A stretch of DNA of 64,000 nt, from the NCBI GenBank assembly GCA_004297005.1, contig SCVA01000039.1, forward strand, positions 62,001-126,000, written 5' to 3'. The notes under the pieces were generated by a model. It was not told where the DNA came from, ran no database searches, and saw only the letters and a program-made list of their open reading frames with translations. The position numbers and the translations under genes are program-made. The stretch comes from Nevskiaceae bacterium. GTDB lineage: Bacteria > Pseudomonadota > Gammaproteobacteria > Nevskiales > Nevskiaceae. Shown in pieces: positions 1 to 64,000 of the stretch (its first letter is position 1; each line of letters starts with the position of its first letter).

Positions 1-289
1 CTCCGGCATCGGCTACAAGACCTCCGGCGTGCGCGCCGTGCCGCTGTCCGCCAAGGACGGTGGTCCGGTTGAGGAAGCCACCGAGGAAAACGCAGTGTCC
101 GGCAAGTATCCGCTGGCCCGCGTGCTCTACGTCTACGTCAACAAGGCTCCCAACAAGCCGCTGGCGCCGATGGAGTCGGAGTTCTTCAAGATGGTCCTTT
201 CCAAGACCGGTCAGAACGTGGTGGTGAAGGATGGCTACATCCCGCTCCCGGCCGCGATGGTCGCCAAGGAACTGGCCAAGCTGCAGTAA
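1..289 (+). CDS. pstS: Phosphate ABC transporter substrate-binding protein PstS, C-terminal part
   Basis: The window opens inside this gene; the frame starts at base 2 and ends at TAA 287-289, leaving about 95 residues. The visible part ([12 protein letters not shown], then [17 protein letters not shown] and a C-terminal [12 protein letters not shown] segment) matches the end of PBP-like PstS proteins, which bind phosphate in the periplasm and deliver it to PstCA. The assignment is supported strongly by position: a porin and then pstC-pstA-pstB-phoU follow on the same strand. The N-terminus, signal peptide and any Pho box lie outside the window. Confidence 0.88.
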
Positions 290-389
290 CAAATCCACCA
301 GGAAGCCACCACTGCGGGGAGACCCGCGGTGGGCGGCTGTCCGAAACCCTTTCGCAAGTGCTACGCAGAAACCCCACGGGAGACTCAAG

Positions 390-1667
390 ATGAACAACAC
401 CCTCAAGTATGCGGCCCTGGCCGCTTTCATCGGCGCCGCCGGCGCTGCTCACGCTGACCCGGCCGAGACCAAGGGCGGCATCAAGATCAAGACGGACGAC
501 GGTCGTTTCGAAGCCACCGTCGGCGGCCGCATCCAGTTCGACTACTACAGCTTTTCGGAAGATGACGGCGCCCTGATCGGCAGCACCGCCTTCGGTTCCG
601 GCGTCGCCGCTAACGACAATCGCGGTGGCGCCGCGTTCCGCCGCGCCTATCTGACCCTCACTGGCAAGGCCTACGGCTGGGACTACAAGTTCGAGAACGA
701 CTTCGCCGGCACCCCTGGTTCCGGTGGTGGCACCTTCCGCGAAATGTGGATCGGCACCAAGGTGGGTCCGGGCAAGCTGCTGATCGGTCAGCACAAGGGC
801 TTCCGCGGCATGGAAGAACTGGCCAGCTCCAACGAAATCACCCTGATGGAGCGTCCCAACACCACCGCCACCGGCATCTACAACGGCCGCCAGTTCCTGC
901 GTGGCCTGTTCTACAAGGGCAACACCGACAGCTTTGGCTACGGTATCCACGCCACCACGCTGACTGGCGAAGCGGGCGACCCGACCGAGGGTACCTCCTT
1001 CGGTGCGCGCGCTTACTGGTTCCCGATGTCCGACGATGGTCAGACCCTCCATTTCGGTCTCGCCTACAGCACGGATCGCGAAGACACCAACTCCAAGAAC
1101 GCCGCTGCGGTGTTCCAGTACGGTGGCCGTCGTGGCATTGGTCTGACTCTGGCCGGCGCCGGCACCGCCAATGGCTCCACCTTCGGCACGCAGAACACCA
1201 TTCACGGTGAAATCGCCGGTTCCTTTGGTCCCTTCACCGCCCAGGCCGAATACGCCCAGGCGACGATGGAAAATGCCTACGCCGGCCCGTCGGATGCCGA
1301 CGTGACTGCCTACTACGTGCAGGGCAGCTACTTCGTTACCGGCGAGAAGAAGGTGTACAAGAAGGACCGCGGCGCCTTCGGCTCGCCGAAGCCGATCAAC
1401 AGCTACGGCGCCGTCGAGCTGGTGGCCCGCTACGAGGCCTCGGAGAACAGCGAAACCACCACCGGCGCCGCCAACGGCTGCTCGCTGACCGGCGTCGCCG
1501 CTGGCAGCTACCAGACCTGCGAAGGTTCGCAGATCACCGTGGGTGCCAACTGGTACGTGAACCCGAACGTCCGCTTCATGCTGAACTACTACCTGGCCCA
1601 GGCCGATGTCGGCCTCGGCAAGGACGAGCCGGAAGCCATTTCGATGCGCGCTCAGTTTGGTTTCTAA
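390..1667 (+). CDS. Phosphate-selective porin (OprO/OprP-type)
   Basis: A 425-residue outer-membrane beta-barrel that probably admits phosphate or polyphosphate into the periplasm. The frame is open further upstream, but ATG 390 is chosen because it gives a clean signal peptide (MNNTLKYAALAAF..., cleavage after AAHA) and follows GGGAG at about 378-382. The mature protein begins with GGIKIKTDDGRFEATVGGRIQFDYYSF, typical of the first strand of the porin O/P family. It ends in phenylalanine (AQFGF), the usual BAM recognition end. It sits between pstS and pstC, so phosphate is the likely substrate, but specificity is inferred from context. Confidence 0.85.
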   Translation: MNNTLKYAALAAFIGAAGAAHADPAETKGGIKIKTDDGRFEATVGGRIQFDYYSFSEDDGALIGSTAFGSGVAANDNRGGAAFRRAYLTLTGKAYGWDYKFENDFAGTPGSGGGTFREMWIGTKVGPGKLLIGQHKGFRGMEELASSNEITLMERPNTTATGIYNGRQFLRGLFYKGNTDSFGYGIHATTLTGEAGDPTEGTSFGARAYWFPMSDDGQTLHFGLAYSTDREDTNSKNAAAVFQYGGRRGIGLTLAGAGTANGSTFGTQNTIHGEIAGSFGPFTAQAEYAQATMENAYAGPSDADVTAYYVQGSYFVTGEKKVYKKDRGAFGSPKPINSYGAVELVARYEASENSETTTGAANGCSLTGVAAGSYQTCEGSQITVGANWYVNPNVRFMLNYYLAQADVGLGKDEPEAISMRAQFGF

Positions 1668-1687
1668 GTCGGGCTTGTAAGAGAATG

Positions 1688-1717
1688 CGCCCGGCCGCGA
1701 TGGCCGGGCGTTTTCTT
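1688..1717 (+). terminator. Rho-independent terminator after the porin gene
   Basis: A perfect 9-bp GC stem (CGCCCGGCC at 1688-1696 with GGCCGGGCG at 1702-1710), loop GCGAT, followed by TTTTCTT. It begins 21 bases after the porin stop and would separate pstS-porin transcription from pstC. Confidence 0.85.
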
Positions 1718-1748
1718 CAAGCTCTCCCGAAGAGGAGAGGGCTTGAAG
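1715..1748 (+). other. Second inverted repeat in the pstC leader
   Basis: CTTCAAGC (1715-1722) pairs with GCTTGAAG (1741-1748), and the inner CTCC pairs with GGAG with a small bulge. It directly follows the terminator and lies about 50 bases before the pstC start. There is no U-run after it, so it may be an mRNA-stabilising or processing hairpin at the pstC 5' end; the function is inference. Confidence 0.45.
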
Positions 1749-1798
1749 AAGACGAGTAGGGACCATGCCTCGCCCGGGGCATGCCAACGAGCGATTTC

Positions 1799-4063
1799 AT
1801 GAGCGAACCCACGACTCCCTCCGCCTCAGAGACCAGTCGGCACAACATTGTTGCCGGCGGCATGGGCTTCCAGATTCGCGCCTTCAAGGACAGCGCCGCC
1901 CGGTGGGTGGTGTGGATCGGCGGACTCGGCGTCATCGCCGCGCTGATGCTGATCTTCTTTTACCTGGTTTCGGAAGTGGCGCCGCTGTTCGAGCCTGCGG
2001 AGTTCAAACCGCGGCCCGAGTACGCCATCCCCGGCAACGGCGAGACGCTCTACACCACGGTGGAAGAGCAGGGTGAGATTGCCATGCGGGTTTCCGACAC
2101 CGGCCAGGTGAGTTTCTTCAACCTCACCTCCGGCGAGGTGCTGGTGCAGCAGAAGCTGCCCATTGGCGAGCTGAGCATCGTCTCGGTGGCCGAGGTCTCG
2201 GCCGAACGCGGAGTGCTGGCGGCGGCCCTTTCCGATGGTTCGGTACTGCGCTTTGCCCACGAGTACGAAGTCAGCTACCCCGGCGACAAGCGACTGATCA
2301 CCCCCAGCCTGAGCTTCCCGCAGGGCGAGGCGCCGCTGGCGTTCATGACCGGGCCGGCGAGCAGCCTGGTGGTGCGTGATGAGGGCGACAAGGCCATCTT
2401 CCTGGGGGTCGATCCGGCCAAGGCCGTGCATCTGAAAGCCTTCGAGACGACGACCAACATGATCACCGGCGAGTCCACCTCGGAAGTTTCCGGTGAGCTC
2501 AGCTTCACCCCGCCGGTGAGCGCGGACATCCTGCTGGTCGAGCCGCTGCTGTCCTGGCTGTACGTGATCGACCAGAAGAAGGGCAAGATCGCCTTCTACC
2601 GCCTGAGCGGTGGTAGCCAGCCCGAACTGGTGGAGATCAAGGACGTCGGCAGCGAGGTGAGCGCCGCGCATTACCTGGCCGGCGGCATCTCCATCGTCGT
2701 CGCCCAGGCCGACGGCAAGGTGTCGCAGTGGTTCCCGGCACGCAAGGAGGACGGCGAAAGCTATCTGGCACGGGTGCGGGAGTTCGACCCGCCTGGCGAC
2801 GCCAAACTCACTGCCCTCGGCGTGGAGCTACGCCGCCGCAGCTTCGCGGTAGGCGACGAGACCGGCCGGGTGAGTGTGTTCTATGCCACCTCCAAGCGCC
2901 TGATCAACAGCGAGCAGGCACTGCCCGGCGCGGTGTCGCAACTGGCCTTCAATCCGCGCGCGCAGGTGCTGATCGCCGAGAGCGCCGACGGCAAGGTGCA
3001 TGCCTACGACGTGCACAATGAGCATCCGGAGGTGTCGTTCGGCGCGCTCTGGTCGAAGGTCTGGTATGAGAGCTACGACAGCGCGAAATGGCTGTGGCAG
3101 TCGTCCTCCGCCAGCGCCGACTTCGAACCCAAGTTCTCGCTGACTCCGCTCGCCTTCGGCACCCTCAAGGGCGCGTTCTACGCGATGATCTTCGCGGTGC
3201 CGCTGGCGGTGATGGGCGCGATCTTCGTCGCCAATTTCATGTCGGCTGAACTGCGTCAGGTGGTCAAACCCACCGTCGAGTTGCTGGCTGCTCTGCCGTC
3301 GGTGATCCTCGGCTTTCTCGCGGGCCTCTGGCTGGCGCCGTTCATCGAGTCAAACCTGCCGGGTGTGTTCCTGCTACTGATCCTGCTGCCGATCAGCATC
3401 CCCTTGTTCGGCTACCTGTGGTTGAACATGCCGGCCCGGGTGCGTTACCTCATGCCGGCTGGCTGGGAGGGGGCTTTGCTGGTGCCGGTGATCGCCTCGG
3501 TGGCCTGGTTCTGTTTCGCCATCGCCAAGCCCATCGAAGCAGTCGCCTTTGGCGGCAACATGCAGTCCTGGATGGATCACACCCTCGGCATCCACTACGA
3601 CCAGCGCAACGCCCTGGTGGTTGGTATCGCCATGGGCATCGCAGTGATTCCGACCATCTTCTCGATTGCCGAAGACGCCATTTTCTCGGTGCCCAAACAG
3701 TTGTCGCTGGGCTCACTGGCGCTGGGTGCCAGCCCCTGGCAGACGTTGACCGGCGTGGTATTGCCCACCGCCAGCCCCGGTATCTTCTCGGCGATCATGA
3801 TTGGCCTCGGCCGCGCGGTGGGCGAGACCATGATCGTGCTGATGGCGACCGGCAACACGCCGGTGACCGATGCCAGCCTGTTCAGCGGCATGCGTACCCT
3901 CTCGGCCAACGTCGCGGTGGAAATGCCGGAGTCGGAGGTCGGATCGACGCACTTCCGCCTGCTGTTCCTGGCCGGCCTGGTGCTGTTTATCTTCACCTTC
4001 TTCTTCAACACGCTGGCCGAAGTGGTCCGCGCCCGCCTGCGCAAGAAATACGCGAGCATCTAA
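1799..4063 (+). CDS. pstC: Phosphate ABC transporter permease PstC, long form with N-terminal propeller-like domain
   Basis: Inner-membrane permease of the PstSCAB phosphate importer, 754 residues from ATG 1799 (an in-frame ATG also exists at 1781; neither has a strong SD). One membrane segment near residues 35-58 is followed by about 350 periplasmic residues of repeated beta strands (WD/YVTN-like sequence). The binding-protein-dependent permease domain occupies roughly 440-750. The EAA loop that contacts PstB is visible as SLALGASPWQTL...LPTASPGI. E. coli PstC has only about 320 residues; the enlarged version is usual in Pseudomonas-like gammaproteobacteria. The stop is 3 bases before pstA, so the two are translated together. 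Confidence 0.93.
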   Translation: MSEPTTPSASETSRHNIVAGGMGFQIRAFKDSAARWVVWIGGLGVIAALMLIFFYLVSEVAPLFEPAEFKPRPEYAIPGNGETLYTTVEEQGEIAMRVSDTGQVSFFNLTSGEVLVQQKLPIGELSIVSVAEVSAERGVLAAALSDGSVLRFAHEYEVSYPGDKRLITPSLSFPQGEAPLAFMTGPASSLVVRDEGDKAIFLGVDPAKAVHLKAFETTTNMITGESTSEVSGELSFTPPVSADILLVEPLLSWLYVIDQKKGKIAFYRLSGGSQPELVEIKDVGSEVSAAHYLAGGISIVVAQADGKVSQWFPARKEDGESYLARVREFDPPGDAKLTALGVELRRRSFAVGDETGRVSVFYATSKRLINSEQALPGAVSQLAFNPRAQVLIAESADGKVHAYDVHNEHPEVSFGALWSKVWYESYDSAKWLWQSSSASADFEPKFSLTPLAFGTLKGAFYAMIFAVPLAVMGAIFVANFMSAELRQVVKPTVELLAALPSVILGFLAGLWLAPFIESNLPGVFLLLILLPISIPLFGYLWLNMPARVRYLMPAGWEGALLVPVIASVAWFCFAIAKPIEAVAFGGNMQSWMDHTLGIHYDQRNALVVGIAMGIAVIPTIFSIAEDAIFSVPKQLSLGSLALGASPWQTLTGVVLPTASPGIFSAIMIGLGRAVGETMIVLMATGNTPVTDASLFSGMRTLSANVAVEMPESEVGSTHFRLLFLAGLVLFIFTFFFNTLAEVVRARLRKKYASI

Positions 4064-4066
4064 GCC

Positions 4067-5791
4067 ATGGCCGCCACCGAAGCTTCAAGCTCCAAGCCCT
4101 TAGACCTGACCGCCAAGGACACGCAATCGGTTTCCAGCTACGTGAAGTCGGGCCAGCCCTATGTCTGGCTCACCGCCGCTGCGATCTCGGTGTCCTTCAT
4201 CATCACCGTCGCCCTGCTGTGCCTGACCGCCGCGCGCGGCATGCCGCATTTCTGGCCGGCGGACCTGCTCAAGGCCGAGTACCAGGAGCCGGGCGCCGAG
4301 CCGGTGCCGATGCTCGCCGAGCTGGTCAGCGAAGAAGAGGTGAGCACCGCGCGCCTGAAGTCGGCGGGCCTGAAGCTGGAGGACGACAAGCCCTTCCACA
4401 CCCGCGATCTGGTCAAGGTCGGAAATCGCGACCTCTACGGCGCGGATTTCCGGTACCTGCTCGACGAGTGGATTCTCAGCCGCAGCTACCCCGAGGACGC
4501 GGTGGTGCTGGAGCGCATGGAATGGGGCAATTTCCACGGCTTTCTGGAGGCCATGAAGGAGAATGGCTCTGTCATCGCCAGCGGCGAGCAGGCCTGGACC
4601 GCGTACGCGGAGCGCCAGCAGCGCGCTGATCGCCTGCACGATGAGCTGCGCGAGATCGAGAAGGGCGAGATCGGCAGCATCAACTATGGACTCGAGCGGG
4701 TGCGTCTCGACACTAGGCGGCTGGAACTGGCTGGCAAGACCCGCGAGAACGCCGCCGCCGAGTACCAGGAACTCGATGCCCGCAAGGCCGCGCTCGACGC
4801 CAGCTACGAGAAACTGCGCACCCGGCTGGTGGAGATCAAGACCGAATTGGCGCGGGACTCGCTGGTGCTGAAATCGGTGGATGGTCAGGAGCTGGAGATC
4901 CCGCTCGCGAAGATCGCCCGCGGCTACCGCCCCAACGCCATGGGGTTGTTCGCCAAGCTGGGGCTGTACTTCGAAAAGCTCTGGGAGTTCGTGTCCGCCG
5001 AGCCGCGCGAGGCGAATACCGAGGGCGGCATCTTTCCCGCCATCTTCGGCACCGTGATGATGGTGCTGCTGATGAGCGTGTTCGTGACTCCCTTCGGCAT
5101 CCTCGCCGCGCTCTACCTGCGCGAGTACGCCAAGCAGGGTACGGTCACCCAGATCATCCGCATCGCGGTCAACAACCTGGCTGGCGTGCCGTCCATTGTT
5201 TACGGCATGTTCGGCCTGGGCTTCTTCGTCTACTTCGTGGGCGGCTCGCTGGACCAGCTGTTCTACGCCGAGTCGCTGCCTTCGCCGACCTTCGGCACGC
5301 CCGGCATTCTCTGGGCCTCGCTGACGCTGGCAATCCTGACCCTGCCGGTGGTGATCGTCGCCACCGAGGAAGGTCTCGCACGCATCCCGCGTTCGCTGCG
5401 CGAGGCCTCGCTGGCGCTGGGTGCTACCAAGGCCGAGACCCTGTGGAAGGTGGTGCTGCCCATGGCCAGCCCGGCGATGATGACCGGCCTGATCCTCGCT
5501 ATCGCCCGTGCCGCCGGCGAGGTGGCGCCGCTGATGCTGGTGGGCGTGGTCAAGCTCGCGCCCAGCCTGCCGCTGGATGGCAATTTCCCCTTCGTGCATC
5601 TGGAGCGCAAGTTCATGCACCTGGGTTTCCATATCTACGACGTCGGCTTCCAGAGCCCGAACGTGGAGGCGGCGCGGCCCCTGGTGTACGCCACCTCCTT
5701 CCTGCTGGTTCTGGTGATCGTGCTGCTCAACGTCTCGGCCATCCGCATCCGCAACCGTCTGCGCGAGAAATACAAGGCCCTGGACGGCTAG
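4067..5791 (+). CDS. pstA: Phosphate ABC transporter permease PstA, long form with DUF3333-type N-terminus
   Basis: Partner permease of PstC, 574 residues from ATG 4067. A membrane segment near residues 35-55 (VWLTAAAISVSFIITVALLC) is followed by a soluble insert that includes a charged, probably coiled-coil stretch at about 180-270. The permease domain lies at about 310-570, with the EAA loop SLALGATKAETLWKVVLP. The extra N-terminal region corresponds to the DUF3333 form seen in pseudomonad PstA; E. coli PstA has about 296 residues. It is co-transcribed with pstC upstream and pstB downstream. Confidence 0.93.
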   Translation: MAATEASSSKPLDLTAKDTQSVSSYVKSGQPYVWLTAAAISVSFIITVALLCLTAARGMPHFWPADLLKAEYQEPGAEPVPMLAELVSEEEVSTARLKSAGLKLEDDKPFHTRDLVKVGNRDLYGADFRYLLDEWILSRSYPEDAVVLERMEWGNFHGFLEAMKENGSVIASGEQAWTAYAERQQRADRLHDELREIEKGEIGSINYGLERVRLDTRRLELAGKTRENAAAEYQELDARKAALDASYEKLRTRLVEIKTELARDSLVLKSVDGQELEIPLAKIARGYRPNAMGLFAKLGLYFEKLWEFVSAEPREANTEGGIFPAIFGTVMMVLLMSVFVTPFGILAALYLREYAKQGTVTQIIRIAVNNLAGVPSIVYGMFGLGFFVYFVGGSLDQLFYAESLPSPTFGTPGILWASLTLAILTLPVVIVATEEGLARIPRSLREASLALGATKAETLWKVVLPMASPAMMTGLILAIARAAGEVAPLMLVGVVKLAPSLPLDGNFPFVHLERKFMHLGFHIYDVGFQSPNVEAARPLVYATSFLLVLVIVLLNVSAIRIRNRLREKYKALDG

Positions 5792-5833
5792 GGCGTTCAA
5801 GGCGGCTTCGCGTTCCGACAGGAATACAGGACA

Positions 5834-6682
5834 ATGACTATGACCGGTGTACAACCCACTTCTTCCCTACGCGCCATGGATATCGACGCTCTTAGTGCCT
5901 CCCGCCAGCCGTCGCGCATCGAGGACGACGTCCACGCCATCACCGTGGAGAACCTCAATCTGTTCTACGGCCCCAAGCAGGCGCTGCGGAACATCAACAT
6001 GAAGATCGCCAAGAAGAAGGCCACCGCCTTCATCGGCCCTTCCGGTTGTGGCAAGTCGACGTTGCTGCGCTGCTTCAATCGCATGAACGACCTGGTCGAC
6101 GGTTGCCGGGTCGATGGTCATCTGAACCTCGAAGGCAAGAACATCTACGACAAGGATGTCGACATCTCGGCCCTGCGTCGTAACGTCGGCATGGTGTTCC
6201 AGAAGCCGAATCCGTTCCCGAAGTCGATCTACGAGAACGTCGCCTACGGCATGCGCCTCGCGGGCGTGACCAAGAAGCGCGAGCTGGACGAGACAGTCGA
6301 GTGGGCGCTGAAGGGTGCCGCGCTCTGGGACGAGGTCAAGGACCGTCTCGAGGACTCGGCCCTCGGCCTCTCCGGTGGTCAGCAGCAGCGCCTGGTGATC
6401 GCCCGTGCGGTAGCGATCAAACCGCAGGTTCTGCTGATGGACGAGCCCTGCTCGGCGCTGGACCCGATCTCTACCCTCAAGGTCGAGGAGTTGATCAACG
6501 AGCTGAAGAAGGAATTCACCATCGTCATCGTCACCCACAACATGCAGCAGGCCGCGCGAGTGAGCGACTACACGGCCTTCATGTACGTGGGCGACCTCAT
6601 CGAGTTCGGCAACACCGATAAGCTGTTCACCAAGCCCTCGATGAAGCAGACCGAGGACTACATCACCGGCAAGTACGGCTAG
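5834..6682 (+). CDS. pstB: Phosphate ABC transporter ATPase PstB
   Basis: Cytosolic ATPase that drives PstCA, 282 residues. Walker [10 protein letters not shown] is at about residues 68-76, the Q-loop in VFQKPNPFP, the signature LSGGQQQRL, Walker B VLLMDEP with the D-loop SALD, and the switch histidine in VTHNM. ATG 5834 gives the longest form, but ATG 5840 has better spacing from AGG at 5828-5830, so the start may be two codons later. The first 25-30 residues precede the ABC fold and are poorly conserved in the family. It lies 42 bases after pstA and 126 bases before phoU. Confidence 0.95.
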
Positions 6683-6808
6683 GCTGGAACTGCTCTCGTT
6701 ATCCGGCCGGCGGCCGCTGACACTCCGGAACCGGTGAGGTCGCGGGTCCTCCTAGCAAAGGATGGCAGCACCACTCTCATGACCATGCGCTGCACCAGGT
6801 AAGAAGCC

Positions 6809-7531
6809 ATGCATACCCCGACCTATAAATCCCACATCTCCAGCGTCTTCAATGCCGAGCTTGAGGACGTGCGCCAGCGCGTGCTGGCGATGGGCGGCCT
6901 GGTGGAGCAGCAGATCGTCGATGCCACCCGGGCTTTGACCGAGGTGGATGGCGAACTCGCCGCCGAGGTGATCCGCAATGACGAGAAGGTCAACACCCTC
7001 GAAGTCAGCATTGATGACGAGTGCAGCCGCATCCTGGCGCGCCGCCAGCCCACCGCCTCCGACCTGCGCCTGGTCTACGCGGTGATCAAGACCATCACCG
7101 ATCTCGAGCGCATGGGTGACGAGGCCGAGAAAGTGGCGCGCATGGCCGCCGATCTTTCGGAGCAGGAGCGCGGCATCGCGCCGCTGGTCGAGGTCGGGCA
7201 TCTGTCCCGCCACGTCTCGCAGATGGTGCGTGATGCGCTGGACGCTTTCGCCCGCATGGACGCCGAATCGGCGCTGGCCTGCGCCCACGAAGACGTCAAC
7301 ATCGATCGCGAGTACGAGGCGCTGATGCGCCAGTGCATAACCTTCATGATGGAAGACCCGCGCACCATTCGTCGGGTGCTGGACGTGATCTGGGCGGTGC
7401 GTGCCCTGGAACGGATCGGCGATCACGCCCGCAACATCTGCGAGTACGTGATCTACTTCGTGAAAGGCAAGGACGTGCGCCACATCTCGCTGGAAGCGAT
7501 GAAGAAGGAAGTCCAGGAGGACGACGAGTAG
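6809..7531 (+). CDS. phoU: Phosphate signalling complex protein PhoU
   Basis: A 240-residue all-helical protein with two PhoU repeats. Each repeat carries the characteristic metal-binding-type helix: KTITDLERMGDEAEKVA in the first and VRALERIGDHARNICEYV in the second. PhoU couples the Pst transporter to the PhoR sensor and keeps the Pho regulon off when phosphate is plentiful. It closes the pst operon, as in E. coli and Pseudomonas. The SD before ATG 6809 is weak (AAGAAG). Confidence 0.95.
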   Translation: MHTPTYKSHISSVFNAELEDVRQRVLAMGGLVEQQIVDATRALTEVDGELAAEVIRNDEKVNTLEVSIDDECSRILARRQPTASDLRLVYAVIKTITDLERMGDEAEKVARMAADLSEQERGIAPLVEVGHLSRHVSQMVRDALDAFARMDAESALACAHEDVNIDREYEALMRQCITFMMEDPRTIRRVLDVIWAVRALERIGDHARNICEYVIYFVKGKDVRHISLEAMKKEVQEDDE

Positions 7532-7599
7532 AGCGTTCGGCGGCACCGGGGGTTTTCTTTTAAACTGCCCGCTGCTCTCACGCCCCCTACTGAAGATCC

Positions 7600-9914
<2,315 letters not shown>

Positions 9915-9918
<4 letters not shown>

Positions 9919-10508
9919 CCCGATTGCTGCTCGTCCTCGTCGCCGGCCTGTTCGCCGCCGGCTGCGCCAACATCCAGCCGCAGCCGGTGGGGCAGGTGTA
10001 TCCCGAGCCGCCCGGCCAGCCGACGACACCCGGCGGCAGTCCGGTCCCTGGCGGAGCCACCGGCCAGCCGGTCTCGCCGGGCGAGCCGGTGCCGGTGCCG
10101 GAAGTAAAGCCACCGCTGCTGCCCAGCTATCCGCGCAACATCGAGGCCTCCGGCGCGGCCGCGCCGGTACTGTCGCTGGTGCGCCAGGCGCGCGAAGCGC
10201 GCAAGGCCGGCAAGCTGGAGCCGGCCGCCGCTGCGCTGGAGCGCGCGCTGCGCATCGAGCCGCGCAATCCCTGGGTCTGGCAGGCGCTGGCCGGCCTGCA
10301 TCTGCAGCTGGGCCAGGCCGAACAGGCCGAGAGCGAGGCCCAGAAGTCCAATTCCCTGGCCCGCCGCAATCCCTATATCGAGGTGGAGAACTGGCGCCTG
10401 CTGGCCGCCGCCCGCAGCCAGCGCGGCAATGCCAATGGCGCCGCCCAGGCCGAAGCGCGCCACGAGGAATTGCAGCGCCTGCTGACCCAGCCGCCGTTGG
10501 CGCCTTGA
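9915..10508 (+). CDS. TPR-containing lipoprotein coupled to mrcB
   Basis: A 197-residue predicted lipoprotein. GTG 9915 is chosen because AAGGAG (9901-9906) lies 8 bases upstream, it overlaps the mrcB stop (GTGA), and it gives a signal peptide ending in the lipobox LFAAGC. A proline/glycine-rich linker (about 25-75) follows. A TPR-like helical stretch at about 90-150 includes AALERALRIEPRNPWVWQALAGLH and QLGQAEQAESEAQKS. By position it may be an envelope partner or regulator of PBP1b, analogous in role to LpoB but unrelated in sequence as far as can be seen; this is inference. Confidence 0.82.
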
Positions 10509-12439
10509 GCGAGGCGGTGGAGCTGGACGGCGTCTTCGGCGAAGACGGCGCGCTGGCGCGGGCGATCCCTGGCTTTGCACCGCGCGCCGCCCAGCAGACC
10601 ATGGCCACAGCGGTGGCCGAGGCCTTCGCCAGCGGCGAGAGCCTGATCGTCGAGGCCGGCACCGGCACCGGCAAGACCTACGCCTACCTGGCACCGGCGC
10701 TGCGTTCCGGCAAGCGGGTGGTGGTGTCCACCGGCACCAAGAATCTCCAGGACCAGTTGTTCGGCCGCGACCTGCCGCGTCTGCTGCAGGCACTGGAGGC
10801 GAAGGTGCGCGTCAGCCTACTCAAGGGCCGCGCCAACTACCTCTGCCTGCACCGCCTGGCGAAGGCGCAGATGGACGTGCGCGCCCGCCCGCACTGGCCG
10901 CGGCTGGCTGAAGTCGAGGCCTGGGGCCGCAATTCCGCCAGCGGCGAACTCGCCGAGCTGCCGGGCGATCCGCCCGACGATGGCCTCAATGCCCGCATCA
11001 CCTCCACCGCCGACAACTGCCTGGGCGCCAAATGCCCGGACTTCGCCGACTGCTTCGTGGTGAAGGCGCGCCGCGCCGCCGCCGCCGCCGATCTGGTGGT
11101 GGTCAACCACAGCCTGCTGTTCGCCGATCACCTGCTGCGCCAGGAAGGGTTCAGCGTGCTGCCCGGTGCCGATGCGGTGGTGATCGATGAGGCGCACCAG
11201 CTGCCGGAACTGGCGCTGCGCCACTTCGGCCAGCGGGTCTCTACCCAGCAGGTGCAGGCCCTGGCGCGCGACGCGATGACCGAGGCCGAGCAGTACGGCG
11301 ACCTGCCGGCGCTGATGCAGGCGATCGCCGAGCTGGGCGAGAGCAACGCCCGGGTCGAGGCCAGCTTTGGCGGTGGCTTCCGTCAGCGCCTAAGCGAGTA
11401 CGCGGCGCGCTTTGGCGTTGCCGACAGCCTGCGCGCCCAGACCCAGGCGCTGGAAACCCTGGTGGACTGCCTGAAGCCCCTGGAGGAACGCAGCGCCGAG
11501 TTCGGCGCCTGTCTGGAGCGGGCGCTGCGCCTGAACGAGCGCTGGGCACTGGTCGCCGACCTCGATGCCCGCGATTCGCAGGTGCGCTGGGTGGAGCCGG
11601 TGGGGCGGGGCGGGGCGCTCAATGCCACGCCGCTGGAGGTCGCCGAGAGTTTCGGCACCATGCGCGCCGCTCATCCCGGCGCCTGGATCTTCACCTCGGC
11701 GACCCTGGCCGCCGGCGAGGACTTTGCCCATTTCACCCGGCCGCTGGGCCTGGATGCGGTACGCACCCTGCGCCTGGACAGCCCCTTCGACTACCGTCAG
11801 CAGGCGCGGCTGTGGCTGCCGCCCGGTCTGCCGGAACCCAACGACCCCGCCTACACCGGCGCCGCTGCGCAGGCGATGCTGCCGGTGATCCGCGCCAGCG
11901 GCGGTGGCGCTTTCGTGCTCTGCACCAGCCACCGCGCGCTGCAGCAGCTTTGCGGCCTGCTGCGCGCGGCCTTGCCGGAGCTGCCGGTGCTGGCCCAGGG
12001 CGAATGGCCCAAGCCGGAGCTGCTGCGCCGCTTCGCCGAGACCGGCAATGCCGTGCTGGTCGCCACCGCCAGCTTCTGGGAAGGCGTGGACGTGAAGGGC
12101 CCGGCGCTGCGGCTGGTGATCATCGACAAGCTGCCGTTCGCCGCGCCTGGCGACCCGGTGCTGGACGCTAAGCTGGAGGCGATCCGCCAGGCTGGTGGCA
12201 ATCCCTTCAACGACGATCAGCTGCCGCGCGCCATCGTCACTCTGCGCCAGGGCGTCGGGCGGCTGATCCGCGATGTCAGCGACCACGGCCTGCTGATGCT
12301 TTGCGACCCGCGCCTGCGCAGCAAGGGCTATGGCCGCAAGGTGCTCGCCAGCCTGCCGCCGATTCCGCTGCTCTCCAGCCTCGCCGAGGCCGAGGACTGG
12401 CTGCGCGCGCTGCGTCCGGAGTCGCGCGAAAACGCTTGA
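10505..12439 (+). CDS. Fe-S ATP-dependent DNA helicase (DinG/YoaA/XPD-like superfamily 2)
   Basis: A 644-residue SF2 helicase. Walker A EAGTGTGKT is at about residues 50-58, and the DEAH box (VVIDEAHQ) at about 221-228. The C-terminal motif VI reads QGVGRLIRD. Four cysteines between motifs I and II (one in YLCLHRL near 113, then CLGAKCPDFADC near 172-183) fit the 4Fe-4S domain of the XPD/DinG family. The length and lack of an exonuclease domain match YoaA. The TTG at 10505 overlaps the stop of the upstream lipoprotein (TTGA); GTG 10517 is an alternative. A role in DNA repair at stalled forks is known for the family. Confidence 0.88.
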   Translation: MSEAVELDGVFGEDGALARAIPGFAPRAAQQTMATAVAEAFASGESLIVEAGTGTGKTYAYLAPALRSGKRVVVSTGTKNLQDQLFGRDLPRLLQALEAKVRVSLLKGRANYLCLHRLAKAQMDVRARPHWPRLAEVEAWGRNSASGELAELPGDPPDDGLNARITSTADNCLGAKCPDFADCFVVKARRAAAAADLVVVNHSLLFADHLLRQEGFSVLPGADAVVIDEAHQLPELALRHFGQRVSTQQVQALARDAMTEAEQYGDLPALMQAIAELGESNARVEASFGGGFRQRLSEYAARFGVADSLRAQTQALETLVDCLKPLEERSAEFGACLERALRLNERWALVADLDARDSQVRWVEPVGRGGALNATPLEVAESFGTMRAAHPGAWIFTSATLAAGEDFAHFTRPLGLDAVRTLRLDSPFDYRQQARLWLPPGLPEPNDPAYTGAAAQAMLPVIRASGGGAFVLCTSHRALQQLCGLLRAALPELPVLAQGEWPKPELLRRFAETGNAVLVATASFWEGVDVKGPALRLVIIDKLPFAAPGDPVLDAKLEAIRQAGGNPFNDDQLPRAIVTLRQGVGRLIRDVSDHGLLMLCDPRLRSKGYGRKVLASLPPIPLLSSLAEAEDWLRALRPESRENA

Positions 12440-12489
12440 GTCGATCCGGAAGGCGGCGTAGCTTGGCGGCTCCACTGGAGGGGAAGAAC

Positions 12490-13512
12490 ATGAAAGCACT
12501 CAAGATCGTGATCTCGGCGATTGTTGGCCTGATCGTGCTGATGGTCGCCGTTGGCTTCGCGCTGCCGGATCGCGCTCATATCGAGCGCAGCACTCTGGTG
12601 CAGGCCAAGCCGCAGGTGGTCTACGTGGTGTTGAACGGCTTCAGGCAATTCCGCAAATGGTCGCCCTGGGAGGGGCTGGACCCGAACGCCGAGCAGACCC
12701 TTTCCGGCCCGATCTGGGGCGTCGGCGCCAGGCAGGCCTGGAGCAGCAAGGACCCCAGTGTCGGCAGCGGTTCGCAGGAGATCATCGCCACCGAGCCGGA
12801 TCGCAGTGTCTCGGTGCGCCTGGTGTTCGAGGGCTTCAACAGCGAGAACACCGCGATCTATACGCTGACGCCGGAAGGCGAGGGCACCCGCGTGGTCTGG
12901 AGCTATGACTCGGTGTTCCACGGCGATCTGCTCGGACGCTACTTCGGCCTGCTGCTCGACAAGATGCTGGGGCCCGATTACGAGAAGGGCTTGGCCCAGC
13001 TCAAGACCCTGGTCGAGTCGCTGCCCAAGACCGATTTCAGTGGCGTCGAACTGGCGGTGGTGCAGGTCGAGACAGGGCCGATCCTCTATGTCTCCGACAG
13101 CGCCAGCGCCGCCGAGGCCGGCAACAAGCTGGGCTCCGCTTACGGCCAGATCATGGCCGTGATGGCGGCTCAGGGGCTCAAGCAGGTGGCGGCACCGATG
13201 GCCATCACCCGCAAGTTCGACGAGGCGAGCAAGTTCTGGGAATTTGACGCTGCGATCCCGGTTGATCGCCTGCCATCGGAGCCGCTGAACGAGGGCGCGG
13301 TGAAGCAGGGCAGCAGCTACGCCGGCTGGGCCTTGCGTGCCACTCATACCGGGCCCTACGAGGCGATGGCACCGACTTACGAGAAACTGCTGGCCTACAA
13401 GGCGGTGGCCGGCTTCGACGACAACGGCAATTCCTGGGAGCACTACGTCACCGACCCGACCACGGTGCCGCCGGAGCAGGTCAAGACCGAGGTGTACTGG
13501 CCGATCAAGTAG
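12490..13512 (+). CDS. SRPBCC-family protein with C-terminal GyrI-like effector-binding domain
   Basis: A 340-residue protein. ATG 12490 follows GGGAAGAA and opens with a membrane or signal segment (about 5-22, KIVISAIVGLIVLMVAVGFAL). Residues 35-175 look like an SRPBCC (START-like) ligand pocket (VYVVLNGFRQFRKWSPWEGLDPN, later GTRVVWSYDSVFHG). Residues 190-340 look like a GyrI/AraC effector-binding fold (GAVKQGSSYAGWALRATHTGPYEAMAPTYEKL, ending EVYWPIK). Such two-domain proteins are common and their ligand is unknown. It lies 50 bases after the helicase gene on the same strand. Confidence 0.78.
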   Translation: MKALKIVISAIVGLIVLMVAVGFALPDRAHIERSTLVQAKPQVVYVVLNGFRQFRKWSPWEGLDPNAEQTLSGPIWGVGARQAWSSKDPSVGSGSQEIIATEPDRSVSVRLVFEGFNSENTAIYTLTPEGEGTRVVWSYDSVFHGDLLGRYFGLLLDKMLGPDYEKGLAQLKTLVESLPKTDFSGVELAVVQVETGPILYVSDSASAAEAGNKLGSAYGQIMAVMAAQGLKQVAAPMAITRKFDEASKFWEFDAAIPVDRLPSEPLNEGAVKQGSSYAGWALRATHTGPYEAMAPTYEKLLAYKAVAGFDDNGNSWEHYVTDPTTVPPEQVKTEVYWPIK

Positions 13513-13725
13513 TGAGGGCGGCCCGCTGCGCGGGCCTGTGAGGGCGCCGCCTTGCTGCGCGGGCTGGCTGTGAGGGCGCGATGCTGCGCATCGCTGTGAG
13601 GGAACAGCCGAAGCAGGCAGCCCCGTTCACCGGCTTTTCCCTCACAGGGCCGCTTGCGGCCCGACCTCACAGCCAGCCCGCGCAGCGGGCGGCGCCCTCA
13701 CAGGCGGCGCAGCCGCCGACCTCAC
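13512..13725. repeat. Array of GTGAGG-footed hairpins (REP/BIME-like)
   Basis: Four GTGAGGG motifs (13512, 13538, 13570, 13596; spacing 26, 32, 26) face four CCTCAC motifs (13640, 13665, 13696, 13720). Several units carry their own 6-7-bp hairpin, e.g. GGCCCGC-TGC-GCGGGCC, GCGATGC-TGC-GCATCGC and GGCGGC-GCA-GCCGCC. The second unit with the foot of the third (13538-13575) is an almost perfect inverted copy of 13665-13701. The array fills nearly the whole gap between the SRPBCC gene and uvrC. The arrangement resembles REP/BIME elements, but the foot sequence is GTGAGG rather than GTAG. Confidence 0.8.
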
Positions 13726-13765
13726 CATAGAACCCGCAGCAACGCCCAGCGGCGACAATAAGGGC

Positions 13766-15652
13766 ATGGCCGCCGAATTCGACTCCCGCTCCTTCCTCCA
13801 GCAGCTCACCACCGCTCCCGGCGTCTACCGCATGTACGGGGCGCAGGACGAGCTGCTGTACGTGGGCAAGGCCAAGAATCTGAAGAAGCGGGTCAGCCAT
13901 TACTTCCTGCGCGCCTCCGGCGATGCCCGCATCGAGGCGATGGTCAGCCAGATCCAGCGCATCGAGGTGACGCTGACCCATACCGAGGACGAGGCACTGA
14001 TCCTCGAAAGCAACCTCATCAAGGAGCTGGGGCCGAAGTACAACATCGTCTACCGCGACGACAAGAGCTATCCCTACGTGCGCTTCAGCGCGCACCGCTT
14101 TCCGCGCATCGGCTACTACCGGGGCCAGAAGACCGGCGAGCACCGCTACTTCGGGCCCTTCCCCAGCGCCGGCGCGGTGAAGGAAACGCTCTACACCCTG
14201 CAGAAGCTGTTCAAGCTCAGGCCTTGTCGCGACAACTTCTTCGCGCACCGCCAGCGCGCCTGCCTGCAGTACCAGATCAAGCGCTGCTCCGGCCCCTGCG
14301 TGGGCCTGATCAGCGAGGCTGACTACGCGCGCGACGTGCGCAACGCCGTGCGACTGCTGGAGGGCAAGGCCGACGCCCTGGCCGGCGAGCTGACGGTGGA
14401 GATGGAGCAGGCGGCCGAGGCCCTGGAATTCGAGCGCGCCGCCTCGCTGCGCGACCAGATCGCGGCGCTCAAACGGGTGCGCGAGAGCCGCTCGCTCACC
14501 GGTGGCGCCGAGGACCTCGACGTGGTGGTGGTGGCGCCGCACCAGTCCAGCAGCTGCGTGGTGGTGATGAGCGTGCGCGACGGCATGAACCTCGGTCATC
14601 GCAGCCACTTTCCGCGCCATCCGCCGCACGCGGCGCCGGAGGAACTGCTGGAGAGCTTCCTCTCGCAGCACTACCTCGACCAACCGGCGCCGCCGGAGAT
14701 CCTGGTCAGCCACGAGGTGGACGAGGAGGCGATGATCGAGGCGGCGCTCAGCGCGCGCGCCGGCCGCAAGGTGACGGTCAACCACCCGCAGCGTGGCGCC
14801 AAGGTGCGCTTGCTGGAGATGGCGCAGGCCACGGCCGCGCAGGCGCTGTCCACCCGCTTGGTGGAAGCCGCGAGCATGGACGAGCGGATGCTGGAGTTGC
14901 AGCGCGCGCTGGATCTGGAGCATCCGCCGCGCCGGCTGGAATGCTTCGACATCAGCCACACCCGTGGCGAGCGCACCGTCGCCAGCTGCGTGGTGTTCAA
15001 CGAGGACGGGCCGCTGAAGAGCGCCTACCGCAAGTTCAACCTCGAGACCGGTGAGGCGGGAGGCGCGAAGGCTGAGGCATCCACCGACGTCGCCTCAGGC
15101 CTTAGCCCTCACCCCTTGCGCGCCGCGATCACCGGCGGCGACGACTACGCGGCGATCCATCAGGCGGTGAAGCGCCGCTATGCCCGCATCAAGGGCGGCG
15201 AGGTGGCCGCACCGGATGTGCTGTTCATCGACGGTGGCCTGGGTCAGCTCAATGCCGCGCTGGAGGCGCTGGACCAACTGGAGTTCAGCGACCTGAAGGT
15301 GGTCGCTATCGCCAAGGGGCCGACCCGCAAGCCGGGGCTGGAGGAACTGATCCTGCCCGATCGCGAGCTGCCGCTGCGGCTGCAGCCGGATTCGCCGGCG
15401 CTGCATCTGATCCAGCGCATCCGCGACGAGGCGCACCGCTTCGCCATCACCGGCCACCGCGACCGCCGCGAGAAGGCGCGGGTCAGCTCCAGCCTGGAGG
15501 AGATCGAGGGCCTGGGCCCGGCGCGGCGACGTGCCCTGCTCACTGCCTTTGGCGGCCTGCCTGCGGTGAAGCGGGCCAGCGTCGATGAGCTGGCCAAGAT
15601 AGAGGGCGTGAACCGGCCGCTGGCGGAGCGTATCTACGCGCATTTCCACTGA
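13766..15652 (+). CDS. uvrC: Excinuclease ABC subunit C
   Basis: The 628-residue dual-incision nuclease of nucleotide excision repair. The GIY-YIG domain is at the N-terminus (PGVYRMYG...LLYVGKAKNLKKRV), the UVR motif at about 205-240 (ALEFERAASLRDQIAALK), the RNase H-like endonuclease domain with the FDISHT motif near 393-398, and tandem helix-hairpin-helix motifs at the end (IEGLGPARRRALL, IEGVNRPLAERIY). Unusually, about 28 residues separate KFNL from ITGGDDYAAI where E. coli has two; this insert coincides with a GTGAGG...CCTCAC palindrome. pgsA follows, the usual gammaproteobacterial order. Confidence 0.95.
   Translation: MAAEFDSRSFLQQLTTAPGVYRMYGAQDELLYVGKAKNLKKRVSHYFLRASGDARIEAMVSQIQRIEVTLTHTEDEALILESNLIKELGPKYNIVYRDDKSYPYVRFSAHRFPRIGYYRGQKTGEHRYFGPFPSAGAVKETLYTLQKLFKLRPCRDNFFAHRQRACLQYQIKRCSGPCVGLISEADYARDVRNAVRLLEGKADALAGELTVEMEQAAEALEFERAASLRDQIAALKRVRESRSLTGGAEDLDVVVVAPHQSSSCVVVMSVRDGMNLGHRSHFPRHPPHAAPEELLESFLSQHYLDQPAPPEILVSHEVDEEAMIEAALSARAGRKVTVNHPQRGAKVRLLEMAQATAAQALSTRLVEAASMDERMLELQRALDLEHPPRRLECFDISHTRGERTVASCVVFNEDGPLKSAYRKFNLETGEAGGAKAEASTDVASGLSPHPLRAAITGGDDYAAIHQAVKRRYARIKGGEVAAPDVLFIDGGLGQLNAALEALDQLEFSDLKVVAIAKGPTRKPGLEELILPDRELPLRLQPDSPALHLIQRIRDEAHRFAITGHRDRREKARVSSSLEEIEGLGPARRRALLTAFGGLPAVKRASVDELAKIEGVNRPLAERIYAHFH
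15050..15113 (+). repeat. GTGAGG...CCTCAC palindrome inside the uvrC coding region
   Basis: GGTGAGG at 15050-15056 and CCTCACC at 15107-15113 bound an imperfect inverted repeat; TGAGGC (15073-15078) pairs with GCCTCA (15092-15097). The foot sequence is the one used in the array at 13512-13725. It adds no stop codon and no frameshift; it encodes most of the extra segment 15044-15127 (28 residues) of UvrC. Confidence 0.6.
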
Positions 15653-15653
15653 T

Positions 15654-15676
15654 GCCCGCGGCGGGCCACATTTTTT
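15654..15676 (+). terminator. Possible terminator after uvrC
   Basis: A short stem GCCCG-CGG-CGGGC (15654-15666) is followed after four bases by six T residues (15671-15676). The stem is only 5 bp, so termination may be partial. Confidence 0.4.
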
Positions 15677-15735
15677 GACTTGCCGGTGACGGGGCGGGGC
15701 AGTGGCCCGGATGCTTTCGGCTATCCTTCGGAACC

Positions 15736-16296
15736 ATGCGTATCAACTTTCCACTTGCCTTGACGCTGGGCCGCGTCGCCGCCATTCCCTTGGTACTGGC
15801 GCTGTTCTACGTCGATTGGCCTCACGCCCGGCAGTGGGCCTGTCTGCTGTTCACCCTCGCTGGCATCACCGACTGGCTGGACGGCTACCTGGCCCGCAAG
15901 TGGAACCAAACCAGCAAGTTCGGCGCCTTTCTCGATCCCGTGGCCGACAAGTTGCTGGTCGCGATCTCGTTAGTAATGCTGCTGCGTGACGAGCCGGGCG
16001 GGGTGATGGCGATTCTGGTCGCGGTCATCATCGGCCGAGAGATCACCATCTCGGCCCTGCGTGAGTGGCTGGCGGAACTCGGCCAGCGCACTACGGTGGC
16101 GGTAAGCATGGTTGGCAAGGTCAAGACCGGCTTCCAGATGACCGCCATCGGCTTGATGCTGTGGCAGCAGCCGCTTCTGGGCATCCCGATCTACGGTCTG
16201 GGCTACATCTGCCTGTTCGTGGCGGCGGCGCTGACCATCTGGTCGATGGTCGTTTACCTGCGTGCCGCCTGGCCATTTCTACGCGAGAGCATGTAG
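15736..16296 (+). CDS. pgsA: CDP-diacylglycerol-glycerol-3-phosphate 3-phosphatidyltransferase
   Basis: A 186-residue integral membrane enzyme that makes phosphatidylglycerophosphate, the precursor of phosphatidylglycerol and cardiolipin. The CDP-alcohol phosphotransferase signature is complete: DGxxAR, eight residues, GxxxDxxxD (DGYLARKWNQTSKFGAFLDP then VADK). About five to six membrane segments are visible. It lies 83 bases downstream of uvrC and upstream of tRNA-Gly, the conserved gammaproteobacterial arrangement. Confidence 0.94.
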   Translation: MRINFPLALTLGRVAAIPLVLALFYVDWPHARQWACLLFTLAGITDWLDGYLARKWNQTSKFGAFLDPVADKLLVAISLVMLLRDEPGGVMAILVAVIIGREITISALREWLAELGQRTTVAVSMVGKVKTGFQMTAIGLMLWQQPLLGIPIYGLGYICLFVAAALTIWSMVVYLRAAWPFLRESM

Positions 16297-16342
16297 TGCC
16301 GGGTGGGTGTTTCGCGCGGTCGAGCAGTCTGCGCATTTTTCC

Positions 16343-16370
16343 TTGACACCCCGAGCTTCCCCCCTATAAT
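16343..16370 (+). promoter_or_regulatory. Consensus sigma-70 promoter for the tRNA genes
   Basis: TTGACA (16343-16348) and TATAAT (16365-16370) are both perfect consensus hexamers separated by 16 bp, and the tRNA-Gly gene begins 13 bases after the -10 element. Confidence 0.85.
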
Positions 16371-16383
16371 GCCGGCCACGCAA

Positions 16384-16459
16384 GCGGGAATAGCTCAGTT
16401 GGTAGAGCGATACCTTGCCAAGGTATAGGTCGCGAGTTCGAATCTCGTTTCCCGCTCCA
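16384..16459 (+). tRNA. tRNA-Gly (anticodon GCC)
   Basis: A 76-nt cloverleaf. Acceptor GCGGGAA pairs with TTCCCGC, the anticodon stem is ATACC/GGTAT with loop TTGCCAA (anticodon GCC), the T-arm carries GTTCGAATC, and CCA is encoded. Confidence 0.97.
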
Positions 16460-16468
16460 AAGATTCAA

Positions 16469-16490
16469 AGCCCCGCTCAGCGGGGCTTTT
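16469..16490 (+). terminator. Terminator hairpin between tRNA-Gly and tRNA-Cys
   Basis: AGCCCCGC (16469-16476), loop TCA, GCGGGGCT (16480-16487), then T residues. It could terminate part of the tRNA-Gly transcript or serve as a processing hairpin before tRNA-Cys. Confidence 0.75.
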
Positions 16491-16512
16491 GATTTTTATC
16501 GCTAGCGCAAGT

Positions 16513-16586
16513 GGCTGGGTGGCAGAGTGGTCATGCAGCGGACTGCAAATCCGCGTACGCCGGTTCAATTCCGACCCCAGCCTCCA
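16513..16586 (+). tRNA. tRNA-Cys (anticodon GCA), integration target of the island
   Basis: A 74-nt cloverleaf. Acceptor GGCTGGG pairs with CCCAGCC, the anticodon stem GCGGA/TCCGC carries loop CTGCAAA (anticodon GCA), and CCA is encoded. Its 3' part, from the anticodon stem on, is repeated exactly at 35583-35633, so the element restored the tRNA on integration. Confidence 0.97.
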
Positions 16587-16588
16587 TT
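16538..16588 (+). repeat. attL: 51-bp direct repeat within tRNA-Cys
   Basis: The 51 bases from the 5' side of the anticodon stem to two bases past CCA are identical to 35583-35633. Location at a tRNA 3' half, with an integrase gene immediately inside, is the classic attachment-site pattern of tyrosine-recombinase elements. Confidence 0.92.
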
Positions 16589-16675
16589 TCGACTCCGAAA
16601 TGGAAATGCCGCCAGATCAAGCTCTTGGATAGACTTGGTCCCACTTATCGCCTGATTGCGCAGCGCTCGCGTTTG

Positions 16676-16704
16676 TTCCGCAATCCAGTGCTGACTTCCG
16701 CAAT
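16676..16704. promoter_or_regulatory. Paired TTCCGCAAT motifs, candidate integrase arm sites (left)
   Basis: TTCCGCAAT occurs at 16676-16684 and 16696-16704, exactly 20 bp apart and starting 88 and 108 bases after attL. The same pair (TTCTGCAAT, TTCCGCAAT) recurs at identical distances from the second att copy. The role as arm-type binding sites is inference. Confidence 0.5.
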
Positions 16705-17757
16705 TCATCCGCTCTTCGGTCCCTGCGACGGCCTCACCAGCTTGCCTTTCCGGTTGCGGATGTAGGTGTCGGTCATCCGGTCCGAGGCATGTGCGAGCAG
16801 CTCTCTCGCCTTCTCCCGCCCTTCCTTTTCATCACGGTCGGTGCCGGCCTTGGCGCGAAGGTCGCGGTACTGAAATGCCAGGATGCGTGCCCTCAGTTCC
16901 TCCGTGCTCGCCTTCGCCGCGGCCGCAGTTCGCGCCTTATCGAAGAGCCGACGAAGATTGGTCTGAGTCAGGGGCTCGCCGCGCTCGGTAACCAGCAGGT
17001 TGAGTGACGTCACTCGCATTGCTGCCTTGCGCTCGCGGATGCGCTGGACCGCATCGGCAAACAGCGATTCGACGACGATGCGAATCTTGTTGCCGGTCTT
17101 GCCCTGCTGTAGGTGCGCTACTCCGTCTCTGATGATGGCCTCACTCAGTCCGACCACATCTGCCGGCCGTTGACCCAACGCGTACGCCAAGTCCATCGCT
17201 TCCTTGAGCGGCGCACTGCCTTCGGCATGGACCAGCTTGTAGACGTCGTCCTCAGGGTAGTAGTCGCGCTTCGAGGTTTTGCCTTTGATGCCAGCGCAGG
17301 GATTGGGGAGCGAGGTGATTCCGTTCTCTCTACCGAAATTCCAGGCATGCGATAGCAAGGCCTTCTCGCGCGTTGCCCGAACGGGTGCTGCTCTCCACGT
17401 CATGTACTGACGCACGCGGACCGGGGTGATCGCATCCAACGGCGCCGGCGGGTCGTTAAAGAATCGCAGGAGGTTCGCGATCTCCTTTCGGTTGTCGAGC
17501 TGTGTTCGCGGCGCCTTGGTTGGTACTACGCGAGCGGCATATTCGTCGAGAAGATACTTGAGCGTTGGGGCGGCTGGCGTCTCGGCCGGCTGGCGCAGCT
17601 TGGCCCACTTGACCAGCATCAGCGAGTAGTCGCTGCCGAGCGGCAGTTCCTTGCGCGGCTTTCCGCCAAGGTCCAGGTAATAGAACACTTTGGTCCCGCG
17701 TGGACGCAGCCGCACGCCGTCGGGCAGATTCAGATTGACAGTGCGCTTCCGGCCCAT
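16705..17757 (-). CDS. Tyrosine recombinase (phage-type integrase) of the island, left end
   Basis: A 350-residue site-specific recombinase encoded next to attL and reading toward it, as expected for the enzyme that integrated the island into tRNA-Cys. The N-terminal 60 residues resemble the arm-binding start of phage integrases (VRLRPRGTKVFYYLDLGGK). A core-binding region precedes the catalytic domain. Catalytic elements: box I arginine in ALGQRPADVVGL, box II in YRDLRAKAGTD, and C-terminal LAHASDRMTDTYIR with the nucleophilic tyrosine. The box II histidine is replaced by arginine (codon CGC), whereas the related remnant at 35750-36058 has histidine (CAC). The start ATG lies one base after the stop of the DUF4224 gene. 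Confidence 0.9.
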   Translation of the reverse strand: MGRKRTVNLNLPDGVRLRPRGTKVFYYLDLGGKPRKELPLGSDYSLMLVKWAKLRQPAETPAAPTLKYLLDEYAARVVPTKAPRTQLDNRKEIANLLRFFNDPPAPLDAITPVRVRQYMTWRAAPVRATREKALLSHAWNFGRENGITSLPNPCAGIKGKTSKRDYYPEDDVYKLVHAEGSAPLKEAMDLAYALGQRPADVVGLSEAIIRDGVAHLQQGKTGNKIRIVVESLFADAVQRIRERKAAMRVTSLNLLVTERGEPLTQTNLRRLFDKARTAAAAKASTEELRARILAFQYRDLRAKAGTDRDEKEGREKARELLAHASDRMTDTYIRNRKGKLVRPSQGPKSG

Positions 17758-17758
17758 G

Positions 17759-17974
17759 TCAGGCCGCTATTCGCTTCAGAGCGTTCGGCTGCCATTGCGA
17801 CTGCCCAGACTCTTCGATCTTGGAGGGAGTGCCCTCTATCGCTGAGCGAGCCACGACGGGCGTGCCGGCCACGTTGACCCAGAAGCGAATTCCACTATTG
17901 CGCAGCCAATTGATCTGCTTGCTGCGATGACGTGTGCCGGTGAGCATCACAATGTCGTCTTTGGTCAGGAACAT
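17759..17974 (-). CDS. DUF4224-type small protein, probable excision/integration accessory factor
   Basis: A 71-residue protein starting MFLTKDDIVMLTG and continuing RSKQINWLRNSGI and GTPVVARS, the recognisable pattern of DUF4224. These proteins usually sit directly upstream of phage-type integrases, and here the stop lies one base before the integrase start. A small DNA-binding role in recombination directionality is suggested by context; the biochemical function of the family is not established. Confidence 0.75.
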   Translation of the reverse strand: MFLTKDDIVMLTGTRHRSKQINWLRNSGIRFWVNVAGTPVVARSAIEGTPSKIEESGQSQWQPNALKRIAA

Positions 17975-18250
17975 GGAATCACGCCATGATCAGTGTCTTC
18001 GCGTCGCCAGCAGAGTCTTTCCACCGAGGCGGCGAATTCAGATGACAGCGGTAAAGCTGCTTGTCAGTACATTCCTTCATGCTGGCTCCGTCGTTCTTCG
18101 CGTTGCTACTGCTTGGAACAACGATAGATCAGCGACCCCGAATCCAAAGGGCTGAATGCGAGGGTTTAGCCGGTGCTTTCGCTCTTAAAGCGAATGCCCC
18201 CATAAATCACGCTTTTTCACGGCAAGGTTTGCGAAGTCACTGCTCTGCTG

Positions 18251-18601
18251 TCAGCAGCGAAAGTGCTCCAGTTCAGCGTCCGCCAGTCGCTGCAGCAGCA
18301 GCTCTGCATCAAGCCGCCGAATCTGCTCAAACTGCTTCAGGGTCCGGACGCGACGCGGGCTCACGCCCATCATTTCGCAAGCGTCTCGATAGTAGTGCCG
18401 TCCCTTCGAGGTCAGTCGCAAGGACGCGTCCGGCCAACTGACCAGAACAAGTCCCATTAGTCCCATCGACTCGATGTTGTCCAAGGTCAGCGGATCAAAC
18501 AACTCCTCGATCTCCTGCAGTCGCTCTGCCGCGCCGCTGCCCGGAGCAAAAGGCAGATTGCTGTTGGTGCCTTCAAACGGATAGTCAATCAGATCGGTCA
18601 T
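18251..18601 (-). CDS. Hypothetical protein (island)
   Basis: A 116-residue acidic, leucine-rich cytosolic protein with no family I recognise. ATG 18601 is preferred over the GTG at 18619 because GAGAAAA precedes it. The C-terminal part is helical and highly charged (RRVRTLKQFEQIRRLDAELLLQRLADAELEHFRC). It is the third gene of a compact run (19174 to 18251) that reads toward the integrase, with 10 bases separating it from the gene before. Confidence 0.55.
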   Translation of the reverse strand: MTDLIDYPFEGTNSNLPFAPGSGAAERLQEIEELFDPLTLDNIESMGLMGLVLVSWPDASLRLTSKGRHYYRDACEMMGVSPRRVRTLKQFEQIRRLDAELLLQRLADAELEHFRC

Positions 18602-18611
18602 GGTGATTTTC

Positions 18612-18809
18612 TCAAGCACGAGGGGTGAGCAGCAGTGCGACGAGCCCGGCGAGCGTTAGCCCGCCCGCCAGCAACACGCTGAGTTGGAGATAGGCCAGGA
18701 CTGCGCCTGCCAGAATCAGCGCCGCCGAGGTCAGCTGTAGACCCAGCTGTAGGCGACGTTGCCGGTCCTGCTCGGACGCGGGATCAGTGGGAAGACTGCT
18801 TTGGTTCAT
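18612..18809 (-). CDS. Small two-helix membrane protein (island)
   Basis: 65 residues: a charged N-terminus (to about 22) followed by two hydrophobic segments (about 24-42 and 44-61), ending TPRA. ATG 18809 overlaps the stop of the upstream gene (ATGA), so translation is coupled. Function unknown; tiny paired membrane proteins in mobile elements can be toxins or holins, but nothing in the sequence decides this. Confidence 0.5.
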   Translation of the reverse strand: MNQSSLPTDPASEQDRQRRLQLGLQLTSAALILAGAVLAYLQLSVLLAGGLTLAGLVALLLTPRA

Positions 18810-19174
18810 GGGTTCTCCTGCCGCGCCATCGGGATGTCACGAGGCAACGTGAAAGCGTCGGAGGGCTGATTGGAGGCGCCGACCTTCGATATCGACCTGC
18901 TGCCGAGGAATGCGGTCCATCGACTCATAAGCCAGCGAGTCGGCAATTCGAGGACCGCGAGTTGGGCTCGGCGATGCCGCCTGCGCTCGAATGCAGGCCA
19001 GCGATTCGAGAAATCGAGCATTGCCGGACCCGGCTTCAAGCCTCCTCGGCGCGACTCGCGTGCCATCGGTGCGGGGTGGCTGGTGAATCGCCAGCGAACC
19101 CCCTCCGGCCCGAATTCCAGCACCGCGCGCTCGGTTCGGAGCGCGCCGGCTGCAGTGAAGTGGATGCGATACAT
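18806..19174 (-). CDS. Hypothetical protein, first gene of a three-gene run (island)
   Basis: A 122-residue protein starting MYRIHFTAAGALRTERAVLEFGPEGVRW. ATG 19174 follows GGAG at a good distance. It is basic in the middle, with no domain I recognise. The ATGA overlap with the small membrane protein gene and the short gap to the third gene mark an operon reading toward the integrase. Confidence 0.5.
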   Translation of the reverse strand: MYRIHFTAAGALRTERAVLEFGPEGVRWRFTSHPAPMARESRRGGLKPGPAMLDFSNRWPAFERRRHRRAQLAVLELPTRWLMSRWTAFLGSRSISKVGASNQPSDAFTLPRDIPMARQENP

Positions 19175-19320
19175 GTCGGAAGGTCTCCGGTACGTCACGG
19201 GATGTGACGGGTTCCACCTACGATCTCCGACCGACTTTGTTTATCAACCCTTGTTGGCCGCGGTGGCGTCCTCTATTCGAACCCCGACGGGCTTGGCCCA
19301 ATCTCCGGAATTCCCAGCGA

Positions 19321-19953
19321 CTACTGCACTGCCAATAGCTGATCCTCCAGCTCGCGGTTCGAGAGCCGGTTCTCGATGGTGCGAATGGCCGGGTCGAGAT
19401 AGATGCGCGAGAAGTAGTGCCGCCGGATTGTGGCCATGTTCGAGGCCGCCTTTGCCACGCGGACCAGTGCCGACACCATCCGTCCTTCCGGCGTGTATTC
19501 GATCAATGCGGGATCGCTGCTGGTCACCGTCGCAATCACCTTGGGCGTGTCATCCGGGTCTCCGAATAGCTTCGTGATGGCCGTATTGATTGGCGACTTG
19601 TAGAGCTTCACCACGTTGCCCCGCGCCTTGGCTGTTTCGATGTACTTCTGCGCGATTTCATCTTTCGAGGTATCAGTCGACGACATCTTCTCGTAGAAGG
19701 CCGGCATGCTCTGGGCATAGAGGTAGTTCGTGTGCTGCTCCTGGATCAGGTCCTCGTAGATGTGCGTCTCCCATTCCTGGCTCGGCGTGCGCTCCCTTCC
19801 GAAAGGATTCGGCCAGAAGGCTTTGACCATCACCTGATCGGTCGCCTTGGCGGCGGCTTCGTCATTCATCTCCGCGCGGGAGGGAAACCACTTCGAGGCG
19901 GTCAGGGCCGGTAGAGCAATGGCCAGGACCAGTAGGGGAAAGAGCTTGCGCAT
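19321..19953 (-). CDS. Secreted hypothetical protein (island)
   Basis: A 210-residue protein with a signal peptide (MRKLFPLLVLAIALPALTAS). ATG 19953 follows GGAG. The mature part is largely helical and polar (EWETHIYEDLIQEQHTNYLYAQSMPAFYEKM; later RRHYFSRIYLDPAIRTIENR) and lacks cysteine. I recognise no family. It is followed, 82 bases upstream on the same strand, by a lipoprotein gene, so the two may form an envelope pair. Confidence 0.6.
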   Translation of the reverse strand: MRKLFPLLVLAIALPALTASKWFPSRAEMNDEAAAKATDQVMVKAFWPNPFGRERTPSQEWETHIYEDLIQEQHTNYLYAQSMPAFYEKMSSTDTSKDEIAQKYIETAKARGNVVKLYKSPINTAITKLFGDPDDTPKVIATVTSSDPALIEYTPEGRMVSALVRVAKAASNMATIRRHYFSRIYLDPAIRTIENRLSNRELEDQLLAVQ

Positions 19954-20035
19954 GGGGTTCTCCAAAAAAGGACGGCGGCGAAGTCGAGGTAGAGGGAGGA
20001 GTGGGGGTTAGGGATATGGGAGAGAGGACGGTGGG

Positions 20036-21058
20036 CTATTCACCGTCCATGTCGTACAGCGCCCGGCTGAGCAGATCGGCCCAGGTGTATTGGCCGGCAT
20101 CGGTCAGCTGCGACTGGCTGCCGCGTACAGACAGGTTGAGGAGGCCACTGTTGATCTGGCCGTCGCCGGTCAGGGACTCCCGGCCACCACTGCGGAGATT
20201 GCGGGCGTAGGTAAAACCGCCCTGCATCGGAAAGCCCACGCCACCAACCGCAGCAGACGACGTTGTCCGCGCTACCGTCACCGCGCCCGGCGACCGCCAG
20301 GAGCCGATGGGGCCGGAGGCGTTCTCGACGTTCGAGGTGATGTCGGTGAGCTGCAGGGTGCTGGCGCTCGGATCGTCGATCAGGTGCCAGCTGCCGATAT
20401 TGATATCGAGCGTCGGGCCGCTAGGCCCCTGAAGTCCCGCCATGGTCCGGACCCGGATCAGCACGTCCCGGTAGCCCGAGGTTGCGTTGTAGCTCAGCGT
20501 GATGCCGCCGGAGCGCGCCGCCACTACTTCGGCGCCGTAGGTCACCCCTGCCACGGTGACCGTGCCGTACCAGGTCGGCGTGAAGGTGCCGGCGCTGGTG
20601 TTGTCGTCGGCGTTGTTCCACTTGATCGTGATCGAGCCCTGGATCACGCCGAGCGATTCGGTGCAGTTGCTGAACTGGGCCTGCAGGGTCTGTTCCGTAC
20701 CCGGAGACACCGGGCCAGGGGTGTAGCTGTAAGTCGCTGTGCCGCCCAAGCTGCAGCTGCGGGTCGTGCCGCCCAATGCCTTCAGCTGCGCACCGGGGAC
20801 CGCATAGGGCAGGAGCACGGCCGACAGATCGCGAAGCGGCCGGTACAGCACCGCAATGCGTCGCGCCTCCCCGTCTGCCGAGAAGGTCTTGGTCGGCGTC
20901 GGACCGCCACCGTCGGAGCCCCCGCCGCCGCAGGCGGACAGGGACACTGCCAGGAGGAGGGGCAGCAAGAGCGCGACGAACTGCGCGCCACGATTGCTGG
21001 GGCTGAGGAGTCGGGAAGGGCGATAGGCGCCAGTGGCGCAATTCAGATGGGTATTCAT
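20036..21058 (-). CDS. Predicted lipoprotein, beta-rich (island)
   Basis: A 340-residue protein with a long N-terminus and a lipoprotein signal ending LSACGGGG (lipid cysteine near residue 43). The mature domain is rich in Thr, Ser, Gly and short beta strands (GTATYSYTPGPVSPGTEQ, GTVTVAGVTYGAEVV), suggesting an extracellular or outer-membrane-attached beta sandwich. Cysteines near residues 101 and 131 could pair. No family recognised. GC content is like the chromosome, unlike the FRG gene further along. Confidence 0.65.
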   Translation of the reverse strand: MNTHLNCATGAYRPSRLLSPSNRGAQFVALLLPLLLAVSLSACGGGGSDGGGPTPTKTFSADGEARRIAVLYRPLRDLSAVLLPYAVPGAQLKALGGTTRSCSLGGTATYSYTPGPVSPGTEQTLQAQFSNCTESLGVIQGSITIKWNNADDNTSAGTFTPTWYGTVTVAGVTYGAEVVAARSGGITLSYNATSGYRDVLIRVRTMAGLQGPSGPTLDINIGSWHLIDDPSASTLQLTDITSNVENASGPIGSWRSPGAVTVARTTSSAAVGGVGFPMQGGFTYARNLRSGGRESLTGDGQINSGLLNLSVRGSQSQLTDAGQYTWADLLSRALYDMDGE

Positions 21059-21113
21059 GGCAAGGGACTAGGTCGGACGGCGGGTTGGGGCCGTGATGTG
21101 AAATGGGGTGGGG

Positions 21114-21437
21114 TTAGCGGGTCTCGCGCCGGCGGCGTGGCCGTCCGATCCGCCCAGGCACGACGTGCGGTAGAACGACAAAGAGCCCATAGCCGTCTGG
21201 CTTTCGCGAGGCATTGCGGCGCCGTGATGGAGCTGGCGAGGGATGCGCGGCCACCCGCTCGGGCCCGCTGTGGGGATCGAGATAGCGCTGCAAGCGAGCG
21301 AGCGTGCCCGGACGAGGTACGACCGCGTGATTTGCCAGCTCCTGCTGCAGCCTTTCGTTCACCGAAGCTGCAGATGAGGTCGGCTCTGGGGACGCCGGGA
21401 CATCTGGTGATGTAGAGCGGGGTGAGCTTCGTTTCAT
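21114..21437 (-). CDS. Hypothetical basic protein (island)
   Basis: About 107 residues from ATG 21437 (GGAAG upstream). Ser/Pro-rich at the start, then NERLQQELANHAVVPRPGTLARLQRYLDP and a very basic tail (RIGRPRRRRETR). It diverges from the XRE regulator gene at 21659. No family recognised; it might be a small regulatory or relic gene. Confidence 0.4.
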   Translation of the reverse strand: MKRSSPRSTSPDVPASPEPTSSAASVNERLQQELANHAVVPRPGTLARLQRYLDPHSGPERVAAHPSPAPSRRRNASRKPDGYGLFVVLPHVVPGRIGRPRRRRETR

Positions 21438-21641
21438 AGGAGTACTTCCAAGAAGCCGGAGAGGGCCGGCGCCGGATTCAGGAAAGCACCCCACGATCCT
21501 CTTGCTACATCTGTTTCCCGGACCGCGTTGCCGTCTTTTTATCTGGCGACGAGCGGTGGTCGCTGGGCGCATTCCCTTTCCGCCGTTCTAGCACAAATAG
21601 TCCAAGATGGTATATGCCAAGACGGGCAATAGTGTGATGGG

Positions 21642-21653
21642 GCGTTGCAACGC
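21642..21653. promoter_or_regulatory. Palindrome GCGTTGCAACGC upstream of the XRE gene
   Basis: A perfect 12-bp palindrome ends 5 bases before the ATG of the XRE regulator, where a ribosome-binding site would be. It is a plausible operator for autorepression; this is inference from position and symmetry. Confidence 0.4.
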
Positions 21654-21658
21654 GTCCC

Positions 21659-21976
21659 ATGACCAAGAAAAAGAAGACCATCCACACCCCGGAATATCGT
21701 GCGCTGCTCGCCCTGCTACGCGAGCGGCGGCGTCAATCCGGCGTGACGCAGGTGGAGGTCGCGGCGACCCTCGGCGAATCGCAGGCGTTCGTTAGCAAGT
21801 GTGAGCGTGGGGATCGCCGCATCGATCTGATCGATCTGCTGCGCATCCTCCGGGCCATTGGGGTTCCGCCGGATGAGTTCCTGACCGAATTGGAGGAGCG
21901 GTTTCCGGCACGGTCGGATGCACGTCGACGGACCGAAGCAAACGTTACTAGTGGTCGCGTACGCAAATCGAGCTAA
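21659..21976 (+). CDS. XRE-family helix-turn-helix regulator (island)
   Basis: A 105-residue protein. The HTH lies at about 17-72: LLRERRRQSGVTQVEVAATLGESQAFVSKCERGDRRIDLIDLLRI, with the recognition helix in ESQAFVSKCERG. The basic C-terminal tail lacks a recognisable effector domain. It probably controls its own promoter and perhaps the divergent minus-strand genes. There is no clear SD; the palindrome at 21642-21653 sits in its place. Confidence 0.85.
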   Translation: MTKKKKTIHTPEYRALLALLRERRRQSGVTQVEVAATLGESQAFVSKCERGDRRIDLIDLLRILRAIGVPPDEFLTELEERFPARSDARRRTEANVTSGRVRKSS

Positions 21977-22591
21977 TCCACCCCTGTTCGCAGGCGAAAC
22001 CTCGGCGCCGCAGGGCCGCTTTCGCGCAGAAGCGAGGTTGGTAATTGGTAATTGGTAATTTAAAAGTTACCAATTACCATGCTTCAGCACTCCCTCCTTG
22101 ATCGGAATGCGCAGGAAGCCTTGTTCTGGGGCGACAGACCTGCAACTCGCGCACCGAGACTGTCGCTGTGAGGCCGTCCTTCCATCCTCAGGTCAGAGGC
22201 ATGCACAGGCACCCGATCATGAATCGGATGCACGCACCAGGTGAGGAGAAGCGGTCGGTGGTTCCCATTGCGCAGCCGGACTGGCTGGTCCGGCACCGAA
22301 CGTGTTGGCCGAAAGTGGACGCCTTGCGAGGGTAATCGCTCGCAAATGTCGTGATGTCGGTCAGCCCCCGGTGCGTTCTGGAAGGTTCGAGGTGCTACTA
22401 ACGCCCGCACAGAGGCACTGCGTGGGCTGTGAAAGCAACTAATGGCTCAGCGGTGGCTCTGCCGTGTAAAAGGTGTAGCACTTTCTCCCCCGTACCCCGT
22501 CGAACTTTGCACGGTTGTACTCCCGCAGAGACATTAGGGCGACAGCACGCTTGAGTCAGCCGCGGTCCGGACCGCCCTTCCGCGATCTCGA
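21977..22591. other. 615-bp gap between the XRE gene and the anti-sigma gene
   Basis: No convincing gene is present. The only clear structure is the GGTAATT repeat at 22039-22080. A 108-residue minus-strand open frame (22084-22410) has no family resemblance or coding character and was not called. The gap may hold the end of an older insertion. Confidence 0.5.
22039..22080. repeat. Triple GGTAATT repeat with inverted copies
   Basis: Three tandem GGTAATT units (from 22040) are followed by AAAAG and the inverted TTACCAATTACCA (22067-22079), so the region can form a hairpin in two registers. It is A+T-rich in a GC-rich setting. It could be an operator, a terminator or the trace of an excised element. 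Confidence 0.55.
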
Positions 22592-23404
22592 TTACTCCGG
22601 CGTCAGGCGAAGCGGACTCGGCAGTGTGTTGGCCCTCGGGATGATCTGGTCCAGCGAATAGGAGAAGGCGGCCGGTGCCGACAGGTCCTGGTTGCGGAGC
22701 TTCAGCGGGCGGACGCCAAACGTCGAAAGATCGAGAGCGACGACGAGTCCGCCCCGCGTATCGTGGACGCAGGTGCCGCCGGTATCGATCACATAGCTGC
22801 TCGCGTTGAGCCGCCGTGCGATGCGGTGCATCGCCGAGCGCTGGCTGGTGGCGGGGTCACTGATAGTGACCGGGATCGAGTCGGGAAGCTGCTGGACGAG
22901 TGCCGCCCAGCCCTGCGGGTTCTGGGTGATCTGCGCCAGCTGGGCGGTGTCAGGAATCAGCCAGAGCTTCGAGAGGCAACCACCCGGAGAGCGGGCCGCG
23001 TTCGATGCGAGCCGGCGGACGAGCCGCGCATCCTCGATGAATCTCTCCGGCCCGGGCGCGACCAAGGCGGCCAGCGGCTCGGGCAGGTTTACCAGGGGCG
23101 GATACCTCAGGTCCAGGCCGGCCGCCGGTCCGGTGGACACGCGGACCGTGGGCGTCGTCACGGGGTCGTCGTCCCGCAGGTACCGCGTCACCCCGATCGC
23201 CAGCACCAGCGTGGCGGCCAGCGCCAGCGGCACGGGCCACCGCCGCAGCGCCGATATGCCCGGCTTCGGCGATGCCGCCACTGCGGCTGCGGCCTGTACG
23301 CGGCTGCCCAGCGCCGCCGGCGCCCTCGGCCGGTGCGCGCGGTAGCGGGCGAGCAGTTCGGCCTCGTCGACCTGCAGGTCCGGCGGCAGCGGCGACTCAT
23401 TCAT
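22592..23404 (-). CDS. Probable anti-sigma factor with one membrane segment
   Basis: A 270-residue protein. The cytosolic N-terminal part (1-52: PDLQVDEAELLARYRAHRPRAPAALGSRV) is followed by a single membrane helix (about 53-72) and a roughly 195-residue periplasmic domain with two cysteines (near 143 and 214). Its ATG overlaps the 3' end of the ECF sigma gene by 8 bases, the usual sigma/anti-sigma coupling. No zinc-binding HxxxCxxC motif is visible, so the family assignment rests on context and topology. Confidence 0.68.
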   Translation of the reverse strand: MNESPLPPDLQVDEAELLARYRAHRPRAPAALGSRVQAAAAVAASPKPGISALRRWPVPLALAATLVLAIGVTRYLRDDDPVTTPTVRVSTGPAAGLDLRYPPLVNLPEPLAALVAPGPERFIEDARLVRRLASNAARSPGGCLSKLWLIPDTAQLAQITQNPQGWAALVQQLPDSIPVTISDPATSQRSAMHRIARRLNASSYVIDTGGTCVHDTRGGLVVALDLSTFGVRPLKLRNQDLSAPAAFSYSLDQIIPRANTLPSPLRLTPE

Positions 23405-24065
23405 GGGCGAGCACCGACTTCAGTTTCGCGATGGCATAGCGGTAGCGGCTCTTCGCCGCCTCGTAGCCGATGCCCTGGATGGCCGCGATCTGCTCCAGCG
23501 GCAGCTCGCCCTCCCACCGCAGCAGCACCACCTGGCGCTGCTCCTCGCTGAGCTGCCGCAGCGCCACCCACAGCAGGCGGGTCTGGTCGGCGCTTTCTGC
23601 CAGGGCGGCCGGATCGTCCGGCGAGGCGGGCAGCCGGGACTCCACGCTTTCCAGCGAATCTTCCGGGCGATGACGGCGGATCAGCGTGACCGCCCGGTTG
23701 TGGGCGATGCGGAACAGCCAGTGGCGGAAAACGCCGGACGCCCGATAGCTGGCCCGCTGCCGCGCGAGACTCACGAAGACATCCTGCAGGCAGTCCGCCG
23801 CCTGGTCGGGGCTGTCGGTGCAGCGCAGGAAGTAGCGGTACAGGCCATCGGAAAAGCGCCGGTACAGCTCGGCCAGGGCCGCGGCATCGCCACCGGCATA
23901 CGCCAGCATCAGCCCCTCGTCGGAACGGTCTTCCGACAGGTCCGCAGACAGCGGCAGGTCGAGGGCGGGCGTTTCCAGCGTCAGGTATCCGGGGTGGGTT
24001 GGAGATTCTGCGCACTGGGGGGGGCAGCAGGCCAACCCTGCCCGGCAGTCCTCCCAGTGCCCCAC
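23397..24065 (-). CDS. ECF-type RNA polymerase sigma factor
   Basis: Sigma region 2 spans about residues 52-135 (LYRRFSDGLYRYFLRC, DCLQDVFVSLARQR, FRHWLFRIAHNRAVTLIRRHR). Region 4 is at about 165-218 (LRQLSEEQRQVVLLRWEGELPLEQIAAIQGIGYEAAKSRYRYAIAKLK). It should direct transcription of a small regulon, with the divergent genes from 24302 the obvious targets. The start is uncertain: GTG 24065 gives 222 residues, but about 40 of these precede the conserved fold, and a run of eight G (24017-24024 on the plus strand) lies in this segment, where an indel would alter the N-terminus. Confidence 0.85.
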   Translation of the reverse strand: MGHWEDCRAGLACCPPQCAESPTHPGYLTLETPALDLPLSADLSEDRSDEGLMLAYAGGDAAALAELYRRFSDGLYRYFLRCTDSPDQAADCLQDVFVSLARQRASYRASGVFRHWLFRIAHNRAVTLIRRHRPEDSLESVESRLPASPDDPAALAESADQTRLLWVALRQLSEEQRQVVLLRWEGELPLEQIAAIQGIGYEAAKSRYRYAIAKLKSVLAHE

Positions 24066-24301
24066 GCAAGGTATCGGAACCGCCGGTTGGCGGCCATCAG
24101 AACCGTCGATCCCGGCTGGTCTGCCCAGCCAAGGTCGCGCAAAGTTCTTGGGCGCGAAGTCGGCTCGCGGCTTGCATCGCCGAAGTGGCGGACGGTCCCC
24201 GGTGGGGCCCGATCACGAGCCAGCCAAGCGCAGTCACGAATTAACCCGAATCGGTGGAGTCGGCGTTATTCGTTCATCAGGGCAATGGAGGGGAACATCC
24301 G

Positions 24302-25507
24302 ATGCGGCAATGGGTACTCACAGGGCTGGTGCCTGGGCTGCTGACTCTCTACAGCGCGATGGCCGTTGCGGCAGAGCCGCCGCCGCCGTTCGTGCCCCAG
24401 ATGTCGATGCTGGCCATCGAGGCCCAGCGCGACGACGGTGAGTTGCGATACCTGCAACGGCTCACGGTACAGCCGCTGGTGGTGGCAAGCCCGCGGTCCA
24501 AGACAGGGTGGACCCTGAATATCGATCAGAGATCGACTGACCCCAATAAAAAGAATATGGCCTATCTCCTGAGTGCGTCTGCGGGGACCGATTCCAGATT
24601 GATCAGAGACGAATTGGGCGCGAAGTTCGTGGAACTGGAGCGGGTCTGCGGGCCAAACGGCAAGGTGTCCGTCATGACCACGCCAGCGCCCGAAGCGCCG
24701 GGCTCGAATGGGCAGATTGCGAAGCATATTCAGTTTCTCAAGGTTAAGGGTTGTACCGAGAACGGGATAATGAAGCCGGATGGTTATGACCAGACAGATT
24801 GTTTTGTGGATCGGTCTGATACGAAAACGTTGGGATGGGTCGAAGACTCCTGCTGCTTCTATTACCGAGACCTCAATCATTTCCTCGACCAGTGCACCGC
24901 CGAGGTGCGCGCCTACAAGCAGAAGCGGGGGTTGTTGCCGAAAGGCTTCCGCTATCAGCCGCTGACGGAGGAGCAGTGGACCGAGGAGCAATACCAGTAC
25001 TGGCAAGCGGGCCAGAACGCCGCCGATCCGGTGGCCCATTGGCGGGCCGCGCTCAAGCGCTGGCCTCTCTACGACACCAGCGCCTTCGGCGATCCGACGC
25101 GCCCCATCGGGTTCACGCGCTATCTCAAAGCCGAGTTGCGCCGGATCGCGATTCAGCGGGTGCGAGACGGATCATTGGCCGAAGCCGCGATGGCGTTTCG
25201 TAGCGCCGCGAACTCCGAAGGACAGCCTGGCCGAGAGGATCGGGACTACCTTTCCAGCCTACTGGTGAGCGCCGACAGGTCGGGCTTGAAGGCCTATTTC
25301 CAGCGCACCGAACCCAAGGATGGCAACCAATCCATTTCACTACGGTACGGCTCTTGTGATCGGGCGATGACCGATGCGCTCAAGGACGCCGACAGCCAGC
25401 GGTCCGGTTTCCCCGCCCCGGCCGCCAAAGCCATCGAGGCGGCAAGCCGTCTGGTTGACCTGGTGTGCAACGGTCCTTTCACACCCAATGAGGATTTACT
25501 CCCGTGA
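24302..25507 (+). CDS. Secreted six-cysteine protein with C-terminal extension (island family A)
   Basis: A 401-residue protein with a signal peptide (MRQWVLTGLVPGLLTLYSAMAVAA). ATG 24302 follows GGAGGGG. Residues about 30-213 form a domain shared with the protein at 32336-32992: VCGPxG, MTTPxP, GCTExG, DCFVDR, CCF and FLxQC, then RAYKQxRGLLP. Six cysteines are conserved (116, 151, 167, 184, 185, 198), suggesting three disulfides. The extra 190 residues at the C-terminus are helical. I recognise no described family. It starts the run divergent from the ECF sigma gene; its stop overlaps the next start. Confidence 0.75.
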   Translation: MRQWVLTGLVPGLLTLYSAMAVAAEPPPPFVPQMSMLAIEAQRDDGELRYLQRLTVQPLVVASPRSKTGWTLNIDQRSTDPNKKNMAYLLSASAGTDSRLIRDELGAKFVELERVCGPNGKVSVMTTPAPEAPGSNGQIAKHIQFLKVKGCTENGIMKPDGYDQTDCFVDRSDTKTLGWVEDSCCFYYRDLNHFLDQCTAEVRAYKQKRGLLPKGFRYQPLTEEQWTEEQYQYWQAGQNAADPVAHWRAALKRWPLYDTSAFGDPTRPIGFTRYLKAELRRIAIQRVRDGSLAEAAMAFRSAANSEGQPGREDRDYLSSLLVSADRSGLKAYFQRTEPKDGNQSISLRYGSCDRAMTDALKDADSQRSGFPAPAAKAIEAASRLVDLVCNGPFTPNEDLLP

Positions 25508-26871
25508 GCGCGATGCGCTGGCCTTTGCTCGGCTTGGCCGCGCTGGTCACGCTGTGGATCGAGTTCGTGCCGCCAGCGTTTGCACAGGCAACGCCCACGG
25601 CGACGCTGCAAGCGGGCACGACCGCCTATGGAAAAGGCGAATTCAACCAGGCATATGAACTGCTGCAACCGCTGGCCGAAGCCGGGGAGCCCGAAGCCGA
25701 GTGGTATCTGGGCCTGATGCACGTCCGGGGCGAGGGCACACCACAGGACTACACCAAGGCCATGCACTGGTTCCGGCGGGCCGCCGACCACAGCTACTCC
25801 CGCGCGTACTACGACGTAGCGCTGATGCACGAACTGGGCGAAGGCCGCCCGGTGGATCACACCATTGCACGGCAGTGGTACGAGCGTGGCATCCAGGCGC
25901 GCTGCGTGCCGTGTATGCGCCACCTGGGCTTCATCGACCTATATGGCGTCGGCGACGCCAGCCCCGCACCGCAACGCGCGCTGCAATGGCTGCGGGAAGC
26001 CGCGGATGCCGGCAGCGGCGACGCGGCGCTCTACCTCGGAGCCGGCCTGCTGAGCATGGAGGATGCCGGGGCACGGTCAGAGGCGCTGTTCCACCTTCAG
26101 CGTGCCGCGACCCAGGGCCATGTGCCATCGCGCGTGCTGTGGAACATCGGCCGCTGGGCCTTGCCCGACAACGCATCCGATCTCGCCGCCGCCCTGCGCG
26201 AACTGCGCACGCTCGCGAACCACCCGGACCTCCGGCCGCGCACCCGTGCGCTGCTGTGGTCGATCCTGACGCGCAGCGCGCTGGTGGGCCGCGGCATGGC
26301 GGTGGACCCGTCGCAGGCGCTGGCGGATGCCGCGCGGATGGATGCGGTCGTCAAGCAACTCGACGAGTCCTCCTTCGATGCCTTCGAGGACGGCTTGCGC
26401 CGTTCCTTCCTGTCATTCCGCTACGCGCCCTATTTCGATCAGGTGCGCGCCATCCTGGATGCACGCGTCGATGCGCAGGGTGGCAACCGCGAGCGCGCCT
26501 GCGAAGCGGCCTTCGACCTCGCGCGAGGCGTTCTCGACGGCTGGCTCGGCACGAGTGATGCGCTGCTCGCGCTGGAAGCGGTCGAGCGCTGCCCGGTCGA
26601 CGAAGAGGTGATGGCCGTGCTCGATCCCAACCTGCTGTTGCAATTGCTGCACTGCGAGGCTTCAAACGGCCTGGCCGCCTGCCGGCAGGAATACGGAGTG
26701 GACAACCCTGTGCGGCGAACGGCAACCCAGGCCAATCTGCAACGGGAGTTGGCGATGCTGGGGCTGTATTGCGAAGCGTGCAGGGATGGGATGAATTGGA
26801 GTGGGATTTTGGTCAGGCATCTAAACGTCAATGTAAATATGGGGCATGGCGGGCATGAAAAAAGGGAATAG
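25504..26871 (+). CDS. Secreted Sel1-repeat protein (island)
   Basis: A 455-residue protein with a signal peptide (to about residue 27, AFAQA). GTG 25504 overlaps the previous stop; ATG 25513 is an alternative. Sel1-like repeats occupy about 35-205: GEFNQAYELLQPLAEAGEPEAEWYLGLMHVRGEGTPQD, then DYTKAMHWFRRAADHSYSRAYYDVALMHELGEG and two more. Such helical repeats mediate protein-protein contacts. The C-terminal 240 residues have four to five cysteines and no recognised domain. It probably works in the periplasm together with the six-cysteine protein encoded just upstream. Confidence 0.78.
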   Translation: MSAMRWPLLGLAALVTLWIEFVPPAFAQATPTATLQAGTTAYGKGEFNQAYELLQPLAEAGEPEAEWYLGLMHVRGEGTPQDYTKAMHWFRRAADHSYSRAYYDVALMHELGEGRPVDHTIARQWYERGIQARCVPCMRHLGFIDLYGVGDASPAPQRALQWLREAADAGSGDAALYLGAGLLSMEDAGARSEALFHLQRAATQGHVPSRVLWNIGRWALPDNASDLAAALRELRTLANHPDLRPRTRALLWSILTRSALVGRGMAVDPSQALADAARMDAVVKQLDESSFDAFEDGLRRSFLSFRYAPYFDQVRAILDARVDAQGGNRERACEAAFDLARGVLDGWLGTSDALLALEAVERCPVDEEVMAVLDPNLLLQLLHCEASNGLAACRQEYGVDNPVRRTATQANLQRELAMLGLYCEACRDGMNWSGILVRHLNVNVNMGHGGHEKRE

Positions 26872-26884
26872 GAGTGAAATTGCC

Positions 26885-28267
26885 ATGAGCAATTCAAAAT
26901 GGGAGAAGCTCTATCGCAGTTATCGTAGTCCGAGGTTTACAGAACCCTCGGAGAAAATCGCCGCCGCCATGTTCGAGCTCATACTGGATGGCATTATAAA
27001 TAGCCCATCGAATTGGCAGGAAAACACTGAGACTGTAATGCGGAGTAACTCGCGCAGCCCATTCGCCTGCGAGCAGATGAAATGTCGCTTGGAATCTGGT
27101 CTGTACGATGAATTGTCCGAATTGGCCAGCGGATTTCGTGATGTGCGCTCGCACGAGAGTAGTCAACCATACGACGACGTCTATCAGGCCGCATTGGTTA
27201 TGTTGACGGTTGGATTCGCCTCCAGTCCAGCAGCAGAAGCAATCACGGGAAAAAGAAGTCTCTTCAGGGGACAAAACGATAGTTGCCGGACCATCTATCC
27301 ATCGGTCTATCAAGAACACCGGGGAGGAACGTTGAGCAGTCGCGCGGAACGTGCTGATCGTGCCGCGCGAATGGTCTCCATACGAATGAATTTGTCTTAC
27401 GACGACGCTCTCGCCGTAGTTCAGCACTATGGCGCGAGGAACGAGTTAAACACCCAGACATGGTTGATGGATGTCACATGGTCACCGTGGGTGGCGCTGT
27501 TTTTTGCATCGCACCACGATCCACGAAGCCTAAAGTTTGGATCGGAAGGCGTTGTCTGGGAGGTCTTCAGGAATGAATATGAAAAAATGACGGGAAACGG
27601 TGCAGTGCTCGGCAATATTCGAGTTTCAATGCCGCAAGCCGTGCCCAGAATCGATGCGCAAGCCGCAGCATTTGTTTCGGCTGCATGTCCCTCCATGATT
27701 GCCCAGTATCTTCCAATAGAAGTCTGCCGATTTCGGCAGCATCGGGGAGTTTTCTTTGAAGATGCCGAATTAGGAATCACACAGGCCGTGATCTATCCAG
27801 AATCGGACGCATGGCTGGATTCGATGCGGGCTATCAGATCTGATTTGGATCATGAAGATTTTGATTGCCATAAAGTTACCGGCAATGTTCCTCGCAGTGT
27901 TTATTGCGATCCTTACAAAACGGAGCCCTACTACGATTTATTATCTCAATGGGTTGTCCGATATGCGAAGCCGGAACAAAAAAATATTATCGGCCATTCA
28001 AATTTTACCCGCGCGATGGATTACTTGGTGGCATTTCATGTGGGCGTTGTTAGGTGCGACGGCGACCCCACATTCAATGGCAAATACCGAAGAGCATCAC
28101 TGCACAGGCTGGAAAAAGCGATGAGAAATTTGATCCAACAAGCAGAACGCAAGAATTGCGATTCATTGGATTTACGAGAAGCGATACTCGAGCCTTATTG
28201 CGGCGACGCTGGAGGAAACGACGTTTTGCTGTTGTTCAATTTGCTTAAACAGCCCCTCTCAAAATGA
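26885..28267 (+). CDS. FRG-domain protein (island)
   Basis: A 460-residue cytosolic protein. ATG 26885 follows GGAG (26871-26874); a longer in-frame start at 26846 overlaps the Sel1 gene. The FRG domain is recognised by LFRGQND (about 126-132), QHYGARNELNTQTWLMDVTWSPWVALFFAS (about 180-209) and surrounding hydrophobic strands. The domain is named for its FRG motif; its molecular function is not settled, and it is common on mobile elements and in defence neighbourhoods. No second domain is visible in the C-terminal 200 residues. The gene is visibly richer in A+T than its upstream neighbours, suggesting a different donor. Confidence 0.82.
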   Translation: MSNSKWEKLYRSYRSPRFTEPSEKIAAAMFELILDGIINSPSNWQENTETVMRSNSRSPFACEQMKCRLESGLYDELSELASGFRDVRSHESSQPYDDVYQAALVMLTVGFASSPAAEAITGKRSLFRGQNDSCRTIYPSVYQEHRGGTLSSRAERADRAARMVSIRMNLSYDDALAVVQHYGARNELNTQTWLMDVTWSPWVALFFASHHDPRSLKFGSEGVVWEVFRNEYEKMTGNGAVLGNIRVSMPQAVPRIDAQAAAFVSAACPSMIAQYLPIEVCRFRQHRGVFFEDAELGITQAVIYPESDAWLDSMRAIRSDLDHEDFDCHKVTGNVPRSVYCDPYKTEPYYDLLSQWVVRYAKPEQKNIIGHSNFTRAMDYLVAFHVGVVRCDGDPTFNGKYRRASLHRLEKAMRNLIQQAERKNCDSLDLREAILEPYCGDAGGNDVLLLFNLLKQPLSK

Positions 28268-28371
28268 ACATATCCATGATCACCGCGAAATTGCGCATCG
28301 CCATAAAATGAGACGATAAGTTCCAGAATAGTCATTATTGCCAAATAAAACCCGCAAGAGGATTTTTAAGA

Positions 28372-30351
28372 ATGAACAATTGTCTATCGCTACGCGCTGG
28401 AATATGCCTGACACTCTATGCGGTAAGTTTTTCTTGTTTTTCACAGGCCATTTCTTACGAGGAATCGATAAAAATTGTCAAACGACAAAATTTGGAAATT
28501 CCTCGAATGCTCGAACAGATCGATTGTGAGATTGATCGCCAGCCCTCAGGAGATGCGCCAAAAAACAATGGATTGGAATACTCGCCAGAAATTCAGAGTT
28601 TAATTAAACTTGGCGAAAAGAATGGTGCAGCAGGATTGGCAGGACTAAAGTTATTGGCGGAGAAAGGAAATGCGGAAGCCATGCAGTACATCGGCGTCTT
28701 GCATGCCAATGGGGAATGGAGTTTAAAACAGGATTACGATGAAGCTTGGCGTTGGTTTGTAAGGGCTTCGGCCAAGGGAAACCTCTTTGCAGATCGCAAT
28801 TTGGGTTTAATGCTACTTTTCGGACAAGGCGGATACGAAAGACCAGACCAAGCCTTCCATCGTTTTCTGCGCGGAATACGAAGGGGGCATCACGGAAGAA
28901 GAACAGCGGTTGATCTCATACACGCACTGATTGTCTTAACAACCGATGGGTACTTTGATTCAGATCGGCCCGTCCAAAGTAGCCAGTGGAATTTAGGCCC
29001 AGATCCCATTGGAATCGCATTGGCATGTCTTGAGAAGAACTATTCGCTTTTTGAAGCGTACGATTTTGCTCGTCTGCTAGGATCAACGAGTTCCGTACTG
29101 CCTCCAGATTTTGAACAGCTCACGGTTTTCAACTCTGAGCGTTATCACTATCCGCGCGTAAAATCCAGATTTGAAATCGATCCGGGAAAAGTCAGAAATA
29201 ACTTCAATTCAATCGCTGCAAGCCGCCTTTTAAAATTAATCGGCAAGGGCGCGTTGGAAACTGCTTATCGTGAGCTTGACATCAAAAACAAGGAGAGCGT
29301 CGAAAGGTACAAAAAGGCCATACAGGCCAATTACTATTGGCCGATTAACGAGAGCATTATTTCCCATAGCTGGACGTATGAAAAGATTCGCCTTCGCAGC
29401 CCTGATGAGCGATGCGCTTATAGCACTATATGCAGTGCTCTGACAGTCAATGGCTACGGTCAGTCTGCAAATTTATCTGTAGTGCTGAGCGAGTTAATGC
29501 AGAAAAAAGATGGCGACAGCGAAGAATACATACTAGCCGCGCGTAGAGATCTTGCCAGACTTTCCCGGCTTTTACTGCCTGGAGCAACCATTACCAGTGC
29601 GGATCGATACTTCGCCTATAGCGTATTCCTGCAAGATGCCAGTTACGTTACGCCTGTTTCCACATTTATTGATTCAGTCAATACTTTGCTGCTGAACCGA
29701 ATACTTGAGTGGGGCATGCGGGAGGCTCCAGCCATGATTCAGAATGGGCGCGCCGATTTGGCGCACGACACTTTGCGCGCCGGCTTAATGAGTGGAAAAA
29801 TAGATTTTTTAGACTACGCTCAGATGGCCAAAATATGGAATCACCAGCTACCCAGCAATTCTATCGATTATGAAAACTGCTTGTGGCCGCCAGGATTTGA
29901 GTTTAGCAGCATGGGATTTAGGACCGCATTCGGAAGGGCCCCGAACTGTCGTGACATGTGGGCCATGGACTTAAAGTTTCATGACGCAGAAGGGAGGGCT
30001 GAGATTTTGGCGGCTAGTTCTGCAGGATGTACTGGCTCCGGAACCGGATCTGCGTTCTTGTTATCTATGTCGGACTGCGTAGAAGAGAAGCTGAACAATG
30101 CCGGATTATCTTCCGCTTCCGCACACCCGATAGTTTGGATGCGCGGAAAGGTGGATAGTTTGTCGGAATTTAAAAAGTCGTACGTTCAATGTCTGCGCGA
30201 TAGATATTTGTCTAAAATCGCGTGCAAATATGATGCAGCTAATGCATTATTTCGCAAGCCCGTTCTTTCACGAGCGGCAGTAACTGCTCCGCCTTTTCCG
30301 TATGCGGCCAATCCCGGTTGGGTCGATTTATTATTCCCCATGAGCCGATAG
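28372..30351 (+). CDS. Secreted Sel1-like repeat protein, A+T-rich (island)
   Basis: A 659-residue protein with a signal peptide (MNNCLSLRAGICLTLYAVSFSCFSQA). Sel1-like helices occur at about 75-170: GAAGLAGLKLLAEKGNAEAMQYIGVLHANGEW and DYDEAWRWFVRASAKGNLFADRNLGLMLLFGQGG. The remainder is long, helical and of unknown kind, with several cysteines in the last 160 residues. Base composition matches the FRG gene rather than the GC-rich Sel1 gene at 25504, so these two genes probably arrived together. Not related to the first Sel1 protein beyond the repeats. Confidence 0.72.
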   Translation: MNNCLSLRAGICLTLYAVSFSCFSQAISYEESIKIVKRQNLEIPRMLEQIDCEIDRQPSGDAPKNNGLEYSPEIQSLIKLGEKNGAAGLAGLKLLAEKGNAEAMQYIGVLHANGEWSLKQDYDEAWRWFVRASAKGNLFADRNLGLMLLFGQGGYERPDQAFHRFLRGIRRGHHGRRTAVDLIHALIVLTTDGYFDSDRPVQSSQWNLGPDPIGIALACLEKNYSLFEAYDFARLLGSTSSVLPPDFEQLTVFNSERYHYPRVKSRFEIDPGKVRNNFNSIAASRLLKLIGKGALETAYRELDIKNKESVERYKKAIQANYYWPINESIISHSWTYEKIRLRSPDERCAYSTICSALTVNGYGQSANLSVVLSELMQKKDGDSEEYILAARRDLARLSRLLLPGATITSADRYFAYSVFLQDASYVTPVSTFIDSVNTLLLNRILEWGMREAPAMIQNGRADLAHDTLRAGLMSGKIDFLDYAQMAKIWNHQLPSNSIDYENCLWPPGFEFSSMGFRTAFGRAPNCRDMWAMDLKFHDAEGRAEILAASSAGCTGSGTGSAFLLSMSDCVEEKLNNAGLSSASAHPIVWMRGKVDSLSEFKKSYVQCLRDRYLSKIACKYDAANALFRKPVLSRAAVTAPPFPYAANPGWVDLLFPMSR

Positions 30352-30481
30352 CAGGGTTCCACCGTAAAACTCGTTGCCGAATGCTCAGAAAACGCGACTA
30401 AATCGCAATGAATAGAGTGGCTATTAGGGACGCGCTAGAAAACCCGATGCTAACTGCTCAGTAGGGTAGTGAACCCGAACG

Positions 30482-30640
30482 CATGGGGCCCTTGGCGACG
30501 CTCTGTATTCGCAGACACCTCTGGCCAGCGAGGCGATGATGGACAAGGGATTAGTGCCCAGCGTCGCGCCTATCCCCGCACTGGTCAGCGAGTTCGCTTC
30601 GCAGAAGCTGCAATTGAAGTCCGACCAAGGATTCCAGTCC
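30482..30640 (+). pseudogene. Truncated duplicate of the start of the next secreted-protein gene
   Basis: 30484-30633 closely matches 30854-31003 (offset 370 bp) and stays open in the corresponding frame (GALGDALYSQTPLASEAMMDKG..., matching GALGDALPSQTPLASEATMDKG...). It lacks the signal peptide and start codon and diverges after KLQLKSDQ. It looks like a relic of a tandem duplication or recombination next to the intact gene. Confidence 0.7.
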
Positions 30641-30755
30641 CATGGAGAGCGCAGATGCTCAGTGAGATCGCTACAACTTCAGGCGATGACGCCAGAACTT
30701 CGTCCTTGCTATGGACCAGATCGGCGTCATCCTTGAACAGAGCAGGTCGGGTGAA

Positions 30756-32273
30756 ATGATGAACACAGGGTGGGGTATTTTTCCGATTCTTTTCGCACTC
30801 CCGACCTTGGCGGCGGAGCCGTTCATCCTGATTCCTATCGCGCTGCAAGCGCGTGGGGCCCTTGGCGACGCTCTGCCTTCGCAGACACCTCTGGCCAGCG
30901 AGGCGACGATGGACAAGGGATTGGTGCCCTGTGCCGCGCCTGTCCCCGCGCTGGTCAGCCAGTTGGCGTTGCAGAAACTGCAATTGAAGTCAGACCAGCC
31001 CTCGTCTTCCGTCGTCACCGAGGCCTACTGCACGCATGAGCAGTTTCCCGCCGTAGTGTTTGTTCGGGTCAGCGAACCGGCTCTTCGTGGTACGGCGGGC
31101 TACTGCGGTGCAGCTCTGCTGCGGCGACACGAAGGACGGTGGCGCACGCTGTGGACGGGGTTGGTGCCGGAAGGTGAGGATCAGATGCAGGGACCTGAAC
31201 CCGATGGCGCCGGTGGGCTGCGGTTCTGGTTCGAGCATGCCGACCCGGAACAGCCCACCGTTCGGGAAGGCTGGCAATTGGTCGCCAACCCTGCGGCATC
31301 GCCAGGCTGTGCCGTTCCTGCGGGCCACGTTTCGGCCCAGGCACTGGAAGCGGGCGCCCTTCAGCTCTGTGCCCGTTGGTTTGGAAAAGGTCCGGCACGA
31401 AAGGCGGTATTCCAGCCAGCGATGCCCTACGACACCGGAATCGTGAGCTGGCCGCCCTACCGGCTCCAGCATGATTCCGGCGAATTTGCGCCGCCCTCGC
31501 CGGGCGAAGGGGCGGAATTCATCCAGGCTTTCCGTCCGTTGGAGTTGACGGCCGTGTGCCGGCAAGCGTCCGGCTCGCATGCGCTGCTGGTGCAGCAGCA
31601 GTGCGAAGGCACCGGCTGTGCGCCGCTGATGCGTCGGGTTGAGCAGAGTGCGAATGGCTGGCGCGAGCGCTGGCTCGGCGACCGGGGCTGGAAGCCGCTG
31701 GAAAACCTGCTGCGCTGCGGGCCGGGGGAGCAGGCGCTGAACCCGGAAGCGCCGTTCAAGCCCTGTGCCTGTGCCGTGGACGATGCTTCGTCGCCAGCGA
31801 ACACGGTGATGGATTTTGAGAAGACGCTGCGGGCACTGGGTGCCGCCCGGCCGCTACCGGTGCCGGACAACGACGCGCTGGACCTCTGGCTGCACGCCGA
31901 AGGGCCGGAGATTGCCAAGCTGGCGGGGAGCTGGGATCGCCTGTGGCAGCGCGCTTCTGCGGCCCCCTTGCAGCGGCTGGACGATCTGGCTGCCGGTGAC
32001 TACCGGGTGCAGCGCCTGCGCATCGATCAGGGGTGGGATTCCGCCGAGTGGGTGCAGGTACACCATCCCCGCAGCGGCCTGCGCGCCTGGCTCAAGGCCC
32101 CGCTGATGGACAGCCGGCGCGGCGAGACGGTGTTTTCCAGCGAAACCGACTGGCGCCTGAGCGCGTCGGGTGTGCTGCAGGTAGATCTGGGACGCTCGGC
32201 CGGTGGCGGTGCGGTGGCCTGGAATATCGGCGATGACATCGCGCGCTGGGGCTTTCGGCCCGTTTCGCAGTGA
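30756..32273 (+). CDS. Secreted cysteine-rich hypothetical protein (island)
   Basis: A 505-residue protein; ATG 30756 (next to ATG 30759) gives a signal peptide MMNTGWGIFPILFALPTLAA. The mature part is rich in paired cysteines spread along the chain (AYCTHE, GYCGAA, PGCAVP, LCARWF, VCRQ, QQCEGTGCAP, LRCGPG, PCACA) and in tryptophan and glycine, suggesting an exported beta-rich, disulfide-bonded protein. No family recognised. The segment after the signal peptide is duplicated upstream at 30482-30640. Base composition returns to GC-rich here. Confidence 0.65.
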   Translation: MMNTGWGIFPILFALPTLAAEPFILIPIALQARGALGDALPSQTPLASEATMDKGLVPCAAPVPALVSQLALQKLQLKSDQPSSSVVTEAYCTHEQFPAVVFVRVSEPALRGTAGYCGAALLRRHEGRWRTLWTGLVPEGEDQMQGPEPDGAGGLRFWFEHADPEQPTVREGWQLVANPAASPGCAVPAGHVSAQALEAGALQLCARWFGKGPARKAVFQPAMPYDTGIVSWPPYRLQHDSGEFAPPSPGEGAEFIQAFRPLELTAVCRQASGSHALLVQQQCEGTGCAPLMRRVEQSANGWRERWLGDRGWKPLENLLRCGPGEQALNPEAPFKPCACAVDDASSPANTVMDFEKTLRALGAARPLPVPDNDALDLWLHAEGPEIAKLAGSWDRLWQRASAAPLQRLDDLAAGDYRVQRLRIDQGWDSAEWVQVHHPRSGLRAWLKAPLMDSRRGETVFSSETDWRLSASGVLQVDLGRSAGGGAVAWNIGDDIARWGFRPVSQ

Positions 32274-32335
32274 GCGCGCGCGGGAACAGGGTGGCCAGCA
32301 GAACAGCGACAATGAACGACCCAAGGGAGAGGCGC

Positions 32336-32992
32336 ATGCGGACACCACGCCAAGGGTTGATCGCCTTGATGCTGCTGTGTGGGCCGCTGGTATTGTCGGC
32401 GGAGTCGCCGACCTCGGCGCCCAGCGGGTCGCTGTCGATGAAGGTTTCTGAGTATCTCATCTATGGCGATGAATACCGGCTTCAGCGCAAGACGACGGTT
32501 GATCCGCTGGTCATCATTGATCCGAAGTCGAAGACGGGCTATTCGATCAACTGGGGCAAGGATCGCGACGAAAAGGACTATCCGACGTTTCTAGTCATGG
32601 TTGCAGGCTCGACAGATTGGGATCTCAAGTCTGTTCGCGACGAGGCGGCGCTCAAGCTCAAGGAGTTGGGTGATGTCTGTGGCCCTGCGGGCAGGATCAC
32701 GGCGATGACAACCCCATCTCCGCAATCCTTGGGACGGGGCGGCAAGGTCGCAATGCACTTCAAAATGATCGCTGTGCGCGGCTGCACCGAGGCGGGCGTG
32801 TATAGCGAAGCAGTCAACTCCAAAAAGAAGGGAGTGGATTGCTTCGTGGACCGTGAGGACGAGCGATTCGCTGAAATCGTGAAAGAGCCGTGTTGTTTCA
32901 ACTGGAAAGATTTCGACGGCTTCCTTAACCAATGCATCGCGGACATCCGCGCCTACAAGCAGCAGCGCGGACTGCTGCCCGCCCCGCACTGA
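32336..32992 (+). CDS. Secreted six-cysteine protein, short paralog (island family A)
   Basis: A 218-residue protein; ATG 32336 follows AAGGGAGAGG and gives a signal peptide (MRTPRQGLIALMLLCGPLVLSA). It aligns along its whole mature length with residues 30-213 of the protein at 24302-25507: PKSKTGYSINW, VCGPAG, MTTPSP, RGCTEAG, DCFVDR, PCCF, FLNQC, then RAYKQQRGLLP where it ends. The six cysteines (115, 150, 169, 186, 187, 200) are all conserved. It lacks the C-terminal extension of its paralog. No described family recognised. Confidence 0.75.
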   Translation: MRTPRQGLIALMLLCGPLVLSAESPTSAPSGSLSMKVSEYLIYGDEYRLQRKTTVDPLVIIDPKSKTGYSINWGKDRDEKDYPTFLVMVAGSTDWDLKSVRDEAALKLKELGDVCGPAGRITAMTTPSPQSLGRGGKVAMHFKMIAVRGCTEAGVYSEAVNSKKKGVDCFVDREDERFAEIVKEPCCFNWKDFDGFLNQCIADIRAYKQQRGLLPAPH

Positions 32993-32999
32993 GGCCCGC

Positions 33000-33638
33000 A
33001 TGCCGACCCACGAACCCGCACCGACTATGCAACGGGCTTTCGAGATTCAGCTCGAATACGCCTGGCGGGTGACGCGCTGTGCGCTGCGGTCCGACCAGGA
33101 AACGGAACGGGTGCTGCGAGCGGCACTGGCCGAAGGCGGAACTGCGGTCCGGGGCGAAGACGGGCTTTCGCTGGGGAATACGCTGCCGAAGGCCATCCTG
33201 ACCGCGCGCCCCTGGGCCGAACTACTCATTGAGGACCACGGCGCCGACCTGCCGTCGCGTCTGCGCGATGTACTGGCGCAAACTCCGGAGGCGCGACGAC
33301 CGGACGAAGCGCTGATCGCCGCGCTCTGCCGAGCCGCACCGGGGCCGAGACTGCTGGTGCTGGGCTCGCTCTGGTCGATATTCAGCCCATCGAGCCTCGC
33401 CGAGGCCGCTGGCGAGACCGAAGCCCATCTGTTGCTACGTGCGGCGCCCCTGGTGCAGGCCATGGATGCCGCCTGCTCGCCGCTGCCCGATACCGAGCCG
33501 CCAACGGCCGCCTGGGCCGACCCCGGGCGCTGGGGGCTGGTCCGTGCGGCGCTGTCGGCCTGCGGTGAACTTCGTCAGGCGCTCACACCGCCTCCCGGAT
33601 TCCTTGGGGATGTGGCTACTTCAAGTAGACCTGCTTGA
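33000..33638 (+). CDS. Hypothetical protein (island), last cargo gene
   Basis: A 212-residue cytosolic, Ala/Leu-rich helical protein (EIQLEYAWRVTRCALRSDQETERVLRAAL...). It starts 7 bases after the stop of the short six-cysteine paralog, so it is probably co-transcribed. The opening helices faintly recall sigma-factor-like or regulator proteins, but no motif supports a call. Its 3' end overlaps the convergent recombinase gene by 23 bases. Confidence 0.5.
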   Translation: MPTHEPAPTMQRAFEIQLEYAWRVTRCALRSDQETERVLRAALAEGGTAVRGEDGLSLGNTLPKAILTARPWAELLIEDHGADLPSRLRDVLAQTPEARRPDEALIAALCRAAPGPRLLVLGSLWSIFSPSSLAEAAGETEAHLLLRAAPLVQAMDAACSPLPDTEPPTAAWADPGRWGLVRAALSACGELRQALTPPPGFLGDVATSSRPA

Positions 33639-34497
33639 CGTATCTTCCACGGCCCTCGCCGTGCCCAAGGTTGCGGCTGGCCGCGGCTAGGGCTTGATTC
33701 TCTGTCAGACCTTCTTCGAGCCCCCGCTTTCGGACGGCACGAGTGAATGAGTAACGCAATGCATGCCCTTGGAAGCCCAGACGATTCAAGCAACTCGAAT
33801 ACATCCCCAGGGCGCTCTTCTTCGATTTCGCCGGAGAGCCGTCGTCGTATTGAGCCAGATACCCGCCATTGGCCTCGGCGGCGGCCAGCGCTGACTTAAT
33901 CGCTTCGAGCGCGCGAGCAGGGTGGGGAGGTTCCACGAACCGCTCTCGCCCTCCCTTGGTACCGTCCACGACATACACGCGTCCTTCCTTTGGCAACTGC
34001 TTCAGCCATTGCCTCAGCCGGAACGCAGGAACGCAAACGGCCTCGGATCGACGCAGACCAACCGTTTCCTCCAGTTCCATCACGGTCGCAATCCAACCGC
34101 GATCCAACTTTTCTACTTTCGACTTGATTGTCGATACGACCTCTGGGCTCGCCGCCGTCTTGGTCCCATCGCGACAGCGTTTTCCAAGACCTAGAGCAGC
34201 ATTTGAGTAGTTCGGGTCCTTGGCCAGACTGCTTTTGCCGACCTGAGTCAGCGCCACGCGAATAGCGGCCATACGGTTTTGTCTGGTGCCGACGGATTTC
34301 ACCTGCGCGTTCAAGTGCACCGCATAGACCCTCAGCTCACGGCCGCCAATCTGGTCGGCCGAATGAATTTGAACGTTTGCGCGGAACATCGCTGCACCAA
34401 AATCGGCATACGCCTGGTGGCGAGCCTCCAGCGTCAGGTGTGCGCCGCCGGCCTTTTTCGACTCCGCTGTAAGTGAACGGATCAGCTTCTTGCTCAT
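33616..34497 (-). CDS. Second tyrosine recombinase (integrase-domain protein), right end of island
   Basis: A 293-residue recombinase unrelated in detail to the left integrase. The catalytic set appears complete: box I arginine in ETVGLRRSEA, box II histidine and arginine in GHALRYSFTRA, LGHGEGRGRYVKQVYLK with the final histidine and the tyrosine nucleophile. It belongs to the integrase-domain proteins often found in integrative and conjugative elements. Lying about 1.1 kb inside attR, it may be a separate element's enzyme captured in the island, or may act on the structured DNA at 34560-35075. Confidence 0.8.
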   Translation of the reverse strand: MSKKLIRSLTAESKKAGGAHLTLEARHQAYADFGAAMFRANVQIHSADQIGGRELRVYAVHLNAQVKSVGTRQNRMAAIRVALTQVGKSSLAKDPNYSNAALGLGKRCRDGTKTAASPEVVSTIKSKVEKLDRGWIATVMELEETVGLRRSEAVCVPAFRLRQWLKQLPKEGRVYVVDGTKGGRERFVEPPHPARALEAIKSALAAAEANGGYLAQYDDGSPAKSKKSALGMYSSCLNRLGFQGHALRYSFTRAVRKRGLEEGLTENQALAAASRNLGHGEGRGRYVKQVYLK

Positions 34498-34559
34498 GTC
34501 GTGGTACTCCGATTAGTTATCGAATCAAATTTGTGAGAGCCCCCTCTCCCCGTCGCGGC

Positions 34560-34633
34560 CATGGGCCTGACCGACTGTTTCGTCAGTCCGTGATGCACAC
34601 GGACTGATTAGAAGAAACGACCGCAGGCCCATG
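34560..34633. other. 74-bp three-stem hairpin upstream of the second recombinase
   Basis: The outer arms CATGGGCCTG (34560-34569) and CAGGCCCATG (34624-34633) are perfectly complementary. A middle GTTTC/GAAAC pair and a perfect inner stem CAGTCCGTG/CACGGACTG (34584-34592, 34598-34606) with loop ATGCA are nested inside. It starts 63 bases upstream of the recombinase start. It could be a structured RNA or a folded recombination site. Confidence 0.7.
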
Positions 34634-35037
34634 AAACGCTGCGAGTTGAGTTTCGGAACCCCTGAGCCAGGCCCCTTTTAGGGACCTAGAGCGGCGTGCG
34701 CCGCGCCCACTTCTGGGCAGGTTGGCCGGCCGGAGCCGGAGCTGTTTCTTCTGGTGCTGCGCTTTACTGCAGAGATGCGTTGAGAAGAGGGGGCAGAATG
34801 CGCCGTCACGGTGTCGGTAACGGCTGGAATGTAGGTTGTGCATGGTTTTGCTGGTCACAAAAAAATGCGTCACTTTTACGGTGGCAGGTAAAAGTAGTAG
34901 CTGCGCGTATCTCGCCGAGGTGGAATGCCTCGGCTGGTAGCGCCAAGTTTTCAATTACAAAGGTGGGTGTGCGCCTTGGCGTGCCGTTGCCGGGTTGAGG
35001 CGAAAGCGAGCGGTTGGCGCAGCGGTCGTCTAGCCTG

Positions 35038-35075
35038 CGTCACACCTTGCCGATGAGATCGGCAAGGTGGTGACG
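35038..35075. other. Long perfect hairpin, 12 bp plus 5 bp stem
   Basis: CACCTTGCCGAT (35043-35054), loop GAG, ATCGGCAAGGTG (35058-35069) is perfect. It is extended by CGTCA (35038-35042) and TGACG (35071-35075) across one bulged G. No U-run follows, so it is not an ordinary terminator. Confidence 0.75.
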
Positions 35076-35582
35076 TGACGGAAGACCTCGGTGGGTGTCC
35101 AGATGAGGCTGGATCGGTGGGGTGCTGTTGCCGACAGCTCGGGTCTTCGCCCTGACGGGCAGAATTCTGTTGATGCTTCACTGCCGCATTCGCATTCTAC
35201 GGCCGAGGGATCGACGCACTTCCTTTGAGACCCCAGAAATGAGTCCATCCCAGAGCCGTTGCGACGCGGCTACGAGAGTCTAGAACTACAGTCGCAGCAG
35301 GGCTGCGAGGTGCAAAGAATTGCTGGGTGTTGGTTGCGGAGGTTCAGCTCGCCACCGTGCATACATACTAGGACACTGACCGGTAACAGTGGTGGGGCGA
35401 AAGACACGGTTTCGCCGGACTATTTGCTCACGCTTCTGGCACAGCAACCCGTCAACTAGCTCTGGTTGACTGTTCCGCAAATCAGCAGTCGTAGTCGTGC
35501 CTGCAAGGGTTTCAGCGGCGCGAAAATGCTACAATTGCGGAACAATTTGTGGATTAAGTTGCTGATTCAGATTGATAACGAT

Positions 35583-35633
35583 GCGGACTGCAAATCCGCG
35601 TACGCCGGTTCAATTCCGACCCCAGCCTCCATT
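35583..35633 (+). repeat. attR: 51-bp copy of the tRNA-Cys 3' half
   Basis: Identical over 51 bases to 16538-16588. It carries the anticodon arm, T arm and 3' acceptor but no 5' half, so it is not a functional tRNA. It marks the right boundary of the 19-kb element and at the same time the left boundary of the decayed second element. Confidence 0.92.
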
Positions 35634-35720
35634 CCTGATCCGGAATGGAGATCGCGTCAGATCAAGGCGCTCACGATACTAAATCCACTCTTCCAAGGTG
35701 GTTGTCACACGCTCGTCTTG

Positions 35721-35749
35721 TTCTGCAATTTCGAGCTGACTTCCGCAAT
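35721..35749. promoter_or_regulatory. Paired TTCYGCAAT motifs, candidate arm sites of the second element
   Basis: TTCTGCAAT (35721-35729) and TTCCGCAAT (35741-35749) are 20 bp apart and begin 88 and 108 bases after the att copy, exactly as on the left side of the island. Confidence 0.5.
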
Positions 35750-36058
35750 TGATCCGCTCTTGCGTCCCCGTGACGGCCTCACCAGCCTGCCTTGTCTGTT
35801 CCGAATGTAGCTGTCCGTCATTCTGTCAGAGGCATGTGCGAGCAGCCCTCCCGTTTTCTCCCGGCCTTCCTTCTCGTCGCAGTCTGTGCCGGTCTTGGCG
35901 CGTAGGTCGTGGTACGGAAAGCCAGGATGCGTTCGTGCAACTCTCTCTCGGTCGTCTTGACCGCCGCCTGCATTGCACGCCTTGTCGAATGGGCTGAGAA
36001 AGGTCGTCTGAGCCAGCCGTTCTCTCATTAATAGCTTCGGTTGCGACGTCACCGTCAC
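35750..36058 (-). pseudogene. C-terminal remnant of a tRNA-Cys integrase (second tandem element)
   Basis: The translated fragment HDLRAKTGTDCDEKEGREK...LLAHASDRMTDSYIRNRQG matches the C-terminus of the left integrase almost residue for residue. The stop at the equivalent position is lost (TGA became serine), the stretch before box II is out of register, and everything upstream is missing. It retains the box II histidine that the intact integrase lacks. It lies the same distance from its att copy as the intact gene does. Confidence 0.85.
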
Positions 36059-36482
36059 CGCGCGGAATTCGCAGGGTGTGCTGTCGATGCATCCCCTCGA
36101 CGTCGTAATTTTTCGTGCGTCACTTCACCGAAAAGAACGGGTGGGCGCAGCAGAGCCAAGAGGAGTAGCAGATTGCTGCTTGTTGGGCAGTTTCGCTCGC
36201 TGCCTTCATAAATGCGTTCCGTATAGCGCTCGGCTACTGCCGATCCCAACGGGCGACCATTGTCTCCAGACAGTCCTGCCAGGCCAATTCGGCTGGTTCG
36301 CGGACCCCTGACCGGGGACGGTGCCGACAATTCGACGACCGCTGATGAGCTTACACGGCGTTACATTTCTGCGCCGCCGTGGAGGCGCCAAACTGCGGTC
36401 ATATACATGAATTTTGCATATCCAATGTCGATAAAAAGTCTTAACAGACTGTTGAGATTCAGTATTCGAACTAGGTGAGGCC
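36059..36482. other. Intergenic region before the Asp-box propeller gene
   Basis: About 420 bp with no gene I can support. It probably contains the last part of the decayed second element; no third copy of the tRNA-Cys repeat is present. The final 80 bases are A+T-richer and must hold the promoter of the 36483 gene; GGTGAGG at 36473-36479 can serve as its SD. Confidence 0.5.
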
Positions 36483-39400
36483 ATGATGAGTCTTCAGCGA
36501 GCAGTGAGAAGCATGTCGGAGGGTTTTGGGAGGGGCTACGAAGGAGCGCTCGGTGTCCAACGAGCACGCAGGCCGCCACTTGCCGTGGCCTGGGCGGCAA
36601 GCTTCTCGGTGCTGATGGTTGCCGCGGTGGTGGTTCAGCATCGCCTGCCATTCACTCAGGCCTTGAGCCCGGCTGCGTGTCCCGAAGGCTATGTCGCTCA
36701 GGATCCGCTTGAGGTTTCCAGGGAGCTCAATCCGGCCTATGCACGCGACCATGCCGCGAGCATCCGCCAGCAGTTTGGTAACAGCATCTGCGTTTCGCCA
36801 AAGCTACCGGAATCGCTGTTCGAGATCGGTGCTACCCGACGTGACAAGGCCCAGGTTGCAGGGCGTCCACTACAGGGTCTGCGCCGGGCCATTGAGCAGA
36901 AGGAGGCCATGCAGGCCGCCCAGGCCAAGCTTGCCAATGCGGCGGGCGAATGGGCCGACTACGGTCAGGGTCCGCAGGTTTCCGATCCGGCCTATCCGGC
37001 GGGCAATACCGACGGCATCCCCGAAGTGGCCGGCCGGGTCGATAACTTCGCCTACGACCCGGAGCACAAACGTCTGTTCGCGGCGGTAGGCAATGGCGGC
37101 ATCTGGATGAGCGAGGCGGTCGATGGCGATCTCGGTACCCTGGGCGATCTCTGGCGGCCGGTCGGCGACAAGTTGCCCTCCCTGGTTAACAGCGCCGTGG
37201 CCTGGACGCCAGTCGAGGGCGGCCGACTGATCGTGCTCACCGGCGAGCACACCATGGGTGGCAATTCCTATGTCGGTCTGGGCGTGTACTGGAGCGATGA
37301 CCTGGGCGAAAGCTGGAATCACGCCAGCGGCGTACCAGACGAGGCGCTGGCCTTCAAGCTGGCGGTTGACGGGTCCAATCCGAGCATCGTCTACGCCGCC
37401 ACCGGCAAGGGTCTGTTCCGCTCCGAGGACGCCGGCGAGAGCTTCGTCAACGTCAAGCTGCCGGTGTCGGCGGACTGCGCCGGCGTCGAGACGCTGGGGC
37501 CATGCCAGTTCGCCAGCTTCGTCACCGACGTGGTGGTGAAGGCGCCGGGCGGCTCCATCAACTTCGAGTGCGGCGCCGAGGGCTGCCCGGTGCTCGCGGC
37601 CGTCGGCTTCCGCGCCGGCGCCATCCCCTACGCCGACGGCACCCTGCAGGCGCCGGGCAACGGCCTGTACCGCTCCGACAGCGGCTTGCCGGACAGCTTC
37701 AGCCTGCTCAGCGCCGAATCGCCCAGCGGCCTGCTGCCGTTCGGCTTCGCGCAGCCGGAGCGGGTGGGGCGGGTGGAGCTGGGTGCCGCCATAGGCCCGG
37801 AGCAGGACCACGACTATGTCTACGCCATCGTCGAGGACGCGGTGTTGTTCAACGGCGGCTTCCCGCTGCTCGATATCGACGTGGGTCAGGACTTCGACCC
37901 GGCCATGCTGTGCGCCATCACCGGACCGCTGTCGCCCATCTGCGATCTGGTGGTCGGCGGGGTCGCCAGCGCCACCACTTTCAACGGCCTGTACGTGTCC
38001 TCGGATTTCGGCAGCAGCTGGACGCGCCTGCTCGATGATGTCGGGCTCTATACCAACGCAGTTCCCGCCGGCTCTTCGCTGGCGACGACGATCGCGCTGG
38101 GCGTCGGTCCGGGCGTGCAGTCTTGGTACGACATGTGGGTCAAGCCCGATCCCACCGCCGCCCAGGCCGGCGCGCCGACCCGTGTCACCTTTGGACTGGA
38201 AGAGCTGTGGGTCAACCGCCTGCCGCTGCCACCGGTCGGCCTGATCGAGAACACGCCCATCGGCTGGAACGTCTTCGGCGCCTACTTCGCCGGCGACACC
38301 TGCCTGTTCCTGATCGGCAATCTCGGCCTGGGCGAGAGCGCACCGATCTGTCCCGGCTACGACGGCCTGATCAATGGCACCACCACGCACCCCGACCAGC
38401 ACGACGGCATCTACATCCCGGACGAGGACGGCGGGGTCTGGCTGTTTGTCGGCAACGACGGCGGCGTTTACCGCCAGCACTCGAGCAGCGCCACCGACAA
38501 TTTCCGCAACGACAACTGGGGCCGGGGCGTCAATCAGGGCTTCTACACCCTGATGAACTACGGTATCGCGGTCGCCAACGACGGCACCGTGTACTACGGC
38601 CTGCAGGACAACACCTCGGGCAAGATCGAGCCCGAAAGCCGCCGCCAGGTTCGGGTCTACATTGGCGATGGCATGTGGGCGGCCGTGCATCCGGACAATT
38701 CGCAGATCGCCTACTACCAGACACCGGGCCTGGCCCTGGTGCGCACGCTCGACGGTGGCGCCAGCTACAGCTATATCGACAGCTTCGACGTCGGCACCGC
38801 GCATTTTCTATCGCCGTTCGTGATGGACCCGAAGGACCCGGAGCATCTGGTCGCCGCCGGCACCAAGGTGGCCGAGACCAGCAATGCCTCCACCGACGCC
38901 AGCTGGACGACGGTGTTCGAACTCGGCGTCGATGAGGTTAGCGGTGCGGCGCATATCACTCGACAGCGGCCGCTGGCGGTGTCCGGCGACAATATCTATG
39001 TCGGCTTCTGCGGTCCCTGCAATCTGGCCGGCAGCGATACCCAGTTCCAGCGCGGCATCGCCACCAACGTCGGCGGTGACAAGCCAGCGCAGCGTGGTAC
39101 CGGCGATGGCTGGCACTTCGCCAAGGCGGAAGGCCTGCCCAACCGCTACATCTACGAGATCGCGATCGATCCGGACAATCCAAAGACCATCTGGGTGGTG
39201 CTGGGCGGCTATTCGACCGCGCGCTGGGCGCCGCCCGGGCAGTATCTGGACGAAAACGCGGCGCTGGGCGAGGGCAGCGTCTACAAGTCCACCGACGCCG
39301 GCGAGACCTTCACTAACGTCAGCGGCAATCTTCCGGATCTGATCGTCACCGCCATTCTCAAGCGCCGTAACCAGCTGATCATCGGTACCGACATCGGCAC

Positions 39401-39764
39401 CTTCATCTCCAGCGATTTGGATGGCAAGGAGTGGGCGCCGCTGGGCGATCTGCCGGCGGTACCGGTCAACCAGTTGGTGCTCAAGCCGGACGACGACACG
39501 CAACTGTTCGCCGCCACCTTCGGTCGTGGCGTGCAGCACTATGTGATGACCGACCAGCCGGACGGCGGCAGCTCGTCTGGCGGCTCTTCGTCCGGAGCCT
39601 CGTCCTCCGGCGGGTCTTCCAGTGGCGGTTCTTCGGGCGGCAGCAGCGACGGGCACTTCGGTGGCAGTGCCGGCCTCGGCTTGTTGAGCCTGCTCGCGCT
39701 CGCGGCGGCCTGGCGCCGCCGCTTCAGTCGCGGCGGGTGGGGTCGACTTGCAAGTCGGGCTTGA
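36483..39764 (+). CDS. Giant exported Asp-box (BNR/VPS10-like) beta-propeller with GlyGly-CTERM-like tail
   Basis: A 1093-residue protein. ATG 36483 (or 36486) follows GAGG. An N-terminal membrane or signal segment lies at about 37-55. Asp-box motifs SxDxGxxW recur: WSDDLGESW, RSEDAGESF, SSDFGSSW, TLDGGASY, KSTDAGETF, the mark of sialidase/sortilin-type propellers. The C-terminus has a Ser/Gly-rich linker, then GSAGLGLLSLLALAAAWRRR, which fits the GlyGly-CTERM sorting signal cleaved by rhombosortase before surface release. No catalytic residues are evident, so a binding or scaffold role is possible. Its 3' end overlaps the convergent sulfatase gene by 41 bases. Confidence 0.85.
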   Translation: MMSLQRAVRSMSEGFGRGYEGALGVQRARRPPLAVAWAASFSVLMVAAVVVQHRLPFTQALSPAACPEGYVAQDPLEVSRELNPAYARDHAASIRQQFGNSICVSPKLPESLFEIGATRRDKAQVAGRPLQGLRRAIEQKEAMQAAQAKLANAAGEWADYGQGPQVSDPAYPAGNTDGIPEVAGRVDNFAYDPEHKRLFAAVGNGGIWMSEAVDGDLGTLGDLWRPVGDKLPSLVNSAVAWTPVEGGRLIVLTGEHTMGGNSYVGLGVYWSDDLGESWNHASGVPDEALAFKLAVDGSNPSIVYAATGKGLFRSEDAGESFVNVKLPVSADCAGVETLGPCQFASFVTDVVVKAPGGSINFECGAEGCPVLAAVGFRAGAIPYADGTLQAPGNGLYRSDSGLPDSFSLLSAESPSGLLPFGFAQPERVGRVELGAAIGPEQDHDYVYAIVEDAVLFNGGFPLLDIDVGQDFDPAMLCAITGPLSPICDLVVGGVASATTFNGLYVSSDFGSSWTRLLDDVGLYTNAVPAGSSLATTIALGVGPGVQSWYDMWVKPDPTAAQAGAPTRVTFGLEELWVNRLPLPPVGLIENTPIGWNVFGAYFAGDTCLFLIGNLGLGESAPICPGYDGLINGTTTHPDQHDGIYIPDEDGGVWLFVGNDGGVYRQHSSSATDNFRNDNWGRGVNQGFYTLMNYGIAVANDGTVYYGLQDNTSGKIEPESRRQVRVYIGDGMWAAVHPDNSQIAYYQTPGLALVRTLDGGASYSYIDSFDVGTAHFLSPFVMDPKDPEHLVAAGTKVAETSNASTDASWTTVFELGVDEVSGAAHITRQRPLAVSGDNIYVGFCGPCNLAGSDTQFQRGIATNVGGDKPAQRGTGDGWHFAKAEGLPNRYIYEIAIDPDNPKTIWVVLGGYSTARWAPPGQYLDENAALGEGSVYKSTDAGETFTNVSGNLPDLIVTAILKRRNQLIIGTDIGTFISSDLDGKEWAPLGDLPAVPVNQLVLKPDDDTQLFAATFGRGVQHYVMTDQPDGGSSSGGSSSGASSSGGSSSGGSSGGSSDGHFGGSAGLGLLSLLALAAAWRRRFSRGGWGRLASRA

Positions 39765-41463
39765 ACAGCTGCATGAAGCGGATGAACTCGAGCTTGCTGC
39801 CCTGGACCACCTTGAAGTCGCGGACCACCGACAGCGCTGGATTGCGGATCTGCGCCAGCGTCTCCTTGAACACCTGGGCGGAGACGCGGACGCGGATGTC
39901 GAGATCTGGCTCCAGGCCGCTGAGCACCTCGCTGACGCCGTTGCGGACGATGTAGGTGTAGCGTTCGGGCTCGTCGCTGAACTCGAAGCCGACCTGGATA
40001 CGCCGGTCGGCGCTGGCTTCGGCGTCGAGGTTGACCGCCATGCCGTCGAAAAACAGGCTCAGCGGCATGGTGGCGAGCATGGCCGGGGTCGGCTTCATGG
40101 CGTGCTCCGGCAGCACCAAGTCCCCGGTCAGCTCGTGCATGCTGACCAGGTACCAGTGGCGGGCATTGGGATTGCTTTCGGCCTCGCCCAGTGCCCGCAG
40201 TGCGGCGACACGCGCGGCCTTGAGTTCGCGGTTGTCGGGGGCCAGTTGCAGGGCTTGGTCGCTGAGCTGCAACACCCATTGATGCTCGCCGCTCTGGCTG
40301 GCTTTCACAACGGCATCGACCAATGCCTCGGTCCCTCCGGCCAGCTCGGCCCAGCGCTTGGCTTCTTCTGTCGGAGGCAGTGGCCGCAGCCGCGAGGGAT
40401 TACCGTCGAACCAGCCGAGATTGCCGCTGAACACGCTGCGCGCCGACCAGTCGGGTCGGCCGTAGAACTCCTGCAGATAGGGCGAGCTCGCCAGGTGCTC
40501 CGGTAACCGTAGGCGGCCGGCAATCTCGTCCGGACCGAGGCCCTGGTTGAACAGCCGGATGCTCTGGTCGTAAACAAAGCGGATCGCGTCGCGGTAGTCA
40601 CGCAAGCTGTCGCGGACTAGGTCCGCACCGAGCAGGGGCCGGCCGTGGCTGGGCACCAGCGCCTCGGGCGCGAGTGCGCGCATCCGGTCCAGCGAGGCGG
40701 CCCAGGCCTTGGGATCGCGGTAGCTGGTGCCACGGATGGTGTAGAGGTTGGGGAAGGCGCGGTAGAAGTTGTCGCCGCTGAGTAGGATGCGCCGCTCCGG
40801 CAGCCAGACGAATAATTGGTCCTCGGTCTCGCCCGGAGCGTGTAGCAATTGGAAATGCACCCCGGCGACCCGGTCGTCGAGTTGCTCGACAAAACTGCGC
40901 GTCGGCCGCAGCACTTGCATCTGGCTGTCTTGCCCCACGCCTAAGCGCGGGCCGATGCCGACGTTGACCATCTCGGCCTCGCTCAAGTAGTTCCCGTACA
41001 TGCGAAATGCGCGACGGGCGATGATCGGCTGCAGCTCACTGGCGATCTTGTCGATGTTGGCCAGCACCCCCGCCTGCGCATACACCGCCGGCGGCGCCTG
41101 GCCGGGCTTCAAGAACGCCGGACCACCGGCAATGTGATCGGGATGCGAGTGGGTGTAGATCAGCGCCTTGACCGGCTTGTCGCTGATCTTGCGGAATTCC
41201 GCCGCCACCGCCTCCGCGGTTTCCAGGCTCTCCATGGCATCGACCACAATCAGTCCGTCCTCGCCCTCGATCAGGATGGAGTTGGAGATGCCGTAGCCGA
41301 CCGCGACATGGATGCCCTTCGCAACCTCGATCACTTCGCGGCGGAATTCCTGGCTGTGCGCGCTGAGGGCGGCAGGGCTGCCGGCCGCCTCCGGCGGGGG
41401 TTCGATGCCGGAATGGCAGGCTGCGAGCAGCAGGCCCAGGCTGAGCGTCGGTGCGTACTTCAA
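39724..41463 (-). CDS. Alkyl/aryl-sulfatase, metallo-beta-lactamase fold (SdsA1-like), lipoprotein
   Basis: A 579-residue enzyme expected to hydrolyse alkyl sulfate esters. TTG 41463 is the only start that keeps the signal peptide and lipobox (LLLAACHSG); it overlaps the stop of the DUF1302 gene (TTGA) and has GAGG upstream. The MBL zinc motif is THSHPDHIAG (about 120-129). The family-typical segment DNFYRAFPNLYTIRGT is present, then the helical dimerisation domain (about 330-440) and an SCP2-like C-terminal domain (FFDGMAVNLDAEASADRR). SdsA1 family enzymes are about 630-660 residues. It ends the operon that starts at 46797. Confidence 0.88.
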   Translation of the reverse strand: MKYAPTLSLGLLLAACHSGIEPPPEAAGSPAALSAHSQEFRREVIEVAKGIHVAVGYGISNSILIEGEDGLIVVDAMESLETAEAVAAEFRKISDKPVKALIYTHSHPDHIAGGPAFLKPGQAPPAVYAQAGVLANIDKIASELQPIIARRAFRMYGNYLSEAEMVNVGIGPRLGVGQDSQMQVLRPTRSFVEQLDDRVAGVHFQLLHAPGETEDQLFVWLPERRILLSGDNFYRAFPNLYTIRGTSYRDPKAWAASLDRMRALAPEALVPSHGRPLLGADLVRDSLRDYRDAIRFVYDQSIRLFNQGLGPDEIAGRLRLPEHLASSPYLQEFYGRPDWSARSVFSGNLGWFDGNPSRLRPLPPTEEAKRWAELAGGTEALVDAVVKASQSGEHQWVLQLSDQALQLAPDNRELKAARVAALRALGEAESNPNARHWYLVSMHELTGDLVLPEHAMKPTPAMLATMPLSLFFDGMAVNLDAEASADRRIQVGFEFSDEPERYTYIVRNGVSEVLSGLEPDLDIRVRVSAQVFKETLAQIRNPALSVVRDFKVVQGSKLEFIRFMQLFKPDLQVDPTRRD

Positions 41464-43541
41464 AACGAATACCTCAGGCTGAGAGAAATATTGTCGCGGT
41501 CATGACGGGCATTGCGCTGTCCGGCGCCGGTGAACATCTGGTACTGCAGGCCGGCGCCCAGGTGCTGGCCGAGTTCGGCGTCGAGCAGGGCGACGCAGGT
41601 GATGCGGCCGGCGACATAGTTGTCGATCTGCGCCGGTGAAATGCCGTACAGGTCGTGTAGCAGCACCAGGGTTGGGTTCAGACGCAGCCCCGCTGGCAGG
41701 CCGGCATAGCTGAGTCGCAGCAGACCGCGATAACCGTAGGCCAGCTCGGTGGCGAAGCCGGAGGTCTGCTGGGTTGGATTGACCCGCAGCGAATCGGGTT
41801 CGCCATTTGGATCGCCGCTGCCGTCGGCGCCGGGGCTGTGATGGGTGCGATCACCCTGGCCTTCGAGCTGCAGCCGGGACAGCGCTGGCAGTCCGACGAT
41901 GTGGCTGAGGCCGAACTCCAGCGCCAGGGTGATCTGGTCGGCGCCGAACAGGTTGGAATTGCCCCAACTGCGCAGGCCGCTGACAACCAGTTGCCCGACC
42001 GGAAAGCGCTCGTAGCCTGTCACCAGCTCACCGGCCCGGTATTGCTCGATGCCGCGGTAGGCGGGCAGGAAGCTGGGGTAGGCGCGCTGGTAGCCGGGCA
42101 GGGTGAACAGGGCCAGGCCCGCGACATCGGCGGGAACCTCGACGTCCTCCTCGGGCAGGGCCGGCGCCTCGGCCGCGAACAGGACGTCGGTTAGCTGCAC
42201 CTGCAACGGTAGGTTGGGCCGGTAGGAGTACTCGGCTCCCAGCGACCAACGGCCCAGGTTGGTGCTGAGGCTGAGGCCGAACATCTGCAGGTTTTCCGGG
42301 TAGGCGAAGTAGGGCTGCACGCTGTCGACCGGCAGCGGCTCCAGGCCGACCGGATTGAAACTGGCATTGAAGCCCTCGCAGGCAGCGAACACCGCGAGGA
42401 AATCGTTGGTCCTGGCCTCGCGCGTGCAGGATTGCTGTGCCGCATAGACGTTCAGGTAAGGCAGGCGGCTGTGGTAGTTGAGAAAGTACAGGCCTAGTTC
42501 GGTGCCGTCGTTGAAATCGGCCGCGTAGTACTTGAGCTGCAGGCCGTACTGGCCGCTGTCGCGTGGATAGCCGTGGCCGGCGGGCAGCATGTAGGCCGTG
42601 CGGGTGCTCTGGCTGATCAGACCGGGAAAGCCGGGCGGCCGGTACTGGCGCTCCGGGTCCTCGGCGAACTGGCCGATGCCGGTCATCAGGTAGCGGCCGT
42701 CGCCGAGCAGATCGCTGGTCGAAAAAAAGCTGCCGGCCTGGTCCGGCAGCACCGGCACCCACTGCAACTGGTAAAGCGCCTCGAAGGACCAGTGGCCGCC
42801 CAGGGTTCCGGCCAGCAGCGCTGCCGGCACCGGCCTGGCCACTTCGTTGATCTGGAAGCCCGGCATGCGCGCAACGGTGGCGTCGAGCGGGTTGAAAGTG
42901 TTGAGCGTGTTGAACAGGGTGAGATTGGATTCGCCCCAGTTGATCGTCTGGTTGCCGACCGTGAGCGCCAGCTCGCGCCCCTCGTCCAGGCTGAAGCTGC
43001 CGGTGACATAGGCGTCCAGCCATTTGTAGCCGCGGCCGAAGTCCTCGGCGATGGCTCGGGCGCGGGGGGTGCGCGCTGGCTGGTACAGCGTGTTGCTGTG
43101 GCGGTCGTCGAAATCGTCGTTGACCGGGTCGTAATAGAAAAGGCCGCGCAGTTTGGCGCTGAGCGGGCCCCAATCGAGGACCAGCTGCGGTGTCAGCTTG
43201 GTGGTTGCGGCGACCAAGTCGTAGCGCTCGTAGTTGAGGTTGCCGTTGTCGCTGTTGCTGCCGGCGAACGCGCCTTCGGCATCAATCAGCCGCTGGTTGG
43301 GTTCAAGGTCGCCGGTAGCCGACATGCAGTCGTCGGCCAGGCAGAGCTCCTGCTGACCCGGCACATTGAGCTTGCCGATCAATTCGTTGGAGCGCTGCTG
43401 CACGCGCCAAGCAGCGCCGATGCTGTAGAGCCCGCTCAGCTCGGCGTTAAAGCCGCCCCGCTGCCAGTGCAGGTCATCGCTCCAGCAGCTACCTGCCCGC
43501 GCTAGCAGCAGGACCGTCGTCATGGTCGTTAGTCGACGCAT
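41460..43541 (-). CDS. DUF1302 outer-membrane beta-barrel protein
   Basis: A 693-residue protein with a signal peptide (MRRLTTMTTVLLLARAGSCWS) that ends in an aromatic residue (SLRYSF), typical of outer-membrane barrels. It carries DUF1302 landmarks shared with the fusion at 59503-63204: NDDFDDRHSNTLYQPART, INWGESNLTLFNTLN, DATVARMPGFQ. DUF1302 proteins commonly pair with DUF1329 proteins in clusters for hydrophobic substrates, where export or uptake across the outer membrane is suspected. GGAGGAGAA precedes ATG 43541. The stop overlaps the sulfatase start, so both are coupled. Confidence 0.88.
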   Translation of the reverse strand: MRRLTTMTTVLLLARAGSCWSDDLHWQRGGFNAELSGLYSIGAAWRVQQRSNELIGKLNVPGQQELCLADDCMSATGDLEPNQRLIDAEGAFAGSNSDNGNLNYERYDLVAATTKLTPQLVLDWGPLSAKLRGLFYYDPVNDDFDDRHSNTLYQPARTPRARAIAEDFGRGYKWLDAYVTGSFSLDEGRELALTVGNQTINWGESNLTLFNTLNTFNPLDATVARMPGFQINEVARPVPAALLAGTLGGHWSFEALYQLQWVPVLPDQAGSFFSTSDLLGDGRYLMTGIGQFAEDPERQYRPPGFPGLISQSTRTAYMLPAGHGYPRDSGQYGLQLKYYAADFNDGTELGLYFLNYHSRLPYLNVYAAQQSCTREARTNDFLAVFAACEGFNASFNPVGLEPLPVDSVQPYFAYPENLQMFGLSLSTNLGRWSLGAEYSYRPNLPLQVQLTDVLFAAEAPALPEEDVEVPADVAGLALFTLPGYQRAYPSFLPAYRGIEQYRAGELVTGYERFPVGQLVVSGLRSWGNSNLFGADQITLALEFGLSHIVGLPALSRLQLEGQGDRTHHSPGADGSGDPNGEPDSLRVNPTQQTSGFATELAYGYRGLLRLSYAGLPAGLRLNPTLVLLHDLYGISPAQIDNYVAGRITCVALLDAELGQHLGAGLQYQMFTGAGQRNARHDRDNISLSLRYSF

Positions 43542-43592
43542 TGGTATTAGTTCTCCTCCAGTGACCCAAGGCGCGTCGGCACGCGCCGCCTT

Positions 43593-44177
43593 TCAAATCC
43601 GCAAGCCGGCCTCCTCCAGGCAGCGAACCAGATCGACGATCCGGTCCTGTCCCCAGAAGCGGTGTTCCGCGAACCGGAAGCTGGGCACGCCCCATAGGCC
43701 CAGCTCGCCGAGCTGTTCGGTGTTGCGCTCCATTGCCTCCAGGCCCTTGGGATCGTCGAACGCGCGTAGGCAGTCCGGCCAGGACAGGCCGGCCTGTTCG
43801 CAGACCCTGCGCATCGGACGTTCCTGGGCCAGGTCGGCGCCCTCGGCCCAGATGGCATGCCCGGCGGCCAGCACGAAAGCGGCGATCCGATCCTGACGTT
43901 CGGCCAGCTCGCACAAACGCAGGCAGCGCCATACCGCCTCGCCGAGCGGGTCATGGACCGGACCGAAGGGCAGGCCCAGTCGCTGCGCCTCGCGGCCGGC
44001 GTCGCGCAGGATGTAGAGCCGCTTGGCCGGAGGCACCGGTTGTCCTCGGGTGACCATGGGTCGCACGCCGCGAAACCGCAGGCGCACCCGAAAGTCCGAG
44101 GGCAGCGCGAAGATTCGCGGCGCCGCCAGGTACGAATACGGACTCCGGAACGAATAGAAGAACTCGACCGTGCTCAT
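43593..44177 (-). CDS. 2-hydroxychromene-2-carboxylate isomerase/DsbA-like protein
   Basis: A 194-residue thioredoxin-fold protein starting MSTVEFFYSFRSPYSYLA, where SPYSYLA is the hallmark of the HCCA isomerase/kappa-class GST family. The C-terminal LGLWGVPSFRFAEHRFWGQDRI (cis-Pro loop VPS and GQDR motif) completes the signature. Family members isomerise aromatic degradation intermediates using glutathione. ATG 44177 overlaps the stop of the related gene upstream (ATGA). Confidence 0.88.
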   Translation of the reverse strand: MSTVEFFYSFRSPYSYLAAPRIFALPSDFRVRLRFRGVRPMVTRGQPVPPAKRLYILRDAGREAQRLGLPFGPVHDPLGEAVWRCLRLCELAERQDRIAAFVLAAGHAIWAEGADLAQERPMRRVCEQAGLSWPDCLRAFDDPKGLEAMERNTEQLGELGLWGVPSFRFAEHRFWGQDRIVDLVRCLEEAGLRI

Positions 44178-44878
44178 GGCAACCAAGCCAAGCGGCGCAG
44201 CCAGTCGGCAATGGCGGGCAGTCGTTCGTGCGCGAAATACCAGCGGCCCTCGACCCAGGCGGCGGGTGAGTCCCAGTGGCCCCGCTGCTGCAGCGAGCGA
44301 TGATGGGCATCGAGGCGGTCGCGCAGACAATGGTCGGGCAGCGGCAGCCCCGGGTAGCACTCCGCATACAGTCGCCTATAGAAGACCTGGTCGACAGGAT
44401 CAACGGCGTCATGCCACAGCCGGCTCAGAGCACGACCCGCGAAGGCAGCCGGATCCTGTCCCTGCAACTGGGCGTACAGGGTCCATTCGGCCAGGTAGCG
44501 CACCTCCGCCGCCGCCAGTGGCGACGTGCGGCGCAGGGACAGACCTTGACGCTGCAGCAGCGCCGCCGCGTCGCGCACGGCATGTACGAGGCGCTGCGCC
44601 GCCGCCGGGTCGACGGCCAGACCGCGACGCGCCAGCGGATACAGGTTCAGACGTACCGGTTGATCGCGGATCATCTCGATCAGGCCCGGCAGGGCCACGG
44701 CGGCGTAGGGATCGTCGAAGGCAAAGTACAGGTCGATCCGCGCCCTGCCGCCGGCCAGGCGACGCAGAAGTGCGGAGACTTTCCGCGGCAGGGTCTGCCG
44801 ATCCAGCCACAGCAGCAGGCTCGGCAATTCCCGCTTTTGAAAGCGCTGCCACAAGCTGTCGGTGGGCGTGGAGCGCAT
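44174..44878 (-). CDS. Divergent DsbA/HCCA-isomerase-like protein
   Basis: A 234-residue protein with the same fold as its downstream neighbour but divergent: RIDLYFAFDDPYAAVALPGLIEMI replaces the SPYSYLA region, and PAAWVEGRWYFAHERLPAI resembles the C-terminal substrate loop. A helical N-terminal extension of about 45 residues is extra. The typical serine is replaced, so it may be catalytically changed and act as a heterodimer partner; this is inference. The start is 9 bases after the SDR gene. Confidence 0.75.
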   Translation of the reverse strand: MRSTPTDSLWQRFQKRELPSLLLWLDRQTLPRKVSALLRRLAGGRARIDLYFAFDDPYAAVALPGLIEMIRDQPVRLNLYPLARRGLAVDPAAAQRLVHAVRDAAALLQRQGLSLRRTSPLAAAEVRYLAEWTLYAQLQGQDPAAFAGRALSRLWHDAVDPVDQVFYRRLYAECYPGLPLPDHCLRDRLDAHHRSLQQRGHWDSPAAWVEGRWYFAHERLPAIADWLRRLAWLP

Positions 44879-44887
44879 GCCGCGTGC

Positions 44888-45691
44888 TCAGCGCATCAGC
44901 CGCTGACGCATCAGCCGCAGATAGCGCCGGTCGCTGATCCAGCGCCGCAGGCCCAACAGCAGCCGGGCATCCGGCCCTACCGGGTAGCGCAGTCGTTCCG
45001 AGCCGTCGGTACAGGCCTGCCAGATCGCGGCCGCGACCAGGGCCGGGTCGCTGCCCTTGCCGCCGACCGCCTGCATGCGGCTGGTGCTGCGTTCCACAGC
45101 GGCGTTGTAGGCGCTCAAGGCCGGATCATGGACGAACTCCGCCGAACGGCCGTAGAAGTCGGTGCGGATCGCGCCGGGTTCGATCAGCTTCACACGGACC
45201 CCGATCTCGGCCGCCTCGAATGCCAGCGACTCGGAGAAGCCCTCCACCGCCCACTTGCTGGCGTGATAGGGCGCGTAAAACGGAAAGCTCAGGCGCCCGC
45301 CCATGCTGGCTACGTTCACCAACACGCCGCCGCCCTGCGCGCGAAACTGGGCCAGCGCCGCCCGGCTGACCCGCATCAGGCCGAAGACATTGGTTTCGAA
45401 CTGACGGCGGATGGCTTCCTCGCTGATCGACTCGAAACTGCCGGAAAGCCCGTAGCCGGCGTTGTTCACCACCGCGTCCAGGCGTGGCAGTTCGTGGCCT
45501 ACCAGTTCGAAGGCGGCCCGCACCGAGGCCGGATCGTCGACATCCATGGCCAGCGGCCGGCATAGCGGATGGTGGGGCAGGCTCTGCGGCTGGCGGGCCG
45601 TGGCGTACACCGTCCAGCCACGCGCCAGGAACCATTGCACGGTGGCGGCGCCAATGCCGCTGCTGCAACCGGTGATCAGCACCGCGCTCAT
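44888..45691 (-). CDS. Short-chain dehydrogenase/reductase
   Basis: A 267-residue classical SDR. Cofactor loop TGCSSGIG (about 7-14), NNAG near 82-85, catalytic serine in NVASMGG and YHASK (Tyr/Lys) near 147-151. An arginine after the second strand (ATARQPQ) suggests NADP(H) preference. It probably oxidises or reduces a hydroxyl/keto group on the pathway substrate. ATG 45691 overlaps the stop of the MBL hydrolase gene (ATGA). Confidence 0.9.
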   Translation of the reverse strand: MSAVLITGCSSGIGAATVQWFLARGWTVYATARQPQSLPHHPLCRPLAMDVDDPASVRAAFELVGHELPRLDAVVNNAGYGLSGSFESISEEAIRRQFETNVFGLMRVSRAALAQFRAQGGGVLVNVASMGGRLSFPFYAPYHASKWAVEGFSESLAFEAAEIGVRVKLIEPGAIRTDFYGRSAEFVHDPALSAYNAAVERSTSRMQAVGGKGSDPALVAAAIWQACTDGSERLRYPVGPDARLLLGLRRWISDRRYLRLMRQRLMR

Positions 45692-46797
45692 TGCAGACTG
45701 TCCTCAATGATCTCGCGGCTGTCGGCCGGCAGTTCGATCAGCAGGCCGTCCTCGGCGACCTCTACCCCGTCTGGCCGGATCGAGCCGACTCCGCGCAGGA
45801 ACATCGGCAGTTGCAGACGGGTGTGGATTGGCGGCATCAGGTGGTAGAGCAGCAGCAGTGGCACTTGCGCCTGGTTGGCGATTCGCGCCGCGTCCACCGG
45901 GCTCGTATGGTAGTCGTTGATTTCCCGATGCAGCCGGGCGAAGCGCTGGTTGGCCGTGGGCGTGGCCGCGACCGCCTGATGGATCAGGGCTTCCATGTGG
46001 GTGGCGTTGGCCTCGTGCAGCAACACGTCGGCGCCGCGGCTAGCGACCGCCAGTGGCGGGTGGTAGGCGGTATCGCCGCTGATCACCAGCGCCCGGCCGC
46101 GGTAGTCGAAGCGGTAGGCATAGGCTGGGGCCACCACCTTGTGGTCAACCTCAATGGCGGTGACCTTGAGGCCGTCCTGTTCCAGCACTACGGTCTGGCG
46201 GTCCTTGGTTGGGCTTGCCGGCTCCGGCAGAGCCACCGGCCGCGCCTCCATCAGGGCGTCCTCGGGGTGCAGGAAGCCAGGGCTGTGGTGGCGCACCCGG
46301 TGAACGGTGTCGATGGCATAGGCCTCGTTGAAGCCGGCGACCACCCGCTCGACGCCCGGCGGCCCGTACACCGGCAACGCGCCCTTGCGGCCCGAGGCCC
46401 AGCTCTGCAGACGCATCTCCGCCAGACCGCCCATGTGGTCGGAATGCAGGTGGGTGATGAAGACCCCGGCCAGTTTCTCGCGCGGGATGTTCCAGAGGCC
46501 GAGATTGCGCGGCGAGCCAGGGCCGGCATCGACCAGGTAGTAGCGGTCGCCGGCGATCACCAGCAGGCAGGCCTGTTCACGATTAGGATCGGGCAGCGGC
46601 GAAGAACTGCCGCAGACGATCACGCTCAGGCGCTGGCCGTCGAAGTAGTGCTCGTAGCTGCGGCCGAGCGAGTGCTTGGCGACCGCCAGGAACACCCGGT
46701 CCTGTACCCAGGGCAAGCGCGACAGGCCCACCGCCGCCAGCCCGAGTACCACCACCGACACCAGCCTCGCCCAGAACAGCCAGCGCAGGATACGCAT
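45688..46797 (-). CDS. Membrane-anchored MBL-fold metallohydrolase
   Basis: A 369-residue protein with an N-terminal membrane anchor (about 5-28). The MBL zinc-binding THLHSDHMGG (about 114-123), the later VISGDTAYH, and C-terminal histidines (LLLYHLMPP) place it in the RNase Z/arylsulfatase-like MBL group. With its anchor it probably faces the periplasm and hydrolyses an ester or lactone; the substrate is unknown. First gene of the operon 46797-39724. Confidence 0.85.
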   Translation of the reverse strand: MRILRWLFWARLVSVVVLGLAAVGLSRLPWVQDRVFLAVAKHSLGRSYEHYFDGQRLSVIVCGSSSPLPDPNREQACLLVIAGDRYYLVDAGPGSPRNLGLWNIPREKLAGVFITHLHSDHMGGLAEMRLQSWASGRKGALPVYGPPGVERVVAGFNEAYAIDTVHRVRHHSPGFLHPEDALMEARPVALPEPASPTKDRQTVVLEQDGLKVTAIEVDHKVVAPAYAYRFDYRGRALVISGDTAYHPPLAVASRGADVLLHEANATHMEALIHQAVAATPTANQRFARLHREINDYHTSPVDAARIANQAQVPLLLLYHLMPPIHTRLQLPMFLRGVGSIRPDGVEVAEDGLLIELPADSREIIEDSLQ

Positions 46798-46876
46798 CGT
46801 CTACTCCTCCAATCTGTTGTGATCCCCTCAGGCTAGGGCTGCCGGGTACCGGGCCGTGAGATGCGCGGATGCCGCC

Positions 46877-47977
46877 TTACTTGTCCTCGGGGGCCGTATT
46901 CGTGTCGCTCGCCCCGAGACGCCAGACGCGCGGGGTCTGGCCGGTCCAGCGCCGGAAGGCACGGGTGAAGTTGGCCGGGTTGTCGTAGCCGACCAGGCCA
47001 GCGATCCGTTCGATCGGCAGCCTCGGGTCCGCCAGAAGCCGCAGGGCGTCGCGACGACGCACCTCGTCGCGCAACTGCAGGTAGCCGGAGCCCAGGACTC
47101 GCAGCCGGCGCTTGAGATGGCGCGGCGAGATCGCCAGCCGGGCCGCGAGTTCGCCGAGCTCGGGATAGCGGCCCTGTTCGGCTACCATCAGCCGTCGCGC
47201 CCGCTCCAGCAGGCTCAGCCGGCCGGAGTCGCCGCGCAGGGCCAGCTCCCGCTCGCATTGCTCCACCGCCAACTCGCTGCTCAGCGGGTCGGCGGTGGCG
47301 ATCGGCCAGTCGAGCAGGGCGGCCGGAAACCACAGGCGGTTGCCGGTCTGGCCGTGGCGCACCCGCGGCAGGCGCTGGCGATAGCGGGCGTAGTGCGGCG
47401 GTTCGGGAAAGTCGTGGTGGATCTCCACTTGAAGCCGCAGCGCATCGGCGGCGCCGCCGTCCTCCGCGAGGCCGGTGGCGAGCTGACAGAGTTCGGCCAT
47501 CAGGTGCTCGAAGCCGAATTGCCGGAACGGCCCCAGCGGCAGCGCCTCGCTCGTCTCCAGGCAGAGACGCGCCCCGTCACGGCGCAACTCGATCTGGTGG
47601 AAGGGCAGCCGGGTGTGCAGATAGCGCAGGCCCAGTCGCAGCGCTTCGCCGAGCGTGGCGCAGCTCATCAATCCATAACCGAGGAAGCCGTGGCTTGTCA
47701 GCCGACTGGACAGCGCCAGCTCGTAGGACAGACCGGGGTCGCCGCTCAGGCGCAGGGCGTTGGCGATCATCTGACCGTACTGCGCGACGCTCAGCGAGGC
47801 TTCGCGGCCGCTGAAGGTCTCAAGGCCGAGGCCGGTGCCGGCCAACAGGCGCTCGGCGCTCAGCTCGCGCGGCGCCAGCAGGCTCAGCAGCCGCAGTGCG
47901 TAGCTTGCCGGCAGCCGCTGGCCGGCCAGAGCGGCGGCGCGCCTGGGCTCGGCACGCGGCGATGGCGCCAGACTCAC
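46877..47977 (-). CDS. AraC-family transcriptional regulator (Arabinose_bd/OruR-type)
   Basis: 366 residues from GTG 47977, which overlaps the stop of the acyl-CoA synthetase (GTGA); the open frame continues upstream only as a shadow of that gene. The N-terminal ligand-binding domain (about 25-215: LGLETFSGREASLSVAQYGQMI..., GYGLMSCATLGEALRLGLRYL) is of the type seen in OruR/ArgR-like regulators. The C-terminal domain has the two AraC helix-turn-helix units (LGELAARLAISPRHLKRRLR and IERIAGLVGYDNPANFTRAFRRWTG). Being last in the P450-DUF1329 operon, it probably senses the pathway substrate. Confidence 0.9.
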   Translation of the reverse strand: MSLAPSPRAEPRRAAALAGQRLPASYALRLLSLLAPRELSAERLLAGTGLGLETFSGREASLSVAQYGQMIANALRLSGDPGLSYELALSSRLTSHGFLGYGLMSCATLGEALRLGLRYLHTRLPFHQIELRRDGARLCLETSEALPLGPFRQFGFEHLMAELCQLATGLAEDGGAADALRLQVEIHHDFPEPPHYARYRQRLPRVRHGQTGNRLWFPAALLDWPIATADPLSSELAVEQCERELALRGDSGRLSLLERARRLMVAEQGRYPELGELAARLAISPRHLKRRLRVLGSGYLQLRDEVRRRDALRLLADPRLPIERIAGLVGYDNPANFTRAFRRWTGQTPRVWRLGASDTNTAPEDK

Positions 47978-49920
47978 AGGCGCTCCAACTCGAAAGCGAA
48001 GGTGTAGGCGCCGAGCCGGGCTCGTAGCGTCTCCACCTCGGCGGCGCTGGCGCGGTGGCGCACCACCACCAGGAGGCCACGGCGACTGTCCTGGCTGACC
48101 GAGACGCTGGCGCCCGGCCAGCCGCCGAGTTCCGCCAGCAGCGCCTCGGTCACTTCCCGGGCCTCGCGCTGGCGCAGCTCCAGCTTGTAGATCTTGCCGA
48201 CCGGCGTCACCGGCATGGCTTCTATGACCTGGATGCGTTTGGGCAGCGCCGCGCGTTCGGCGATGTGGGCCTGGGCGTGTTCCATCAGCTCCGCCTCGCC
48301 GACCTGGTGGCCCGGCTTGAGCTGCACATAGGCCACCGGCAGCTCGCCGGCATGGGCGTCGGGCCGGCCGACCGCCGCGCACAAGGCCACTGCCGGGTGC
48401 GCATGCATCGGCTCCTCGATGCTCGCAGGGTCGATGTTGTGTCCGCCACGGATGATCAACTCCTTCTTGCGGCCGGTGAGCCAGAAATTGCCCTCGGCGT
48501 CCTGGCGGCCGAGATCGCCGGTGTTGAGCCAGCGCGCGCCGTTCGGAGTCTCGATCCACAAGCCCTTGTTGTGCGCCGGATCCAGATAGCCGGGGAAGAC
48601 GTTGGGGCCGCGGATGGCGATCACTCCGACTTCGTCCACCTCGCAATCGCGCTGGTAGCGGCCGTCCTCGTCCAGCCGCAGCGCTCGCATCGGCTGCCAG
48701 GGCAGGCGTAGGCCGATGGAACCGACGTGGCGCGCGCCCTCCGGCGGATTGCAGGCACTGACGCAGGTCGCCTCGGTAAGGCCGTAGCCCTCGAGGATGC
48801 GGATGCCGGTGCGTTGCTCGAAGCTTTTGCACACTTCCACCGGCATCGGCGCCGCGCCGCAGAGACCGTATTCCAGCGAGGAGATATCGTGAGCGCCGAT
48901 CGGCACCTGCAGCAGGGCGCTGTAGACGGTGGGCACGCCGCTGAAGAAATTGATGCGGTAGTGTTCGACGATGCCCCAGAAATTCCGCACCACGCCTTCG
49001 CCGCGATAGCCTTGCGGCGTGCCCAGCACCACATGGCCGCCGGCCGAGAAGGCGGCGAGCCCGGTAACCAGGGCGGCGTTGACGTGAAACAGCGGCAGGC
49101 CGCAGAACAGAGTCTTGCCAGGCAGAAAACTGCCCGGGTTGATGCTCGCCAGTTGCAGGGTGTTAGCCACCTCGTTGCCGTGGCTGCGCATGGCGATCTT
49201 CGGCGCGCCGGTGGTGCCGCCGGTGCAGAAATAGGACGACACCGCGTCGCTGCGAATCCAGCGACCGCTGTCGAGACCCCGGCCGGACTGGCGCGACAGC
49301 AGTTTGTGGAAATCCAGCACTTGGGCGCCGCCGCTGTGGCGGACCCGGCCCTGCTGCAGCCGCCAGGCGTTCAGCATTACCCGCTTGCTGAACGGCAGGT
49401 GTTCGCTGATGTCGACCAGCAGCACGGTTTCCAAGCCCGGAACCCGATGCAGCTCGGGGGCGATTTTGGGCCAGAGGTCGCTGCTTGGCACCGGTGCCAG
49501 GGTCACCAGTACCTTGACCGCCGCGGCCTTGAGCAGCTCGACGATCTGGCCGGCGTCAAGCAAGGGGTTGATCGCGAAGACGATGCCGGTGGCCTCGCCG
49601 CCCCAGAGCACGAAGTGGGTCTCCGGCAGATTGGGCAGAATGTATGCGACCACGTCGTCGGGCGTCAGCCCCAGTTCGTCGAGTGCATTGGCGCAGCGAC
49701 AGACCTGGGCGTGCAACTGACGGTAGCTGTAGCGGCTGGCGCGTTCCGGATGCAGGCCATCCAGGAAGAAGCTGAGCGCGGGCGCGTCACCGTGGCGCCG
49801 CGCCGCCTCGCGGATCAGGGCAAAAGTCGATTCTGGTGGCTGGCGCGAGGCCAGGGGCTCCTGTTCGATGGCCAGGATGTCGTCGAGGCCGCGGATCACG
49901 GCGGGGGCGGGCGGGCTCAT
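47974..49920 (-). CDS. AMP-forming acyl-CoA synthetase
   Basis: A 648-residue ligase that should activate a carboxylated substrate as its CoA thioester. ANL-family motifs: phosphate-binding YFCTGGTTGAPK (about 233-244), GYGLTEAT near 371-378, TGDLGRQDAEG near 472, GRKKELIIRGGHNID near 488-502, and the C-terminal catalytic lysine in VTPVGKIYK. ATG 49920 lies two bases after the DUF1329 stop. The frame is open further upstream but overlaps DUF1329. The broad acyl-CoA synthetase type fits fatty acid or steroid side-chain activation. Confidence 0.9.
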   Translation of the reverse strand: MSPPAPAVIRGLDDILAIEQEPLASRQPPESTFALIREAARRHGDAPALSFFLDGLHPERASRYSYRQLHAQVCRCANALDELGLTPDDVVAYILPNLPETHFVLWGGEATGIVFAINPLLDAGQIVELLKAAAVKVLVTLAPVPSSDLWPKIAPELHRVPGLETVLLVDISEHLPFSKRVMLNAWRLQQGRVRHSGGAQVLDFHKLLSRQSGRGLDSGRWIRSDAVSSYFCTGGTTGAPKIAMRSHGNEVANTLQLASINPGSFLPGKTLFCGLPLFHVNAALVTGLAAFSAGGHVVLGTPQGYRGEGVVRNFWGIVEHYRINFFSGVPTVYSALLQVPIGAHDISSLEYGLCGAAPMPVEVCKSFEQRTGIRILEGYGLTEATCVSACNPPEGARHVGSIGLRLPWQPMRALRLDEDGRYQRDCEVDEVGVIAIRGPNVFPGYLDPAHNKGLWIETPNGARWLNTGDLGRQDAEGNFWLTGRKKELIIRGGHNIDPASIEEPMHAHPAVALCAAVGRPDAHAGELPVAYVQLKPGHQVGEAELMEHAQAHIAERAALPKRIQVIEAMPVTPVGKIYKLELRQREAREVTEALLAELGGWPGASVSVSQDSRRGLLVVVRHRASAAEVETLRARLGAYTFAFELERL

Positions 49921-49922
49921 GC

Positions 49923-51335
49923 TCAACGGCCCCGCGCTTTGCGCTTGAGATTGGCGGGGTCGAAATAGCTGTCCGGGAAGCGCATGGCGAAATCGGCGAT
50001 GGCGTCCTCGTTGGTCAGCGTGGTGGCGAAGTAGCGGTTGGTCTGCAGGTCGTAGATCAGCTCCGGCAGGCCGGTGGTGGTGGGTATGAAGGGCGCGGTC
50101 AGCAGGTGCGCCTCCTGCACTTTCCACAGCTGGCCGCGGCCGTCGTAGCAGTCCACCGCCGCGATCGCCCAGGAGTCCTCGTCCACGTAGAAAACGCGCT
50201 TGGCGAAGTTGTGGCGCAGTCCGGGCTTGAGGTTGGCCTCCACCACCCAAACCCGGTGCAGCTCGTAGCGGGCGAGTTCCGGATTGATGTGGAAGGGCTT
50301 GAGGATGTCCTTGTACTTCACCAGCGGACTATTGATCTGGAAGGCGTTGTAGGGGATGTAGATCTCCTTCCTGCCGAGCAGCTTCCAGCTGTAGCGGTCG
50401 AGCGCGCCGTTGAAGACATCGACCTGGTCGTTGTATTGCTCGTTGTCGCTGCCCAGCGAGGGATTGTCATAGCCGACGTCCGGTGCGCGGGTGACGCGCG
50501 CCAGGCCGGGCGAGTACAACCAGGCGGCGCGACCCGAGCCCTGGCCGGAGGACTCGTGGACCAGGGTGATCTGGCCGGCCACCCGTGGCGGCGAGATAAC
50601 CTCGGCCAGGTAGTAGGCGAGCAGCTTGGTGTCAGCGCCGACCGGTTCCTCCGGATTCGCGTACTTGAACTTCACGTCCTCGATCAGCTTGGTGATGAGG
50701 TAGCTGCCGTCTGGCCGCACGATGGCCTGGTTGTTGTAGCGCCGAGCTGAGGGGCCATGGAACTTCAGTTTGTGGTTCCAGATCACCTCGGCCCCGGACT
50801 TCGGGATTGGGAAGGGGAAGCCCAGCTTGGCGCCCTTGATCAGGTCGCTGCCTTCCAGGCTGGCGGTGCTTGCATTGGCGATCGTGGCCTGTTCGATCTG
50901 CTCCGGATAGAAGGCGGTACGCACGGACTTGAAAACCTTCATCCGGAAGGTCGGGTATTTCGTCAGCATCGCCTTCTGGCCCTCGGTCAGTTGGGCGGCG
51001 TACTTGGCCATGTTGGCCTTGCTGATTTCGAACTGCGGCTGGAAATACTCCTTCTGCAGACTGCCCTGAAACTGCTTTTCGACGCCAGCCGGGTCCTGCT
51101 TCCGCATCTTTTCCAGATCGGCCGGGGTGTAGCGCAGGGTCTCCGGCGGAAAGTTCTTGCGCCCGGTCCACTCCGGGATCGTGCCTTCGGCATTTCCGGC
51201 ACGGATGGCGCCGACCGGAGTCAGTTCTTTGCCGAGCTTGGCGGCCTCCTGGGGACTGACGGCGGCGAGGCTTAGCGCAGGCAACAGCCAGACTATGGAC
51301 AGCCAATATGCGCGACCTAGGGGATTCATGGGCAT
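49923..51335 (-). CDS. DUF1329 exported protein (outer-membrane lipoprotein-sorting-like)
   Basis: A 470-residue protein with a signal peptide (MPMNPLGRAYWLSIVWLLPALSLAA). ATG 51335 is preferred over 51329 because GGAG lies 6 bases upstream. Family landmarks: SPQEAAKLGKELTPVGAIRAGN and IPEWTG at the start, ALDRYSWKLLGRKEIYIPYNAF, HRVWVVEANLKPGLRHNFAKRVFYVDEDSW. DUF1329 proteins have a LolB-like fold and usually pair with DUF1302 barrels, suggesting lipid or hydrophobic compound handling in the periplasm; two such barrels are encoded nearby. Confidence 0.9.
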   Translation of the reverse strand: MPMNPLGRAYWLSIVWLLPALSLAAVSPQEAAKLGKELTPVGAIRAGNAEGTIPEWTGRKNFPPETLRYTPADLEKMRKQDPAGVEKQFQGSLQKEYFQPQFEISKANMAKYAAQLTEGQKAMLTKYPTFRMKVFKSVRTAFYPEQIEQATIANASTASLEGSDLIKGAKLGFPFPIPKSGAEVIWNHKLKFHGPSARRYNNQAIVRPDGSYLITKLIEDVKFKYANPEEPVGADTKLLAYYLAEVISPPRVAGQITLVHESSGQGSGRAAWLYSPGLARVTRAPDVGYDNPSLGSDNEQYNDQVDVFNGALDRYSWKLLGRKEIYIPYNAFQINSPLVKYKDILKPFHINPELARYELHRVWVVEANLKPGLRHNFAKRVFYVDEDSWAIAAVDCYDGRGQLWKVQEAHLLTAPFIPTTTGLPELIYDLQTNRYFATTLTNEDAIADFAMRFPDSYFDPANLKRKARGR

Positions 51336-51366
51336 GGAAACTCCGGTGAAACGGAAAAGGAGGGGA

Positions 51367-52803
51367 TCATTCGGGAAGTGAGGTGTTGCCATCCCTGGCC
51401 CGGCAGGCGGCAAACACCGCCGCGGCGCTCTTGCCGGCGGCCTCGGCGGTGGCGCGATCGCAATAGGCCAGCAGCGGGTAGTACTCACCCATTACCGACT
51501 CCGGTGGTGTGTTGAGCGGGATGTTCTGTATGGCTTGGGCAAAGCCCGGCGCAGGCAGCATGTGTCGATACAGCAGGGTGGCATCCGGGTAGAGCGCCCC
51601 CCACGCCAGCCAGCCGAAGCCGTTCTCAGCTACGGCATTCACCGGCCGCTGGTCGGGATCCGACACCACCACGGTGAAATAGCCCTCGCTGTCCAGCGGC
51701 ACTTGCGCGTCGTAGAGGCAATCGGTGAACCGCTGGGTGAGGATTTCGTTGGTGCACAGCGACCAGTAGCGGAGCTGGGCTTCTCCAAGCGGGGCCTCGG
51801 CGGGAATCGTGGCTGCCTCCGGCGCCCTGCCGCGGATCAGGTACATCGAGCCCTTGTCGCGGCTCAGGATCGCCTGCATGTAGGCGTTGTCGAGGTTGTT
51901 GGCGAGATTGGCGCCGACCGTGGAGCTGATCGACTGGCCGGGGATATCGAAGCCCAGCGAGGCCGAGAAATTGGCGCGCACGGTCTCCGGCAGGCCGTAG
52001 GAAACCTGCAGGGTTGGCTCGGTGGACGACACTGGCAGCGGTACGGCCTCGAACAGCGGCGTCAGGGCGGTAGGCAGGCTCTGTGTGCGCATGGTCTCGG
52101 AGATCAGGTCCGGTAGTACCCCCGGCGGGATCAAGGGCGTACAGCCGACCATGTCGAGCTTCATTAGCGCCTGGCTGCCGTCGCTGGTCTCTACGGTGAG
52201 AGTCGGCAGTGGCGCGCCACCGGTGAGATCGCCCTCCGCCAGATAGATTCGGTAGACCAGAATCTGCAGGGGATTGGCGGGAATCTCGACGCCCAGGGCT
52301 ACCGGGAAATTTCCCGAATACAGGGCGTTGGGTTGTCGTTGGCCTTCCTCGGGTGCTGGTTCGGGAAGCACGTAAGCGACGTAGTTGGCTCCTGGCGTGG
52401 CGACCGGATCGCGGTAAGGGTTTCTGCCTGTCTGCAGGGGCGCGATCTGGTAGTCGGTCAGCACGTCTACCGAGGCCAGCAGCGGGCTATAGGCGTTGAA
52501 CGAGAAATAGCGTGCCTTCGGGTACTGCCCTTCGATGCGCAGCCGCGTGCCGGGCAGGTTGGGCAAGGCCGCCAGCCAGTAGGTGGCCGCCTCGTCCGGC
52601 AGCAACACGTTGAGCACGTCGGAGTCGCTGACCAGGGGCCAGCTGCACAACGCCGAGAGCTTGGCTGCTTCTGGCGCGGTTTCCGGATAGGCGGCCGGAC
52701 TCAGGCTGCTGGCGCCGTCGGTGCCCTCTGGGGTCTGCGGGGCGCAGGCCGGCAGCAGTGCGGCCAGCAGCAAGACCAGACTCGGCGTCGAGCGGCGGCT
52801 CAT
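51367..52803 (-). CDS. Lipoprotein of a paralogous family (family B, member 1)
   Basis: A 478-residue lipoprotein (lipobox LLPACAP). ATG 52803 overlaps the P450 stop (ATGA). It is clearly related to the protein at 58160-59500: RYFSFNAY, YVLPEPAP followed by QPNALY, NNLDNAYMQAILSRDKGSMYLIRGRAP, LRYWSLCTNE, TQRFTDCLYDAQVPLD, and VMGEYYPLLAY. The SFNAY and WSLC motifs with paired cysteines suggest a secreted enzyme or binding protein of a family I cannot name. Location between P450 and DUF1329 ties it to the catabolic operon. Confidence 0.75.
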   Translation of the reverse strand: MSRRSTPSLVLLLAALLPACAPQTPEGTDGASSLSPAAYPETAPEAAKLSALCSWPLVSDSDVLNVLLPDEAATYWLAALPNLPGTRLRIEGQYPKARYFSFNAYSPLLASVDVLTDYQIAPLQTGRNPYRDPVATPGANYVAYVLPEPAPEEGQRQPNALYSGNFPVALGVEIPANPLQILVYRIYLAEGDLTGGAPLPTLTVETSDGSQALMKLDMVGCTPLIPPGVLPDLISETMRTQSLPTALTPLFEAVPLPVSSTEPTLQVSYGLPETVRANFSASLGFDIPGQSISSTVGANLANNLDNAYMQAILSRDKGSMYLIRGRAPEAATIPAEAPLGEAQLRYWSLCTNEILTQRFTDCLYDAQVPLDSEGYFTVVVSDPDQRPVNAVAENGFGWLAWGALYPDATLLYRHMLPAPGFAQAIQNIPLNTPPESVMGEYYPLLAYCDRATAEAAGKSAAAVFAACRARDGNTSLPE

Positions 52804-54194
52804 GTCACCGACCGGGGAGTCAGGCGTACCGGCAGTCGGGTATACCCCCACATGCCGATGTCCTTGTCGGTGACCCGCTGTGGCGGATCCTCAGGCAGCA
52901 GTTCCACAGCCTGCAAACGCGGAACCAGTTCTGCCAGTGCCAGCCGCGCTTCTAGCCGCGCCAATTGGGCGCCGATGCACATGTGGATGCCGCGCCCGAA
53001 GGCTAGGTGCCGGCGGGCGTTGCCGCGCGCCGGATCGAACTGCTCGGGGCAGTCGAAGCGCGTTGCATCAAGGTTGGCGGCGCCCAGCATGAGGATTAGC
53101 TGAGCATTTTCCGGTAGATCAACGCCCGCTAGCCGTACCGGGCGGGTGGTGCGTCGCAGCGTCCGCTGTAGCGGAGCGTCCAGGCGCAGCAACTCTTCGA
53201 CATACGCCTCAATCCGTTCCGGATGATCCTGGAGTTCCCGCAGTCGCTCCGGTTCGGTGGAGAAGCGATGCACCGCGGCGCCGAGGGTGTTGGCGGTGGT
53301 CTCGTAGCCCGCGACCAGAATCTGCAGGGCGCTGCTCAGGATCTCGCCCAGGCGCAGCTCGCCGCGACGGTAGGGCGGTAGTAGGGCATCCACCACCTCG
53401 TCGCGCGGATTCCTCAGATGGTCATGGAGGATGCCCAGCACCTCCAACTGGAACTCCAGGATCAGCCGCGCCAACTCCGGGTGGTGGGGAAAGCCGGTGC
53501 GCGGATAGCCTGGCAGATCGGCCATCGGGTTCGGCAACTGGCTCAGTGCCTTGCGTTCGGCCGCCGGCAGCTGCCAGAGCAGGCGCAGCAATGGCGGAAG
53601 CGCGGTCAGCAGTCCCAGGGCTTGGCGCCAGCGCGCGACGAGGCCGCGCGGCACTGGTAGGCCCGGTCCGCCCAGGGGGATCACCAGGCGGATCGCAGCG
53701 TCGCCGTAGCGATGCAGGCGCGCCAGATCGGCCTCGCCCTCTGGAAAGCCGAACAAGCGGGCGATCACCGAGAGTGGGATCGGGTTCGCCCAGAGCGCCA
53801 TCAGGTCGCCTTGGCCGGCTGCCAGTAGTTCCGCCGTCCGGCGCCGCACCTGCGCTTCGATGTGCGGGGTCAACTGCGTCAGCGACTGATTGGTGAACAG
53901 GGACTGGATCGCTCCGCGCAAGCGCTTATGCGGCTCCGGCCGCATCGCCGACATGATATTGACCTCGTAGCCAGGGAATGGCTGACCGTCGTAGGTTTCC
54001 GGGTCCATCAGCACTTCCGACACGGTGTCGTAGCTACTGACCAGATAGAAGTTCGGATGCCCGGCAACCGGCTGTACCGGAGCGCGGTTCAAGGCCGCGT
54101 AGTGCGGATGCGGGCAGCGGCGAACTTCAGGGCTCAAGGGATCGAAGCCGCTCCCGATGCCGCTGATGTTCTCCGGACGTAGCTGTGCCTGCAC
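52800..54194 (-). CDS. Cytochrome P450
   Basis: A 464-residue soluble P450. The I-helix oxygen-binding motif AGYETTANT is near 301-309, the ExxR in EELLRLD near 345, and the heme-binding loop FGRGIHMCIG (Cys ligand near 418) is intact. It resembles the bacterial CYP families that hydroxylate steroids, terpenoids or fatty acids, and would need a ferredoxin/reductase encoded elsewhere. First gene of the operon 54194-46877, divergent from the PF10118 hydrolase. Confidence 0.93.
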   Translation of the reverse strand: MQAQLRPENISGIGSGFDPLSPEVRRCPHPHYAALNRAPVQPVAGHPNFYLVSSYDTVSEVLMDPETYDGQPFPGYEVNIMSAMRPEPHKRLRGAIQSLFTNQSLTQLTPHIEAQVRRRTAELLAAGQGDLMALWANPIPLSVIARLFGFPEGEADLARLHRYGDAAIRLVIPLGGPGLPVPRGLVARWRQALGLLTALPPLLRLLWQLPAAERKALSQLPNPMADLPGYPRTGFPHHPELARLILEFQLEVLGILHDHLRNPRDEVVDALLPPYRRGELRLGEILSSALQILVAGYETTANTLGAAVHRFSTEPERLRELQDHPERIEAYVEELLRLDAPLQRTLRRTTRPVRLAGVDLPENAQLILMLGAANLDATRFDCPEQFDPARGNARRHLAFGRGIHMCIGAQLARLEARLALAELVPRLQAVELLPEDPPQRVTDKDIGMWGYTRLPVRLTPRSVT

Positions 54195-54309
54195 CGTCCA
54201 CTCTCCTCGTAGTAATTATCTATAGTGACTAATTATTTATATATTACGGTCGCGATGACTGTCAACGCGGTTCCATACCGGAACCGGCCATCGTGAGGAG
54301 AGCGCCGCA
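54195..54309. promoter_or_regulatory. Divergent A+T-rich promoter/operator region
   Basis: The 115 bp between the P450 gene and the PF10118 gene contain an A+T block (54211-54246) in very GC-rich surroundings. It includes the palindrome TAGTGACTA (54223-54231) flanked by AATTA on the left and TAATTA on the right. A regulator site controlling both directions is likely; which regulator is unknown. Confidence 0.5.
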
Positions 54310-55182
54310 GTGAACCCAGAAACCACACTCGCTATCACGCCGCTGCGTCGCGACTTGCACTTTCCGTTGCCACCCGAATTTCTGCGTAGCTGGCATCCGT
54401 TGGGTGCCCACGTCAGCCTGTTCTTCGCGGCTCTGTCGATCTTTTTTCCCGATGGCGAGCGGATGTTCATTCATGCGGTCCGGTTGCAGCGCGAGCGCCT
54501 AAAGTCGCCAGAGCTGAAGCGGCAGGTCGCCGGTTTCGTCGGCCAGGAAGCGATCCACGGACGCGAGCACGAGGCGTACAACCAACTGCTGGAGGAGGCC
54601 GGTCTACCGGCGAGGGCTCTAGCTGCTACCGTTGCCACCCAGATGCGGCAGGTACGCGAGCGCCTCCGCCCGGCAGCTCAGTTGGCCCTCACCATCGCAC
54701 TGGAGCACTGGACGGCGATCATGGCCGACGTGTTGCTGCGAGACTCCCGTTTGCTGGCCGGAGCCCATCCCGAATACGCAGCGATCTGGCGCTGGCACGC
54801 ACTGGAGGAAACCGAGCACAAGGCGGTCGCTTTTGATGTCTACCGCGAGGTGTTTGGAAGCGGCGGGGCGGCGTATCGACTGCGCATCCTGGTGTATCTA
54901 CTGGTCAGCATCAGCTTCTGGAGTCGGGTGCTGTATTTCCATCTGCGGATGGTCATCGCCGACGGTCGTTTGCTGGACCTGTTCGGCTGGTGGCGCATGT
55001 TCCGCTTCCTTTGGCTGTCGCCGGGAATCCTGCGTCGGACGCTGCCGGCCTGGCTGAGCTATTTCCGGCCGGGGTTCCATCCCTGGCAACACGACAACCG
55101 GCACCTGCTCGCAGGCATCGGCAGTCTGAGCGATCGCTACGCCCGTGCGGACAGCGGCCTACCCATTGTCAACGCAACTTAG
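54310..55182 (+). CDS. PF10118-type metal-dependent hydrolase
   Basis: A 290-residue predicted metal-dependent hydrolase. GTG 54310 follows GAGGAGAG. The metal motif GQEAIHGREHEAYN (about 76-89) and a second histidine/glutamate cluster WHALEETEHKAVAFDVY (about 161-177) form the ferritin-like di-metal site of the family. Two hydrophobic helices near 195-240 suggest membrane association. Members are often found with lipid or steroid metabolism genes. It converges with the esterase gene, overlapping by 4 bases. Confidence 0.85.
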   Translation: MNPETTLAITPLRRDLHFPLPPEFLRSWHPLGAHVSLFFAALSIFFPDGERMFIHAVRLQRERLKSPELKRQVAGFVGQEAIHGREHEAYNQLLEEAGLPARALAATVATQMRQVRERLRPAAQLALTIALEHWTAIMADVLLRDSRLLAGAHPEYAAIWRWHALEETEHKAVAFDVYREVFGSGGAAYRLRILVYLLVSISFWSRVLYFHLRMVIADGRLLDLFGWWRMFRFLWLSPGILRRTLPAWLSYFRPGFHPWQHDNRHLLAGIGSLSDRYARADSGLPIVNAT

Positions 55183-56318
55183 CGCTTGGGATGCTCGCGC
55201 AGGAAGCGGAACATTTCTTCGGTCCAGTCCCGGGGCCAGGTGACATGGTTGAGAGTGCCCAGCAGGTATCCCGGCAGGTTCTGCACGTAGCCCAGCGGAT
55301 CCAGTAGGCCGGCCGGAACCCCGTTGGGGTCGGTGCCGCAGAGGGCGTCACACCGATCCGTCGCGAGCTTCTGGTTGTCGATGATCTGCCCCTGAAACGG
55401 CGTGCCCGCGGCGATCAGCCGCTGTTCGAGACGAAGGCCGTTGGGACAGATGCCGGCAATGTCGCAGGCGTTGTGCACGTGGTAGATCGGCACGCCGGGG
55501 TTGAACAGTTGCAGCTCGGTGTCGTCCTTGGGCGTGGCGGCGACTGGCGTCTGCGCACAGGGGTCGTCGAAGGCCGCCAGGGGATCGGGCGCGGTGTAAA
55601 GCGCGGCGGCGGCTACCTGGGGACGATTCAGGCTGTAGAGCAGCCCCATCGCCGAGCCGTTGGACCAGCCCATCACATAGATTCGTCGCTCGTCGACCAG
55701 GCCGCTGGCCAGGACCTTCTGCAGATAGTGGTCGATGGTCGCCGCATCGACATTCTGAGGATAGTCCTCGCCGTTGACGCGGCGCGACTCCACCCCCGGC
55801 TGCAGCTGCCGGTACCAGTTGTCCCAGCCGGGTCCCAGGAAGTTGTCCGGGAATGGGTAATAGCGGGCCGTGACGCGGCCATAGGGTGCCAGCAGCAGGA
55901 AACCCGGTCGCTGCGGGTCGCCGCTCAGGTCGGCCGTGTCCAGCTGCGAACGGATGTTGGAAAGCGCCAGCGTGATGTCCACGCCAACCAGCGAGGGGTG
56001 CAGATAGATCACCAGGGGCAGCTTGTGGTCAGTCGAGGCCGCCTCCGGCTGATACAGGCAGGCCTGGCGCGGGTTGCCTTCGGCATCGGTCCAGTTTTCC
56101 AGGCCGCGGCCACCGCCGCCCGTGCAACTGGCTGCGAACAGGGTATCGAGCAGGGGCTCGACCCGGCGTGGCGGATCGCCGAACGGCGTGCAGGCTTTGC
56201 GGGTAACGGCGATCTCGGCAGGCGGGGGGCTGTCGCCGCCGCCTTCGCAGCCAGCGACAAAGCCAAGCATCAGTGTGCTGAGCAGCAAGGCTGGCGCCAG
56301 CCTGGGGACGGTCTGCAT
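55179..56318 (-). CDS. Alpha/beta-hydrolase (PHB-depolymerase/esterase-like) lipoprotein
   Basis: A 379-residue exported hydrolase. ATG 56318 follows GGAAGGAGAAG and gives a lipoprotein signal (LGFVAGCEGG). The nucleophile elbow GWSNGSAM (GxSxG) is near residue 213, preceded by the oxyanion strand LPLVIYLHPS. The catalytic histidine is probably in TLNHVTWP near the end. Many cysteines suggest disulfides. It resembles extracellular polyhydroxyalkanoate depolymerase/feruloyl-esterase-like enzymes, and probably frees an ester-linked substrate outside the cell. Confidence 0.82.
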   Translation of the reverse strand: MQTVPRLAPALLLSTLMLGFVAGCEGGGDSPPPAEIAVTRKACTPFGDPPRRVEPLLDTLFAASCTGGGGRGLENWTDAEGNPRQACLYQPEAASTDHKLPLVIYLHPSLVGVDITLALSNIRSQLDTADLSGDPQRPGFLLLAPYGRVTARYYPFPDNFLGPGWDNWYRQLQPGVESRRVNGEDYPQNVDAATIDHYLQKVLASGLVDERRIYVMGWSNGSAMGLLYSLNRPQVAAAALYTAPDPLAAFDDPCAQTPVAATPKDDTELQLFNPGVPIYHVHNACDIAGICPNGLRLEQRLIAAGTPFQGQIIDNQKLATDRCDALCGTDPNGVPAGLLDPLGYVQNLPGYLLGTLNHVTWPRDWTEEMFRFLREHPKR

Positions 56319-56549
56319 GGCTTCTCCTTCCATGAGTTCTGTTTTGTGCCGACGTCCAGGTCGGCCGGGCCTCGATCGGACCCGCGTTGCCGCAGTGTAG
56401 AAATGGAAGCTCCGGGTCGGAGGGCCTTTTTTGTTACACCCTGTAACCGGGGTCGAATTGGGCGGAGTCGGTGGCGACGCCGCAGGCAGGGCTGCGTTCG
56501 CGGGCAGGCATCGGACAGCGGTCCGCGTTCGATGGCTGGCCACAGCCGC

Positions 56550-58154
56550 TTACTCCGGCGGCGAAGCCAGGCTCAGCTCGTGCAGCAGGCCATCGAAGCC
56601 GGGGTAGTAGTAGCGGCCGCGAAAGCCCGGCGTGACGATGTTTCCCGGTGCCGGCAACAGGGATAGCGGGCCGGAACTGGCGCTCTCGGTGCCGCTGAGC
56701 AAATCGAGCCAGAGCACCCGGTCCTGAGCGAGTCCGGTCAGCGGATCGCCGGTCACCGGGCCGAGCTGCAACTGGTCCGGGATCACGATCTGGCGCTGCT
56801 CTGGCGGGCCGACCAAAGCACTGTAGGCAATCGACAGCGAGGGCCGCCGCCAGAGCACCTGGAAGCCGCGGTCGGGGTCGAACCTCACCGCCGCCAGTTG
56901 CAGGGCGAAGGTGTCGAGCGCCACCACCACCTGGTTGTCGGCATCGACCGCCGGCTTGCTGAGCACGAAGCTGGGGCCGAGCGGCACGCCGGAAACCAGT
57001 TCGAAGGGCTCGCTGCGCCACACTCGGCTGGCGTCGCCGGTATGCACCGCGATCAGCGAGCCTGAACGCACGTAGCCGGTGTTCTGCAGGATCACCCAGT
57101 CGCCGATGAAGGACGCCGCCGCCGCCGGACCCTGGGCCGGCTCGGTATAGGACACCGGACCCCAGCTTGTGTCGGGTGTGACCACGCCGTCGCGGTAGAC
57201 GTAACGGAACAGGGTGGTGGCACCCGGGATGTAGAGATGGCTGTAGCCGTCCTGGGCGCGCACTGTCACCCGGCCCGCCATCGGCTCCGGCAGCTCCAGG
57301 GCGGCCACGATGTCCAGCGCCTCGGGATCGAGCACCACCAGTTGCGAGGGCTTGGTGTTGAGCAGCAGATGGCAGGCCAGGCCGCCGAACAACTGGGCGC
57401 CGGCCAGCAGGGGCGCGAGGCTGCCCAGCCGGTTGTAGGGGACGAACTGGTTGACCAGGCTGGTCGGGCAGAGCGGCGGCGACTCCATGTTCTTGGTCAC
57501 CAGCCGGCCGTCCGGCAGCACGTCGAAGCCGTTGTAGACGGCGCCGGCCGGATTCTCCGGCAGCTCGCGCTCGGCGAGCACGGCGCCGTCGGCGGGGTCG
57601 AGCTTGTAGAAGCGGTTGCCGTAGACCGCATAGAGAAAGCCGTTGCCGTGGGCGGTGACCATGCCCGGCCAGCTCCATTGCGTGGCCGGCTCGTTGTCGT
57701 ACAACGGCGTGCGCCAGCGCTGCTCCAGAGTCTCGGCGTCGAGCATGGCGACGTAGCCGCCATCGGGTTCGCCGGCGCGCGAGCCGAAGCCATGCAGGAT
57801 CAGCTCGCCGCGTTCGCGGGTCTGGGCGTTGAATGGGGTGGCGTAGTTGTCCGGGGCGATGCGCTCGCCGATCACCGGTGCCTCTCCACCCGTCATTTCC
57901 TGCAGGGCGCAGGCATTGGCGAACAGGTTGCTGCGCTCGATGTCGTGGTGCTCGAAGGGCGCGACCGAGCGATACAAGGGGCTTGTGTCGGGGCCGGTTT
58001 CCAGGCGCGCGGAGCGCGGGCAGGGGTCTGAAGCATCCAGCAGGCGGGCCTCGCCGGGAAGCGGCTCCGGCGGGCCAGCGGCCCGGTCGCCGCAGCCGCC
58101 GGTCAACAGCAGCGCCAGCGCGACCGCGGAGGCCGGCGACTTTCGGCGACGCAT
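56550..58154 (-). CDS. Quinoprotein-like beta-propeller lipoprotein (family C, member 1)
   Basis: A 534-residue lipoprotein (MRRRKSPASAVALALLLTGGCG). ATG 58154 lies 5 bases after the stop of the gene upstream. Repeated segments AMLDAETLEQRWRTPLY, YKLDPADGAVLAERELP, VVLDPEALDIVAALELP and VDADNQVVVALDTF are typical of PQQ/quinoprotein-like propeller blades. No calcium/PQQ-binding residues are evident, so it may be structural. A paralog is encoded at 63306-64000: both have GPPEQRQ/GPPEQRL, VDADNQ and RFDPDRGFQ/DFDPEQGFR. Confidence 0.8.
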   Translation of the reverse strand: MRRRKSPASAVALALLLTGGCGDRAAGPPEPLPGEARLLDASDPCPRSARLETGPDTSPLYRSVAPFEHHDIERSNLFANACALQEMTGGEAPVIGERIAPDNYATPFNAQTRERGELILHGFGSRAGEPDGGYVAMLDAETLEQRWRTPLYDNEPATQWSWPGMVTAHGNGFLYAVYGNRFYKLDPADGAVLAERELPENPAGAVYNGFDVLPDGRLVTKNMESPPLCPTSLVNQFVPYNRLGSLAPLLAGAQLFGGLACHLLLNTKPSQLVVLDPEALDIVAALELPEPMAGRVTVRAQDGYSHLYIPGATTLFRYVYRDGVVTPDTSWGPVSYTEPAQGPAAAASFIGDWVILQNTGYVRSGSLIAVHTGDASRVWRSEPFELVSGVPLGPSFVLSKPAVDADNQVVVALDTFALQLAAVRFDPDRGFQVLWRRPSLSIAYSALVGPPEQRQIVIPDQLQLGPVTGDPLTGLAQDRVLWLDLLSGTESASSGPLSLLPAPGNIVTPGFRGRYYYPGFDGLLHELSLASPPE

Positions 58155-58159
58155 CCTGC

Positions 58160-59500
58160 TCAGCTTGCGCCGCAGCCCAGGGCTTCCACTCCGGCGCGGT
58201 CGCGGTATTCGATGCTGGGCAGGTACTCGCCCATCACCGCCGCCTCGCTGCCCGGCGTCTCCACCTTCTGGACCGAGTGCGGAAACTCGGTGGCGGCCAG
58301 CAGGTTGCGCAGCAGCAGTTGGCCGTCCTCGAGGTTGCCGAAGCCGTCGCCGTTCGGCGACCACTCCAGCCAGGCGTAGCCGCATTCCGGGCGGGCATTG
58401 GCCGGGCGGTCCTGGGGACTGCTGAGCACGATGGTGTAGCGACGCTCTTCGTCGAGCGGTAGCTGCTCGTCGTACAGGCAGCCCTGTGGCTCCACCCGCT
58501 GGGTGTAGGCCTCGTAGCTGCAGATCGACCAGTAGCGCAGCTCGCCGGCTTCGGCCAGTGCCTCGCCGCTGGCCGTGTGCGGGGTCAGAGGCAATTTTCC
58601 GCGCAGCAGCACCACCGGCCCGAACACGCGGCTGACGAAGCTGTAGACGTAGCTGTTGTCGAGATTGTTGTAGATGCCGCCGTTGGCCTCCGGCTGGCCG
58701 CCGCAAAACTGCAGGTAAGCGCAGAGCCCGAAAGCGGTGGAATTGAAGAACTTGAACCATTGCGGCGGATCGAGGGCTGGAAACCCTTCGGCGCGGAAGG
58801 CCTGCTCGCGCAGCAGCGCATAGGTCGACTCCGGTAGCACGGTGGTCGAGCTTGGCATGACCTCGCCCTTGGACTGCAGCGCCGTGCAGGCCGCTTCGCC
58901 GGCCAGCGGTTCGCCGCCGGCGGGAAGCAGGGTCACCGAGGGCAGCGGCACGCCGCCGGTGTCGCCCTGATCCTGATCCGGCACGTACAGCCGGTACAGC
59001 ATCTGCACGCGGCCGTCCTCGGCCCGGCTCAGATAGAGCGTGTTGGGACTGCGCTGGGCGGCATCGGCAGGGGGGGGCTCGGGGACGGCTAGCAGACGGT
59101 AGCCTCGGGCTGTGATCTGGCGGTCCGCGCCGGGAAGGAAGGGGTTGACGGCTCCCGGCTCGGCGAGGATGCGGCTGTCGTTGAGGGCGTCGGTGGCCTC
59201 GCCGGCGGCGTTGTAGGCGTTGAACGACAGGTAGCGGCCGTGGGCGAAGTCACCACCGATTTCGATCTGGGCGCCCTCCGGCAGGACGAAGTCGGCGCTC
59301 CAGTACAGCGCGGCGGTGTCGAGCAGGCCGAAGTTGGTTTCCGGGTTTTCCTGTACGTAGGGGCCGGCCCAGAAACAGGTCGATTTCGCTAGCGCCGGGT
59401 CGCCGCCCCCCACCGGCGAGGTCGGGTCGGGGTCGGACGCGCCGCCGCAGGCGACCAGGGTACAGATCAGGATCAGGATAGCCGGGGTGCGGATCATCAT
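58160..59500 (-). CDS. Lipoprotein of a paralogous family (family B, member 2)
   Basis: A 446-residue lipoprotein (lipobox CTLVACGG). ATG 59500 or 59497; the gap to the fusion gene upstream is 2 bases, so they are coupled. It shares with the protein at 51367-52803 the motifs RYLSFNAY, RLLAVPEPPP, NTLYLS, NNLDNSYVYSFVSR, VVLLRGKLP, LRYWSICSYE, TQRVEPQGCLYDEQLPLD and VMGEYLPSIEYRDRA. Six or more cysteines are present. The family is not one I recognise. Presence beside a DUF1302 barrel in both cases suggests a common envelope role. Confidence 0.75.
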   Translation of the reverse strand: MMIRTPAILILICTLVACGGASDPDPTSPVGGGDPALAKSTCFWAGPYVQENPETNFGLLDTAALYWSADFVLPEGAQIEIGGDFAHGRYLSFNAYNAAGEATDALNDSRILAEPGAVNPFLPGADRQITARGYRLLAVPEPPPADAAQRSPNTLYLSRAEDGRVQMLYRLYVPDQDQGDTGGVPLPSVTLLPAGGEPLAGEAACTALQSKGEVMPSSTTVLPESTYALLREQAFRAEGFPALDPPQWFKFFNSTAFGLCAYLQFCGGQPEANGGIYNNLDNSYVYSFVSRVFGPVVLLRGKLPLTPHTASGEALAEAGELRYWSICSYEAYTQRVEPQGCLYDEQLPLDEERRYTIVLSSPQDRPANARPECGYAWLEWSPNGDGFGNLEDGQLLLRNLLAATEFPHSVQKVETPGSEAAVMGEYLPSIEYRDRAGVEALGCGAS

Positions 59501-59502
59501 GT

Positions 59503-62500
59503 TCAGAATTCCAGGATGAAGGCGAGGCTGGCGCTGTCACGGTCCACCAACAGATTGCGGTCGTCGGCGCCGAAGTAGGCGTTGTAGCCGAGCTGCAGCT
59601 TGGCGCTGCGGCTGAGTTCCACGTCCATCAGCAGCCAGGCGTTCATTCGGCCTTCAATAAAGTTCTGCATGGGGAACGGCGAGGTGCCCTGCAGGTCGTG
59701 CTGCCAGAGCAGGGTCGGATGGACGTTGAAGCGTCCGAACACCTGCGAGTAACTGGGGCGGATCAGCAAGCGGTAGCCGTAGGAGGTCTGCGAGGCGAAA
59801 CCGTCGGTCTGCTGCGTGGGAGTGATGCGGGTCGGGTCGGCCTCGCCGTTGGGATCGCCGGTGCCGTCGGCGCCGGCGCTGGGATGGGTGTTGTCGCCGC
59901 CGCCTTCGAAGCGGAGTTGTTCCGGCCTCGGCATGCCGAACACGTAAGTCAGCCCCGCTTCGGCCAGAAAGGCGATCTGGTCGGCGCCGATCGGGTTATC
60001 GCGGAACACCTTGAGGCCGTTGAGCGTCAGGTGGGCGACGTCGAGGCGCTCGTAGCCGAGCACCAGTTGTCCCGGCTGCACCGTCTCGCCCCGGTATACC
60101 GAGAGGTAGTCGGGGACCGCGTGGCGGGCCGAGGGCAGGGTGACGCCAGGGATCAGGCCGCTGGTGAGGCCGGCGATCAGCTCGGTGACCTGGGCGAGCG
60201 CGTCACCCGCCAGCGGCACCTGCTCGACCAGATCGGTGAGGGTGCTGACTCCGATGTGGATGTCCTGCTGCGGAAAGGCCGGCTGCAGGGTCGAATAGGC
60301 GACATCGACGATCTGCACCTGCACCGGCAACCGGTGGTGATAGGCCAGCTCGCCAGCCATCGCCCAGGTACCGACGTTGGTGTTGAAGCTGAAGCCGCTC
60401 ATGTTCAGGTCCTCGGGGTAGTCGAGGAAGAAGCTGGCGGTGTCGATGGGCAGCGGTTCCAGTCCCTCGCCGGGGACCAGCGGGTCGAGGCTGCCGGAGA
60501 AGCCGCGACAAGCCGCCAGCGCCTGGATCACGTCGGGCGAGTCGTAGGCGCAGGAGCGGTCGGCGGCATAGCCGGCGAAATAGGGCAGTCGGCTGTTGTA
60601 GTGCAGGTAGTAGAAGCCCAGCTCGGTGCCGTTGTTGAGCCAGTCGGCGTAGTAGCCGAACTTCACCCCGATCTCGTCCTTGCTCTCGGGATATCCGTAG
60701 CTCTCGTCGTAGACCTTCACGGTGGCCGAGGTGGTGGTGGCCAGCGAGGCCGGGAAAGCCAGGCGGTTCTGCCCTTCCGGGTCCTCCACGAAGCCGCCGA
60801 GGGTGAAGATGGCTTGCTCGCCGCCGCCGGCGACGTCGCTGGTGGACATGAAGCTGCCGGGCGGATCGACCACCACCGGCTCCCAGCCGAGCATGTACAC
60901 CACTTCCATCGACAGGCCCTCGGCGAGGTCGGTGCTGAGCAGCACCGAGGGCACCGGGATCGGCAGTTCCGAGAGCTGGAAGCCGGGCATGCGGGCGACC
61001 GTGGCGTCCGGAGGATTGATCTGGTTGAGGGTGCTGAACAGGAAGGTGTTGGCCTCGCCCCAGCGGATGTTCTGGGCGCCGACGCTGACACTGAGCTGTC
61101 GGCTGTCGCCAAGCGGGATTGGTCCGGAGACGAACAGCTCGCGCGCCTTCAGGCTGAGCGCGAAGTCGTCGGTGTAGCGGTGCGGTCGTGCGGTGCGGGC
61201 GGGCTGGAACAGAGTGTTGGGATGTCGCTCGTCGAAGTCCGCGTTGACCGAGTCGTAGATGCCGATGGCACTGGCCTTGAACAGCCACTCGCCCCAGGTG
61301 AGACTGAGTTGCGGCACCAGCTTGTTGCTGGCGTAGACGACGTCGCCCTGGTCGTAGTTGAGGTTGCCATCGTCGCCGTTGAGGATGAAGAAGCCGCCCT
61401 CCGCCGCCAGCAGACGTTCGTTCGGCGCGGTACTGCCGGTGAAGGAGATGCAGTCGTCCGGGCAGAGGTTCTGCTGGCCCTCGATGTTGGTCTTGCCGAT
61501 GAACTGCCGGGCCGGCTCCTCGGTGCGGACGGACAGACCGGACGACAGCGAAATCTTCGCCTGACCGTTCACTGGACCGAGCTGGAAATCGAAGGCGGCC
61601 GCCGGCGCGGCGGAGAGCAGCAGCAGGGGGGGCAGCAGGCTCGCCAGGCGTCGACGCAACAGCGCAACCAAAACCAGCAGCAGGACGGAAGAAAAGGCCC
61701 CAGCGCCACTGGCACCGGGGAGTCCGGGAACCAGGGCAGGAGGCTGCCCCGATTCCGATGAAGCGTCGGCCAGGCCATGAGCGCCGGCCTTGGCGTCCCA
61801 GTCGGCGTAGCCGGCCAGCCCGCCGTGACCGGGCAGCGGAAGCCAGCCGTATTCGGCCGCCAGATCGGAAAAGCCGGCGATGCGCTCGGCGGCGGCCGGC
61901 TGTTCCAGCACGGTCACCATCCGCGCCACGGCGTCGGCGGGCAGTGCCCGCGCCGGCAGGCGGTAGAACTGGGCGAAGGCGAGCAGCTCCTCGGCGGCGA
62001 CTCGCAGGCCGGCCTCGGTGGTGCGGTCTGCCTCGGCGATCTCGTCCTGCTCCATGCCGACCTCCCAGACATGGCGGTTGGCATGCGACATCTGGTCGCA
62101 CTCGGCGGTGCTGAATTCGTAGAAGAACTCGGCGTCGACCAGCGGTTCGGCGCCGACGAAGATTCCGACCAGGTCGGCCGGGTCCTGGCTTTGCAGGAAC
62201 AGATAGCCCGGCCCCATCAGCGGATTCGACAGGATCGGCGCGGCATCCAGCGGACGCGGTCCTTCGAGGCGCGAAGCCAGGTTGCAGCGGTGGTGCGAGA
62301 CCCGGTCCTGCACCGCATGCAGGTAGATGCCCATGCGTGCCATCGCGGCCTGCTCCGGCGGCAGGTAACTGTCCAGTGCACTGGCAGGGGTGATCTCGCC
62401 GCTCACCGGATCGGTGACCACGCCCTGCTCGCCCAGCGGCGAGATCCAGTCGGCATAGCCGGCCAGGCCCAGCTCGGTGATGAAGGGGATGCGGCCGAGC

Positions 62501-63204
62501 AGGCGCGGCGATTCGCGCAGGCCGGTCTGGTAGCAGCGCTTGCCGCTGGAATAGTCCTGCGCGCTGACCGGCTCGGTCAGCGCCGCCACGCACAGTGGGC
62601 CCTGGCCGTAGACCCAGCGGCGTACATGGTGCAGCAGGGTCTCCTGCGCCGGCGCGGCGATCTGCGGACTCAGGCCGGTTGCGGCGACCCCGTCCAGCGG
62701 TGCCATGAAGTGGAAGAACAGCCCGCCGCCGACGAAGTTGTTGCGGTCCAGTCCACCCACCACCAGGGTGTTGAGCGCGCAGGCCGGCGGCGGCGTTGCA
62801 CCGAGGCAGTCGGCGGGGTCGGCCATCAGGCTACCGGTCTGGTCACGGTGCACATAGCCGCCGGTGTCGACCGCCTGGTTGTAGGCGGCGATCAGATAGG
62901 CGTCGCGGGGCGACAGGCCGACCGCTTGGGCGAGGTAGTAGGCGGCGTCGAAGTGCAGGTTGCTGCGCCGGCCGCCGGCGTTGGCGGTGACTTGCTGGAA
63001 CAGCACCGTCGTGGCCATGGCGATGCTCTCGCAGGCCAGAAACTCGTTACCGGATGGACAGGCCTGCAGCGAACACTCGGTCCAGCCGCCCTGCAAGGGG
63101 CAGGAGTCCTCGGCGAAGGCCTGCGCCGGACTTGGAATCGCCAGCGCCAGCAGCCAGACCAGGAGGCAGCGGCGGGCGATGGTCTTGGTCTGCCACTGCG
63201 GCAT
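59503..63204 (-). CDS. Fusion: phospholipase-C-like domain, GlyGly-CTERM-like helix, DUF1302 beta-barrel
   Basis: A 1233-residue single open frame; ATG 63204 follows GGAGGA. Residues 1-33 are a signal peptide. Residues about 35-470 resemble a zinc-dependent phospholipase C-like helical domain (NLHFDAAYYLAQAVGL, later GIYLHAVQDRVSHHRC). Near 495-525 is GASGAGAFSSVLLLVLVALLRRR, like a C-terminal GlyGly-CTERM tail. It is followed at once by LASLLPPLLLLSAAPAAAFDF, a second signal peptide, and a full DUF1302 barrel ending FILEF. An internal TTG would give MRRRLASLL..., a normal signal peptide. A G7/C7 run (61626-61632) lies at the junction. Either a true fusion, overlapping genes or a lost stop. 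Confidence 0.78.
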   Translation of the reverse strand: MPQWQTKTIARRCLLVWLLALAIPSPAQAFAEDSCPLQGGWTECSLQACPSGNEFLACESIAMATTVLFQQVTANAGGRRSNLHFDAAYYLAQAVGLSPRDAYLIAAYNQAVDTGGYVHRDQTGSLMADPADCLGATPPPACALNTLVVGGLDRNNFVGGGLFFHFMAPLDGVAATGLSPQIAAPAQETLLHHVRRWVYGQGPLCVAALTEPVSAQDYSSGKRCYQTGLRESPRLLGRIPFITELGLAGYADWISPLGEQGVVTDPVSGEITPASALDSYLPPEQAAMARMGIYLHAVQDRVSHHRCNLASRLEGPRPLDAAPILSNPLMGPGYLFLQSQDPADLVGIFVGAEPLVDAEFFYEFSTAECDQMSHANRHVWEVGMEQDEIAEADRTTEAGLRVAAEELLAFAQFYRLPARALPADAVARMVTVLEQPAAAERIAGFSDLAAEYGWLPLPGHGGLAGYADWDAKAGAHGLADASSESGQPPALVPGLPGASGAGAFSSVLLLVLVALLRRRLASLLPPLLLLSAAPAAAFDFQLGPVNGQAKISLSSGLSVRTEEPARQFIGKTNIEGQQNLCPDDCISFTGSTAPNERLLAAEGGFFILNGDDGNLNYDQGDVVYASNKLVPQLSLTWGEWLFKASAIGIYDSVNADFDERHPNTLFQPARTARPHRYTDDFALSLKARELFVSGPIPLGDSRQLSVSVGAQNIRWGEANTFLFSTLNQINPPDATVARMPGFQLSELPIPVPSVLLSTDLAEGLSMEVVYMLGWEPVVVDPPGSFMSTSDVAGGGEQAIFTLGGFVEDPEGQNRLAFPASLATTTSATVKVYDESYGYPESKDEIGVKFGYYADWLNNGTELGFYYLHYNSRLPYFAGYAADRSCAYDSPDVIQALAACRGFSGSLDPLVPGEGLEPLPIDTASFFLDYPEDLNMSGFSFNTNVGTWAMAGELAYHHRLPVQVQIVDVAYSTLQPAFPQQDIHIGVSTLTDLVEQVPLAGDALAQVTELIAGLTSGLIPGVTLPSARHAVPDYLSVYRGETVQPGQLVLGYERLDVAHLTLNGLKVFRDNPIGADQIAFLAEAGLTYVFGMPRPEQLRFEGGGDNTHPSAGADGTGDPNGEADPTRITPTQQTDGFASQTSYGYRLLIRPSYSQVFGRFNVHPTLLWQHDLQGTSPFPMQNFIEGRMNAWLLMDVELSRSAKLQLGYNAYFGADDRNLLVDRDSASLAFILEF

Positions 63205-63225
63205 CCTGATCTCCTCCATCTAATA

Positions 63226-63245
63226 TTTATACTTATGAGTATAAA
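63226..63245. promoter_or_regulatory. 20-bp palindrome upstream of the fusion gene
   Basis: TTTATACT, spacer TATG, AGTATAAA: perfect 8-bp arms in a GC-rich context, 22 bases upstream of the ATG at 63204 on the minus strand. It overlaps an A+T block (63221-63255) likely to contain the promoter, so it is a good candidate operator. Confidence 0.5.
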
Positions 63246-63305
63246 ACAATTAATCAACGCCCAGTCAAGCCGGCCATGCCGGTGCCCGGTCGCCGCCGTT
63301 TCCGC

Positions 63306-64000
63306 TCAGTCCGGCCCGAGCTGAACCCGAAGCAGGCGCTGGCCCGCGAGATCGGGAATCCAGAACACCCCGGCACGGCCGGGCACCGGCACCGAGCCGG
63401 AGAGGCTGGCCAGTTCCGGCTGCCGCCAGCGTTCGCGTCCGCTGGCCGCCTCGCGGCCGATGAGGTCCTCGGCACCGCCGCGCCGTGGCAGGCGTGCCAG
63501 CAGCGCGCGCCGTTGCGGGCAGTGATCGGGGCGCATCAGCAGTTGCGGCAGCAGGCCGGCGAGATCGGTGCCGACCAGCAGACGCTGCTCCGGCGGACCG
63601 ACCAGCGCGGAGAACCCGAAGGAGCGCTGCCGCTGCTGCCAGGCCATGCGGAAACCCTGTTCGGGATCGAAGTCCAGCGCCGCGAGTTGACCGGCGTAAC
63701 CGTCGAAGCTGTAGATCCGTTGATTGTCGGCATCCACCGTCGGTAGTGAGGGGATGAACGACAGTGTCGAATCCGGAAACGGCGTGATGCGGTGCCGGCG
63801 TCGGGCGTCGCGCTGGTCGATGGCGAGCAGCGACATCGGCGCGCAGGCCGGCAGGCCGTTGCTTTGCACCACCACCCAGTCGCCGAACACAGCCACCGCG
63901 GTGCCGGCGGTCTGGCCCGGTTTCAGATAGGGGCCGGGCTGCCAGTCGTGATCCAGACTCAGTCGGCCCCGGTCGTAGCGGAAGCGGTGCAGGGCCCGGT
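63306..64000 (-). CDS. Quinoprotein-like beta-propeller protein (family C, member 2), C-terminal part
   Basis: The open frame runs to the window edge, so the N-terminus is missing; about 230 residues are visible. It aligns with the C-terminal half of the propeller lipoprotein at 56550-58154: GDWVVVQSNG, TVDADNQRIYSFDGY, DFDPEQGFRMAWQQRQRSFGFSALVGPPEQR and the blade-like ending. The valine/methionine-like codon at 63896 is internal, since the homology continues upstream (YDRGRLSLDHDWQPGPYLKPG). It is separated from the fusion gene by 101 bp with the palindrome at 63226-63245. Confidence 0.75.
   Translation of the reverse strand, partial: RALHRFRYDRGRLSLDHDWQPGPYLKPGQTAGTAVAVFGDWVVVQSNGLPACAPMSLLAIDQRDARRRHRITPFPDSTLSFIPSLPTVDADNQRIYSFDGYAGQLAALDFDPEQGFRMAWQQRQRSFGFSALVGPPEQRLLVGTDLAGLLPQLLMRPDHCPQRRALLARLPRRGGAEDLIGREAASGRERWRQPELASLSGSVPVPGRAGVFWIPDLAGQRLLRVQLGPD

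What the first reader, a model, noticed from the sequence alone, without database searches (positions are those of the whole stretch)
23397..33638. ECF sigma/anti-sigma pair divergent from a secreted multi-protein locus with an FRG-domain protein
Seen: an ECF sigma and overlapping membrane anti-sigma on the minus strand, then on the plus strand six-cysteine secreted protein, Sel1 secreted protein (overlapping stop/start), FRG protein, second Sel1 secreted protein, cysteine-rich secreted protein, short six-cysteine paralog and a small cytosolic protein. Known: FRG domains recur on mobile elements and near defence genes; Sel1 repeats are protein-contact scaffolds. Inferred: an island-borne, envelope-sensing module in which exported disulfide-rich and Sel1 proteins act outside while the FRG protein acts in the cytosol. 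I do not know a described system with this composition.
Basis: partly seen in the sequence, partly recalled or inferred. Interest (0 to 1): 0.75.

Follow-up and report, generated by a model that had tools for sequence, protein, structure and literature searches.

The report
Mosaic tRNA-Cys island with secreted proteins
A mobile stretch of DNA inserted at a tRNA-Cys gene carries an envelope-type gene switch next to a patchwork of exported cysteine-rich and Sel1 proteins and a probable NAD-consuming (FRG) protein; no second copy was found elsewhere, so it looks like assembled island cargo, not a proven system.

Summary
The genes are real and nearly as described. They lie in an island at 16538-35633: tRNA-Cys is followed by a phage-type integrase, and a 51-nt exact copy of the tRNA 3' end lies 19,045 nt downstream. 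The ECF/anti-sigma pair (22592-24065) is a diverged relative of a chromosomal ECF/anti-sigma pair that sits beside a YfbK/VWA lipoprotein gene, with no six-Cys, Sel1 or FRG relatives nearby.

The divergent cluster is a mosaic. Its outer parts (six-Cys/Sel1A; cys-rich/short six-Cys/small ORF) have host-like GC. Between them lies a two-gene segment (FRG and Sel1B, about 26.8-30.4 kb) at about 46-50% GC, with a truncated duplicate of the cys-rich gene at its right edge.

The six-Cys family was found only in this genome: no convincing match in relatives (146 genomes), a class sample (369), pattern scans of GTDB contigs and IMG/VR, or plasmid and phage records. No ECF promoter motif was found between the two gene sets.

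Best reading: island cargo in which an ECF switch controls exported envelope proteins, plus a separately acquired FRG (ART-superfamily) effector. Membership in one system is unproven; accidental accretion is about as likely.

The parts
16513..16586 (+). tRNA-Cys (gca), integration site; the att core begins inside it at 16538
16538..16588 (.). left att repeat: 51 nt identical to 35583-35633
16705..17757 (-). tyrosine integrase int1, phage-type
   Evidence: Phage_integrase 2.8e-10; phrog_1 3.8e-32; 46 IMG/VR relatives at about 36-41% identity
17759..17974 (-). DUF4224 small protein beside the integrase (excisionase-like position)
   Evidence: PF13986 5.5e-17
22592..23404 (-). putative single-span anti-sigma factor; two cysteines in the predicted periplasmic part
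   Evidence: 8-nt overlap with the sigma gene; hydropathy peak; partial N-terminal relatives in 6 other genomes and one more in its own
23397..24065 (-). ECF sigma factor (true start uncertain; may be internal)
   Evidence: Sigma70_r2/r4; sigma70-ECF 6.4e-27
24254..25507 (+). long six-Cys exported protein (ATG at 24302 likely)
   Evidence: no family
25504..26871 (+). Sel1A: exported Sel1-repeat protein
   Evidence: PF08238 4.6e-24; matches solved Sel1 proteins
26846..28267 (+). FRG-domain protein (start 26846, 26858 or 26885)
   Evidence: PF08867 4.1e-9; PDC-S15 3.5e-12; LFRGQ, QHYG, LMDVT..P..A.FFA and R..AQ stretches align with other FRG proteins
28372..30351 (+). Sel1B: second exported Sel1 protein, long orphan C-terminal part
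   Evidence: PF08238 8.8e-7; no relative of residues 181-659 in 398 genomes of the phylum
30476..30640 (+). truncated duplicate of the cys-rich gene (codons 30-84)
   Evidence: 89% over 148 nt; 75% amino-acid identity, 3.4e-18
30711..32273 (+). cys-rich exported protein (start 30711 or 30759)
   Evidence: hydropathy peak; no family
32270..32992 (+). short six-Cys exported paralogue (start 32270 or 32336)
   Evidence: E 9e-44 to the long paralogue
33000..33638 (+). small orphan protein without signal-like N-terminus
33616..34497 (-). second integrase int2 (Integrase_1 / Phage_int_SAM_2), convergent, overlaps the small ORF by 23 nt
   Evidence: 1.7e-20 and 1.1e-11; about 35% identity to 'integrase domain-containing protein' on enterobacterial plasmids
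35583..35633 (.). right att repeat (tRNA-Cys 3' end copy)
   Evidence: the same 49-51 nt match congeners' tRNA-Cys 100%
35718..35920 (-). remnant of a related integrase 3' end, at the same 19,045-nt offset
   Evidence: 83% over 203 nt to 16673-16875

Best explanation
The locus is cargo of a genomic island that integrated at the 3' end of tRNA-Cys by a phage-type tyrosine integrase (shown by sequence). The cargo was built in layers. One layer is an ECF sigma/anti-sigma switch derived from the type of pair that in relatives accompanies a YfbK/VWA lipoprotein. A second is a divergent cluster of exported disulfide-rich and Sel1 proteins with tandem duplication (six-Cys paralogues at both ends, a broken cys-rich duplicate). 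A third is a two-gene FRG + Sel1B segment of different base composition inserted into that cluster. Proposed working, inferred: the anti-sigma's periplasmic part responds to an envelope disturbance and frees the sigma factor, which transcribes its own pair and the divergent six-Cys/Sel1A transcript. The exported proteins then bind and neutralise envelope-directed attack or stress. The FRG protein, of a clade placed in the ADP-ribosyltransferase superfamily, acts independently in the cytosol as a candidate NAD-consuming anti-phage effector.
For: Island: 51-nt att repeat, integrase and integrase remnant at one offset, congener similarity ending at the tRNA. ECF pair: domains, 8-nt overlap, relatives, with a YfbK_C/vWF_A neighbour confirmed by Pfam in two loci. 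Divergent arrangement with a short intergenic region and a 4-nt overlap of six-Cys and Sel1A genes. Layering: GC 0.61-0.72 before 26.8 kb, 0.35-0.53 through 30.4 kb, 0.6-0.68 after; duplicate remnant. FRG: Pfam and PADLOC matches; literature placement in the ART superfamily as a candidate antiviral effector (PMC9503650).
Against: No ECF-type motif in the intergenic region and no two-part motif shared beyond shuffles. No second instance of the cluster anywhere, so no conservation of linkage. FRG departs from the other FRG proteins aligned: a six-residue insertion, and TWLMD where most have TRLLD/TRLMD, so activity is uncertain. Structure models failed (pLDDT 36 and 45). The sensing and protective functions are inference only.
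Confidence: 0.4

Rival explanations
1. Accidental accretion: a tRNA-Cys integration hot spot has collected unrelated cargo, and neither the ECF pair nor the FRG gene works with the six-Cys/Sel1 genes.
For: Mosaic GC; a gene remnant; a second integrase and an integrase remnant implying repeated events; ECF relatives with a different neighbour; FRG relatives without these neighbours; no promoter link.
Against: Six-Cys paralogues at both ends of the cluster and the cys-rich duplicate suggest local diversification of one cluster; five of seven plus-strand products look exported, and the first genes overlap, as in an operon.
Confidence: 0.38
2. An orphan immunity array: exported Sel1 and disulfide-rich proteins neutralise effectors that other bacteria inject into the periplasm, like the Sel1-repeat immunity proteins of P. 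aeruginosa PldB; the island spreads protection without the weapon.
For: [quoted passage not shown] Duplicated exported paralogues and no T6SS sheath gene in this genome fit a prey-side role.
Against: No effector, VgrG or PAAR gene was recognised among the island genes scanned. Immunity role by analogy only; the six-Cys and cys-rich proteins match no family. The XVIPCD test gave no positive control and is uninformative.
Confidence: 0.14
3. A single dedicated anti-phage system in which exported proteins sense phage at the envelope, the ECF pair relays the signal, and FRG kills or arrests the cell.
For: FRG/PDC-S15 match; ECF pair and FRG in one island; ART-superfamily placement.
Against: FRG lies in a compositionally foreign segment; FRG relatives lack such partners; no ECF motif; no other instance.
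Confidence: 0.08

Closest known systems
tRNA-integrated genomic islands with phage-type tyrosine integrases
   Same: Integrase next to tRNA-Cys, 51-nt repeat of the tRNA 3' end, variable cargo, remnant of an earlier related element
   Different: No recognisable phage structural or conjugation genes among the genes scanned; cargo mostly without family
Chromosomal YfbK(VWA)-ECF-anti-sigma cluster of related genomes
   Same: ECF sigma 35-44% identical, followed by an anti-sigma with a similar N-terminal part
   Different: Island pair lacks the YfbK gene; the anti-sigma's C-terminal part is not alike; a divergent exported cluster lies upstream
FRG-domain proteins / PADLOC PDC-S15 candidates
   Same: FRG domain above Pfam's cut-off with several conserved stretches
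   Different: Extra N- and C-terminal parts, six-residue insertion and TWL for TRL; E-values weaker than for other FRG genes in the survey (1.6e-9 against 5e-13 to 6e-27)
Sel1-repeat immunity proteins (Tli5b of PldB; Klebsiella Sel1E)
   Same: Exported or unassigned Sel1-repeat proteins present in more than one copy
   Different: No associated effector or T6SS; only part of each protein is Sel1

Membership tests
tRNA-site genomic island | tRNA gene at one end and direct repeat of its 3' end at the other | tested here: met
   51 nt identical, 16538-16588 and 35583-35633
tRNA-site genomic island | integrase beside the tRNA | tested here: met
   int1 16705-17757
tRNA-site genomic island | cargo absent at the site in close relatives | tested here: met
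   similarity in four congeners stops at the tRNA end; no island protein matched in those loci; the exact ancestral right flank was not identified
ECF sigma/anti-sigma pair | sigma regions 2 and 4 only | tested here: met
ECF sigma/anti-sigma pair | co-encoded membrane-spanning anti-sigma | tested here: inconclusive
   overlapping gene with one hydropathy peak and partial relatives beside ECF genes; no family match
ECF sigma/anti-sigma pair | self-regulated ECF-type promoter | tested here: inconclusive
   no AAC/GTC-type motif in the intergenic region, but none upstream of the five chromosomal relatives either
FRG-domain (PDC-S15) candidates | match to FRG above cut-off | tested here: met
   37.7 bits against cut-off 25
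FRG-domain (PDC-S15) candidates | ADP-ribosyltransferase fold | tested here: inconclusive
   model pLDDT 36, unusable
FRG-domain (PDC-S15) candidates | anti-phage or NAD-consuming activity | not testable with these tools
   needs experiment
Sel1-repeat immunity protein | cognate effector encoded beside it | tested here: not met
   no effector family among the neighbouring genes

The most novel reading that the evidence does not exclude
An undescribed, island-borne envelope defence in which an ECF switch derived from a VWA-linked stress pair induces a set of exported six-Cys and Sel1 proteins, backed by a cytosolic FRG effector as a second line.
Probability: 0.08. Interest if true: 0.75.

Novelty: new member of a known kind. 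Interest (0 to 1): 0.3.

Why it matters
If the ECF pair does control the exported proteins, it would be a case of a mobile island carrying its own envelope-stress switch, and the six-Cys proteins would be a new exported family. As it stands it mainly illustrates how tRNA-site islands build layered cargo, and it adds a divergent FRG protein to a poorly tested group.

Tried and rejected
Conserved-system test: six-Cys searched in 146 relatives, 85 order genomes, 369 class genomes, GTDB contigs, IMG/VR, plasmids and phages; nothing convincing. The one class hit (G273, E 0.005, residues 216-276, one internal stop) lies outside the six-Cys domain and was discarded. Cys-rich hits in two relatives were rejected: one lies antisense within a long opposite-strand open frame, the other spans 74 residues of a protein that resembles MltG (recalled, not tested). 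Structure prediction of FRG and six-Cys gave low-confidence models, and the fold search of the latter gave nothing below E 0.38. T6SS sheath absent from own genome. The XVIPCD search had no ringing control and is not used. Promoter scans were negative. A toxin-antitoxin reading of FRG with Sel1B was dropped because Sel1B has a signal-like N-terminus. Literature searches found no paper on this combination.

Full report
What is there. The window is G000:C59:62001-126000, from a 3.57-Mb assembly in 63 contigs, 93.65% complete. The ECF sigma gene has regions 2 and 4. The anti-sigma gene overlaps it by 8 nt and has one hydrophobic peak, but no family model recognises it. On the other strand follow a long six-Cys protein, Sel1A, an FRG protein, Sel1B, a cys-rich protein, a short six-Cys paralogue and a small orphan. 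The two six-Cys proteins share six cysteines at 36-37% identity.

The island. The tRNA-Cys gene at 16513-16586 is followed by a tyrosine integrase whose relatives are phage integrases. A 51-nt exact copy of the tRNA 3' end and flank lies at 35583-35633. Similarity continues on both sides of this point at the same 19,045-nt offset: 203 nt at 83%, which is the 3' end of a second, related integrase. The simplest reading is two related elements in tandem, the right one degraded. In four congeners DNA similarity stops at the end of tRNA-Cys. A second integrase of another family lies at 33616-34497. The ancestral right flank was not pinned down.

The ECF pair. Pairs of the same type occur elsewhere in this genome and in relatives: the sigma factors are about 35-44% identical, and the anti-sigmas match only in their N-terminal part. 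In two of these loci the neighbouring lipoprotein was identified by Pfam as YfbK_C/vWF_A/VWA; three more have a lipoprotein-like ORF of about 590-700 residues at the same place (not scanned). None of the six neighbourhoods, about 20 kb each, has a relative of the island's six-Cys, Sel1, FRG or cys-rich proteins. The pair is therefore a diverged relative of a chromosomal switch that has another partner.

The cluster is layered. GC falls from 0.61-0.72 to 0.42 at 26.8 kb, stays between about 0.35 and 0.53 to 30.4 kb, and returns to 0.6-0.68. The low-GC segment holds exactly FRG and Sel1B. At its right edge lies a stump of the cys-rich gene, codons 30-84, at 75% amino-acid identity. This suggests that the FRG/Sel1B segment entered a cluster that already had a duplicated cys-rich gene. 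The order of these events is inferred.

The FRG protein. It passes the Pfam cut-off (37.7 against 25 bits) and matches PADLOC PDC-S15 models. Aligned with other FRG proteins it keeps LFRGQ, QHYG, LMDVT..P..A.FFA and R..AQ stretches, but has six extra residues and TWL in place of TRL. Published work places Frg in the ART superfamily and proposes an antiviral, possibly NADase, role (PMC9503650). FRG genes occur in 11 of 117 relatives including this genome. Neighbourhoods of about 10-19 kb around nine of them hold no relative of the other island proteins. FRG is thus a component that occurs alone elsewhere.

How unusual. The six-Cys family was not found outside this genome in any collection tried, nor was the C-terminal part of Sel1B in 398 genomes of the phylum, nor close relatives of FRG's full length. 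Pattern scans of GTDB and IMG/VR reach close relatives only, and whole-genome searches sampled limited sets, so rarity is shown only within these limits.

Does it work as one system? The divergent arrangement, the overlap of the first two genes and the exported nature of the products make control of six-Cys/Sel1A by the ECF pair reasonable, but no ECF-type motif was seen and no two-part motif exceeded shuffles. The motif test is weak, since the chromosomal relatives also showed none. With no second instance, conservation cannot be used. I give 0.40 to layered cargo with local ECF control of exported envelope proteins and independent FRG, 0.38 to accidental accretion, 0.14 to an orphan immunity array, and 0.08 to one integrated anti-phage system.

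Verdict. It is a new member of a known kind: tRNA-site island cargo with orphan genes.

Noticed in passing
35583-36483: Right of the att repeat lies the 3' end of a second integrase related to int1, as if two related elements had integrated in tandem and one decayed.
   Followed up: partly
33616-34497: Integrase_1-type recombinase convergent with, and overlapping by 23 nt, the last cargo gene; about 35% identical to integrases on enterobacterial plasmids.
   Followed up: partly
L026:9040-12417 and similar loci L027, L029-L031: Chromosomal YfbK/VWA lipoprotein, ECF sigma and anti-sigma genes recur as a cluster in related genomes; a literature search found no description under these words.
   Followed up: partly
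36483-39764: 1093-residue exported protein with sortilin/BNR-type repeats and a Ser-Gly-rich tail just right of the island.
   Followed up: no
39724-54194: Alkyl sulfatase, DUF1302, DsbA-like, AMP-binding enzyme, DUF1329 and P450 genes in a run, suggestive of a hydrophobic-compound degradation cluster.
   Followed up: no
19321-21058: Two further exported orphan proteins of the island on the minus strand, one lipoprotein-like.
   Followed up: no
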